Positions 1 through 64,000 of a stretch of 64,000 nt of DNA are shown here, piece by piece. A model generated the notes under the pieces. The model was given only the letters and a program-made list of their open reading frames with translations. It was not told the DNA's origin and searched no databases. The position numbers were made by a program, and so were the translations under genes. How positions within the stretch are numbered: the first letter of the stretch is position 1; every line of letters begins with the position of its first letter. Source of the DNA: Verrucomicrobiaceae bacterium (lineage in GTDB: Bacteria; Verrucomicrobiota; Verrucomicrobiia; Verrucomicrobiales; Akkermansiaceae); assembly GCA_027487435.1 (NCBI GenBank), contig JAIYDP010000042.1, positions 1 to 64,000 of the forward strand. Reading direction: 5' to 3'.

Positions 1-663
1 CCCCCCCCCCCCCCCCCCTCTCTCTCTATGTGGACCCCGTCATTGACAATTTTGAATCACTTGACAGCTTTTTTAAAAACGGCGAATGGACATCCGCCTA
101 TTTTTACACAAATTTTGAAATACTGTCCGTCCCCTTCTTTCGGAGCCGCGCGTACCACACGTTTTTCAAATTGGTAAGACTCCCCCCCCCCCCACGATTT
201 AACGCCGCCAGCTTGACCAGGAAGGTGGATTTTATTACCACCGATGGGGCGACGCGCCGATTCGACTCCTCGCGATCGCGTCGCTGGCAGACGAGCGCCA
301 GGTGAGGGGGGTGCTTTTTTTCTTTTTTTTCAATGTCTGGCTTTGTTAATGCTTTATTTGTAGGTTTTGCGGTTTGACGACATTTCCTACGCGCACAAGG
401 TTTTTGTCCAGAAAGGGAAGGGCCATTGATGTGTTTTTTTTGCCGTTGTGTGTGGGGTATTTCATGTTGATTGTTTGTGGCCAAGGACTCACGCCCCCTT
501 CTAAAAATAAAATGCGAGAATGAAATCAATGCCGCAGTAAAGGAGCTTTTATTTCCATTGTCAAAACGAGGCGTCGATGACGCGACTTAACGTTAATACG
601 ACGGACAGAGGGAGAGAGGACAGCAAAGATTTACTTTAAAAGACATCAAAATAGCACTTAAGT
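1..663. other. Homopolymer-rich 5' stretch without a supported gene
   Basis: The window opens with 18 C residues followed by a short CT repeat, and a second C run lies near 181. Open frames on both strands here are short, of low complexity, and show no recognisable domain, signal peptide or plausible splice chain. A tract of T and GC-rich words around 300-340 could be an intron, but nothing flanking it reads as protein. The C run could be a contig edge or a natural tract; I cannot tell which from sequence alone. Confidence 0.5.
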
Positions 664-753
664 TTAATTGTTGTAGCTCACGTCAGCAGTCGCGACAAAG
701 TCGCCGCCGCCGCCGCCGCCGCCGTAGTGATGGTGATGACCCCCCCCCGACAT
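664..753 (-). CDS. Possible Gly/His-rich terminal exon or micro-ORF (29 aa)
   Basis: On the minus strand an ATG opens a 29-codon frame: MSGGG, then four His, Tyr, seven Gly encoded by a pure GGC repeat, then an ordinary tail ending VSYNN and TAA. It lies just downstream of the Cys-rich membrane protein on the same strand. It may be that gene's last exon, a separate micro-ORF, or chance translation of a trinucleotide repeat. No intron join could be fixed, so the call is weak. Confidence 0.2.
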   Translation of the reverse strand: MSGGGHHHHYGGGGGGGDFVATADVSYNN

Positions 754-786
754 CGCGTCGGCGAGGATGAGGCCCTTACGTGTAAG

Positions 787-1463
787 ATGGAATTTAAATG
801 AAAAATACGCCAACAAGACCTGCGGCGCCAGCCATGGCGGCACCTGACCTGCACGCGTTGGAAACGCTTAACCCGCTCCTACCCAGAGCTGTTTGCGTAG
901 ACCACCTGAGGCGGCTGCGCGATGTAAACTGCGGGTTGTGCAGCGTAGGGGTAGGCGACGTTTTGTTGGACCATGTACGGCTGCGTGATGGTTGCGGTCG
1001 TTGCTGATTGCATCATGCGGTAGCGCCTTCGTCGGATGCAGGCTGAGATGATTGCGATGACAAACACGACGACAAATGTGACAATGAGTCCGATTTGCCA
1101 TGTTGTGAGGCCGGTGCTGTAGCACACGATCGTGCCGAAGCTTTCGCGGGAGCAGCTTCGTTTTCAGTTGACGCAGCCACAGAAAAAGAGCACTCATATG
1201 GCAAAAACAGATTACTTAGATGATGTGTGATGAGTGAGAAGCAACGGAGTGACCTACTATGTGCCTAGAGGACAGCAGAAACTTGACACCGACGTCGAGT
1301 ACGCTTGGCAGCAGAAGCCCGACGTGCCCCGATACGCACTCCCACATGAAGGATTAATCAGATTGCAGCAGGAGCCGCAATCCGAGTTTACTGACGTCGC
1401 AAAAAGAGCGAAAACACAAGCCACGACGACGACCCACTTTTTCGTCATGAAATAAAAACTCAA
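787..1463 (-). CDS. Small Cys-rich single-pass membrane protein
   Basis: Exon 1 (from 1463) encodes a signal peptide (MTKKWVVVVACVFALFATS) and a Cys-rich ectodomain with repeated paired cysteines (CGSCC, GFCCQ, SFCCP). Exon 2 (about 1140 to 879) continues with FGTIVCYS, a hydrophobic transmembrane helix, an RRRRY stop-transfer motif, and a cytosolic tail rich in Tyr, Pro, Gln and Ala (QPPQVVYANSSG). This is the layout of CYYR1/shisa-like adaptors, whose Pro-Tyr tails bind WW-domain proteins; homology is inferred from architecture only. The exon 1-2 junction is unclear because the frame stops at TAG soon after PLGT and no good GT donor fits. A further intron after 879 could extend the C-terminus to about 787. 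Confidence 0.5.
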
Positions 1464-1474
1464 AATTCTATTTG

Positions 1475-3331
1475 TTAGACTTCGTCCTCATTCCCATAAA
1501 TTTCGTCCAGTTTTTTCTTCTCGGCCATATGCCACTGCAATGGGTCACACTCGAAGTATTCCATGAATCGACTGTGCAAGCCAATGTGTTCGCAATACCG
1601 AGCCTCCAGTAATACTGATCTGTACCGCATAGTCCACATAAATATCTGGATGATCTCCTCCGTATAGAAGCTGCTGATCGGGAAATAGATCTCCTTGTAG
1701 TCGTGAAGTCTCCGCACACCTGGATGAAACGAGAATGTCCCCCAGAAAAGTGCAGAGTCAGGTAGAAAGAAGTACTTCACCCCAGAGGGGCTGTCGTGAT
1801 GATCCTGAACGTTGGGGGTGTACGCATCCGTTTTCGAAATAAGAACCTTTCAAGTAAGAACAGAGGTGCGACATCTACTTGCGATATGCTGCTGTCGGAC
1901 AACAGCACATCAATCGAGTCGCGGATGAAGTCAGCGCCGGAAGGATTTTCAAATGCCCAATCATCTTCGCAATGGAAGATAAATGGCGTGTCTATGTCGC
2001 TATAAAGCGCGTCTATGCTGTACATTTGCCCCATGCGCGCAGTGTTGACAATGACGTCGAAAAGGTCTCCGTACTCAAAATCGAGCGCCTCCGCAACCCC
2101 TTTGTCCCCGCTGTCGTCAATAACGACGAAGCGATCGATGGGGTACTTATTGACCCGAAGGAAAGAGGAAATCGTTATTCGAAGCAGATCTAACCGCCCG
2201 CAACTCGTCACGGCAAACGTCAGCCTCCGATCTGACATTTGAGTCCATGAGTGCTTCAAATTCAAACGTGGCGGGGCTCTCAGAGCTGGCGAATGTGTCA
2301 ATATGAGCAGGGGATGTGCGCAAGTTGAACTATTTGACGACTGAGAGGCGAATCGCCTCTCGGTGACGGATGAAATTAAAAACACCTTCCTCGGCTATGT
2401 TTGTTAGAAGGGATAGCGCCATCGCACCGTCTTTGTCGCACTGACTTTCGTTTCGCTTGCGATCCAAACAAGATGTGGGGAAGAAGAAGCAACAATGTTG
2501 CCATCACAACTTGCGGAGAGCGACAAGGCATGCGGGATGTCGGGGGGACACCAAAGGACTGACTCTTGGTTGACAACAACTGCCAAAGTGGCGTGGTCGG
2601 TCACGGCGAATTTGGACAGCTTGAAGGACTCCATTACTCCTCGGAATGTGACCATCAAGAACCAGGACAAGCTGCCGCTGCAGCTAGGGGCGTAGCTGCC
2701 GCTGATGGTCATATTGAAGGCCCGTGTGGGCATGACAGCCCCAAACGGAGGCGAGATGATTTCCAACTCAGAAGCTTTCATGTTAAGTTGTAATAAAAAA
2801 ATTACCGGCCAGGCGTCGACCTACCTTTCTCCGCGGAATAGGGCTTAAACGCTCTAAAATGTGTGAACGCAGGTGCACTGGCGCAACCTGTTGAGGGATT
2901 CGGAAAGCGGCCATGCACCTCGGCAAAAGTGGAGGCAACATCAACGCCATCGTGCTGAAGTGTAGCAGTAAGGAACACAAGGCCAGGGCGCTCCACACGA
3001 AAGCTGCCAGTACCACAGCAAGGTCCCTCATACAGCATTTCGTTGTCAATGACAATAGTGAGCATCGACTCTGGAACAATTTAGAAAGCTTGATGATTCA
3101 CATACGAGACGCCGTCACTTCAAGCTGAGGAGCAGTAGATATCCGAATGCTTTGGACCGTGCCAACATTGACGTAGTCACCATGCTGTGGTTCCGAAAAC
3201 CATATTCCATCAACTGTTGCATTACTTGCAGACATGGAGCAGAACATGAGTAGCAGACGCAATTCAGACAGAGCATCACTAATATCGATTGAGCGACGTG
3301 TGTCATCCTGTCTCCAAGTCTCAAAATTCAA
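1475..3331 (-). CDS. Secretory GT2-like glycosyltransferase with N-terminal beta-rich domains
   Basis: Five exons join through introns at 3071-3105, 2775-2824, 2395-2427 and 1847-1878. The N-terminal half has a hydrophobic leader and two beta-sandwich-like segments; one contains ISPPFGAVMPTRAFNMTISG. The C-terminal half is a GT-A type glycosyltransferase: an RRLTFAVTSCGRLDLL start, a nucleotide-binding FVVIDDSGDKG, an acidic FHCEDDW motif, and the conserved GTFSFHPGVRRLHDY block. Removing the 32-nt intron at 1847-1878 joins SDSSISQ to VLISKTDAYTPN and repairs what otherwise looks like a frameshift. It probably acts in the ER/Golgi lumen on a sugar-nucleotide donor; the substrate is unknown. 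The first exon's true start is not settled, because ATG choices near 3115-3331 lie in competing frames. Confidence 0.65.
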
Positions 3332-3451
3332 AATTAATACTCATTATTTAAATTTGGGCAGCCGAGACCTTGTTTACAAAAGCTGTTGAGGATCTTGTTT
3401 TCTCGTTGCCGATAGCTTGTGCTTGAAAATGGCCTTCTTTCATTGTTGCCA

Positions 3452-4826
3452 CTAGCTTCGAGAATTCTTTTTGAAACGGTTCGTTGTCGATGCTCTGAAC
3501 CGGCCCTGGCTTTCGTCAAAGAGTATTCCGCGGAAAGTACCGACCTTTCTCCCTGACATGCCCGCAGATTTCATTCGTTTGAGTCAGCACGGCTCTAACT
3601 TCTGTGATACTTAACTTCGCTCTGTGTGCCGACTTCTCAAACACATCTACAAATTGTTTTTCTAGTCCCTTCAACCTCCGATCCACTCTATTCCATTTAT
3701 CCTTTGGTACTTGAAACATGAGATACTCTGCAGGACACATGTCGATGGATCTGAAACCTCTAGACAAGGAAACAAGTTGAACTAGTCCCTCCTTCGTTGT
3801 GCTGTCACACGCATTAGCCAGGCCAAGAAGAGACGGCGGCGAGTCATACGGGTAATGATACCAAAACGCATCTTCTGAAACGTCACCGGACACACCAGAG
3901 TTGATGGCGTGGTGCAATCCGACAAGGTATGCAAACGCCTTCTTCTCCTCTTGTTCGTCAGGAGCCTGACTTGGCACCGATTGATTAACGTGACGAAAAA
4001 AAGGTGCCATCGACTGCAAATCAAGTGTATTCCCGGACGCAACGGGGCCAAATCCTTTTTCGTGGAAAGACTTCGCAAGGGCTAAAAGGTCGGCAACAGT
4101 GACATCATCCGGAAGTCCAACACCGGGAACGAACTCGTTTTTGAGCAACAGATTGAGGAGGACAAAGGAAGAGAGATCTGAGCAGGATGCTTTTGCTGAA
4201 GAGGACACTGCCTGGGCATCGATGTATCGAAACGATGAGGATCGCTGATCATTGACAACAAGGCTTAGATGTGGAAGATTTCGAGCAGAATCAAACATTT
4301 GCATATAGCGCAGGACAAACGCACTATTGGTGCTGAAGACAGAGACAGAATTAGCTGGGGAAAGGCTCTGAATGCTGTCGAACGTAGACATCCACGCTTG
4401 CCGACGAGTTGATGGTCCATATATTTCTACAGTGGGACAAAGAGGAGACGAGTAGACAAAAGTTTTCGCCAAAAGGCATTTTAGCTTAACAAGGAAAGTA
4501 GAGCCCGGATAGAACTGAGAGACATCAAAAGCAAACCTCTCATACTCCGAAGGATCGCGTCTTGTGTTAACATTTGCCATCCACTTTGAACAGGGATTCA
4601 TACCGGGCAGCACAAAGATCAGTTTCTTGTAGCCGGTGCACAGAGAAAGTCTCTTCTCAATGGACGACTTGAGGAGAGGCCAAAACTCAACGTCTGTTCT
4701 CGCAGACACAGCAACATCGAACAGAAGATGATGCAAATCAACAACTATTGCATCTGCTGGTTTCATTCCATGAATGGAGCGAAATCCACGGAGTTCTCTC
4801 CCGATGTACTGAAAAAGAGTCTTCAT
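3452..4826 (-). CDS. XRN-family 5'-3' exonuclease fold, probable pseudoenzyme
   Basis: The 436-codon main exon starts at MKTLFQYIG and follows the XRN1/RAT1 N-terminal fold throughout. The block AIVVDLHH matches XRN 'LYLDMNG', GMNPCSKWMANVNTRR matches 'DGVAPRAKMNQQRGRR', NEFVPGVGLPD matches 'NDFIPHLP', WYHYPYDSPP matches 'WYYPYHYAP', and CPAEYLMFQVP matches 'FEQLLAVLP'. The metal-binding 'GEGEHKI' is replaced by YGPSTRRQ and 'DADLIML' by STNSAFVL. Asp30 remains and the 'NDF' Asp is Glu, so nuclease activity is doubtful. An intron at 3510-3540 (31 nt) would replace the first stop with a basic tail (QGRFRASTTNRFKKNSRS) ending at 3452. The protein is short for the family and may be an RNA-binding or scaffold relic. 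Confidence 0.65.
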
Positions 4827-5260
4827 GTCCCACTGACTGTATTAACTGTGTACTTTGCACCACTCTTTTAAAACAGTTCCGAAATTCAAAGGATGTCGAC
4901 GGCTTTTAAAGCTCTGCTCTTGAACAGCACTACAGATCTTGTAAGGCCGTCTCCCCCCTATCTAGATTGATGTTTGTAGAGAGATGATGAGCCATCGATA
5001 CACTTCATTTCCCCTGACTCGACCCAATCTCAAGTTTTCAAATGCTGCTTGGACTTTCTCAATTCATCTCGACATGATTCCGAATCCAAACATTCATTGC
5101 TTCTTCTGCTAAAGCCAACCAGTGCTCTGTCTGACATGTTCGTGGAGTCAACGGATAGGCTGGGGTTCCCCCTGCGAACAGCAGTTTCTTGCCTCCCGAA
5201 GCATGCAATCCTTTCGTCGCTTCGATTCTCGGCGATATCATCAAGTGGGGATATCACTGA
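4827..5260. promoter_or_regulatory. Intergenic region between divergent genes
   Basis: This 434-bp gap separates the start of the minus-strand XRN-like gene from the first confident ATG of the plus-strand coiled-coil gene. Open frames in it carry no domain. An in-frame extension upstream of 5261 exists (an ATG near 5136), so part of it could be 5' coding sequence of the plus-strand gene. Otherwise it should hold both promoters; I see no clear TATA element. Confidence 0.4.
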
Positions 5261-6571
5261 GATGGCTACTCCCTCCTCTCAAAAGCGGCACAAGCCCGCC
5301 GATGCAACGTATTTGCTACCTTACGCAAAACCAGCGTCATTGCAATCTGATCTCCTCCATTTCTATGCTCGAATAGAGTATGCTACAGATGACAATGTTC
5401 CGAGAGTCTTTTCTCTTCTGGAAGTGCGTCGGTCGATCGGCGACGGGGTACATCTTTCCGCTCCGTTACTGCCCCTCGACCAAACTGTCTCCTTTGCAGA
5501 GGCTTTTTCAGAATTCTTGTTATGGATAGATCCAGCTTTATGTCATACCCTGAAAGTGCGTACTGATGTGCATAATCTCATCCCGCAGGGGGCCACCGAC
5601 GACATTGCCAACATGGTGGTTGTCATGGGTGGGGCGTCTTCAGACACAGAGCACGGGGCTCATTTCTACCGCTGGGGGCTTCAATGGGCCAAGTTGAAGA
5701 CGTTCTGCAATCCTAATGACGTAGAGCTCTGAAATCGTCGTTCGAGCGCCATTCTGACCAACCTTCTTTGACGCCAAGCGTTCCATCTACGCCCTCCCAC
5801 GCGACTCGCAAAGCTGACGAGTCGACCATCACCATCTTCTCAAGCCCATCTCGATTGGAAGACACGCCAGCATTGTTTTCCGAAAGTTTCACAGATTCAT
5901 TTTCGGCGCTGGGGATCCGCTCTGCTCGAGCCGCTTCGCTGCGATCGACGAGGTTGCTGCAGGAAATATCGAACACCCCCTTTCCGGAGTCGCCGATATC
6001 GAGTTTGAAAACGCACCCGAAAGATCTGCCCTATGAATCAGAAACGAGCCAACAACGCCAACAAGCATCGGATACGCCTGCAACATCTGTGAAGGAGGCT
6101 AATCACGAAGGCAAAACGAGTAGAGAATTCCAAAGCGTTGCTTGCTCTCCTTTCAAACGGAAAGGCCTTACAGATGTCGGCGTGGAGGTTATTGACGCAG
6201 GCTCAGATCACATCAGTGATCAGCATGGTGACATCGATCACGGATTGTCAGAGAAGCATTCAGTTCTTGAGAGGGAAAAGATATCTCTAGAGGTCCGACT
6301 GGAAGCGATAGTGAAGAAGTCCGCCATATGCGAGATTCTGCTTGAGAAAGAAAAGGCGAAAAATTCGAGACTAGAAGATCAGATCCGGGAAAGGGAAGAC
6401 GAATTGCGACGACTGGAGGACGAAGGCATTCAAACACAGCGCGTCGTGAGGTCCGAGATTGCAATCAGGGACAGGGAAATCTCGAGGCTTCTCGAGGACA
6501 ACAAGTATCTGCAATCAACTCTCGAGCACATCGTACAGCTGCTGACAGGGGATCGAGAAGTAGTGTCCTGA
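5261..6571 (+). CDS. Coiled-coil protein of unknown function
   Basis: Two exons joined by a 32-nt intron (5693-5724; phase 2, CTAAT near the 3' end) give one continuous protein: HFYRWGLQWAK runs into ALKSSFERHSDQPS. The N-terminal ~150 residues form a globular segment (HFYARIEYATDDNVPRVFSL). A Ser/Thr/Pro-rich linker follows, then a C-terminal coiled coil of about 110 residues rich in Glu, Lys and Arg (KEKAKNSRLEDQIREREDEL). I do not recognise a family. The layout fits a centrosomal, ciliary or cytoskeletal adaptor, but that is inference from shape. The ATG at 5261 was chosen because the N-terminal text reads well from there; an upstream start near 5136 is open. Confidence 0.55.
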
Positions 6572-6628
6572 GTGACAAGTCCAATATCCTAAACAATATG
6601 TATGTGAGTATAATTTAGAGCAATCGAG

Positions 6629-7801
6629 ATGTCCTGTTTCGACTACGAGGATCTAAGTGATGATGAAATTGAATCTGAAGTAAGCTTGGCCTTACATCCT
6701 TCAGAAGTCATTCTTTCTGACTTTCAAGGAAGAGATTGCGCAGAGTTTGGGTTCTGAAATGTCTCGAGCTGAGATTGATGCGGCTATGTCAGCCAATGCG
6801 CCTATCTCCGAGTTTAAGCGAGGTTGGCTTTACATTTTTGTACTGAACGTCTAGAAAAGTTGGAGAAAGAAGCGCGGAAGAATTGGGATGTGTTCTACAA
6901 AGTGAATAAAACGCATTTTTTCAAAGACCGACACTACCTTCACCGAGAGTTTACGCATCTTCTCGAGGTATGAAATCTGGAGAGATCTAATTTGAAAGCC
7001 TAATGTTCGAGCCATCGAAGTAGGCTGCGGCGTCGGCAACAGCATTTTTCCAGTTCTTGACGTAAACCCAACCGCGTTTATGTATGGCTGCGACTTTTCC
7101 CCTCGCGCTGTTGAGTTCGTTCAAGTTGCCCTGTTTTCACATAGCACCTCATTCTCCAGAACAATCCTCGGTACGACACTGCTCGATGCTGCGCTTTTGT
7201 ATGCGATGTCACCTCGAATCCACTCGTTGAAAGCGTCCCCGCAAATTCTCTTGACGTTGCGATGCTAATTTTTGTTCTGTCGGCAATTTCACCGCAGAAA
7301 ATGGGCGTTGTGCTGGGGAATGTCAACTCGGTATGAAGCCCTTCTTTCGGCTTCTCCTCTGATGGCCGCGAGGTTCTCAGAGTTGGAGGAATCATCGCAG
7401 TGAGGGACTACGCGAGGTATGACATGGCTCAGCTTCGTTTTGGCAACGGCCACAAAATCTCAGAAAATTTCTACCTTCGATCCGACGGCACTCGTTCTCT
7501 CTTCTTGTTGTTGCCTTATTGAGTAGGGGCTTACTATTTTTCAATCGGTAATGAGCGTTGCCTTCATTTTCTGCTGTTGTGTCCTTCATACTTGTCGCGA
7601 GTCATAGATCCAGAGGAAATCCGAGATTTGCTGAAAAGTTGCGGATTCGAAGAGGTTAAGGCGACGCTGCATCGGAGAGAGGTGAAGAATAGGAAGCTTG
7701 AACTCGTGTATGTCGCACCAAGTGACTACCTGATTCTCAGAATGCATCGCCGCTGGATCAATTGCATATTTCGAAAGGTTGTAGATGCCGAGTTCCATTG
7801 A
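6629..7801 (+). CDS. tRNA m3C methyltransferase, METTL2/6/8 family
   Basis: SAM-dependent methyltransferase of the family that makes 3-methylcytidine at tRNA position 32. The exon chain recovers all hallmarks: [35 protein letters not shown] (SAM-binding motif I), [73 protein letters not shown] and [18 protein letters not shown]. The end [12 protein letters not shown] resembles METTL2/8 more than METTL6. Introns at 6823-6854, 6968-6998, 7125-7159 and 7331-7372, one near 7491, one of 60 nt before 7610, and a 33-nt one before 7741 are each fixed by the family alignment. The first intron (after 6659) has two possible acceptors, giving 25 or 49 nt. The gene starts 57 bp after its upstream neighbour. 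Confidence 0.88.
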
Positions 7802-7889
7802 TGTCTGCATTGATCATGCTGTTTTTCGAAACGTTTTGATTTATTTTGTTAAAAGATCTGTTATTTTCTTGTTAAGCTGTCTCAAAAAA

Positions 7890-8957
7890 ATGCCGGGAAG
7901 TACCCTCCACCGAATCAGATTTGTTTTGAGGGATCGCCAGGACAGATCTAAGGCTGCTGTCGACTTCTGGACATCCGTCCATGCAAATCCTGACCAGGAC
8001 AGTAATGATAGTAAGATGAACGGGTCCCTCTCGGATTCGGACGCTTCTGACAGCGAGCAATGCGAGTGCTGTGGCCGATTGGGCGAGTTGATCTTTTGTG
8101 ATGGCTGCAACAAGTGTTGGCACTTCTGTTGCATCAATCCACCCCTCTCAGCTGTTCCAGCTGTGGAGCAAGCCTGGTATTGTGCCTTGTGCTCATACAA
8201 CAAAATCCCGCAAAAGAAACCGAAAAGAAAGGCCGATGAAGATCCTACGTTTGTTTCTCTGGTATTTCTCGCAAAGACGAAGAACACGACAGTGTTTGAT
8301 GACTGGATGGAGGCAGTCAAGCTCGAGTCGTCTGCCAGTGGAGACAAGCGGTTTCGCAGATTGCCGGACCTCTTCCAATCGTCAGGGAGTGATAGACCTT
8401 GCTCCTATTCCTTATTTTTTCTAGAGCGGAGAATGCGGAAGCCATCAGAAGAGGGCCCGACAGAGGAAGTGAGCATGTACAAAAAATGGCTGACCTCTCA
8501 GCGCCTCGCGTCAGCTCTTTTAAAACTTTCTGCCCCTATGCAGGAGCCTGTGGAAGATGATCAAGGTTTCGTCTTTTCTATATCGTTTTGACTAATTAGG
8601 TGCATTTTCTGGACGACCGTCGTTTTACTCCTCAATGCCTCGAGTTGAGGTGTGGCACTTGTCCTCTGTTTGCTCACACATTTGAAGGGAAAGATGGCAG
8701 CGAGCCGCTCCGTTGACGGAGAGGATCTGTTTTTACAGTTTCTTGCTTGGCAGCGTTACATGCAAATCATCCGACAGCATGAGGCCATGCAGAGGCCTCT
8801 TCGAGGCACATTTGTTGACTCGTTCACTCCAGAGGACATTCGTGAACTGCGGCGTGTGGAAAAGCTTGCGGCGGGTGTACCGCTTTGCATGACTTGTGAC
8901 GCTGAAACACAAACGCAAGGGGCTCAGCAGGAGGCTGCAGCCATGGTCGTGGAGTGA
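7890..8957 (+). CDS. PHD-finger nuclear protein
   Basis: The start is the ATG of MPGSTLHRIRF. A single PHD zinc finger sits at about residues 50-95 with the expected ligand order: CECCGRLGELIFCDGCNKCW, then HFCC, and a WYCALC end. A Lys/Arg-rich stretch after it (KKPKRKADEDP) is a likely nuclear localisation signal. PHD fingers read histone H3 tails, so a chromatin role is likely, but no catalytic domain accompanies it. Two short introns follow: a 34-nt one after EDDQG (ending GACTAATTAG) and a 38-nt one after PRVE (ending TTTGAAG), leading to an alpha-helical C-terminus (FLQFLAWQRYMQIIRQHEAM) and the stop after AAAMVVE. A possible longer ORF from 7785 is 5' UTR in my reading. Confidence 0.7.
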
Positions 8958-9009
8958 CGTTTGATCCACTTTCAAGTTGTAAGTTAGTAACAGTCGAATC
9001 TTTACTCCA

Positions 9010-9711
9010 CTACCAATTCTTCAGGGCGTGGAAGTTCGCTTCCACTACCTTCCAGTTAACAACGTTCCACCAAGCGTCAATGTAGTTGGCCCGCACGTTG
9101 AAGTACTTGAGGTAGTACGCGTGCTCCCACACGTCGAGGCCAAGAACGGGTTGGAACCCGTCATCAACCGGTGTGTCTTGATTTGCTGTCGCTTTGATCG
9201 CGAGGGATCCATCATGTTGCGGAACAAGCCATACCCAGCCGCTTCCAAACACTTTGAGAGCAGCTGCGGAGAAGTTCGCTTTAAAGGTATCGAACGAGCC
9301 GAAATCCTCATCGATACGGTCAAGGAGCGCTCCAGAAGGCATCTGACCCGATGCTGGACCCATAGTGCTCCAGAAAAGACTGCAAAATGAGAAACAAATT
9401 CTTACGGGAGAACTTGTGGTTGATGTAACCGCCTCCATTGTTTCGAATGGCAGTTCGAATAGGATCGTCGATCGAGGATAGCTGCTGTAGAAGCTGAACC
9501 ACGCTCCTGTGGTTAAGGGCTTTCTGAGCGTCCAATTGTGACATGGCATTGTTCAATTCGTCCGTGTATTTTTGATGGTGCTTGTCGTGATGAAGATGCA
9601 TCGTAGCTGCATCTATGAAGGGCTCCAAGGCATCGTAGGCATATGGGAGAGGAGGAAGCGTGTAGTATATGTCTGCAGAAACAACGGCAATGAAGGCAAG
9701 TGCGATGATCA
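9010..9711 (-). CDS. Secreted Mn-type superoxide dismutase
   Basis: Converts superoxide to oxygen and hydrogen peroxide. Exon 1 starts MIIALAFIAVVSA, a signal peptide, and then LPPLPYAYDALEPFID, the usual Fe/Mn-SOD N-terminus. Metal ligands are visible: His in MHLHHDKHH, His in YINHK, and Asp and His in DVWEHAYYL. GG before the second ligand and NQDTP favour the manganese class. A 26-nt intron (9380-9405) splits NHKFS from LFWSTMGP. The ORF extends upstream of the chosen start, so an organelle-targeted longer form is possible. Its product, peroxide, is the substrate of the peroxiredoxin encoded head-to-head next door. Most eukaryotic Mn-SODs are mitochondrial, so a secretory form would be unusual. 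Confidence 0.88.
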
Positions 9712-9919
9712 TTGCACAAATCGTTTCGTCCGAACTCTTAATTTCGAGGGTTGAACGAGTGGACATCCTTTACTTTTCGCACTTGTTAGTTCATTTTAGT
9801 TCATACGATCTCAAAGAGTAAAAGAAGCAATTCCTCATTGTAGCAAAGTTTTTGGACCATAGAAGCCTTCCTCATCAAATCCTCCAATGTAATGGAATTG
9901 TAGATAACAGAAAGAGCTT
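9712..9919. promoter_or_regulatory. Shared SOD/peroxiredoxin promoter region
   Basis: About 208 bp separate the starts of two antioxidant genes that point away from each other. It is AT-rich compared with its neighbours and contains no ORF. Co-regulation by oxidative stress is an inference from the gene pair; I recognise no specific operator. Confidence 0.4.
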
Positions 9920-10420
9920 ATGTTACACAGAGTCATGCCGATCGCTGAGGGACAATCGATTCCTTCCGCTACACTCCGCAAGATGACGGAAGAAGGAATC
10001 GTTGAGGTATCAACAACAGATTATTGCAAGGGAAGAAAAGTAATCATTTTCGGGCTTCCTGGTGCCTTTACTCCAACTTGTTCGAGGACACATGTGCCTA
10101 GCTTTGTGAAGCACTACGACGAGCTGCAACAAAAGGGCGTATCTGCTATCGCATGTGTGTCAGTCAATGACGCGTTCGTGATGGACGCATGGGGGCAGAC
10201 CCTTGGAGCTGCTGGGAAAGTCGACATGCTTGCGGACGGAAGCGCCGACTTCGCGAAAGCTCTTGACTTGACTCTCGATTTGTCAGCAAAGGGAATGGGA
10301 CTTCGCATGAACCGTTTTCTCCTTATCGTTGATGACGGTGTCGTCACAAACGTCAAAATTGAGGAGAGTGCTGGATGTGCTGTGGTTTCGACCGCACAGT
10401 CCGCGCTTGCTCTCTTGTGA
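9920..10420 (+). CDS. Peroxiredoxin-5 type thiol peroxidase
   Basis: A single-exon 166-aa gene, the normal Prx5 length. The peroxidatic cysteine lies in FGLPGAFTPTCSRTHVPSF, the family's PGAFTPTCS signature, with the catalytic Thr and downstream Arg context present. A second ATG at 9935 (MPIAEGQSIP) matches the usual N-terminus more closely; the extra five residues are not a targeting peptide, so the enzyme is probably cytosolic. A further Cys near the end (ESAGCAVVS) could serve as resolving residue. It reduces hydrogen peroxide and organic peroxides using thioredoxin-type donors. It is divergent to the SOD gene. Confidence 0.92.
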   Translation: MLHRVMPIAEGQSIPSATLRKMTEEGIVEVSTTDYCKGRKVIIFGLPGAFTPTCSRTHVPSFVKHYDELQQKGVSAIACVSVNDAFVMDAWGQTLGAAGKVDMLADGSADFAKALDLTLDLSAKGMGLRMNRFLLIVDDGVVTNVKIEESAGCAVVSTAQSALALL

Positions 10421-10460
10421 CCTCATCGAAGTCGCATGTAGAGTAAAATGATAGCCCGCC

Positions 10461-12491
10461 TTAGGCGTACAACTCCTGTTCTCCAACCCGAACAACAAAT
10501 CGATGCGGATGAACATTCCGACCGTCCTGCAGCCCCGCAGCTTTCAAAAACTGTTTTCTCACGGCGATCGGGTCCAGCGCTCTCGCACCCCCGTCTACGA
10601 CGCGCCCTCTCGTTCTCAGCCGACCCTCCGCTCGCGAAACGACAGACCCAACTCTGGATTGCAACCTCGAGCGCCGGTCCTGCAGGAACGGGCTCCTTGC
10701 CCTCCGATCGTCCTCTCCATCCATGTCGAGCTGCGCAGCTCGCTTAAGCACGGCCACTTCCTTGATGTCGTGCAAGCTCAAGCGAGAGATCTAAAAAATC
10801 AAAGAAGAAAACAAAGCAGACATTTCGGCGGGCGGCGCGCGGATCCGGAGCCACCAACCCGAGTCTATCCTGCGGCCGGTCCTCAGGAAGCCCTGAAGCT
10901 CTCAAGCGCGCGTCAAGACTGTTAAACGGACTTGCGTTGGGGCCAATGGTCCGACGGACCTCGGACACTTCCGCCCGCAAGCCCTTCTTCGAAATGTCTG
11001 ACCCGACAACCGCCTTGACGCGGTAGGACTTTCGAATTGCAGCGATGAGGCGGTCTGTCAGATCTGCGGTGTCACGTAAGGGGAGGACCGAGACACCAAC
11101 GTTGCGAAAGGACGTCTCGGGAAAGCTCAAGGACTTTGATGGAGCTTGACCAGCACGTCACGCTGCAGAGGTACTTTCCATTTTTAATTCTAAAGACGTC
11201 ATGAATGCATCCGATGAGAACGTCCAACACAATTTCTTCGCCAAAAACTTCCGAAGATGATAAAATGCCGACATCCTGCTCATGTTGGCCTCGAAAGAGG
11301 AAACCAAAGCTCACCATGGTGTGCCTCTTCGCAACGGTCGGCAACGCCTGGCCCTTGTAGTCCTTCTGCGGCAGTCAAAATTTGCTTCTGCTGCAGCACA
11401 AACGAGCTCCTCGACTCTTCGGGACACTTTCCCTTGTCCACTTACGATGAGAAACATGGAGCAAGCGGGTTTGTCTTGCGCAACAATCGTCGTTCCAAAG
11501 GCAAACGTTCGAACCCTTCCGGCAAGGGCAAGCTCCGTATGGCGCGGCGCTGGAACGACCCTCATGACTGCGCTTCGCGACATTGCAGAGAGCACATCAT
11601 CATCGACGGTGATGGGCTCTTCCTCGGCAATCTTGCTTCGTGAGATATCAACATGATAACAAACCTCAAAGATGCGTTTGAAGTCCTTCCGTGACAGCTT
11701 TGCGACCCACATGTTGTCGCATGCGCGTGCTGTGTACTTTCTACCAAGTCAAAGACCCCATTTGCCGCCTCACGAGACGTTGTTGGTGGTCATCAGTGCA
11801 GCATCTCCAATGGTGGTGCGCTCTTGCACCGTCAGCACCTTCTTCTCCATGCCCCCGCTTGTGATGAAGATGTCGCATTGGCCAATGAGCAAGACGTAGA
11901 AATTCTTCACGCCCTGCAGCTCCTTCACCACTTCTTGTCAGGCTCAACAAGGGACTAACTAACGCTCAAATCCCTCCAGCAGGCGCTCCCGAATAATACA
12001 GCGGCCGATCAGCCGCAGCTTCTCTGACGTTGATGTGGGGTTGGCTTGCTTGAGCTCTCGAAAGAACTTGCACTCAAGCAAGAAATCTTCAATGGCGTCG
12101 ACTTGCTGCATATTTCTGTCCTCTGGGCTGTTGGATAAGTCGAAAACATATCCAGGGTTTCGAATACGTGACTGAGAGCGCCTTGTGGAGGCGGAGAAAC
12201 CTTTTCATCCCGTTCCAAAACTCGTCGCCAAGTAGGTCGCCACGTTTTTTCCGGGCGTAGCGTCTGACATTTCTCTGTATCACAACAGCATATCCAGATA
12301 GGTATCTGCGCTCTTCTTCTCGTTGCTTCTTCAATTCTCGACGGACGATGTAGCCTCGGCCCAATGCTTGAATTGACAGAGCAGCCCTCTGGCAATGTAA
12401 GAACAGGACAAACGACAACTCAGAGAACATCGATAACGTTCAATCGCATTCTCACCTCTCTAATTCGTTCCCACAGCGGGCCGCTTGGCAT
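10461..12491 (-). CDS. IQ-motif protein with two cyclic-nucleotide-binding domains
   Basis: An exon chain from MPSGPLWERIRE at 12491. First comes an IQ calmodulin-binding segment (AALSIQALGRGYIVRRELKK, then YAVVIQRNVRRYARKKR). Then ALSVTPEDRNMQQVDAIEDF leads to a first cNMP-binding domain (FYVLLIGQCDIFIT, TIGDAALMTTNNVSKYTARA) and a second one (RTFAFGTTIVAQDKPACSMF, SSSEVFGEEIVLDVLI, CWSSSIKVLELSRDV). A basic tail ends at VVRVGEQELYA. Resolved introns run from about 30 to 67 nt. The phosphate-binding cassette is weaker than in PKA regulatory subunits, so nucleotide binding is uncertain. The layout recalls CNBD2-like proteins of motile cells. It is divergent to the aspartic protease with a ~210-bp gap. 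Confidence 0.7.
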
Positions 12492-12702
12492 GATCCGTTG
12501 TGATGGACCTCTAACTGACAGATAAATAGTGTGACAATTTAGAGAAACATCAAATGCTGTTGCGAAGAAATCAGCTTCAATCTGGCTTTAATCAAGATCA
12601 ATGCTGTGTATTGTGGTCATTGCTCCCATCCATTGTCTCTATTTTCAACCCTATTGCTAACTAACTCGATATTCCTGGAATTAACTTGTCAGGCCTGTTC
12701 GG

Positions 12703-14474
12703 ATGAGGCCCTTGCTTTCGATACTTTTTGGGTTCGCTGTTCTATCATTTTCTCTCTCGATGAATATTGCAAGTACAGGGGAATATCTGCGTGTTATCTC
12801 TTTATCGCGGCGCGAAACAGCTCGAACAATGGACCTCTTGACTGCAGCCAGTTCCACAGTCTCCCTCCGTCGGGACAACAAGGACGTCCTGCCCGTCTGC
12901 CACTTCCAGGCTTCCATATCTGTAAATGGTCAGCAGTTTACCGTCATAGCAGATTCAGGTAGCTCCGATCTAGCACTTCCGATGCAACAAGCAACTGGAA
13001 CAGCAACCTCAAATCGTCTTCCGACCCCTTTAGCTTCTTCTGTCATGCCATGCAGTCAATCTTCTCAGTATGGCTGCTTGAATGGCCTCTCACAAGCCCA
13101 AATTCAAACCAGGTTTTGCTCTGACTCCTCTAATCCGACGGGCTGCGCTTCACGGTTGTACAGTCAAATGTACGACATCCCAACGTATTTCCCATCATGC
13201 GCATCAACCTTCAATGTTCCCAACTCTTGCGGCGTGTCTGCTTCATATGGCGTTAGCGGCAGCGCACAAACTGGGTGGAAAGGAATTGTACTGAATGGAA
13301 GCGTTGCCATAAGCGACTTAACGAACACTGTTATTTTTAGCGGAGTAGGTGCTGTTCTCGGTGGCGGATTCGTCCCTTCCGATGGCATTTTAGGTCTTGC
13401 GTTTCCTGCCCTCAGCGTCATGAACTCGCCATCGCCCGTGTTCTCCCTCCTTCAAGCCGCTGGCCGACCCCTCACGCTTTCAATTTGCGTCGGCGCTCAG
13501 GGGGGGTCTATGTTTTTGTCCAGCCCTCCCGCATCTGCGCTTGCAGACAACGCTGTGGCCGTCACGTTCTCCGTGGTGCAATACAACATCGGCCCCACAA
13601 GTCAGAACCTCTACTACGACGTGTTTGTCAACAGCATGACAATCGGCTCCAACGACACCCTCACAGTCTTTAAGTCCCCCTCCCCTCACTCGCACCCGAC
13701 TGACAGCGTCAGTCTCATCGACTCCAGCGGTCTTGCCACCGTCTTCACAATCGACACGGGCTCGCCGGAGATGTTCCTCTCCTATGACCTCTTCCAGTCC
13801 GTCCTTGCATACTTTTCCGCTCGTTTTTGCACGGCCATCGCCGTTCGGAACGGCTTTTATCAATGCACCCCCATCAATTTCGCCGCTGACCCACCTCCCA
13901 TTACTTTTCAAATTCAAGACGTCGATGGCATCGTTCAGTCGGTTCCTCTCTTCCAGTACGTTTACAAGTTTCAAAGCAATTGGTTCTTCTTGTTCACGTC
14001 GAGCCAAGGCAACACAAGGAACATATTCGGTGTTCCGTTCATTCAGGTCTCAAAAGGCTCTCTTGAGTTGAGACTCACCCCCGCACCTCTTAGAGTTATA
14101 CAGTCACGTTCTCCCAACAGCAACCCGCGGTCCTCTCCCTTTCGCTTGCCTCAAGCACGTCAGTGTGCGGCTTCCGTTTGCTCGTTTAACGCCTTCGTTG
14201 AGTTGTCAGGATTCGACCCCGCGGTATTTGCGCCTGTGGGAAACCTCACCTACATTGCGCCCCCTCCAGAGCCAAGTTTGTTGTCGAATCCGACTCTGAT
14301 TGTGCAGATGTCCCCATCACGTCGCTGTGGTATTTTTGGGTTGGAATTGCGCTCGCTTCCATTTTATTCATCGCCCTCGCGTGCAAGCTCGTGTCGGCGT
14401 CGGCTAGTCGCAGGCGAGACGTGAACCTCAACTACGTTGCGTTCAGACAGCCTGAACGAGTGGCCAGCCCTTAG
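12703..14474 (+). CDS. Membrane-anchored pepsin-like aspartic protease
   Basis: The start is MRPLLSILFGFAVLSFSLS, a signal peptide. Two catalytic Asp motifs typical of a bilobed A1 protease are present: ADSGSSDLALP near residue 83 and FTIDTGSPEMFLSYD near residue 350. Between and after them are SDGILGLAFPALS and FGVPFIQ, which match conserved parts of the fold. A 32-nt intron (14276-14307) shifts the end from a meaningless frame to one encoding a transmembrane helix (WYFWVGIALASILFIALACK) and a short Arg-rich cytosolic tail. The product is thus probably a surface or vacuolar membrane protease. Numerous cysteines in the insert after the first lobe suggest extra disulfides. The gene converges on the LysM gene. 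Confidence 0.82.
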
Positions 14475-14545
14475 GCTGTGTGTGTAACCTTATCAATGAT
14501 AACAGATGAATATTTGACGCTATGAAACATAGAATACAACGACAC

Positions 14546-16288
14546 TCACAACGGAGGGCACTGCTTGCTCACCGGCCGAAGGCAGTAGACACTTCCAGGG
14601 GCCAGCGTGGCGCCATCGGTGACGCCAGCAAGTTCGCGATTGAGCGACCGCAAGTTCGTTGGAGATGAGGAGTACCTCTGGGCAAGAGACATGAGCGTGT
14701 CACCCGGCTCAGCAGCCACGTCAATCCCAACGCGAATAAACGTGTCCGGAGGAATGGCCCCACTGACGATGTTTGTGTTCAATGCAAGCAAAGTCCCCGC
14801 ATCAACACCAATCACGCCAGCGAGGGAAGGAAAGTCGATGTTTGACCATGTCTTGACACGACATTTAAGCACAGTTGGCATGAAGCATGACGACGACTGG
14901 CCAAAGGCCGTTGCAATTGTGACGCAAACAGACGTCGATGTGCCCATGGCATTCATGGGCGGCGTGAAGCGGATGGTGAGGAACGATATGGAAGGGTCCG
15001 TCGGATTCCGGGACACACCGGACACGACAGCGTAGTCGGGGAGAGCAGAGCTGATGGAGAACGAGGGGGGGGGTAGTTCAGGAGTAGACTGAGCTGCAAC
15101 AATAACTTCGGTGGTGAGTCCGGGAGAAATGATGACGGGAGAATTTAGGGGGGGAGTAGGATCAACAAACAGTGGAGCAGCCTTGACTTGAGCTTGCGTC
15201 ACGTTGACAGAAACGCAGAGGGGGGGTGAGGCGGAGGAAGCGTCCACGACGCCGAAGCAGACGAAGTGCAGGCCGACGTGAGAGGGGAGGGGCGTCCACG
15301 TCCACTCGGCGATGGCAGAGGAGGAGTTGAGAACCCTCGTTGGGCTGAGCGTCGACAGGGGAGGGAGGGCGCCGGAAGTGATGACAGCAGTTGACGAGGC
15401 GGCGGATGACAACGAAATAGCAAGAGGAAGGTCTGCGTTGATGCGATACTTCGCAGAGGGTGCGGGGAATGAGGGATGGGGAGGGAGCACCAGCGCAGCA
15501 GCGGTTGCAGACGGCACAACGAGGAGGGAGAAGAGGGAGGACGCGGTGCCGAGCGCATAGTTGGCGAGGACTTGAAGTGCGTAGTAGCCATCAACGAGAT
15601 CGGCAGTCCTCACGGTCATTGACTGCATTGTCGAGGAAACAATGGGGACAGATCGGGACAATGAGGAGATTTGGACAAAATCCGGAGATTTGCCACTTGA
15701 AGTTGTTGATGGGACGGTGATTTCTACAGGAGACGCCGATCTCACGACCACTACGACGGGGAGCTGAGCGAACAGCGGGGATTCGGCGCCAGGCTGAAGA
15801 AGCACGCGAGCCGTGAGTTCGAACGGGCTGTTCACCGTACCTGCGACGCAGCAAGCGCGGTAGGTGGCGGTCACAGAAGACAGAGCAGAGAACGATGAAT
15901 AGGGATACGATATTGAAAATGAGGCAAGTAGAGAGTAAGTTCCATCAGCAAACGCTGAGAGTACTCGGAAGGACGGGAACACAGGCCTTGACGACACATC
16001 AGGAAAGAATGCAAACGAGCTAGAACCCGACGAGGTCGCGACAGAGCCGACTAGTTCAACCAGTGACCCAGGCGAATTCGTGACTGGACCCTTCACCAAA
16101 AATTTAGAACCTGCAACGTGTGCGAATATTTTGAATTGGACGTCACATGAGGAAGAGCTGCAGGACGGTAGCGTCCACGAGATGCTGCCTCCATAAAATG
16201 TACATGCTTGAACGTTAGATCCTCATACCGCTAAAAAGAAACCTGCAAGCAAGGGAAAGAGGAAGAGGGCACGAAGTGTCGCAATCAT
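14546..16288 (-). CDS. Secreted protein with C-terminal LysM pair
   Basis: Exon 1 is MIATLRALFLFPLLAAC, a signal peptide; a 36-nt intron (16207-16242) joins it to TFYGGSISWTLPSC. The long middle is rich in Ser, Pro, Ala and Val and reads as repeated beta-sandwich or Ig/cadherin-like modules. The C-terminus holds two LysM-like modules: TWSNIDFPSLAGVIGVDAGT with TFIRVG, then VAAEPGDTLMSLAQRYSSSP with GSVYCLRP. LysM domains bind chitin or peptidoglycan GlcNAc chains, so the protein may adhere to prey bacteria, a cyst wall or host surfaces; that role is inferred. The mature protein ends a few residues after the second LysM. It is divergent to the EF-hand gene (about 205 bp). Confidence 0.72.
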
Positions 16289-16493
16289 CGTTAACAAAGT
16301 TTCAACAGCTTTTGTTTGTCGTGGTGAGGCAATTTGATGAAATGGTGCCTAAATGTCTTCATGAGTGACATACAAAACTAATGGGTGACGCAATACGCTG
16401 ATTTAGTTTTGTTTCTTGTCGAGGTAAAAGTTGGAAATTTGATCATTTAGTTGTTTGTGTCAATCCGTTATTGTCTTTGTTGGCTTGGCTGCG

Positions 16494-18550
16494 ATGAAAC
16501 GAGTAGCGCGGACTCATCATACTGGATCTTCCAACAGAAGATCCTTGCCTCATGCAGAAGAATCGTCTTCCAGCGAGGCAAAATTCAATTTGGATCAGTC
16601 TTCCTTCGAGATGACTCGAAACTTACAACTCTCAATGTCCACGACGGCGTCTGCTCCTTCTGAGACGAAAAATCAGCAAAGGTGGGCCAATCACACATCT
16701 ATGACTGTCTCAACATTGCGGCCAAAGTCAGCGGCTCCAAATTTCCAAAGCTCTCTCTACCGGATGCAGACACCGAAATCTGTCGCGTCGGGGATAGTGG
16801 ATCTTGCAGAGGATTGTGTCGGATGGAATCAGAGCACCTCAAAGCCCATCAATGAATTGATTGAAGACGTTCGCAACGCGCTATACCGAAAGAGAGCCCA
16901 GATGAAAGATGCGTTCATCATTTTCGGCGGCGATCGAAAAGGGTTCATGACGAAGGACGATTTTCGCCGGGGGCTTCAAAAGCTAAATCTTGAGTTCGAA
17001 GACGAGACCACCTCGCGGTTGTACCGATTCGTCGACGAAGCCAATCGAGGCCGCGTATCGTTTGAGGATGTCTGCTTTCCGCACGCGCCACCCTGACCCA
17101 GCAGTTTACGTCAAAATTTAAAATTTGCGATGCAGAAGGAGGGTACGATACGTTCAACACGAAGATATATCATGTCCCTCATTCAGAGAACACGACTCCG
17201 CAGTCCGACTCCGCGTCGACGCACAAGGCGGCAGAGCTGTGCATGAAGATCCAACACGTACTCGAGCACCGCTACAAGACGTCCCGAGACGCGTTCAGGG
17301 CGTTCAATCGAGATCGGAATCCAGTGATGTCATGGGCAGAGTTTCAAGAGCAACTGGCGCGTCATAACATCTTCGCCAGCCAGCCGGATGTCGAAAATCT
17401 TTTCTCTGTGTTTCGAGTAAGGCGCCGTGGTGCCATTTATCATGACGAATTCGTTCGGTACTTTGAACCTGCACGGGCCGGAGGCGATCACAACCCTTTC
17501 GTCAGCAACGAGGCTTTCATCAAGTCAAGGCAACGACCGCAAACGGCCCCTGTGGCGCGTACTCAGACGGTGGTCCCTGAGTGGATCAGGACAATGGACC
17601 ACCCGAAAGGAATGGACGAGCTCGTTGCCGGTGAGGCCGTCGAAGGCGCGGGTAAGTTTGGTCTCGCAGATGCTCGCACGATAACCAGAGTTCAAAGCCA
17701 GCTTCGCCAGAGGTTCAAAACGACAGCAGCGATGTTTCGAAAGATTGACAAGGATGGCGACGGCAAGATTTCGATTGGAGAGTTTGCCAGTGCGTTGAGG
17801 GAAAATGGCATTGGTCTTCCGCACAAAGTGCTTGAAGACATACAACAGCTTCACGACCGCGATAGAGACGGGTACCTGACACTTAACGACTTGGCTGTTT
17901 TCATGGTCGACAAAGACATTGCAGAGCTCGCTCAGATTGCTGAACGGAACCGAATTGCTTTGGGGGACACAATCAGCTGCGAAGCTGAAGACGGCGAACC
18001 CGTGGCGGATGGGAAGTGGTGGGAGACTCATCCGTTGGCTCGAGAAAATCGGGTGACGCCTCAGCTCCTCAACGAAATTCGCCAAGTCATTTATAGGCAT
18101 CGCAAGAACCTCAGGGAGGTGTTCAGAAAGTTCGATACGGACCACGATGGGGTTGTCTCCTTCAATGACTTTGTCCAAGGAATTCAGGACTTGCAACTTG
18201 GCATTCCGCTGCATATTGTGAAAAAAGTCGTGGCAGCTCTGGATGAAGATTCTAGTGGAGTGCTTGACTACAATGAATTCGTTAAGGCGGTCTCGGGGTC
18301 AAGTCGAGATGAAGTCCACAACGCTTTTCGAAATGAAAGGCCAGTTTTGAAGCTGTGGCATTCAAACAGGCCGATGACAGCGCCAACAACGAGAAAGCCT
18401 CTGATTCCTGCGTCGACGATGTCCGCTGACGAACCCGGTCATGATCTATTCCAGACTCTGTCTGAGAGCAAAAGAAGCTATCGGAGTTCATGGGAACAGA
18501 GAATGAAGCATGCGATAGAAGCTGCAAGGGCAATAGATGAGCAGGTCTGA
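16494..18550 (+). CDS. Multi-EF-hand calcium-binding protein
   Basis: Starts at MKRVARTHH. A disordered N-terminus of ~120 residues precedes six EF-hand-like units: FGGDRKGFMTKDDF (degenerate), FNRDRNPVMSWAEF (degenerate), IDKDGDGKISIGEF (canonical), HDRDRDGYLTLNDL, FDTDHDGVVSFNDF (canonical) and LDEDSSGVLDYNEF. A 32-nt intron after VSFED joins to QFTSKFKICDAEGG and removes an internal TGA. The long linker segments and six-hand design resemble axonemal EFCAB proteins, so a flagellar calcium sensor is a fair guess. A GTTTGT-type motif lies just after the TGA stop and could be part of the polyadenylation signal. Confidence 0.82.
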
Positions 18551-18613
18551 TGTAAAGTGTTTGTAAACTTCTCTGTCCCTGTAGCTCTTTTTCCCAGCTG
18601 CAATACTTGTTAG

Positions 18614-19399
18614 AATGAAGACCATCCTCTTGTTGAGCCTCGTTCTCGCTGTCTCTGCGAGTGGGAATTTTTCAGTCCTAGAGTTCTTGTCCGGGTTCAT
18701 GAAATTGTAATGATTGTCTCACCCGACAGCGAGTGGGCCGTGGAATTCGTTCGGAGTCCCATCTCTGACCACTCGGGCATGTGGTCCCCTCTGGATCCCT
18801 AATTTTACCAGCTGAGATATCGAAATCAAGTGGCAAATACATTTTGACGAAGAAAGATGCTGATCTCATCGGTTTCTCTTTCGAGAATATCACCGGCTCC
18901 ACGGATGTGAAGAACCAAATTGGTCTCTTCTTGTGCGCATGCATGCGTAGAGTATCTGACGCTGCAGCAAGTCTTCCGGAGCTCTGACGGGGACATTTTC
19001 GAGCCAGAAGCTAGAAGTCGGGTACAGCGTTCCTGAGTGGCATGATCTGGACGAAGCATCGGTGCAGTTGTGTTTTCGCCCCTCTCATCTCACAGTTCAA
19101 ACAAACCCTCGAGTACTCTTTTTCTTCACATGGAAATGGGATATATTTCAGTTCTGGCGAGTACGGCAAAAAGGATTTGTACACGTGGACCATCACAACA
19201 ACATCGTTTATCTTCACGATTGTTCCTCGAAGCTCTTCCGAACAGGACGCATCTGTTTGTGTTCGGATTTCTTCCTCATTATGCACAGATTCGTACTTTC
19301 ATCGGACATAAAGTGGCAAACCAATCCTTTATTCAGAAGTACGGCTTCACGTTCGGAATCATGGCGTTTTTCATCTGTGTGGCGATTGCTCCGACTTGA
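18614..19399 (+). CDS. Small secretory-pathway membrane protein, unassigned
   Basis: The chain starts with a signal peptide (MKTILLLSLVLAVSASG) and ends with a single transmembrane helix (YGFTFGIMAFFICVAIAPT) immediately followed by TGA. Between them are lumenal segments split by several short introns: NFSVLEFLSG, EWAVEFVRSPIS, GKYILTKKDADLIGFSFENI, VGYSVPEWHDLDEASVQLCF and HLTVQTNP. The SFIQKYG before the helix and the KYILTKKDAD pattern faintly recall EMC10, but the match is too weak to name it. Only the first intron (about 35 nt before CGAGTGG) is reasonably fixed; the rest of the structure needs RNA. Confidence 0.4.
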
Positions 19400-19542
19400 G
19401 CTCATGCACCAGTTTCTCGATTCTTGTCTTACAAGGCGAAGAATTCCGTTCAAAAGAGGACGATGGGAGCAGCTGCGGCGGCGGCAAAGAGGGTTCCCGA
19501 GACGAAGAAAGACTAGCTTCCCGCGTCAGTTGTGTTGTGCGA

Positions 19543-20223
19543 TTAAAATTGATGAGAATGCGAAAATGGAATCTCGCCGCGCTCGTTGACAATTCTGAAA
19601 GCGTCGCGGATGAATCGAGGGTGAAGTGGACCGTCGTCCCCAGCTTCCATCTGACACACCTTCGCTGCGAATGTCAAGACAACTCTGACACAACACGGAA
19701 CCTTGCTCTATTAAGAGTCCAATAAGAACCTTGGTGGCACCCCCCAACACAAGAGCAGCATTTTCGTGCAACTCGAAAGGAGTTGACTCCTCGACAACCT
19801 GTTACAATCAGTGACATATATGCTCATTCACCCTGGACACAAGTCGCCGATTAAATGCTGGTCGAAAAAAGCACTCGAATCTCTCTTCCAGTTCAGGGGT
19901 AATCAGGATGCTGTGTCGATCACATGTGAAGAAAAACTAAAGTACCTCTGCATGATTTTTCGAGCTTCTTCAGAGGCAACATAGTCCTCTTCCTGAACAA
20001 CCTCTTCCTCCTCCTGCTCCACAACTTCCTCCTTTTTCTGGTCGTGGTCTTTGCGCTCCTCTGCAACCACAGCATTCTTCTTATTTTTACTTCCTTTTGG
20101 CCTTCCTCTCGCTCGCTTCGGAGCATCCGGCTCTGGGACATCGGCAGCAGCAGCTGAAGTAGTGGATGAATCAACTGCGCGCTTGCGACCTCGCTTTTTG
20201 GGTGGTGGCTCTTGTCCCTCCAT
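19543..20223 (-). CDS. TAF11: TFIID subunit TAF11 with N-terminal AT-hooks
   Basis: Exon 1 begins MEGQEPPPKKRGRKR and carries two basic AT-hook-like motifs (KKRGRKR, RARGRPKGSKNKK) and then an acidic Glu-rich stretch. A 35-nt intron joins ARKIMQ to SILITPELEERFECFFRPAF. Further short introns lead to NRRLVSR, VVEESTPFELHENAALVLGG, ATKVLIGLLIEQ, AKVCQMEAGDDGPLHPRF and IRDAFRIVNERGEIPF. These match TAF11's histone fold in order, including 'KVFVGEVVEEA' and the C-terminal 'GPLQPKHMREAVRR'. TAF11 pairs with TAF13 in TFIID at core promoters. AT-hooks are not a usual part of TAF11 and may add direct DNA contact. Confidence 0.8.
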
Positions 20224-20288
20224 AACAAACGAAACTTTAGAGAAATTATAGATACTTGCGCACTCCCTGACTACAGTTGACGGCTTTA

Positions 20289-21759
20289 CTAAGCATGAGC
20301 TACATTTGCGTTTATAGAGTGCGCAGCTTTCAGCAGATTCTGCTCTAGATGAGACTGCTTCTTGCTTGCCATTGACGCCTTTCCGGCTTCGACGAAATAA
20401 AAAACCACCATTACGAAGCCGTTTGCCAAGAGGAGGAATCCAAATATTGAAGATCCCCAGGGATACCCAAGACCCGCACCTCCTACAAGCGCGGAGCCCA
20501 GAAGCGGACCCAAGATCTCTCCAATAGCGATGAAAGAGTTCATGACGCCAGACACAACTTCAGTCGCATCTGCAGCCGACGTCTTTCCATCTTTTGTCAT
20601 GCTCGTAAGCATATCGGGCATGGTGGGTACTAGTGCCATCCCAGCACCAAGGCCGAGGAAGCATAGAGACACAATTTGCATCCACACCTAACGGATCAGG
20701 TTGCTCTGCGTCTAATCATACTGTTCTGGGAAGGAAATCGGCGATTGGAGTGGGCCCACTAAGCAAGTAACCCAGAGCACATGTTCCTAGACCAGCGATG
20801 ATGATTGGCTTCGTTCCGATACGGTCCGACGCGTAGCCCATCAGCGGCGCAAACACGGCATACACTGCAGATGACGCAAGGAAAAGGAGGCCTACTTGTC
20901 CTTCGGACAGTTCATAAGGTGGCTGTGACAAATGCAATGAGAGCGTCGGCTCGATGAACCCCAATGCGCTCATCGAAAACATGACCGTTATGCCCGTTGC
21001 CAAGATGCCGGGGTTAGTCAGAATGCTGCGCCAAGGGACGTTATGCCCCCCACCTTTGCCGACTTCAGATGGAGGCAGGACGAAATAAAGAAATGCAATT
21101 TGCAAAACAAAAGTGGAACCCATCACGATGAAGGGCAATGAGAAGCCTCCAGACTCGTACAAAAAGCCTCCAAACGGCGGACCCACCATCATCCCGACCC
21201 TGAGCGGGTTAGAGCGGCAATTCCATTCAAACCCTCCGAACGTCTCGACTGTTCCCATCACTGTGCCTATATTCTCCGAGAATTCTCTCCCCAAAATGAT
21301 GAGAACTGCTGTTTCGGAGCACGCCGCCCCAAACCCTTGAATGCACCTGATCACGAAACAAAGCGCAGTGAAGAGTGTTAAATCATCTCTAGCCTTAACA
21401 ACAAATCCGAACGCAAACGTCGTGATACCTTCGATCACTAATCCCAACAAAAGCAGTCTTTTCGGACTAATTTTCCGCGAAAGGCTCGCTGCCGTATTAC
21501 AAAACTCCGTGTAAAAAACGATTTACAATCAAAGGCAACACTTACCGCAAATAGGAGACGAAATGAAAATGACAGCAGCAAACGCGGCGAAAACAAGCCC
21601 AATCACGGTTTCAGACATCCCAATTGCCTTTGCTTCTGTGGGGAAAAAAGGAGCCAAGAGGGAGTACGAAAGGTAGGCAAACAGATTCACCACGTAGAGG
21701 GCGAATGCAGTAAGCATTCGCTTTGTGAAAAAGCTCTTGATTCGATCAATCAGCCCCAT
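20289..21759 (-). CDS. MFS transporter, DHA1/SLC18-like
   Basis: Starts MGLIDRIKSFFTKRMLTAFA. About twelve hydrophobic helices are spread over four or more exons. Landmarks are PEFF-like LLAPFFPTEAKAIGMSE in helix 1, CIQGFGAACSETAV, ETFGGVGMMVGPPFGGFLYE (the helix-5 antiporter-type 'GxGxxxGPxxGG'), LMGYASDRIGTKP after helix 8, and GLGAGMALVPTMPDML. A 33-nt in-frame intron must be removed to create the GGVGMMVGPP motif; unspliced, it reads as FEWNCRSNPLRV, which breaks the helix. A proton antiporter for an organic cation, amine or drug is likely. Its start lies only 47 bp from that of the divergent DNA-PKcs gene. Confidence 0.85.
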
Positions 21760-21806
21760 TGATTTTAATTAATATATTCCACGAAAATTGGGGCACGTAG
21801 TCTTAG

Positions 21807-24800
21807 ATGAGCTCAAACAATGTCGTGCAGCTTCAAAGGGTACTAAGCCATCTTACGGATGGGTCCAGGAGATCTTCAGACTTTTCTCTTCGGATAGCAG
21901 AAATGAAGGGCATCTTCGCGAACGCAGGCAGCGTCGACGATTGCTGTAAGAACGATCTACGTGAATCGTTGATGCAGAATCCTCTGATTATTGTTTCTCA
22001 TTTGACATCCTAGTAACGCTATTTGCTGTTCTCCTGGACGATGACAACAAATTTGCAGATATAATTCTGGACTCTTGTGGGGACGATAAAATTTTTGCCG
22101 AAGGAAAATCGGAGGCATACAATCTCATTGCAGACGTAGTCAAAACTATCGGGATTAAGTCTCCCGACTCACTGAAAAGCGTGATTGTACAGAGCCATGA
22201 TTGCCTTCTGCCATTTACACTAAGAGGCCAATGGAGCAACGAGCTTCGACTTTGAGACATCTTCCGCTGTCAAGGAGTCTTTTCTCAATCTCATGGGCTC
22301 TATCGTGAAATGGTCATCGCATCTTGTGAAAGCGAACCTAGTATTGAGATTGTAGTGACGCCATCAAGTTTTTTGATTTCGCGTAGGGCGATTTCCCAAG
22401 CGGCCGCACCAAAGACGAAGGCTCCTGCGGGAGGTGCTCAGCATGTATTAAAGTGTCTCACTACCATCAGTTCGCCACGCTGCTGTGAGGTTGATCGGGC
22501 TGGTCCTTTTGCAGTTTGGCAAGGATATCTCTGGTAGCGAAGCTACAAAGGCTTGCTTGACAATCATGGACTGCCTGCGGATGGGCATGGAAAACGATGC
22601 GCAGCAAGTGGGATGAATGGCTACGTCACTGATGTCGTTCTCAGGTCATCGCGGGTAGCATTGACGGGGCGAGATTCGCACTGCAATCGGGGCATTCTCG
22701 GATATTTGATTGCAGCATGCTGGAAAAACTTTATGTCGTCGCTATGACATCCTTGGCAATGATCAAAGAGTCGAAAAGGTTTTCCGTTCAGAGAGGTCGC
22801 CCTCCTGTTGCTTGTCTGACGAGCTCAGCGGCTCTAAAGCTGCTTTCAAAACAGAGCTCTTGCTTTCTCCCTTTCATTGCAAAAGGTGCGGAGGAGCAAG
22901 TGGTGCGGCTTGTGCCGCTTATCAACCATGTCAATAGAGACATCAGAAATGCTGCGTTTCCGGCACTGGACTCTTGGATTGAGACTGTCGATTTTCTCGC
23001 TATTGTTTTTGATTGATCAGGTTGCGAAAGCGCTGTGTGAAGACAAATCAGACGGGAGCAGAAACACGTTCAAGGTATCCTCTCGTTGCGTCGGTCACCC
23101 CTTAACTCCAGGCTCTTTTGAAACTCTTCACCGACGTCATTAAGTCCCCGACGTCTTCTCAGAGGGACTTGTTCATGGGCATTCGCTGTCTTGGCAAGCT
23201 CTCACTCACCATTCGAACTACCCTCGGTGAGTCTGAGTGCAGTCGATTACTTTCAGCACTCATGGACTTGGGCGACAGAATTTTATCATCGTACGAACCC
23301 CCCCCATCCCCTTTATTTTTCAAGATTTCTCATCGCGTAGGCAAAGTAGCGAAGAGGACGTTGCTTACCACCTCCCTAATGTCGTCCAATCGTACACTTC
23401 TTTTTTGGACGGGCTCTCTTCTCCCCCATTTTTTTTCGCCAAGTACTTGTCGCGTCTGGCGTCAAGGCTGGTTGCGTCATTTCCTGCTGCGGCCCTCAAG
23501 AAACGCGATGCTTTCGCTCATGCTTTTCGAAATCTCTTCACAAGTCTGCTGCACCATCAAAGCGTCTTTGATGAGGTTCACGACACCTGTGGTGAGACCG
23601 CGAGCTGACCTGGCATTCACAGCGACAGTACGAAGCATCGTTTTGCTTGCGTGTTCTCCATCGATTGCACCTGACAAAGACCTTGTTGGAGACTCTGTTA
23701 AAGATTATACTCAGCTTGTCATTGTGCTCGATACAGTGCTGGATGTGTCGTTTCAAGAGAAAACGAGAGAAAAGCTACTTGATGTAATTTCTGAAACGAT
23801 TGAGAAGCTTGACCTGTCTTACGCTATCAAAGCAGACGACAGCACAGACTCTGCAGATGCGTCTGCAAGTGCACTTCTTGTCTCCAAACCCGCAGACGTG
23901 GCTGCCTTCGCCGCACTCGCCCAGTTCGCGGCTCGGGTCTTTGAAAGCATCTCCGACTCCGTCCTTCGAGTGTGGACCTTGCCGCTTCTTCGGCAAGTGT
24001 TGTCCAGGTCCCAAGACTTCCCATTGGTAGAGCACTGCGCTATGCGTTCTCTTAATGTGCAGATCAGTGGACTCTATGACATCGCTGCCATCTTGCTGAA
24101 GAATTTAGAAAAATTGATAACAGGCTCAATGCCTTGCGACGTTTCAGACCTTAGCTTCGTCAGAGACTACGTGTTACATCTTTGTTCCAGGCTGAAGAGA
24201 TTCCATGACACGCTGCAGCAGGCTGCTGTGGCTGCAGTTCTTTCTTGCCCGCCCCTCTTGTTGTCGCAGGCTGCGTTCCTATCTACTCTAAGACTTGCAT
24301 TGGTTCTTGGCGTTTCGTATCCCTATTTTCGCTTTATATTATTTTTGTTTTACATCAAAATTGTCATTTGCTACCGTTCCTCCTTAGCCCGAAGTCATAC
24401 TCCTACGGCAATTGGCGCAATCAGTGCCCTCGAGCGCTGGACAACAATGCCCAACTCGCCGGCGTTGGACGATGTCCTTCCGCTGCTGCGCGAGTACATT
24501 AAGAATTCTTCGCACGGTGCCGTAGAAATGGCAACACCCCCACATGAAGCCACATCGAAAAAGCGAAAGCGCACTGACGCCGCCTCCGTTGCGCGTTTGC
24601 TCGTCGTGCAGGAGGTGGTTTGATGCAATGGTCATTGATTTGCCAAAGGTTGATAGCAACAGCGTGGCGCTTCGCGTTTTGAGATTATTGGGGAGGCTGG
24701 GGTCACGAAGTGCGGCCTTGATATCGGGGGATGAGAGCAGTACAAATGCCCCAGCGATGAGGGCTTCAAATGTACTCCCGATGACATTTGCTTTTTCCGA

Positions 24801-27800
24801 CGGAGCATCGCTGACGCTGCCGATGGGTATTACTTTGATGTTCTGCAGTGACGAGGCAGATTCTCTCATCCCAATCGTCTCTCAGCTGGCCTTGTCAAGC
24901 CAAGACCGCCAGACAAAAGTCTCCGCATGCGAACTCCTCCACTCCCTCATCGTCGCACTCGTTGGCCAGCATGGCACAGCGCAGGGCCTGGAGCCAATGA
25001 AGCAGGTTTGTTTCTGCGTCGAGCAGCTCAGTTTCCTAGGATGTTTTCAACTCTGCCTTTGCTCATCTTTTTCCCGTTCAAATCCGCCTTGCTGTCGATG
25101 CGGATTCTGTAACGAGACGCTTGTTTGGGACCCTCCTGTTGCAGCTGCTCCGTTGGTTCAATTCGGACATACCGCAGCTCCGGACTCCCTCTGAGCTTCT
25201 TCTTGAGGCTCTCCTCAGCGCCCTGTCTGAGACGACTGACGGACGCATCCGCGACTTCACGTCCGGGTGCGTTGGTGAGTATCTGAAGTGGATTCTGAAG
25301 ACTATTCGACCTGTGAGCTCGTCTGATATCATCTCATACATCAAAGGAAGAAGTTGAGTCGTCAAAAGTTTTAAAGCGCCTCTTGCGCCGGCTCTACGCC
25401 CTCCTTCGCCACCCCACCACGTTGAAGCGTCTTGGCGGACTAACTGCACTATACGCGGCGTTGGAGCCTTTTGCTGCCTCTGCTCAAGCTGCTGACATTT
25501 ACATTCTCGAAGCGTTTGGCGCGTGCCTCTTTTCTGCGAACCTGGCAGATGCAGATGATTCATCAATTGGTACGTTGGAAGCTTGTCAACGAGCTGCCCG
25601 TCGATTGCTGCGTATTGTCAAAGCGCATGCAGACATTTTGCGCCGCCCTCGTGGTGGAAAAGTCGATCGGCGTGGGTTTGCAACTTTAAGCGATCTTGTC
25701 GAGAACATTGTTCAGGTGGGTCCCCTTCACTAAAAAGTTAACGAGTGCAAGGGTTGCGTGTCAGCTGGACGTGCGTTCCGTGCTGTTGCTGCAGACGTCC
25801 TTCCAAGTCTTCTTAAGGAAGCCAATGGTGGGCGCAAGGGCTCCACGTTATTGATCATGTCAGCGACCTTCTCGAAGCCTTCGGAATGGTTTTTGACTGC
25901 GTGTGGGCTGAAACACTTGAAGGTCTTTGTTGTCGCCCTAAACGAGTCGACAGTTCAACCCTTTGTCCCAACGACTGCGTCGTTCAGGGCGATTGCTGCA
26001 GCATCAAGTTTCCTGCATTGGTGCGTCCGGAACTTCTTTATCATAGACTGTCAGTTCAATGAAGCTATTGCGAACATTAGCTTCCTTCTAGACCTGGCAG
26101 CTGATGCAGGTTCGACCCCTTGCGAGACAAGCATAGTTGCGGAGCGAATGGATGCCTTCTTTTCGCTTCATTTGCTCCTTCTTGAGGGTCTAGCAATCTT
26201 TGGGGACCGGGCACATGGTGCAAACGTTCTGAGCGGCAGTCGCGCCTCTCATCTCGTGTCTGCTGTCATGGGTGCGAACGATGAACTGCTCTGGGAGCCT
26301 TCACGCCAACGGATACGACAGTTATGTCAGCTTCTGATTGACGCAACTTGCGTGCGAGCACCCATTGCAAATGCGCTCAACTTCCTGTTGTCGTCGGATG
26401 ATTTTTTGCTTCGATCAGACTTCTCAGGTACTCTTTCTACTAATGACCACTCAACCCGCAGCTTTCACCCCTCCTCAGCTTGATCGAGCTGCGGAAAAAC
26501 TGCACAGATTCGCTGAAGTTGTTGGCTCTGGCTTTTTGATGCGCATGGGCGTCTCTTCAGCCGCACTTTCTCACGATCTCATAACTTCAGCAGCGCGCCT
26601 AGTGGAGCTATCACCGTCCATTCCCTCACGCGAACGAGTCGGCAACCTCCTTCTCAAGATCTCTTTCTTGTTGTCATTTCCTGTCTTGAAGCTTTTTGAC
26701 GTGCTCGACGGACCTATTGGCTCTGCGTTTTCCTCCGCTTATGGGCCAACTATCGCTGCGGCTTTGGCATCGGGATTTGAACAATGCTCGAGGGAAGTAT
26801 TCGCGAGGCTGGGTAATCCGACGATTCCGTCTCTCATCCTCGCCATCTTGAAGACCACTGGCTCCTCATCCAACAGGTCTCTTCGGGTTGGAGTCGTGAA
26901 GGAGGCGCGAGATTGAATCGTCATTTCATCTGATATCCCAGATGCTCAAGTTTCTACCGCAAGTCTCGACAGCAGTTGCTGGCGACAATGGGGCTGGTAT
27001 GAAATTTTCGAGTGATTTCTTGTCCGCCCTCTGCGCTGCTGACCCCGCGTGCGTTGCTCAAGCAAATGAAGCTCACAAATGCGTAATATTCATCCACGCC
27101 ACGCATAATTCTACCAGCTTCTCGACGTCACACAACGGTTGATTTCCTCTGCCACCAGCACGTCCCAATCGACAGAGGCGATTGTTGCCCTTGCGCCCGT
27201 GTTGCAGGTGGGTGCTCCGTCAGCCTTTTTGGATTTCTTGTCCGGCCTTGTGGAAGATCTGCCTGTGCGGTCGTCAAAATTGACGAAAGGATCGTCTGAG
27301 TACTTTGCGTTCAGCTCCAAACAAACTGCATTGCTATCCCTTCTCAGGTCTTGTTCCGTGGCTGAGATTTTGCCGTTCTTTTACTCAACTCTTGCACAGT
27401 CGGACCACATCATGCGATCTGACGTCGACGCTGCTGTCTCTCAGTTCGTCAGAAATCTGTCAGAAGGAGAGGCGAAGAAAGCCTTTCGATCGACGCTGGC
27501 GTAGGGCCTTTATACTATCTGCTTGACCCCACAGCTTTATCTCCTCCCGTTCGCGACTTGACGCTGCGGGGCTCAACCTTCGAGTTTTTTTTGCCGATTC
27601 TTTTTTGCCTCAAATTGCGTCGTCGAATTCGACAGCAGCTTGGTTCTCTGCTGTCATTTCAGATGACTTCCCCGTCATTTTGTCCACTCTGACATCCTCT
27701 TGCTCCGACCCTTTTCGAGTCGTCGAAAGGATTGCCGCACAGCGCGTTGTCCAAGAACTGTTCGCGCGGTTATCGTACGACGAGATCAAGCAGTTCGTGA

Positions 27801-30800
27801 ACCCTCTCTTCGTCGCAGCCACCAAATGCCCCACATCAGTTGGTAATGAATTCACAAAGCACTTGATCAAAATCTCATCATCTGTGAAGTCCACCTCCCT
27901 CCCACATCCTTCGACGTACCCCACACAATTGGATTTGCTCCCCCCTTTCCAAAACACCATCTCCCTCCTCTTCTTTTCGTCCGCTTACTCGGCGCTGTGT
28001 GCTGTCATTTCCCGCACACAAACCCGAGAAGAGTTCTTCAGCAAGTACCTCTTGCAAGACCCCCCCTGGGCAAATATTGTTGACGTCAGCTCTGAGCTCC
28101 GCCTGACTGTCGAGACGGACTTCGTCTTAGCGCAGCAGAAGTCAGAGGCTGCAACAGGCGTTGGTGGACCTGAAGGGGGCGTTTACGTCTCGTCGCAGAT
28201 TTTGGAGACGTCTTCATTGTCTCAAGACATCCGGGTTCTTGAAAGCGCGATCGCGCGGTCGAAGTCTGTCACTCAAATGTCGGTTCGTGGTGGAGCACTT
28301 GAACTTGATGATTTGAACCGAATGGCCATCATGATTCCTTTGCTGCGTGCTTTTGACCGAATGGAAGAGATGTTTTCCAAATCATGGAACCCACAGAAAC
28401 CTCCGGATTGGATCGTCGCGCTTGTGGGAGAGTTAGGCTGTGCCAATGCTCATCTCAATGTTAAGGCGTTCCTCCTCCGTCTCATTGTCAACAAGGAGAA
28501 AATGTTTTCGACTTTCAAGCAGACAGTAGTGGGTCCCATGTGCGCTGCAGTCGTGGATGTGTCGAAACCGCACTCTGGTGACCTAAGCCGTGCATTCAAT
28601 TATCTCCTGCGAGACGTCACAACTACTTTGACAGCATGGCAAGTTGATCTCGTGGCCGAACGTGACCGTCGCGCTGGATCTGACCTATTGGTACCGTATT
28701 TTTGCTTTATTTATTTATTTGTGATAGGAGTTTCTTTGTCAGGTTATTCCTCATGAGCGCCCTTCCATTATGTCAGCGAATGTGCGCTCCGTGCGCGCTC
28801 TCTTTGCGCTGTGGAAAAAGAGCGTCGTAGCCCCAGCTGTGCGCTATTCCTGATCGTGTCATTGACTTTGTCAGAGCGTTATTCTTGCATTTGCTCAAGG
28901 CCATCGCAGTGCCAAAGCAGATCAACTGTACCGCCTTGCGGCGATTCAGATCTTGTCAGCAGCACTTGCGAATGGCCACTCGTTGTCCTCCATCTTCCCC
29001 TCACAATCGGATCGCGTCACGTTGGTTGAGCGACTTGTCGCAGGCTTCAATGACGACCGCTCAAGGGTTGTCAAGACGTCTTCTGCGGCTGTTTGTGCCC
29101 AGCTTCTCGGCAATGACGATGACTTTCTCTCTCTCCGCAAACACCTCACTGCCGCCGTCGCCAAAGCGCACTCTTCGAATCGCTTTGACGACCTGGTTGC
29201 ACTTATCGCAGGTGCGGCAGAGTTTGCCCCGGATTTTGTTTTCGGAACCCTCAAGTACGTTGCAGATATATTTCCAAAGGTGTCGGGGACTCTCCGCAGT
29301 AGCATCGTTCGAGCATTGGGAGCTAGCTGCGCCAAATGTGGGGACTTGGGGCAGTTTGTCGCTCACATTCGTCCATTCCTTTTGCGCGCAGTGAATGACG
29401 ACGTTGGGGCAGCAGCCACAGCCGAGGGGCTGAGGCTTGCGGCTGCAGCAGCTCCTCAGTTGACAGAATCTGAGCGCAACCAAGTTCTTATCTATGCAAC
29501 AAACGCTGCGTCTAGCCCCACCGCTCAGGTCAGAGCGGCAGCGATTGATGTTCTGATATGGCTCTTTGACAATGACGCCCACGGCAGAGATGACGGTGCT
29601 TTGCGAATGGCGCTGGCCTCATTTTGCGATGACGCCGATGACTCTGTCCGCTCGAAGGCATGTTCGTTTTGGGTCAGTCGTGATAAGTTGAGATTTGGAG
29701 CAAAGCTACATGACCGCATCTGCGGCATGGCAGCAGCTCTAGATGTTGCGGACATCGACACTCGTTGGCTTAGCATTTTTACGAGGGTGTTGATGGGTGG
29801 TGTTGTTGATGCGGACCGCGCCCTCTTCACACGTCCGCTGCGAGAATGCGCTTTTGCAACCATGGTCATTGATCCAAACTTCTCTCTTCCGATCTCATCA
29901 AGCTTGCCGTTGTCCATCTCAGGGAGTTTGTCCCAAGGTGACATTGCAGTTGATGACCCCTCGTTTGCTCCTCGATTCGTTGCGGCCACACAAGCGGCTG
30001 GTGTGTCCATGACCCAGACAGACTTCTTCACTTCACTAGAACGAATCACTGTCACGTCCGAGTCAGTTGAAGTTGACGCTCCCATCGCGGTTGGTGGCCG
30101 CGAGCGATTCCGGCCAGTGGCTGCTGCTGAAGCGGAGAGCTTTCATGCTCGTCGCATGCTGAAGCTCGATACGGCGAAGCGGAGGGCTGCTGAAGTGGAG
30201 AAGGAGGGTCGGCACAAGGGAGTGACTGTGGCGAGGACATATCGCGTGGGGGAGCTTCCTGACATTGAGATCAAGGCCTCGGACGTGTTGAACCCCCTCA
30301 GCTCTCTCCTTTCGCGCGACGATCAAGTGGCGAAGCGCCTGTTCGTGTCCCTGGTTCGTGCTCTCAACGACTCCCTGCCTCAAGCATCTCTCAACGCGCT
30401 CTCAACGATATTTGAGGAAATGCTATCTCGCCAGACTTCTCGAGCCCCAGATCTGGCTGCGGCATTACTCGAGGCTGCAACCGATTGTCCGCAATTGCGA
30501 GTCGCGCCCCTCACTGTGATGCAAGCGTCACTGACTGTGGGGCACTACAGAGATGGTGCCGTTTGTTTGGAGGCGATGATAATGCGGAAAGTTGATTCTC
30601 TGCCACCATCATCGCGGGGAAGCCATTCTTCCAAAGCTGCAGTTGCAGACGACGTTTGGGCTCAACTAGCGTCTTTGTACAGCGCCATGGGGCAATACGA
30701 CGTCGTGCGAGGGCTTACTGAGAAGTTTTCTAAGCTCGACTTCACCAAGGCAGCCCTTGAAGCTGAGGTCATGGGCGACTATGAGGGTGCGTTGCGGTCC

Positions 30801-33800
30801 TACGACTTGGCGCTAGACGAGCTCAAAAAACGAGAGGATACTGGGAACATGTGGACTGGTAAGGATAAACCGTGTGACATGGAGGTGAGTTGAAACCGCT
30901 GCTGTAGCTAACGCCCTCAGATCCACGCCTGGGAAATGGGTCGTATCGCTGCGTTGCGTCTGTGCCGTCGGCTGAGCGCGGTGCGCGAGGCTTTACGCCA
31001 TTGCGTTGACGAGCCTGCGTCTTTGTTTGGAGAGGAGAGTGGCGAGTTGCTTGGTCGAGATTTGTTTGGTGCCATTGCGTTTGATCCCACCACACCACCA
31101 GATGATAAGGATCGACTCATGCTTTCTCAATTCATTCGCACCCATTCGACGGGAATCTCCGTCCGCCGCCGGGCAATTTTGGAAGGTGATCTTGCAGCTG
31201 AGGTTGCGACTGCGCACCTCGTGCGTGGAGATGTTGAGATGGCGCTGCATTCTGTGCGCACAGCCTACGCTCGGGTCTTGCTGGAGTTTTCAAAGTCCGG
31301 TAGCGCTGGTGACGACCGCGCGTGGATGCGGCTGCGGCTACTTCCTCGTCTGTTTGACATTGAGCAAGTTGGAATGGCCTTGTACGCTGCCTAAAGCTGA
31401 GCCGTCTCACCTCTACAGACTGCGGAGCGACATCGAGGCCTCTGCAGAAGTAGCGTCGGACATTGCTGCACGAATGCCTCACGTCCGATTGGACGATGCG
31501 TCGGTGTGGGAGGAGGCAACCCTTCGCAAAGTCGTGTTGCTGAATGCGCTGGAGAGGAAATTCGACAGCAGCAACGTACGTAAGTTGACGCTGTCTCTGA
31601 CTTGGCACAGAAGAACGCCATTGACGCTTCGAAGACGTCTATTCTCCTAGAGGCAGTCCGCGCGCAGCGCCGAAGGAACAATTTTGTTTCGGCAGAGGCA
31701 AACTTAAGGATGCTACTTGAGTCGCAAGACTCGACGCGAAGGGTTTTGTTCATTGCAGAGGCTGCCAAGATGAAGCTAGCGAAGTTTCTAGTGCGGCGGA
31801 GCGGCGTTGACGCGTGCCCATCGTTTGTGAAAAGCTTGGAAGGTGTCGTCAAGACGTTTGTGCGTTTTGAGGAAGTCTCTTGTTGACACTTCAGGAGAGC
31901 AAAATTGAAAGTCCTTCTGCACCCCATCTCTCTCTCTTTCATTCCGCCCTCGCTAAATCACTTGCACATATAGCTGCGGTGACCTCTTATTCGGACCCCA
32001 CACTGCAGACTCAAGCGTATGAGCGATTCAAAGCATCTGTAAAAGCGGCTGAAGACGTCGGAGGAGCAGTGCTAGCCAAGAGGCACTTGCAGCTCTCGAT
32101 GTTCCTGAATGCGGTCATTTCATCACAGAGTGGTGGGGATAACGCCATCATCAACAGCTTCGTTCGAAGTGTGATGCGCGCTATTGAGATGGGTAATCCA
32201 CGCGCTGCGCTCCTGTTCCCGCGCGTTCTTGAAGTTGTCGAGAGTTTGCCCCTGCTGCATGCTGAGTTTGCCTCAGCAGCTGAGCACGCCCCCGTGTCGT
32301 TGTTGTCGAGGTGGAGGACGCAGCTCATCGGGTTTCTTTTCTCCGGCCTCAAGGCCAAGGTTGTTCCTCTCCTCGTCAAGGTGGCTGTTGCTGAGCCTCA
32401 AGCCTTTTTCTATGCGTTTAACACGGCTGCCGAGTCGTCTCCCAATCTGCGGAAGGATGCAGCATTTACGCTCTTGTTTCGAGAGATGGAGCGGCCGGTG
32501 GGGCGACTCCAGCGCCAATTCATTTCAGCTTTGGAGGCTCTGACCCACCCCGAATTGACTCTCAAGCAGCTTCTAAACGAGATGAAAGGGTGCGTTTCTC
32601 GTCGAAAGCTACATGACGCAAAAACGCGAGCCGTTGCAATTGTTGCTGAGCTCGACGCGATGGTAGCCAGAGGGGCCCCTCACCACGTCAAGATCGAACA
32701 AAAGCTGCGAAAGCTGGTTGACAAGACGTTTGGTGAGCGGCTGGAGAAGGTTGAGAAGCTGGCTGAGGATGCTCTAACAAATCTCATCACGACCGTCGTC
32801 CAATTGGCTGCAGACGCAAGTCGCTCTGCTGCCGCTGGCATGCGCCTTCCAGTCGCACATATGTCTGCTTTTTTGGCAGCATATGACGGCTCAAAGCCGT
32901 CCGAGGCAAAGCTTGAGATTCCTTGTCACGGCGGGACCAATGGCGTGGACCTTGTTTCGGTCAGTCCGGAGCTGCTGGTGCTCTTGTCAATGCGTCTGCC
33001 GAAGCGGATCATCATGAATGGCGCAGATGAACGCGAATACGCGTTTGTTGTCAAGGGAGGGGAGGATCTTCGTCTCGACGAACGCGTCATGCAAATGTTT
33101 GACATCATGAACAACCTCCTCGCATTCGATGGCGACTGCTCTCGTGACCGCCTCCGCGTCAGAACATACGGCGTTGTGCCAATGTCCACCTCGGTCGGAG
33201 TGCTCGAGTGGGTCGGCGGCACCCGCACGCTTGCAGACCTCATCGAGTCGCAGCTCACATCTTCGACAAAGCCAATCTTTGCCAAGGCTGGAGATCCGAT
33301 CAAGGCGCTGCACAAGGACGTGAAGACCGTTGCAGACGTTGCTCGACTTCGTGCCGCTGACGTTGTCGCAGCGTTCTCAAAGGCTGAGGCCTCTGTCCCA
33401 CAGTCTTACCTCATGTTCTAAATCTAACCTCTGCAAGGTTTCTCCTTCGCAGCGCCATGACGAGCAGCGCAGCATCGCCGCAGAAATTCTTTATGGTCCG
33501 ACAGACCTTCTCTCGATCAATTGCCGCAGCCTCTATTTGCCAATACGTCGGCGGCATTGGCGATCGGCACCTAAAAAATATTCTCCTTCATGAAGCTAGT
33601 GGAGAGGCTGTTTTCATCGACTTTGGCCACGCTTTTGGATCGGCCATGCAACGGCTGCAAGTCCCGGAGCTGATGCCGTTCCGCATGACGAAGCAAATGA
33701 TCTCTGCCCTTGCGCCGCTTGACGCAGAAGGGCTGCTGCACTACAGCATGGTGCGCACACTAGCGGGTCCACCGTTCTTAGCCCCCTTCGCTCACGTTGC

Positions 33801-34332
33801 CAGCTCTGAAAAAGTCCCGCTCATTGCTCTTAGCAGCTCTCGGTGTCTTCGTCAAAGACCCTCTCATGTGTGAATATTTCATATCAGACTGAACTCCACA
33901 GGGATTGGGCGACCTTGCCGGACCGACATCCCCAAACCATCAAAATGTTAATTCGAAGGGCCTTTCTCACGCTACAGTATTGCTAAAGAGAAGCTGGAGA
34001 TCGTAGGCATGAAGCTTGATGGCGCCAATAGTGGCATTGTCATGGCAAAGTCGTTTAAATCCGATTTTTAATTCTTGCAGGAGGCGGAGCTGCGCCAAAC
34101 CTCTTCGACGCACAGGAACTCACCCGTACTCCCCATCCTTGTTTCGATCTCCAAGTTTGCTCACATCGGCTTAATTCTGACCCTATGCAGGGGTGACCCC
34201 TTGAGTTCGTCTCGAGCTCAACTACCGTCGCACGGATTGAACCCGACTGATCAAGTCCGCGCTCTCATGGACCACGCGAGGGATGCCAACGTGCTTGGGC
34301 GAGCTTATCAAGGATGGAACGCTTGGGTCTGA
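21807..34332 (+). CDS. PRKDC: DNA-dependent protein kinase catalytic subunit homologue
   Basis: A giant (~12.5 kb) PIKK gene with many tiny introns. The N-terminal two-thirds is alpha-solenoid (HEAT-like); from about 29.9 kb a FAT domain follows (MGQYDVVRGLTEKFSKLDFT). The kinase starts near 32.9 kb: LSMRLPKRIIMNGADEREYA, then VVKGGEDLRLDERVMQMFDI, then GIGDRHLKN (catalytic loop) and DFGHAFGSAMQRLQVPELMP. The 'KGGEDLR' and 'VPELMPFR' strings are characteristic of DNA-PKcs rather than TOR, ATM, ATR or SMG1. A 38-nt intron between VPQSYL and AMTSSAASPQKF is fixed by the family alignment. The gene ends with a FATC domain (HARDANVLGRAYQGWNAWV) at the extreme C-terminus. It acts in the nucleus with Ku in non-homologous end joining. 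Internal exon limits upstream of 28 kb are only approximate. Confidence 0.88.
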
Positions 34333-34471
34333 GAGAATGCCAACCCTTTCCTGTCATTGTCAGCGAAGCCAACTAGATAGGGCAACAAGGTTGTCATTGT
34401 TGCGGACAAGGCACCAATCTCAGATTCGTCCATTCTTGAGCGAATCTGTGAGAGTCATCAATATCGTAAAC

Positions 34472-35683
34472 TCAACAAACAATTCCAGCGAGCCAGAGTG
34501 CAAACCTTGCCGCAAAGCGGCGTTCCAACGACAGGCCAGCGCGGGACTTGTCGCCAGCACAAGCGAGCGCAAATTTCAACTCGGTTGCAGCATTTGGAGG
34601 AGGGCAAGTCGCAGCCCACTCCTCATCTGATGTCACCGAGTTCAGCGCCATTATGTGATCCCTGTCTGCTGCAAGCTCGTCAGCGTTGGCACTCAGGGCT
34701 CCTCCGCAAGCACTCACAAATGACGTTAGAGCTGATCTAAACTCTTTCACGTTAAAAATCATTCTTTTATGGTTACCCTCAGGACAGTAGCTGATGGACT
34801 CCGCTTCTGGAGTGTCATGCAATGTGGATGAATGCAACAAACCCTTGCCCAGAGAAAATCTCGCATGGCACCAAAGTGCTTCGTGGCCTGGGTACGCGAG
34901 GATAAGCGCTTTTGTGAAGCGGCGCTCGCTCCTCAACACCTCAAACGCTAACCCTCTGTCACTCTCATTGGACATCAAGGCCGAGATAAGACGCTGACGA
35001 TAATGCATGCCACTGTGATCTGACACGTGCTGATGTGTCCAAAATCTTCCATTTCGAAGCTCCTCCATGATCAAGCTGGCATCCATGTTCAAAATGAGGT
35101 CACCGCGGTAACTCCAGCAAAGGTAGTTCTTGGGATAGAGTTCGGCAGCTCTGGCACAGACAGCAAGGTCTTTTCGGATTTCTATGCTGGAAACGCCTCG
35201 AAGCCACCTCCTGCCGCGTTAACAGCGCGTATTCCGAAATACCTGTGTGCCCACGCTTCAGAACTTTTGGGATGCTTTGTAAAAATTAGATCAATGAGAT
35301 CCCATTCCTCTTGAGCTGTGACTATTTGCGAAATGATGAGCCTCTTTCGTATGTTCCAAGCGGTGTAATGGTCAGCATTGATCATCAGCAGTGTTCGAGT
35401 GAGGGATGCGAGAACTCCTGAGTCTGGGCATTGCCCTACGATCATGAGAAACGAGTTTTTCATTAATACGCAGTCTTTCCAATCGGAGCGCATCCGTAAC
35501 GTAGCTGAAAAGGTCCACTACTGCCGTGTAGCAAATGGCAAGCCTGCAGTCAGCGACCTGAACCGGAGACGAGTCGCTGTCTCCAAGGATAAGTCCAAGT
35601 TCCTTACTAACAGAATGAACATTACAAGCGACAAGCAAACATTTCTCCACTTGAGAACGCTGACAAGATGAGTGCTTGAACAT
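34472..35683 (-). CDS. PTAR1: Protein prenyltransferase alpha-subunit repeat protein PTAR1
   Basis: Tetratricopeptide-like PPTA repeats: INADHYTAWNIRKRLI, then KHPKSSEAWAHR, AELYPKNYLCWSYR and WTHQHVSDHSGMHYRQRLI. The last block is typical of PTAR1, the alpha subunit of geranylgeranyltransferase III, rather than of FNTA or RABGGTA. A 32-nt intron after EAWAHR removes an out-of-frame stretch and reconnects RWLRGVSSIEIRKDL. The first exon starts MFKHSSCQRSQVEKC. The enzyme adds a second, geranylgeranyl group to selected targets such as the SNARE YKT6. The gene converges on DNA-PKcs (about 140 bp gap) and diverges from GCN1. The exact stop after LWLAGIVC is less certain. Confidence 0.8.
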
Positions 35684-35966
35684 CCATGACTCTAGATTAC
35701 GTCTAATAGTCTTTAGAAAGAGGGAACTTAAGAAAAATGCAGCCTTTTTCTGAATTGGCCGAGAAAAGAAAAAGAAATCCTCTCCAATCGTCCTAAATTG
35801 ATCAAATTTGTTGCTTGAGTTTTTCTCTTAAAACTTCATCTCCTTCCGCTAACTTGTGAGTAAAAGTGCAATCGCTTTCTCCTTGAACGAATGGGTATCA
35901 GAGAATCCACTGAACGCTGTATGTGCGAAAACTTTTCGTAAAGACCCATTGCTCAATTTTACAATA

Positions 35967-38900
35967 TGAGCGAGGAGACGCCGGAGACGCTCGTACAGAG
36001 GCTCAGGAAGCTCCAAGCTCAGAGCATTGATGGTTCCCGTACCTTGCAATGAGATTGACTCATGATCAAGGTGCAACCTTGGATGACTTAAAGCCGCTTC
36101 TGAAGGCAATTTTTTCCAACATCCAATTCAGTGACGACGCAAACGTGCGGAAAGCCTCCAAAGCAATCCTTGTTGCAGTCCTTTCGTCGCCTATTCCAGA
36201 AGTGCCTAGTCTGGTTGCTGCTGGGATCGTGCAAGCCTGCAAAGGGGCTTCATTACATGGCCGCACACGCTTGGTCTTGTTGGAATGGGCGCTCGAAACA
36301 GCCGGCTCCATGAGTAAGAGAAACACTGCTGCAGCCATGGACAAGTCTGCCGTTGCTCTCGTGAAACAATCCGCCAAGATTCTCCAACTCCTTGAGAGTT
36401 CTTCAAAGTCTCTGCAAGTGACTGGGCAACGCAGATTTTCTCAGTTTCTGCGGAAGGTTTTCGTCTTGCAGTCAAAGGAATCTGATGCCCCAGCATCCCG
36501 GTTTGATCCCCGCAGCAGTATCTGCGGTGCATCCTGCCGACGGCAGTTTGAACACCCCTTTGGCCCGCTCCATCCTCTTGGTACTCTCTTCGAAGCCATT
36601 CCTCTTGTCGCAGCACCAAGTCTCAATGCCCTATTTAGTATCATTAACGTTTGAGGTTGCTTTGGAAGAGATCTTCACGGATAGCGTGTTGAAGCAGGCT
36701 CAGCCCACGTTTGGCGACGCAATAGATGCATTTTCGGCTCTTCAGAGCCATGCATCGCGCGAGCTGTTCTCATCTGTATATGTAGGGACCATTTCTCGGC
36801 TATTAAGGAAAACCGGAGATATCGCGGGATTTCAGATTCCTAAGTTGGTCTCGAATTTGAGCATTGACTGCAGCGCATTTCTTCCACACCTCATCGGACC
36901 TATCAAAGAGAGATGTAGAATGTCCTCTGATTCTGCTCGTGCTGATGCCCTCGACATTCTCCGCGCCTTGCTGAAGCAATCCAGTGATCCAGCCCCTGTC
37001 GTGGATGCCATCCATTCCATCGCCAGCGGCTTGGCTGGTATCGCCTTTCCAGCTAATCTGACTTAACAGGAAAGGACGGCGCTGTTGGGTTTTGGTATGA
37101 GCGCTGCGGACTCATCGCTGCGCTTGATGTTATTGCTTCTTCTTGTCTCTTGAAGGGAATCGTTGGTGCACTCGATTCCGTCGCTGAAACTGTCCGAGTT
37201 GCCGCGGAGAAAGAGAGTGCTCTTTGGTCGGCGAACCTCACCAATGTAGTGAACGAAATGGGTCGCTGTATCGCCCTTGGTGCACTGGGCAACATCTCGT
37301 TTCGCCGCGAGTGTGGCTCCACCTCATCAGCAGTTTTTAAGACTCTTGCGCTCTCGATAGCCTCCGTGTCCGATGCTATTCGCAAGGCAGCTGTTCGAGC
37401 GGTCGTGCGAGTTCTCGAGAGTCTCGAATGGAGATCTCAAGTATCCGTTTGAGTTCACATCCTCATCCAGCAGGCCACAGATGTTGTGTCGGCACTCGTT
37501 GCCGTTGTTAAGAGCGCTGCCTCGAAACCTCTCTATCGAGCTGACGCAGTGAAGGCGCTGCATTCTCTTGCACGTATTTCCCTTGCTGATAGCAAAGCAG
37601 GTCTAGAAAGTACGTCTCTCACTGAAAAGGCAGATGAAAAATTGGTCGCAGATAAGTTCTGGTCGTTGGCTTTTGCGGTTGATGCGTTTTGGACGTTGTT
37701 GGACCTCACGTCACTTCAAAATGAAGATGTTCTCTCCCTCGCAGCGTTCCTAGCGGTCGCATTCGGGGAGCTCGTGAGCAATGATTAACGCCAATAATTT
37801 GGCAGGGATCTCGAGTGGTTTTGTCGTCCACTGCGCAGCTTTCAGCAGTTGCCTCAACCGTTGTAGCTCTCTTGCTTGTCAGGCCGTACGCAGTTCATGC
37901 AAAGTTGGCACCTCTTGTCACTGCTTTGAAAGCCTTTGCTCCAGTTGTTGTGTCTATCGCCGTGGATGTGATGTTAGATAGAGCAGCAATCTATCGTCCC
38001 GATTCCGAGGTTCCGAGTTCTGGTGTTCTCCTCACTCAACAGGATGAGCAGGCCCTTTCTCCCTTTGTCTTTGCACGTGCCGTTTTGTCCTTGGCAAAGG
38101 GTTCGTTTGAAGCTGCTGTCATTCCGCGCTTTGCCGTCCTCTGCCATGCTTCTGCCTCTGGTATTTTTGCAACAAGTTGTGGTCTGACTAGTGCAGGCCC
38201 AGCAGCGCAGAACGGAAGGCTTTTTGAGGCTGCTCTCGGTGTCATGGCAGGCTGCGATCACTCCCTTGAATTTTTGGCAGGATATGTTAGCCCAATTGCT
38301 CTGCGTGCGATGGATGACATTGAGAATCCAGTTCCAGTGAGCGGGTAGCACATTCTTATTATGCAGTCCATTCCAATTCGCTTGGCCAGCATCCATGCCG
38401 TCGAGTCCCTCTCCAGACTTCGATACCACCAAACCCTTGGCGTCATGCTCCCGTATCTCTCTAGGTGCCTCGCCCACGCAGACTTGTCTGCATTAAGTCC
38501 CCGTGATTTCGAAATATTTCATACTCCTGATGGTCAACTCTGCAAAACAGCCCGTGGGTTGCTGTCATTTTGAATAACTATGAAGTTGAGGAGAGCGGAT
38601 ACACTACCGTTATTGTTGAAAGCAAAAACGTCAAGAGATCAAGAGCTGAAGCAAAGTTGTACTCGTATGAGGACGAGCTCTGGGAAAGGAGCATGCGGAA
38701 GAAGGACGAAGTCCTTGAGCAAGTTCAGGCGTTGTGTTAGTCCACTGAAGCTCGCAGCCCAAGTACAAAACCAAGCAGGAGGAGGAGGCTTACAGGGCAC
38801 GGCTTGCCAGTGAGAATGCTGTTCGAAACAACGTCCGCCGAGTCCGGAATCGGATTGTGAATGCGCTCCAGGTGGATTTAATTGGTTGGAGTCTTCTCAC

Positions 38901-41900
38901 GCCGTAGTTATTCACGTCTTTGGTCGTAGGCAACCCAATTGAGGCGCATGCTTTCATTCCAGACCTCTTTCCTCTCGTCGAGCCCCTGCTAAAATTCCCT
39001 CTTGTCTCGACGTCGGCGTCCAACGCCGTTTTTGCTCTGAGCAACTGCCTCCGATCTGCAGTCACATCATCTTGTCTACCGAAAAGAATTCAGAGAGCGC
39101 TTGCATCTGCAGTCATTGCAGTTCTGTCTGAAGAAGAGAGTACCTTGGTAAGGAATATCGTTTGAGTTTGATCCTCGAAGGACGCGTTGCTGCAGTTCGC
39201 CATAGAGGGGTCAATCACAGCTCTTTCAGCAGCTCTGGGGGGAGCACCACTCATGCGCGAATCATTTATATTGGTCATTCCTCTCTTTAGGCAGAGCTTG
39301 CTGCTGCCGATTTCGACCGAGGCGTGCGACGCCATCCTCTCCCTCATTCTAACCCAAGCCGCGACTGCCCACTTGGCCAATGCCCGAGATGCCGTCGGTC
39401 TTCTGACTGCTGCTCTCGTCAAGAGGCCTGCGCTGATTGCCCTCGGCGAAAAGGCTCTTTTGGCCACGTCTGCTTTATCGTCTGCAGCGTGTATGTCCAC
39501 AGCTTTGCCAGGCCTTCTCGCCTCGTCTGCAAGAGTTCGATTGGCAACTCTGAAGGCCTTAGAGTGCACTCAAGGCGCCCTTTGCAGTCCCCTCTCGCCT
39601 CAAATAGACTCGGCCTTCCTTCCACGTGTATTTATGCTGCGCCACGACAGCAATCCCGATGTGTGCGCTTCGGCACGAAGAATTTTCGACGCAGAGCGTG
39701 CAACGGTTGTTGCTGGCGAGTTTGCGCTGGAACTTGTCGCTGCACTGAAGTTGTCTGACTCTGATATGCGCCTCTTTGCTGCGAATGCCATCGCTGAGCT
39801 GCTTTGTCTTCATCCAACTTCTTCGCGTGACGTCATCTCCCAGATTTTCAAATTGTTTGTCGAAAACGCCGGCCCTTCTGTTGATAGCGTCAAATATGAG
39901 GCGACTACAGATCGAGGTGTCACAGCACGCCTTGGAGTTGCGGCTGCCCTGGCGGCCATCGCGCCTGCCATCGACGGGGAGCACCTCCCCGTGATATTCG
40001 CCTTCTTGACCTCTCGCGCCTTGTGTGATGCGAATGCGGATGTGCGCGGCGCCATTTTGGTTGCAGGTAGCAAGCTGATCGATGCTCATGGCCAGCGCCA
40101 GGTCGGCGTGTTGTTACCTCTTTTTGATAGAGTCCTTGAGCGCAACGAAGACACCCATTCTTACGATCTTGTTAAAGAGAATGTCGTCATCCTCATGGGA
40201 GGTGCGGCCAAGTTCTTGTTGCAGGAGGACTCTCGCATTGCAATTGTCATGAAGCGCCTCGTCGATGCCCTTCGCACGCCGTCAGAGATCGTTCAACGTT
40301 CAGCCTGTCGCTGTATGGCACAGCTCGTACCGATGGCCAAGCCGATGGCAAAGGACCTCGTTGCAGACCTGTTGTCCCGGTTGCTGACCAGTGAGAAGTT
40401 TGGGGAGCGCCGAGGGGCTGCGTTTGGGTTGTCTGGGATTATCAAGGGCATGGGCATTGCGTCTCTGAAGCTGTTTGATATCATGTCGCAACTTCAGACA
40501 GCTGCCTCTGATAAGAAAGACGACAAGCAGAGGCAGGGTGCAATGCTTGCGTTTGAGTGCTTGTCGGACACTCTCGGCCGCCTTTTTGAGCCTTACGTTA
40601 TCCACATCCTCCCACTTCTCCTCGCTGGTTGTGGTGACTCTGTCCCGATGGTCCGTGAAGCAGCTGATGGAGCGGCCAGAGCCGTCATGGCGCAGCTGTC
40701 AGGGCAAGGAGTCAAGCTGGTCCTTCCTGCTCTAATGGTTGGACTTGAGGACCGCTCGTGGCGGACAAAAGCTGCCTCTGTTGAGCTTCTTGGTGCAATG
40801 GCCTATTGCGCCCCAAAGCAGCTCAGTGCTTGTCTTCCAACTGTAGTGCCCACATTAGCAACAGTTCTCGGTGATTCACACTCTCGCGTTAGGGAGATGG
40901 CTCGAGAGGCTATCCAACAAGTTACAAACGTAATACGCAACCCCGAAATCAAGGAGCTTGGACCCATTCTGATGGAAGCTTTGGACGCTCCTGATATGAA
41001 GACTTCGTCCGCACTGGACACAATTATGGCGACCACATTCATAAATGCCGTTGATGCCCCTTCTCTAGCACTCCTCGTCCCTGTCGTTGCGAGAGGTTTG
41101 AAAGAGCGAAATTCTGAAATCCGCAAGCGCTCTGCTCGCATTGTTGCGAACATGTGCTCTCTTGTAGCTGACGCCAAGGACGTTTCTCCTTACCTCCCAC
41201 GACTCCTCCCGGGCGTCCGTGCGACGCTTGTTGACCCGCTGCCTGATGTTCGTGCAATAGCTGCGACTGCACTGGGTTCCCTTGTAGTGTCTCTTGATGA
41301 GACTCAATTCGCGGAGCTACTGCAGCAGCTCATTGAGAATCTGCGGTAATTACATGACTCTGCTAGCGACTGACCTCTTCAGGGCTGATGGACACAGCGT
41401 CGAGCGCTCAGGTGCCGCTCAGGGCCTGAGCGAGGTGCTTGCTCATTGCTCTGACGAAAAACTAGACCTCATCCTGCCTGAGCTTCTGTCGCATTCTGCT
41501 TCAGTCAAGTCCAATGTCCGCGAGGGACATTTGACTCTGCTAATTTACCTCCCTGCCGCACTGAGAGAGCGGCTTGAGTCTCGCCTTCATTTTGTTCTTC
41601 CATATGTTCTCAAAGGACTTGCAGACGAGCTTGAGACCATTCGAGACGTTGCTATCAAAGCGGGCCACTCGATCATTGACCACTTTGCCGAAACTGCATT
41701 ACCAGTGTTGCTCCCCGCCATCGAGAGTGGGTTGTTTGACGGCAATTGGCGCATTCGACAGTCATCAGTGCAGCTGCTTGGTGATATTTTGTACCGAATC
41801 ACCGGCACCGCTTGGAAGGCCCTCAGCACTGAAGCTGCTGACACTGGTATATCGAATCAAGCAAAAGGCAGAGCAGTTCTGGATGCTTTAGGCCCTCAGC

Positions 41901-44351
41901 GCCGCAATGTGCTCCTGGCGTCCCTGTACATGTTGCGCTCAGACGTCAATCCCGGCGTTCAAATGTGCGCAGCACAAGTTTGGAAGAGTGTCGTTGACAA
42001 CGGCCCCAAGACTCTCAAAGAAGTCTTGCCGTCGTTGATTCAGCTTGTAGTCGACAATCTCGCGTCTGATCATCCCGACAAGCAAACCTTGGCCTCTCGA
42101 GCGGTTGGAGATCTCGTTCGCCGTTTGCAAGATCGAGTCTTGCCTGAAATCATTCCCATTTTGCAAGAAGGGCTGAGTTCAGCAGACGGCATGCGGCGCC
42201 ACGGTGTGTGTGCGGGCCTTCGCGAGGTGATGCTTGCCGCCGGCAAAGTTCAGGTTCAGACTTACATGACTTCACTACTGCCTACTCTGAGGACTGCCCT
42301 TGTTGACGAACTCCCAACTGTTCGAGAAGCCGCTGCAGTTGCGTATGACACGCTCTTCTCTGCTCTCGGCCCATCGGCTCTAGAGGAAGTTATTCCGACT
42401 TTGACAGCTGCAGCCGCCTCGAATGCCGCAGCGCTTGATGGGCTACGACAGCTCATGACTGTGCGTCCCACTGCCGTCTTGCCACAGCTTCTTCCTATTG
42501 TGTTTAGCAAGCCTGTGAAAGTCGACAACATTCGCGTGCTGTCTGCTGTTGCGGATGTCACGGGTACTTCATTGTTGCAGCGCCTTGGCCACGTCGTGCG
42601 TCCTCTCATCGAGTGCATCGTCGCAGAACCGACAGACGATGCTGAAAATGCAGTTCTTACAATATTTTTGGCCCTTCCCAATCCAGGTGGGGAGAACGTG
42701 ATTAAGCATCTTACGGACGGTTTGGATAAGCAGAACCCAGTTGCAGTGCGTGTCAGTTACCTTCGTTTACTCGGCAAGTATGTCGCTGCTTCTAAGTGTG
42801 ATCTCTCCGATTTCCTGGTCCCGATTCTTCGACATGCTCTGCGAGTGTATTCTGCACCCGATGCGTCGCTACTGACTGCATCGTACGCTGTCGTGGATGC
42901 AGTCATTGCCCGTGCATCAAAGGAGGAACAGGCGCAGTCCGTGTCCTTGATCACAGCTGAGCTGCATATGATGAGCAGAGACTCAATTGACGGTGTACTG
43001 CCTGGCCTCATGCAGCCCCAAGGTCTTCTCTCAATCCTCCAGGGTCCTTACAACAATGGGCTTGTGCAAGGCGTTGCGGACATCAGAGAGAATTGCGCCT
43101 TGATGGCCATTGCCCTCATTCAGTACTCTTCTCTAGCAGTCCTAGAAAGTCCTGCTGTTCATCGCCTGATTCTCGGTCCTGCATTCAGAATCGCATCCGA
43201 GAAGCTTCAGCCGTCGACCCGTCATCTTCTACTCAAGCTAATCTTGGATCTCGCCAAACGTACTCTAATGCCGTTGAAAATGTTTGCTTCCGTCTTACCT
43301 CGCGTCGGCGGCTCTGGAATCGAAAATGAGCCAAACAAGAAGGTCCGTGAAGTTGCGTCGGAGCTGCTGATCACAGTTGCCACCACCCTTCAACGAGTCG
43401 ATCATTTCATCGCTGACCTCGTCACAAAGGCGACGAAAGCAGAGGATGATGGCATCCGAGAGTCCTACGTCAAGACAGTTAGTGGGATGGTGGGTGTCCT
43501 CAAGGGTTCGCTTGGCCCTGAGGTCCTTGACAAGGTCGGGCAGCTTCTGAAAGACGGCCTCAACACTGCCGACGAGTCATTGCGAGAGCAATCAGCGCAA
43601 GGATGGGGTGCGTTCATTGTCCGCGTTGGAGGTAGCGAGCTTCGAAAGGCTGTGTCGGCTATTGCAAGTGCTGATCCGTCTGATTGGATGGAACGGCATG
43701 GTCTCATTCTTGCTGTGTCGTCGATGCTAGGGGCTCTAGCTGACGTGACCAATGCAGATGCTGATGTGGTTTGCGCTGTACCGTCTTTCTTCCCATTCAT
43801 CACCTCATGCATGAAATCTGATCGCTTGCCTGTGAGACTGGCAGCCGTTCGAGCTGTTGCGCAGGTTGTTGCCGTGGGTGCGGTGCATGGTGAAGATAAA
43901 ATCAAAGCCAAGGGGATGGCGCCACTGTTGTCGGACGCGATATCTGACCCAAATTCGGCATGATCGTCTTAATTTTTGCTGACATTGCAGGATGTCCGCC
44001 GGGCTGCAGCGTGGACCGTGAAGCAATTCGCAAAGACGATGGGCTCTGCGGTTTTGAGGCCGTATTACCGCGTTCTTGTTCCCCCGCTGGCAGCTTGCCT
44101 GCGAGACACGAATCGGCCGGTGAAGTATGCGGGCGAAAGGTAAGATCTTGAAGTGGAATGGACAATGACAAGGCAGGGCGATGCTCTACCTGCTGGGCAC
44201 CCACACCGCCGCATTTGAGGACAATTTGGCCTTCATGAAAACCCAAGGAATCGAGGGTGCAGTAGCCGACTTCACTCTCAAATACGCTATGGGAATTTTG
44301 TTAAAGCTCCGGGAAGAAAGCGATGACGACAAGCCGACAACATCAGAGTGA
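35967..44351 (+). CDS. GCN1: GCN1, GCN2-activating translation regulator
   Basis: An ~8.4-kb gene encoding roughly 2,600 residues, close to the family length. The start is MSEETPETLVQRL; a 32-nt intron after SIDGS leads into RATLDDLKPLLKAIFSNIQF. The protein is nearly all HEAT repeats. The most conserved part is the eEF3-like/RWD-binding region near 40.3-41.3 kb: SEKFGERRGAAFGLSGIIKG, FECLSDTLGRLFEPYV, LLAGCGDSVPMVREAADGAA, LEDRSWRTKAASVELLGAM. GCN1 binds collided or stalled ribosomes and activates the eIF2alpha kinase GCN2. Near the 3' end a GC-AG intron (43958-43990) joins AISDPNS to DVRRAAAWTVKQF. It is one of three very large helical-repeat genes on the same strand in this window. Confidence 0.92.
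43958..43990 (+). other. 33-nt GC-AG intron in GCN1
   Basis: The coding frame reads DPNS then hits TGA. The downstream exon resumes DVRRAAAW in phase 0 after TTGCAG. No GT donor in the required phase exists upstream, while a GC donor exactly after the TCG codon gives a clean join. A CTGAC branch-like word lies 9 nt before the acceptor. Confidence 0.65.
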
Positions 44352-44419
44352 TCTCTTGTGCGATGGTGGTAAATTTTAAACAAATGATCAAATGGGATTA
44401 GACTTTTGAGTTTGGTGCC

Positions 44420-44880
44420 ATGGCTGCGAACGATGACATTGAGGTCACTGCAGACGATCAGAACGACATCAATGCATTCAGTAGGATCAACACGAAACGA
44501 CACGAGTATCTGGATGACCTGAAAGCAAAAGAAGTTTGCAAACAGTTGATTTGCACTCATCAGCAAGGCGCACTTAGAGAATATCAAGGAGGCTTCTAGC
44601 GAGTTGCTAATGATGATGGACGATGAGGAGCCGATTAAGTATTTCTTCGCAGTCTGCGGATGACTGATTCTGTAGCTTCCGCATTGGAGATGCCTTTGTC
44701 ATGATGGACCTTGACACAGTGAATCGATACATCGAAGACATGGAGGGGAAGGCAAATGATGATGTCTCTGCTATTCAAGGAATGCTTGGAGACAGCGATC
44801 GAAAGCTGAAAGCATTGAAGGCAAAGCTGTACGGCAAGTTCGGCAAGAACATCAACCTAGAAGAAACTCCCGCAGAGTAA
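44420..44880 (+). CDS. PFDN4: Prefoldin subunit 4
   Basis: Starts MAANDDIEVTADDQNDINAF. Removing two short introns (34 nt after DLKAKE and about 38 nt after DDEEPI) yields a coiled-coil, hairpin and coiled-coil protein of ~125 residues: RINTKRHEYLDDL, AHLENIKEASSELLMMMDDE, FRIGDAFVMMDLDTVNRYIE, ending LEETPAE. This is the length and order of the beta-type prefoldin subunit 4. The cytosolic hexameric prefoldin hands nascent actin and tubulin to the CCT chaperonin. The second intron must go: it contains frame-breaking sequence before CTTCCGCATTGG. Confidence 0.85.
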
Positions 44881-44952
44881 AACCACAAAAAAAGAGAGGG
44901 TTCAAATGAGAGTTTAACTTCACAATGTGACATGATCTATTCTACACTGAGT

Positions 44953-46735
44953 CTATTGCGATTTCCTATGAAGTAAGCCACGACAACGGAAACAGACTGT
45001 TTTCTTGTAATCATCAGGCACGTGCCAGTAGGTCGCATCGGAGAACGTATTCGCAAGGCTAATACCCTTGAATTGGCGGGCAATCAGTCCGGTGACGAGT
45101 CCAGAGGACAAGGAGAGCGCAATAGTCAAGAACAAGAGAGCCGTCTGAAACTCAGGGATACTTGTGGAAGTGTGGTGGCGAGGGAAGTAGACAAACAAAT
45201 TGAGAAGGTAGGGGAGGTTAGGTGCTTTGGTATCAATGCGAGAAGTTGCAATAATCCCAGCAATTGAGCCAACAATGCCGGGAATTCCAAAAAGATTGAG
45301 AGCACCAATCGTGTCGGATAGCTTGAGCTTCTTGAGGAGTACCGGCTGGAGATATCGATAACCAAGGACGCAGAACATGGCTCCGATGAATCCAATCGCC
45401 ATAGCTACACCCGGCACAACCAGGAAGTTTGCACAGGAGGAGATGGACACACCCCCTGAGGGGTCAAGGAGAGTAGACGCAAGATTCACCTGCGATTGTG
45501 GCGTGCTGAATGTCGTACATGGAAAACTTGCCCTCGCGGAGAAGGACTGCGGCGATGTAGCCAGACACAGTACCGGTAATCAAAGCGAGGATGGTGTTGA
45601 CAATGATTGCGTTCTGGGCAGTAGCTGGGCCCATAGCTGCGTTAAAACTGGGAAATGTAATCCAAATCAATATGGTCCCTGTCAGGGCAAAGATGTCAGA
45701 ATTGTATCTTGACGAGTTGTCGGGATTGTCTGTTGCGCCCTGGCCTCATTAAAATTAGGAGAAGGTTCGGATCACTTTCAAAGAAGCCACGAGGGAACAG
45801 CCGATGCCGAAGAAGGCCCCGAAAATGTGGATCACATTGGCGCCACCAGTGTCGTCAACAGCCCCGAGGATCCACAAAGTGATCCACTTGTTGATGCCGT
45901 AGCAAACGACCTCAAGAAGAGCGATCACCATCATGACGACAGGACTGACCTAAAAAATAAACTCAGGATCATGCAAGAGCTCAACCTTTCCGAGCAGAAC
46001 TCCAAACGTAATCAACACAGGCACGCAAGCATAGAGTCCGGTCATGAGATGGTCCAAATTGAGCTGAATCTTCGAAGAGAAGGAGGTGCGCCCCAAAATT
46101 CGTAAAATGTCCGCAGCTCGATTTGGGTCAAGATTCCTTAGCGTTTCGTTTGCAGCAAATCGATCGAAATTAACACAGACACAGCCTTGCACTGCCTGCT
46201 CCATATCGTAGGTGTCTTGATACTGATCGACAGTGTACTGCAACTGACACCTATCGCCCGTCGAGAGTGACTTCAGGTAGGTGCAATGCTGATTCTCGGC
46301 GAACTTTACAACCAGGATTCCCCATTGAAATGAGACCGCAGCAATAAGAAGGGAGAAGCCAAGAGCAGAATATCCGTACTTCCTCAGGAACGTAAACGAA
46401 AGTCCAAGGCCGAGGAACACAAAGAGGGACACGTCAACAATGTATGTGAACATGGACTGAGCTCGGGGCTCCCCAACTCTAAATACGGTAGTAATTGGGT
46501 TGCCGACTTCTCTTCCAGTCTCGTCGACTGTGATGGAAATCGGAGTCACCGTAGGATATTGCCTGATTATGTCAGAAAAAGGAAAAATGGACCCACACTT
46601 CACGAAGGAGTCATGTTCGGTGAAGAAGCCATATAGAATAATAATAGCAGCTTGGACAATCACGAAAGCAATGAAAAATATGATCGCGTCCTTCTTGGCC
46701 CTCCTTGAAAGAGCCTTCTTCTGTTCAGCCTCCAT
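44953..46735 (-). CDS. Rh-type ammonia channel with altered pore histidine
   Basis: Starts MEAEQKKALSRRAKKDAII. Helices of the Amt/Rh fold follow in order: SMFTYIVDVSLFVFLGLGL, QLNLDHLMTGLYACVPVLIT, VIHIFGAFFGIG, TILIWITFPSFNAAMG, YDIQHATIAGGVSISSCANF and LSDTIGALNLFGIPGIVG. 'DLFAMIGTLFLW', 'WPSFN' and 'IQHATLAGG' mark it as Rh rather than Amt. Introns of 34-36 nt are fixed by these motifs (for example the removal of VNLASTLLDPS). The first pore His (VIHIFG) is kept, but the second, in the usual 'HNLHG', is Phe (LNLFG). A large lumenal insert rich in Cys sits between helices 1 and 2. The protein passes NH3/NH4+ or CO2 across a membrane; the Phe may alter selectivity. Confidence 0.85.
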
Positions 46736-46923
46736 GCTCGATTATTTTTGGACTTGGTAGATAACAGATTGTTAGTGAAGAAATGCATTGGTCGGGGGTA
46801 TCCTTAAACTTTGTGCTTCGGGGCAAATAAATCTAGAAGAGCAGCAGGTTTGATAGGCTGAGAGTGATTAAATGGAGAAGCAGGTGCTTTTTGTAACTAC
46901 CTCGATTTTCTAGTTGTTATCCA

Positions 46924-49900
46924 ATGTCATTCGACCCAGTCGGGGACCTCGTGGATCAGTTTGTTAGCTGTGCTGCTTTGTTTGACTCTGGGTACATATA
47001 TGATTTATTTTGTACTGTATTGAAGCACTTAGAAAATGTGATATTCGGGCTCTTCTATGGGCGATTGATCGTTTGCTTGACGAAATCCGCTCTGGAGAGC
47101 CTTTCGAGGCTCATATTTCGATAATCGTCAACACCCTCGGCAAATTTTTGAAATTCCAAAATTGGCATGTAGTGCACAGTATCTCTATCGGAGCGATTCA
47201 CATCGTGAAGCGATACGTAAGGTCTTGCTCTCATATCCGACCACATAAGGGCACAGGAATTGAAGAATTTTTGCAGCAGTCATCGCAGGGATCATCAGAG
47301 CTTAGCGATTCATTCCTAGCTAGAGTTGTCTCAAACGTGTATATTCCAGATGGCCGGGGGGCTCGAGAGATCCGAGACAGTAGCGCTCAAGTCCCCGTAC
47401 ATGAAGATGACTCTGACTGTAAAGTTCTTGGGTGCACTAGCATCAGTGCTTTCGGATGACGTCTTCGAGCTGGTCATGCCTCTCCTTTGGCCTGAAGCAG
47501 TGATACCAACATGGGAGCGGTTGGAGGGGGCGATGATCGCAGTCGGATACATGGCGCAGTCATCAGCCGCCATGAGCTCGGTCCATTTTGAGTGCGTTGC
47601 TTGTCGTCCAGGCCTTGACTGTCAGATCGCTGTTGGACTTCATCGCTGTTGCCAGCAAGGACAAGTCTTCCGCAGAATACTCGAACTACGTCCGAATGCA
47701 AAGTGTCAAAGGCATGACCACCTATCAAATTTGGTCTCATTGTCAGCCCTCTCAAGATTTTTGAAAGGGAATGGCGTCCTTTCCAGCCCCATGCTTTCCG
47801 ATGCGCTAGTAGTCGAGAAAATCGAATCGCTCATCAGCGGGAGTCTCGAAGACGCGGATATCGACGTCAGGAAGGTTAAGCTGACAAATCCCTTCTGAAC
47901 AATCAGGCAGCTGCGGTTCTTTGTGCAGATTGGATCTCGCTGAACCAAGATCGGCTGTCAGATCGATTAACCTCGCTCTTGTTCGTCCTTTCTGAGGCCT
48001 CAAAGTGGACTGTCCGCCATGGCTCTGCTTTGGCTCTGTGTGCAATCGCCTCGAGGCCGTCGTTGGTACCCCTTTACTCGCGTTGACGTCATGCCCAAGG
48101 TCCGCTTCTTTTCCCCAAGTGATGTGACACGAGTGGCCGATGGGCTTGTAGCTGCCATACACAGGCAGCCGTCTGAAGGGTGAGTGATGTCTTCTTTGTC
48201 ATGACGTTGTGAAAGCCACCTTTCGCACGCCATCACGCGCCAATACTCCGCCTCAGCTGGCAACGCATTGGTGGCCACCCTTCGTTCTCTCTGCGAGATT
48301 GGGACCTCAAGAGACGAACTGTCGGTTCGGCTGCTTGGTTTTGGCCTCTGACTACCTGCAAAGTTGTTTTACGGCACTTTTGTCCACGCGTCTATTCGCG
48401 CCATGTTGCAGTCGGACGTTTCCATTGTCTTAGACGGCGGTGGCAATTGTTTTGATTTGCATTGGTTGTTCTCACTTTAAAGGTCTCTTGCAAATTCAAG
48501 TCGAAGGCATAGCAGAGGATGTTGCAGCAGTGTTGCTTGTCTAAATCGGCAAGAGCTCAGTGGAGGAATTAGCTTGCTTTGCATACAAGAATCGCTCTCA
48601 CGCCTCCCTCGCAGTGCGGGATAGCGCCATCAAAGTCTGGAGGAACCTCGCAAACAGTGTACGTTGAAGCTTGCGCCCAGGGAGTCTAAAGACTGTAGAG
48701 CGGCCTCTCCGAGTTGGATTTCCAGCGTGGCCGGGTCATTCTTGCGTTCTCACACCTGGTAGTTCGACTATCTTCTAGAATCATCAAGGCTTTGGTGGCC
48801 GAATCGTCTTGTGACAACGACGAGAAGGCTGAAGCAGTTTTCAAAGGCAGCGAATCGAGGCATTGCTAGCTTTGACATCCCCAGGAATGGCCGAAATTCT
48901 AAGCATCCCGAGGCCGGTGCCCTTGCCATCTGACCTTGACGCGCTACCCTCTGCCCTCGATGCGATCGTGCTTCGCCTGATGTCGAAGTTTGGCTCAGGC
49001 GCTGCCAGCCCTCAGTCCTCAGGAAGTCGACGACCACGTCCGAATACCCCCGTGCTGCCGCATGCTTGGCGCTCGCTGCTTTGTTGTCTTTGACTTCGGA
49101 TGGGTGCAGTATCGTTTGCGTTTGTGCTTTTGACTTGGTAGAACCTTTGTTGCGTTGCGTCGGCTGCCTTCAGATAGTTTTGCCTGTCATATTCGACGCG
49201 CTTTCGGACCCATCAGAGGCCGTGGTGGTGGAAGCTTTGAAGGTGTAAAACCTCCACAACTTTCTCATATGAAGGTTGCAAATGCAGCTGCCCGAGTTTG
49301 GGTGACTAGCGAATCGCAGGCGTCGCAAATTGCAACGCTGCTCCTCCCTATTGTCAGTCACCGTGGCTGCAGGCGATTCCTGTCTCATTTCTCAGAGAGG
49401 TCGTCAAACGAGTCAGTTCGCGCAGCGGCACTCCTGTCATCAGCTCAAGTGCAGCGTGCCCATGCTATGTATTTTCCTGACGTGCCAGGCGCCCTGCCCT
49501 TGGTTTGGAGTGATGCAATCGTCAGTGCTGTCCTTGGGGGGCTGTCGGGTCCTTTTTCCATTCTGGAGAGCCAAGAGGATGACCGCAAACAGGTTGGATT
49601 GGTCGTCCAACAATGACGCCGTCAGGCCATTGCATTTTCTCTTGGCGCGGTGGCGCCGCGATTGCACCCACACCTGAGTTCCAAGACTTTGTTTTCGGCC
49701 TTCATCACGGCAGCAACAGTTTTGATGGCAGCATCACACCCTTCTCCTTCTTAAAGTAGCAGGGGGATTCTTCTAGCCCTGGCGTCGTCGTGACCCACGC
49801 GACGAGGCTTTTGATTTCATCCACTTCCGCAGCGTCTGAAGAGGTCATCATCTTTTGTCACAAATGATGCCACAGTGGCGATCGTCTCATAGCGTCAGAG

Positions 49901-51666
49901 CGTGGCGCAACCAGCTCAGCAGATTCTCGCTCTCTGTCCTTTGTGGGTCCGACGACTTTTGTTTGATTAGAGGGCAGAGTGGATTGTTCTCGTTAATGCA
50001 TCAGGTCGCTGCCTTGCAAGTTTGAGAGCGAAGATGAAGAGGACGAGGACGATGAGGTCGAAGACGAGGAGGTGCCATCGCCGAAGACAGTTTCTTTGCG
50101 CCCGCTTTACGCTGCTCGCGCCCTTTCAGCTCTCCTTTGCGTCGCCCAGTTGTACGACTCTGACGATGACTCGGGCTTCTGGAAGAAGCTGTTTGAGCTG
50201 CTCGAGTTCAGCCTCCCTTGTACCTCCTCATTGCGCAGTCAACTGTTTCAGATGTCCGACAGTGTGAAAGTATTCGCCGTGTACGTCGCGTTCAACCTTC
50301 GAAAAACTGCGGCGGGCCCCCACGTCAATTGTACCCCAGTTTCGTTGTCTTGCAATGTAACGAGCGTAGCTTTTGCGGAGCGAATCTGCGGGCAATATCT
50401 CGGGCGCGATGCAGCGACAATTGCGGAGGCACTTGAGCTCGAGCGGTCGATGGTCGCCCATGCCCTCCAGCTGCTTGCGATTTCATTGAGCCCCACAGCC
50501 GAGGTCATGTTCTTTTGGTTGGCCTTACATGGCAGGATCTATCTGCAACAGTGGTCAAGGCCGTGTCGAAGTGGCCTGTCGATGGAAAGAAGACCCCAAC
50601 CTCGATTGCACACAGATTCATCGTGCAAATGACAACGGATCTGCTGCGCAGCCTGTCGCATATTCCCACCGATGTCGACACTCTTGTCGAGGTACGGATG
50701 CACGACAAGCGCTCTAACTGACTCAAGTTTTTGACTCATGTTGTCATCCATCCAGACGCTGAGTCCGACGAAGTCGATGATCTTGTCGATGGCTGCACCC
50801 TTCAATGTGTCATGGCATTGAAAGCTCATGGGCTGCACGACGGCATCTGTGCACTCCTAGGTTACCGATTCGTTGGGCAGCCGCTCAAGCTGCAGAAACG
50901 CTAGACGAGTCGACGCTGCAAGCAATGTTCGAGCGAGTCTCTTCGAAGGGGGTCCCTTCAATCGATTCGGCTTGCGAAGTCGACGGCGAAGAGGATCTGA
51001 ATGATGAGGATTCCGCTCGCGACGTGGTCCTCCGCTTCATGAGTTGCGCCATAGAGCGTTTTTCTCACCCGCAGCTTGCCCGCCAGCTCTTGTTCCCTCC
51101 TGCTTTCAAATGTTTCAGACTTTTTGTGTCAGCCGAGTTGAAGGGATTGTCGCCGACATGCCTGCAACCGCACTTTCGGTGGCGACTGCAGTAAGCAAGT
51201 GGGCCAAATGTGGGCACCACAACATCAACGTCGAGGGCCTCCTGAGCGCTGCAGTTTCAAAGAAAGTCAAGGATGAGGCAGTTGAAATTATGCATATCTA
51301 AAGTAACTGTCAAGGATGGCGCTGTTTCAACGTCGCTTGTCGCGGCAGCACTTTTTGCCCCAGATTCGGAATGTTATCAGAATGTGCGTATCTAGCTCAC
51401 ACGATCAGGGACACACGAATCTCTTCAAGTTCTCGCTGATTTCCTGCATGATGAAGAAGTCACGGAAGTCGTCGAAGCTAAATGTTGACTCATCGTGTCA
51501 GGTTAAGAATGAGCTAGCCGATCCGCTGGTGTCGTTTGTCCGGACTTTGGGTGCGACCCTGCCGCAGCCAAGCGCACTTGACACAGCGTACTTGCACCCT
51601 GATAGAGCTAAAGACACAGTCGATACAATGAAGGCTTCGGGAAAGTCTCTGAACCATCATTTGTAA
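46924..51666 (+). CDS. Large HEAT/ARM-type solenoid protein, unassigned
   Basis: Starts MSFDPVGDLVDQFVSCAALF; a 34-nt intron joins SALRKCDIRALLWAIDRLLD. The body is a series of amphipathic helix pairs (IVNTLGKFLKFQNWHVVHS, MTLTVKFLGALASVLSDDV, SEASKWTVRHGSALALCAIA, AVRDSAIKVWRNLANS, VLPVIFDALSDPSEAVVVEA). An acidic loop lies near 50,030-50,075 (EDEEDEDDEVEDEEVPSP). The C-terminus reads TLGATLPQPSALDTAYLHPD. The general look is importin-beta, MOT1-N-terminal or ECM29-like, but I found no signature that decides it, and no SNF2 ATPase follows. Many introns are unresolved, so the extent is a best reading. It ends 40 bp before NVL. Confidence 0.5.
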
Positions 51667-51706
51667 ATGAAACTTGTAATTAAATTGCTCATTTGTTTGT
51701 CTGTTA

Positions 51707-54411
<2,705 letters not shown>

Positions 54412-54453
54412 GTTGAAGAGCTTGATGTTAACTTATGTACAAATGATACAATT

Positions 54454-55120
54454 TCACCGCGACGTGCTTGACTTCTCAAACTCGGTGAATTGCTGCCCAA
54501 AGAGGCCCATCATTTTCATCAGGTACGTCGCGACCTCGGGGTCGTCTTTGTACTTGTAGAACGCTGCTCAGTCAGAAGGCTCCTTTAGCGTCAACCCTTT
54601 GGGTCTTTGGATATTTCGGATAGAGCTTTGTCAAGCTTCGGGTTGTCCACCCCTTTCCGCAAAACATCGTCCTTCATGACCTTATTGAGGAGAGATTCGC
54701 TCGGCTTCATCCATTCTGACACGTAAAAGGGGTGAACGAACCTAAACCTGGGACGCTATCTTGGCTAATTCCAAGATTTTTCAGATCATGGAGAACTCCA
54801 CCCTCCTTTCCTGAAGGTTTGATCACCGGCTCGGTTCTTGCTTTAGGTGTCGGCTGGTTTTTCGGCTTCGGCTTGGCAGAGAGGAAACCAGCTTTGAAGC
54901 CACCGAACGCATCTTTGCTTGCAGCGGCAACCTTCTGTGGTTGTCCTTGTTGAACTTCCTCAATCATAGAGGCTGAAGCCGCTGCTTCAGCAGTAACCTT
55001 TTGAATGGAACCTGAACAATGAGAGATCTTTACAAGGCAGGCACTTGGAGCAAGTCGAGCTTGTCTCGACGCAGCAAGGGCGTCGGACATGTCCTCCAAC
55101 TCAGGCAAGTCATCTCCCAT
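54454..55120 (-). CDS. STI1-like C-terminal domain protein
   Basis: Starts MGDDLPELEDMSDALAASRQ. A low-complexity Lys/Pro/Ala middle (AKPKPKNQPTPKARTEPVIK) follows. Two 32-nt introns, one before EWMKPSESLLNKVMKDD and one before AFYKYKDDPEVATYLMKMM, rebuild a C-terminal helical domain: LSEISKDPKAFYKYKDDPEV, then FGQQFTEFEK. The repeated 'DP' helices resemble STI1/HSP-binding motifs found in Sti1/Hop and related co-chaperones. Function is inferred from that only. It starts 50 bp from the divergent TSNAXIP1-like gene. Confidence 0.6.
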
Positions 55121-55170
55121 ATTTAAAAGCGAGAAATCACAATCCAGATTTGATCAGTTGGCCCGCAGAA

Positions 55171-57835
55171 ATGTCAACATTTGCAGACTCCTCAGAGTAA
55201 TAGTTCCATCACGGCTCTCCTAACGAAAGGTCCTTGTTTTCAAGGTGGCCTGCTGACGTCAATTCGATTAGGTAGCACCCGTAAAGTTCCCTGACAGCAT
55301 GCAGCGGTAAATCTCCTTCTCGAGCAGTGCAGAAGATGGCTGGGAAGCCAAAGCTTCTTGAGATGCTAGAAAGTGAAATCGAAAAGAGCTTAAGAGCAAA
55401 GGGATTCGAGATGGAGACTCCGTACTCCTCGCATGGAATCGTTTCACCCTGACAGGACGATGTCAAATGTGACGCGTGTGTCTGTATTTAGAGATGCCTT
55501 AAGTAAGCACGCTGATATGTCCGCGTACGATTAACAATGGGAAAGAGGACCTCAGCAGAGGGTTCAAGAGCTTTAGCAGCCTCATCGACTGGATTCGTCG
55601 CGAGTACGACGCTTTCTTTTACCGAGCTCAACAAGAAGTTGTCTTGCTGTCAATCATCCGCAACGTGACCTGATTCGAGCAGCCATGAGGTCCAAGCGCA
55701 GCTGGAGAAGCTGCGGGAGCATCATGATGTTGTCTTGGCGAAAGTTGTGGAGAGATATCACTCCAGATTTGGACAGTTCCAGTGGTGGGGCATTGGGTGG
55801 TGCTCATTGAGGCAGAGAGGAGATGCGGCACAAAGAGAGCGAGGTCCAAGAGGCGAAGTTCAGTTCTTGGTTCCTCAAGGACAAAGTGAAGGTCATGGAG
55901 AACGACATCAAAGAACTGCAGCGCAGCCATCAAGTTGCCGTGTCAGCCAAAGAGCACGGGGACCTCATCAACGAGGAGCTTCGAAGTGTGCACTTTGGCA
56001 GCACTGGCTGATGCAACAGATAAGCTTGCACACATGGAAAACAAGTACTCCGAGTACATGCAGGCGCAGGCGCTGATGGAGAGAGGTGAGCCGCACGTCT
56101 GCCCACAAGTCGCTGATACTGAAAGCGGAAATTCAAAAGCTGGAGCTTTTGCGGACAACACAATCCATGCAGAGCAAGTTATACGAGGCTGAGAAGTATC
56201 AGAAGGAGGTCCATCTCCTGGTTAGGTCCTCTCTGCTGCTTCTCAACGACAAAGCAAAACCTGTACGATCGCGCAAAGATGATTCAAAGCGACCTTCGCA
56301 CAGACAACTCCAGACTTGGAATAGACGCCTCGTGCGCTGCTTGGAAACGACATCTCACGCGAGCCAGGACTAAGAAAACTCAAGTAGAAGACGAAATCTC
56401 GATGCTGTGAGGTTTTTCGGGAAAACGCTCAGTCACAGAATCCAACAAACGTTTTCGAACGAAATCGACGCAACCACAAAGCTTCAAGTTCGGGAGGCGC
56501 TCGCAAAAGTCCGATTGAAAATGGATGATGTCAGGTCCTTGTTATGTTGTTGACGAGCTCAGATGCACCGCGAAATTCGAATTCTTAAAGAAGCTGGGCC
56601 GACGGTTGTGGTTGTGCAAGAGACGAAGGCGCCGGAAGCCCCCAAGCCGAAGGAGGACCCCCCCCCGTGAGCCCCTGTTGGGAAACAATCTAATGGGACG
56701 AGTGAGATTCCAGACCCTGACTTCTTCGATGGGCTAGGCACTTCACTAGACATTCCAAAATTCCTTCGTTTCAAGGGTACAAGCGGGGGCTCTGCAAGTC
56801 TCACATGAGGAGGCAAGATTAGAAACCGGCGGCTGGCAAAGAGGGATGCAGAGAATCTGATCAAGGACGTGTGGAAAACAAAGTTTAAGTTGGGTGGCCC
56901 CGGATCTGCGCTTAATCTGTAGGGAGAGCAGCAAGCTGCACTTAAGCGAGTATTTGTTTGTCTACTTGCAGAAGCGGTTTGGTGTGGAGGCAAGCGCAGC
57001 CTCTTCCAATTGCTCACGCGGCAGAACGTCATTGCGGAGTGGGCTTACAGCATCAACTACGCGCTGACAAAGTTTGAGTACGACAACGACTTCGAGCTGT
57101 TTGCGTCAGTGCTCTCAGGTTCCAACGCTGCTGAACATTGCTCAAAAACAGTAGGCGAGCTGTCTGAAGACGTTTATTCAGCGCAAATGAAGATGATTCA
57201 AAACGTGACGGACACTCTGGCAAAGAAGGATATCGAATTGAATCAAAAACAAGCAGGCAAGTTGGACAAAGCTATCGTCATGGCAACTCTCAGGAAGTTC
57301 TTTGAAGTGAAGTCAGACGACATGGTCGCCGACATTCAAACGGTAGCGTCGGGCAGAAAATTGTCTTAAACCCCAGGCGCTTGATTTGGATCAGCCATCG
57401 AAAATGGTCGACTATCGCATCCTTTTCCAAGAAGATCGCGAAGGGAACCAAGTCATTGTTATCGCGACACAAGTGACATGAAAGGGGCACTTTGCGGAGG
57501 CAGTGCGCGATCAATTTCTCGAAGAGAGAGTTACTTTTCTTCAGGAAATAGAGGTCTCTGCTGCAAAAATCATCTCACATTGGTTAGGAGACCTTTTTTG
57601 CTGCTGCTTCGGTGACTACCTCAGAAATAACAGTGTCTTCTGCTTACTCCGCTTTAAAAGCCATCGATCCGGTGAGCTTGTAAGAGCTATCGTAACGACA
57701 TAGAAAAAGCCATTCAAAGAGCTGCAACAAATCCTGTCCGCAGGGTTTAACGTAGACCAAGACCAACTCCAGACAACAAGTCCAACCAAAGTCCCAGACA
57801 TCATGACAGTTCTCGACTGCGGCTCATCTCATTGA
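55171..57835 (+). CDS. TSNAXIP1-like coiled-coil, probably ciliary protein
   Basis: The chain starts MSTFADSSESLFSRW. Short introns (33-34 nt where resolved) lead to GKPKLLEMLESEIEKSLRAK, SVFRDALSKHADMS, and FKSFSSLIDWIRREYDAFFY. Long coiled-coil segments follow (VMENDIKELQRSHQVAV, LILKAEIQKLELLRTTQSM). Then comes an EF-hand-like or helical C-terminal region: RNRRLAKRDAENLIKDVW, NVIAEWAYSINYALTKFEYD, FFEVKSDDMVADIQTALDLD. The 'RNRRL.KRD..L..DVW' and 'EWAYxxxYAxxxxxxDxDxELF' pattern is that of translin-associated factor X-interacting protein 1, a protein of ciliated cells. Several exon edges between 55.7 and 57.0 kb are uncertain, and reading frames change often. Confidence 0.5.
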
Positions 57836-57958
57836 CGCTTATAGCGCCTTCGGAAGACCATGATCCAACGGTCTGGAAAGCCGACTGCTGTGAAGTCAAC
57901 CAATTCCACCCCTCGAGGGTACTTTGGATAACAATGGTGTACTTTAGACTAGCATGGA

Positions 57959-58921
57959 ATGAACCTGACACACGGGCTGATTGTCGACTACAACTGCCTG
58001 TGTAGTTCGAACAGAAGAACTCAATTTGAGAATTCTTCATGTCCAAACTTTTGCTATGGGCGCCTTTGCGAGGTTGACATCAAACTCTCTCCGGGGGCAG
58101 TCTCGCAGGCAATAGCTGCGATTGTCGTTCTGAGCATCTTGTTTTTCGTCGCTTTTGTGGTTCTTATCAAGAAGAGAGGAATGCCTCTCATTCAGGCGCG
58201 TGGCCTCTTCCTAGTTTGTGTTGCCATCGCATTGCGAATTCTCTACGTTATCATCGTGTCTCCCCTTGAGCCTCATTGCCGGTGGACAAGCCCTATTTGG
58301 ACCCTCTACTGGGTCCTTCTTATGACAGCAGCCTCTTGGATCATAGCCCATTTCTATTATTTAATCCTCGGCGTCCCAGTACGGAGCTTTGTCAAAATCA
58401 GGGAAGTCCTCGTCTCTAACGTCGTCTTCACTGTCGTCTCCATGTCGACCGCCATCGCCTACTCTCTCTCCCCCAATCAGGACCCCGCTCTGTCTTATGT
58501 CTCTATGGGCTCCATCCTCCTGTACGCTTGCATCCTCTCCTTCTTCTGCCTCCGCATGCTCTCCCGCCTCATTCAGCTCCGGAACCTCTCCGCAGCCATT
58601 GACAAGAAGAGCTCGGCTGCAATCGCGTTTAACAGAGTTCGCCGCCTCCTTTTTATCATATGCGCAGTAATTTCGGGGGCTCCTGTCCTCTACGGCTCCC
58701 TCCTGATCCCATACTATGTATTAAAGGGTCACAATGACCCATTGATGTACCCTCTCTACAGCGGCTTGTTTGAAGCCATCAGCCTGGCCTCCTGCGCGGG
58801 TTACATCTTCGTCCAAGTAGCCGCCCACTCCCAAGCCGCTCGCCGCAACACCACTGAGGGCACGTCGTTGAAGGAGATGCATTTGTCGCCCAGAAGGGCG
58901 ACAGACGGTCCTCAGGCTTAA
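57959..58921 (+). CDS. Seven-transmembrane protein of unknown family
   Basis: A single-exon 320-aa protein with a short Cys-containing N-terminus (CLCSSNRRTQFENSSCPNFC) and seven hydrophobic helices, for example SQAIAAIVVLSILFFVAFVV, GLFLVCVAIALRILYVIIVS, WVLLMTAASWIIAHFYYLIL, SMGSILLYACILSFFCLRML and SGLFEAISLASCAGYIFVQV. A basic loop (RVRRLLF) precedes helix 6, and the tail is hydrophilic with Ser/Thr. This is a GPCR-like or TOM1/THH1-like layout. There is no DRY, NPxxY or other class signature I can recognise, so neither ligand nor coupling can be assigned. It converges on the TBC-TLDc gene. Confidence 0.7.
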   Translation: MNLTHGLIVDYNCLCSSNRRTQFENSSCPNFCYGRLCEVDIKLSPGAVSQAIAAIVVLSILFFVAFVVLIKKRGMPLIQARGLFLVCVAIALRILYVIIVSPLEPHCRWTSPIWTLYWVLLMTAASWIIAHFYYLILGVPVRSFVKIREVLVSNVVFTVVSMSTAIAYSLSPNQDPALSYVSMGSILLYACILSFFCLRMLSRLIQLRNLSAAIDKKSSAAIAFNRVRRLLFIICAVISGAPVLYGSLLIPYYVLKGHNDPLMYPLYSGLFEAISLASCAGYIFVQVAAHSQAARRNTTEGTSLKEMHLSPRRATDGPQA

Positions 58922-59008
58922 CTCTTTTGTCCGTTTGTTTACATTTGCTACCATGTCGATCAACGAGGGGGCTTGTAATTTGATCCTATCAGTACACAAG
59001 TTATAACA

Positions 59009-60840
59009 CTACATCACAAGCCCATGGACTTCCAACTCCGCAATGGAGAACTCGGGAGTCGACGAGAGCGGCTCATTGCAAAATGTGTCCGCCCGAACGG
59101 AAGTTCCGACTCGCAGCTCGCTGTCGATGGTCAAGCCGAACCCCGTCCTGAAGACGTAAGAGAGGCCAACGCCGATGAGGGACTTGCCGCCTCCGACACA
59201 CAGGCGCTCCCGGTCGACGGAAAAGAACATAGAGGCCGGAGAGGTGGAGCTCCATCGGAAGCATTTCGCATCGGGCAGGAGCTTGAACAAAAACGACTCC
59301 CCCGTTCCAAATCGAGCGCTCTTTTGAAGCGACGAGGGGCTAAAGAAGCCAAACACCTGCAGCGTGAACACACGCAAAGTTCAAAAAACTTCTTTCCGGG
59401 TTGTTCTCACAAAAAGAAAGCAAGGGCCGCTCCCGTCGCATCTGCGCAGCAGCTGGTTCAAATTGTATCCGTCCCTGCCCAGCGTCACTTGCTCAGCGAC
59501 GCAAAGGCGCACCTCGCGGCTTGAAAAAGCATGACGGAGTCTGCAGAACCGAAGCGCTGGGGTAGCCACGACCACAGGAACATCGCCAGCTTGTCGTCCA
59601 CAAGTTTTGAGCCCCCCCGTAATTTCGGTCGAAATGCGCTGCCGCTGTCGTCATCGTCGCCGTCTGCGACGGCACCGCTCGAGCGGTGCTCATCGTGCCA
59701 CGTGAAGATGAAAGTGCGGGAGAAATTAAAAAAACCAAACGCCCTCTGAGGGGTGAGGGACAGAAGTTTAAGCGGAGGAACCGACGAGATGGCGCTGAGG
59801 TCGCGTTCTGCAGCCATGCGCTTCTTCAGCACCGACACGATTTCTTCTGCCGACGAGGCCGCCTTGATCTCGGGTTTGTAGTGTTTGAGCACGGCTGCAC
59901 CGAACCTGTAGAACGCCTTGTTGCCGTTGTGGATGAAATTGTCCATGATGTGCTTGCAGATCTGCAATGTCATGCGGGTCACGTGCATCCCAAACGCGGT
60001 ACGGGAACGCACCGACGAAGAGGTGCTTAAACCAGTGGGAGCAGAGGCGGGAGGGGGGGAGGCCAAGGTTGTTAAGCTCTGGAAGGGGATGAGAGCGACT
60101 CTTGTTGCTTGGAACTTTGGGACGACGAGGTCGCCCACTTGTTGACGACGTCGTTGAAAGTCTCGAGAAAGAGGTAGTAGGAGGACTTTGTGTTGAACAT
60201 GATCCATTTTTCGGCGCGAAGCTGAGAGAACGATGACAAATGGTGGATGATCATGTAGGACTCCTCCTCTGGAAGATCCTGAAGCAAGTGCAGGACTGCG
60301 GCAACATGAGGGATAACAGAGCCGCGTGTCACTGAGCTGCGGGACAAAAGGGCAATACTCCATCGTCGGGTGGTTCTGCGCGAAGACGATCAAAATCCGA
60401 CAAACAGCGCCAAGGAGCTCGTCCTGCCGAGGCATGTCTGCAAACGAGAGGGACCCCCCCAGCGTTGGGACAACTCCGTCGATCCTCGTGGGCACTTGCT
60501 CCCCAAAGAACTCGTGCAGGTGCTGGTCGTAGTTGGTGGCGGGCGGCGTCGTCAATCCCAACGCTGCTCGAACGAGGATCTGTAGGGTATCAGGCGATGT
60601 TGGGAGCTGGCGATGCCAACCTCACGGCGATCTGATGAATGCGAGCCGCCTCGGACTATCTTCTTCAGCTGAGCTTCTGAGAGCGACAACGTCTTTAGAA
60701 GTTCAGGAAGCGGAACATGTGGGACACTTTGGACGACAACACGGTGCGGGATGACGACGAAAAACCTGGATGCTTGATGTGGACTGTGTCACCAAGCGAC
60801 TGCACTTGGCCACTTGGCGTTTCAGACGGTGGTCACAATG
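59009..60840 (-). CDS. TBC-TLDc protein, TBC1D24-like
   Basis: The chain reads VPHVPLPELLKTLSLSEAQL, a 41-nt intron, ILVRAALGLTTPPATNYDQ, then a TBC domain: LLGAVCRILIVFAQNHPTME, YCPFVPQLS, LLQDLPEEESYMIIHHLSSF, FNTKSSYYLFLETFNDVV and DNFIHNGNKAFYRFGAAVLK. The C-terminus is a TLDc domain: GESFLFKLLPDAKCFRWSS, FFSVDRERLCVGGGKSLIGV, FNEPLSS-type CNEPLSSTPEFSIAELEV. TBC plus TLDc is the TBC1D24/Skywalker architecture. The catalytic Arg ('RTFP') and Gln ('YCQGMN') fingers are missing (RIDGVVPT, EYCPFVPQ), as in TBC1D24, so it probably binds rather than stimulates small GTPases and phosphoinositides. The 5' end above 60.76 kb is a guess. Confidence 0.75.
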
Positions 60841-60863
60841 GGCATTGCATTGAAGCCGATCTT

Positions 60864-61270
60864 TCAAACACAGCCGATGCGTGACTTCGGCCTGACGTTG
60901 CCAAAATTGTAGGAACTGCTTGAATGATGGTAACTTGAGCTAATAATACCATGCAAGCTGAAGTCTGGTTTCAAATCGGTTGGAGCTAGATCGGCAGCAG
61001 TGAGACCCTCCTAAATTGTCAAAATGAGGATATGAACGTTACTTTATCAGCTATTGACGCCTTCGCGCCATATTGCAGAAGCATTCTCACCAAATCCTTG
61101 TGTCCATTCAAGCTTGCATGATGAAGAATTGTCCTTCCGTTCTGGAAGGTCAGAAGACAACTAAGTAACGGCACTTCGTCTACCGCATCAATGTTTTCGC
61201 GCTGTTCCAGCAGACTTCGCACTCTGTTAATGTCTCCAGAAGCTGAAGCGAAGAACAAATCTCGATTCAT
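60864..61270 (-). CDS. Small ankyrin-repeat protein
   Basis: MNRDLFFASASGDINRVRSL starts two to three ankyrin repeats. A 33-nt intron with no stop codon (after NIDAVDE) must be removed to give the standard NGRTILHHASLNGHKDLVRM; a 32-nt intron then joins ASIADK to EGLTAADLAPTDLK. The predicted protein is about 110 residues and ends RPKSRIGCV. Ankyrin stacks bind partner proteins; no partner is suggested by context. The 3' end could be altered by another intron. Confidence 0.7.
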
Positions 61271-61550
61271 CGGATAAACTCAAATTTCTTTCTAAATATG
61301 ATCATTAAATTCGTCTGTTTTAATGAGGTGCCCTCCTCGCCACACTGAACCAAGGCAGGCAAGGCCATTCTCAAGTTTTCTCGAAAAGTCGTCCGTAGAT
61401 GGAAGAAGGGTCCCTCGTTGAGGCAGAATCGACATCTGATGTTTCCTCTTGTGTCATTGCGAACAAGACTCGAGGTCTTCCGGCACAGTTCCGTCGTCTG
61501 CCGAAGTTCCGTATCTCTCTTGGATTGAGAGGAGACTATTGAGTGAGATT

Positions 61551-62672
61551 TCAGGAGTTGTATTCGGACAATTCGGATTCATCCAGGAACTTCTGTGAAA
61601 TCCCTTGCTTGAGCATAGCCTCTGGGGAATCGACCTTTTGAAACACATAGCCGATAGCCTTATCGACGACGCGAGTGACGAACCAAAGGGTTTCAGGGTC
61701 CTGTAATAGTGAACCATCCAATGTACGACATCACAACCTCTATCGCGAGCGGCAAGAAGTGAACTAACCCAAAACTCTGTAGGAGTTGGGCAAACGCCTC
61801 AGTAAGAGGGAGCAAATGAGGGAACTTCTCCAAAAGCTGCACGATGCGGGACGGATCATCCAACTCCAAATACGCTTCTAGAGGAATAGCTTCCACGTGA
61901 GAAATGAAACGTACAAGAGGGCTCACGGAGGCTCTCATACTTGCACACAAGGTCTATCTTAGAGAGAACGTTCACGAACGGAAGTTCGATCTTCGTGTCA
62001 GCTCGGAGGGAGAAGACTAGACCAGGATCATCGAGGAAAGAGACAAAATGGCTGCAGAGAGGAAGGTTGATGGGTTGTGGCAGAACGTGGAGTCAATGAG
62101 ATTGACACACCCTAGCTCACATCTGAGAGCCATCATCAGAGAGTATACATGAAATCCTTCAGATTGCAGCCTCTCCAAGATATTCTTCATGGATCCGTGG
62201 TGCGAGTACAGTTCAACCTGACCCGGGCAGTCAAACAAGACGTAGTGATCTGGAAAGGTGACACAAACGAGAGAAAAGAGACCTTCAAAACTAGATAACT
62301 TCTTCAGTAGCCACTCGACATTCTTTTCCAAACACTCAATGCAAAAAATGAGGCCTTCACGTTAGGGATTAAAAGTACCGTACAACCTCCATTAGGACCC
62401 AGCTCAAACTGCTCCATGACCGCATCAAGCACAAGTACATCCGTGACATTGATGTCGAACTCGCCGCTACTCATTAGACAACAGGAACGCGAACGAATAC
62501 TCGACATCCTCATTCGCCGGATCCAAATTCACGACACAACAACCACTAGAACATTACAACGAAGCAGCTTTGCCTTCTACCGCCCCAGAGACTTCAAATA
62601 CGACGACAATCCTCTGCAATACGTAGACTTTCCGCTTCCTGGTGGTCCAATCACCACTTGCCCGTAGCCCAT
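61551..62672 (-). CDS. GPN2: GPN-loop GTPase 2
   Basis: Starts [19 protein letters not shown] (P-loop directly at the N-terminus, as in GPN2). A 35-nt intron joins SLGR to [18 protein letters not shown] 22-nt intron (62467-62488) then joins to [20 protein letters not shown], and the defining GPN loop reads LGPNGG. Further on are [35 protein letters not shown] and [16 protein letters not shown]. The C-terminus reads [17 protein letters not shown] and ends [11 protein letters not shown] GTPases act as chaperones for assembly and nuclear import of RNA polymerase II. Exon edges between 61.7 and 62.05 kb are approximate. The start is 165 bp from the divergent APMAP-like gene. Confidence 0.85.
62467..62488 (-). 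other. 22-nt intron in GPN2
   Basis: The upstream exon reads [13 protein letters not shown] and then enters LLSNE and a TAG. The downstream exon gives [10 protein letters not shown]. Excising 22 nt with GT-AG ends and a CTAAT word 5 nt before the final TAG restores one frame (phase 2). It is the shortest intron I could fix in the window. Confidence 0.55.
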
Positions 62673-62837
62673 CGTAACAGCGAGAAATCACAAAGTTGTG
62701 CAGTGGATATCGCCATCCCTTCACTTCTTTTATTCTCTTGCAATGGCCTTCATTTCCGCCTCATTATGTCAACGACAACTTCCAGAAGCCCCTTCACAGG
62801 CATTTATGTCAATCATTGTCAAAATCAAACTTGACCC

Positions 62838-64000
62838 ATGAGAAATGAAATTGTTTTCACTTCTGTTCTTATTGCTTGGTTCCTCAAGTTTCCGTATTGG
62901 CATTCTCCAGTAGAATATGAGTCAAAGACCTCGGAGTCCGTGGAGAAGATCTTCGTCGGAAGAATTCCTTTCAACCGTCAAAATGCGGTTCAAGTCTCTG
63001 TTGCTCCTTTCCACGGGCCCGAATCTGTCGCCGTTAGCCGTGATGGCCTCCACGTGAGTTGGTCGAAATGTCATCATGACGATCACCAGCTTTACACTGG
63101 TGTGGAGGAAGGCTACATACTTCAGTTCAAAGACGATGGAGAATTCGTGAAAAAGTGTTTCGTCGGCGGTTCACAGGAACCACAGTCTTCATTCGGTTGA
63201 TATTCCAGGGCGCCCTCTTGGCCTTGACGTCTTCGATAATGTATTAAATCCTGTTATATCCCGACAGCGAAGGGCAAAGTCGTGTACTGCGACGTGTCGA
63301 GAGGAGTGGCCGAGGTCGACATGTCCACTTGCTCCGTTCGCTTCCTTGCCCTTGAAGCTTTTGACGGCGATAATGCAACCATTCTTCACTACCCCGTATG
63401 CGTGCTGCTCGCCCTGTGACACGCAGAACGATGTCGCGGTCGGGCACAACAAGCGCTTCATCGTCTTCACTGACGCGACTCATTTTTTCACTCCGAGGTC
63501 CTCAATCTTGCCAGCTCACGCTCAAAATTGACAGGAACCCGAACACAGGGCACTACGACCCGTATTTCGCGTCCTTACTTGAAGCTCTTGAGTCAAGACA
63601 GACTGGCAGGGTCATCGTGCTGGACTTGGAGACGCAGCGGTCCTCGGTTGTTGCCAGGGGATTGTTGGGCTGAGTGTGTGGCAATGACTTTTTCAGTTTC
63701 TTTGCAAATGGGATCACGTTGTCGCAAGACGACAGCTTCGCCGTCGTATCTCAAGCCTTTGTACGAGTCCTGCATTTGCAGGCATTAACTTGGCAGGGGC
63801 GGCAGGCCATGAAGGTCTGGCTGACAAAGGAGAAGGTCCATTTCTCTGACGCTGCTCACGCTCAGTGGGGACAAGTCGAACCGTTTGGACCCGTTCTTCC
63901 TGGATACATGGGCACCATTTTGTTGTGTGGCGCTTAAGCAAGCAGACAGCTCTTCAACAGCCGCGGATGGGACCATTTGGATCGGAATACCCACACTGAC
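62838..64000 (+). CDS. APMAP/strictosidine-synthase-like beta-propeller, truncated by window end
   Basis: Starts MRNEIVFTSVLIAWFLKF, a signal anchor. Then PESVAVSRDGLHV, YTGVEEGYILQFKDDGEFV, RPLGLDVFDN, GKVVYCDVSRGVAEVDM, NDVAVGHNKRFIVFTDATH, DLETQRSSVVARGLLFANGI and LSQDDSFAVVSQA follow, split by short introns. 'NDVAV...FTD' and 'FANGITLSxDxxF' are hallmarks of the six-bladed propeller shared by strictosidine synthase, APMAP and paraoxonase-like arylesterases. It is likely a type II ER or plasma-membrane protein with lumenal esterase-type propeller. The 3' end lies outside the window, so stop and full length are unknown. Confidence 0.75.

Follow-up and report, generated by a model that had tools for sequence, protein, structure and literature searches.

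The window analysed here is a stretch of 64,000 nucleotides (bases 1-64000 of contig C455, which is 76,612 bp long), and it carries a gene that, on its sequence, is almost certainly a conventional DNA-PKcs orthologue of eukaryotic origin with very short introns, on a contig that was binned with a bacterial genome. The gene, the order of its domains, its kinase motifs, a YRPD signature and, within the linker that precedes it, three SQ/TQ sites are all present in the window. The coordinates of the features are given in Table 1.

Table 1. Features of the window and of two other contigs of the same assembly (positions refer to the window unless a contig is named; aa positions refer to the predicted DNA-PKcs protein).
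Feature	Position	Strand	Evidence and remarks
DNA-PKcs (PRKDC) gene	21807-34332	+	Gene model with fixed ends and homology; 28 predicted introns, 11487 coding nt, 3828 aa
DNA-PKcs N-terminal domain (PF20500)	22605-23681	+	aa 212-510; 85.3 bits (cut-off 26.1); E 3.6e-24; best stretch is profile 167-449 of 810
DNA-PKcs CC1-2 (PF20502)	25058-25757	+	aa 947-1156; 126 bits (cut-off 26.1); E 2.2e-36; profile 7-222 of 809
DNA-PKcs CC3/NUC194 (PF08163)	27620-28642	+	aa 1728-2068; 87.1 bits (cut-off 28.9); E 1.5e-24; profile 17-384 of 389
DNA-PKcs CC5 (PF19704)	28682-30023	+	aa 2082-2504; 118.6 bits (cut-off 25); E 3.7e-34; profile 2-429 of 692
YRPD signature, YRVGELPD	30240-30263	+	aa 2577; fits YRxGxxPD; preceded by a K/R-rich stretch
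FAT region (PF02259)	31435-32230	+	aa 2951-3192; weak, 15 bits, below cut-off of 24.2
PIKK kinase domain (PF00454)	33035-33762	+	aa 3461-3695; 156.3 bits; E 1.6e-45; carries VVKGGEDLR, GIGDRHLKN and IDFGHAFGSA
VVKGGEDLR	33047-33073	+	
GIGDRHLKN	33553-33579	+	
IDFGHAFGSA	33616-33645	+	
VPELMPFR	33661-33684	+	
FATC	34237-34326	+	aa 3798-3827; 21.5 bits, below Pfam cut-off of 25.3; aligns with human DNA-PKcs up to last residue
Eukaryotic aspartyl protease	12703-14421	+	Pfam
MFS transporter	20719-21522	-	Pfam; family not eukaryote-specific
Prenyltransferase-alpha repeats	34475-35218	-	Pfam
GCN1/EF3-type HEAT-repeat giant gene	~35966-43963	+	Pfam in two ORFs; 11 predicted tiny introns; next but one to DNA-PKcs
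Intronless 320-aa protein	57959-58921	+	Gene prediction; looks several-pass membrane; no Pfam match
ATP-dependent DNA ligase fused to upstream metallo-hydrolase (RMMBL) part	C24 1105-3540	-	Single ORF (≥812 aa) that was judged bacterial
SNM1A/Pso2-like metallo-beta-lactamase nuclease gene	C503 ~4988-5313	-	DRMBL match; several short pieces

Gene Structure and Introns

When the ends of the gene model were fixed at the ATG at 21807 and the TGA at 34332, one readable gene with 28 GT-AG introns was obtained. A complete gene between exactly these positions had been proposed in the preliminary description, and the possible ATG-to-TGA reading bears out both ends. The predicted introns of the fixed-end model were 23-59 nt in length (median of 35.5), and a strong branch-point motif, a feature that the model rewards, occurred in 17 of the 28. 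The prediction with free ends extended from 22717 to 33873 with 19 introns and was without the first and last exons. The splice boundaries around 33796-33901 and 34039-34080 of the predicted gene are uncertain. Introns of 20-75 nt were allowed in the gene models, and lengths of 26-50 nt together with a branch-point motif were favoured; hence, the intron statistics are partly built in. Early gene models with introns of up to 110 nt (median of 46 nt) were rejected, as they fused adjacent short introns. Over the well-scored genes of the window, 40 introns of 23-57 nt (median of 35) were predicted, often with a CTRAY-like branch point near the 3' splice site, by a model that favours such introns.

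Domain Order and the YRPD Region

Pfam analysis of the 3828-aa protein revealed the DNA-PKcs_N, CC1-2, CC3/NUC194 and CC5 domains above their cut-offs and in this order, followed by the PIKK kinase domain. The N, CC1-2 and CC5 matches each spanned part of the Pfam profile, though their scores exceeded the cut-offs. The kinase motifs were intact in the translation of the gene model, and the four motifs from which a DNA-PKcs had initially been recognized were all located on the + strand (Table 1). The protein ends in ..LGRAYQGWNAWV, and the counterpart in human DNA-PKcs is ..LGRTWEGWEPWM.

The YRVGELPD signature was preceded by ..VART; of the first human YR, the R alone was kept (ART-YR). In passages of PMC8549938, YRxGxxPD is said to be invariant in DNA-PKcs, and NUC194 is described as a family signature and as important for Ku binding; in the human protein, the Ku80 C-terminus is bound by CC3/NUC194. 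The YRPD motif is also defined in part of PMC10419180, according to which the Y of the first YR is replaced and the R retained in green plants; the R-only remnant is thus common to the window protein and the green-plant DNA-PKcs. Three SQ/TQ sites (aa 2474, 2493 and 2501) were found in the linker at the CC5 end, where the human protein has the ABCDE cluster. A site-by-site match to the human ABCDE cluster amounted to a 4-bit stretch and is not secure; the linker is much shorter than the human loop. When the linker and the YRPD stretch (300 aa) were compared with PDB chains, the sole matches at E values of up to 1 were DNA-PKcs chains (6/6).

Relationship to Human DNA-PKcs and Other PIKKs

The window protein resembled human DNA-PKcs (PRKDC) in the order of N, CC1-2, CC3, CC5 and kinase, with FAT and FATC recognizable in the alignment, as well as in YRxGxxPD, the kinase motifs, the presence of SQ/TQ sites in the linker and the C-terminus. 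It differed in its length (3828 aa versus 4128 aa for the human protein) and in the much shorter linker before YRPD. Homology to the human protein spanned from approximately aa 272 to the final residue, with gaps at approximately aa 507-740 and 1143-1728, which were unaligned. The whole protein matched human DNA-PKcs (PDB chains such as 5y3r_C, 5w1r_A and 7nfc_A) with 576 bits and an E value of ~9e-172 in five collinear stretches, four of which were significant individually. Given this value and those of the four DNA-PKcs domains (3.6e-24 to 2.2e-36), chance is excluded. Among the best 60 of 143 distinct matched sequences, the top six were DNA-PKcs constructs (552-576 bits). The scores for other PIKKs among the matches listed were 124-126 bits for mTOR, 111-115 for TOR2, 96-101 for SMG1, 99.5 for ATR, 95 for ATM, 87-92 for Tel1 and 67-70 for Mec1, and the best stretches of these chains were in the FAT/kinase part. 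The PIKK kinase domain is what mTOR, SMG1, ATR and ATM/Tel1 have in common with the window protein, at 87-126 bits versus 576 bits for DNA-PKcs. Moreover, the ORF at 31871-33421 alone scored 129 bits against DNA-PKcs and 77 against mTOR, and the last 270 aa scored 128 bits against DNA-PKcs and 67 against the next-best PIKK, SMG1.

In a kinase tree of seven sequences and 117 columns, a small sample in which the human protein was the sole other DNA-PKcs, the window protein and human DNA-PKcs were placed apart from the five other PIKKs with a support of 100. Neither the scores nor this tree placed the protein with TOR, SMG1, ATR or ATM. The identification as DNA-PKcs made in the preliminary description, for which a PIKK phylogeny had been suggested as a check, is therefore supported by the domains, the whole-length score (576 versus ~126 bits for mTOR) and the tree.

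It is extremely improbable that the gene encodes another PIKK (TOR, SMG1, ATR or ATM/Tel1) with convergent kinase motifs. The kinase domain was also matched by other PIKKs, and the identity in the kinase C-lobe was 35-41% to mTOR, ATM, ATR, SMG1 and Tel1 versus 47% to human DNA-PKcs. However, this reading is refuted because four DNA-PKcs domains are present outside the kinase, and the YRPD signature, the whole-length scores and the tree support of 100 also argue against it. A decaying DNA-PKcs pseudogene, in which short "introns" mask frameshifts and stops, would agree with the 28 introns having been derived from the sequence by a model with a preference for lengths of 26-50 nt, with the two uncertain splice boundaries and with the FATC score below the cut-off. 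This explanation is nevertheless highly unlikely. In the same free prediction, the 21 introns in the other well-scored genes of the window had a median of 35 nt, equal to that of the 19 introns in the DNA-PKcs gene; homology to human DNA-PKcs continued to the end of the protein, and the kinase motifs and the C-terminus were intact.

Neighbouring Genes

A Pfam family was assigned to seven of the ten adjacent ORFs scanned. The GCN1/EF3-type HEAT-repeat gene, the prenyltransferase-alpha repeats and the aspartyl protease are eukaryotic neighbours and support the eukaryotic reading of the DNA-PKcs locus. An AAA ATPase and a redoxin were also among the adjacent ORFs (Pfam), neither family being eukaryote-specific. 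The Rfam search over the window gave no matches at gathering scores.

Chimeric Bin and Host Genome

The assembly that contains the window is a bacterial bin plus eukaryotic contigs, not a protist genome. Its size is 9.39 Mb, compared with 2.9-4.4 Mb in nine of nine genomes of the same genus, and it holds an uninterrupted ligase ORF judged bacterial beside eukaryotic proteasome genes, indicating that the bin is chimeric. The kinase exon of DNA-PKcs was found in one of 57 genomes searched, namely its own assembly. The assembly is entered among prokaryote genomes with a listed completeness of 82.38 and a contamination of 0.61; the latter value is listed despite the eukaryotic contigs C455, C487, C500, C392, C137, C190, C279 and C503. 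When stretches of 38 contigs (two of which read as N) were compared in composition and intron motifs, bacterial and eukaryotic contigs did not separate cleanly, and these statistics supply no counts here.

Since the eukaryotic contigs lie in a bacterial bin, the host genome is sampled only in part. Proteasome matches occurred on five contigs of the assembly as seven pieces, six of which were above the cut-off; by eye, the translations look like eukaryotic 20S subunits, with interrupted frames in four of the five. Eukaryotes have 14 20S proteasome genes. From five genes of 14, perhaps one-third of the eukaryote is sampled. Very roughly, division of the excess bin size (5-6.5 Mb) by 5/14 gives a eukaryote genome of ~14-18 Mb, provided that the bin contains a single eukaryote and hardly any other foreign DNA. 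The gene had originally been assigned to a compact protist genome. Compactness holds for the locus, with introns of ~35 nt and predicted gene spans filling ~65% of the window; the genome part does not stand, the assembly being a bacterial bin with eukaryotic contigs. Light-harvesting proteins (PF00504) gave no matches in the assembly, which is incomplete for the eukaryote.

End-Joining Partners

A search for Ku, ligase IV and Artemis had been suggested in the preliminary description, and none of them was found in the assembly. The Ku family gave no matches across the assembly, in which the eukaryote is only partly sampled, with a control that was positive in B. subtilis; Ku_N also gave none, and its control was silent everywhere, so that this result carries no weight as evidence. 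The single ligase match in the assembly was judged bacterial, and no eukaryotic ligase IV was found; the match (on C24) was rejected as ligase IV because its uninterrupted ORF and its fusion point to a bacterial origin. The DRMBL search for Artemis gave two matches in the assembly, which form one gene on C503. This SNM1-family gene was missed by the gene predictor, and two pieces were taken from raw frames; they scored 77 bits against SNM1A, 58 against Apollo and 36 against Artemis. The gene was accordingly rejected as Artemis, its closest match being SNM1A. The PI3/PI4 kinase search of the assembly gave four matches, of which two came from the DNA-PKcs gene, one from C487 and one, below the cut-off, from C55; TOR was not seen among them either. 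TOR is present in nearly every eukaryote. At a sampling of 5/14, four independent genes would be jointly missing approximately one time in six. With a bin that is both chimeric and incomplete, the missing Ku, ligase IV and Artemis say little about the eukaryote. The strong reliance on end joining suggested in the preliminary description is not supported by these results.

A Ku-independent role of this organism's DNA-PKcs, serving signalling instead of end joining, would fit the lack of a Ku70/80 match in the assembly. It is nonetheless very unlikely, as coverage of the eukaryote in the assembly is perhaps one-third (five of 14 proteasome genes), the Ku_N control was silent and the Ku80-binding region, CC3/NUC194, is conserved. 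The practical point is that eukaryotic contigs inside a bacterial bin forbid calls on the presence or absence of the eukaryote's repair genes from this assembly.

Implications for DNA-PKcs Function and Distribution

By orthology, Ku would recruit the conventional DNA-PKcs encoded in the window to double-strand-break ends via the CC3/NUC194 region, and the YRPD/DNA-end-binding region would hold two ends in long-range synapsis. The protein would be released or switched when the short SQ/TQ linker ahead of YRPD is phosphorylated. That it is an active kinase, depends on Ku and forms a synapsis is inferred, as is whatever importance end joining has for the organism.

Loss of classical end joining has been reported to go with genome compaction, with mean genome sizes of 29.2 Mb without and 667.9 Mb with this pathway; the link was judged on three components, presumably Ku70, Ku80 and ligase IV. 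It is possible, although rather doubtful, that a eukaryote of only ~14-18 Mb keeps a full-length DNA-PKcs against the reported link. A compact genome that retains DNA-PKcs would be a mild exception at most. The genome of Ostreococcus is compact, at ~13 Mb.

The DNA-PKcs of green algae, for example Ostreococcus, are mentioned in part of PMC10419180, and passages of PMC8549938 report the protein from arthropods, oomycetes, plants, Mucoromycota, Chytridiomycota, protozoa and amoebae. By these descriptions (PMC8549938, PMC10419180), the DNA-PKcs of protists, oomycetes, chytrids, amoebae and green algae are of the same kind as the window protein and likewise from outside animals. The initial remark that the gene is patchily retained outside animals was right and describes what was already known. 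Close relatives of the gene were not found in two scans of genome contigs (82 and 187 peptide-pattern matches, none confirmed) or in one scan of viral contigs (six peptide-pattern stretches, none confirmed), in which single-sequence queries reach close relatives only. The DNA-PKcs of the window agrees with the wide eukaryotic spread already described and is ordinary in this respect. It adds one more DNA-PKcs, from a eukaryote with tiny introns, in which CC3, YRPD, the kinase and the C-terminus are the parts that resist divergence.
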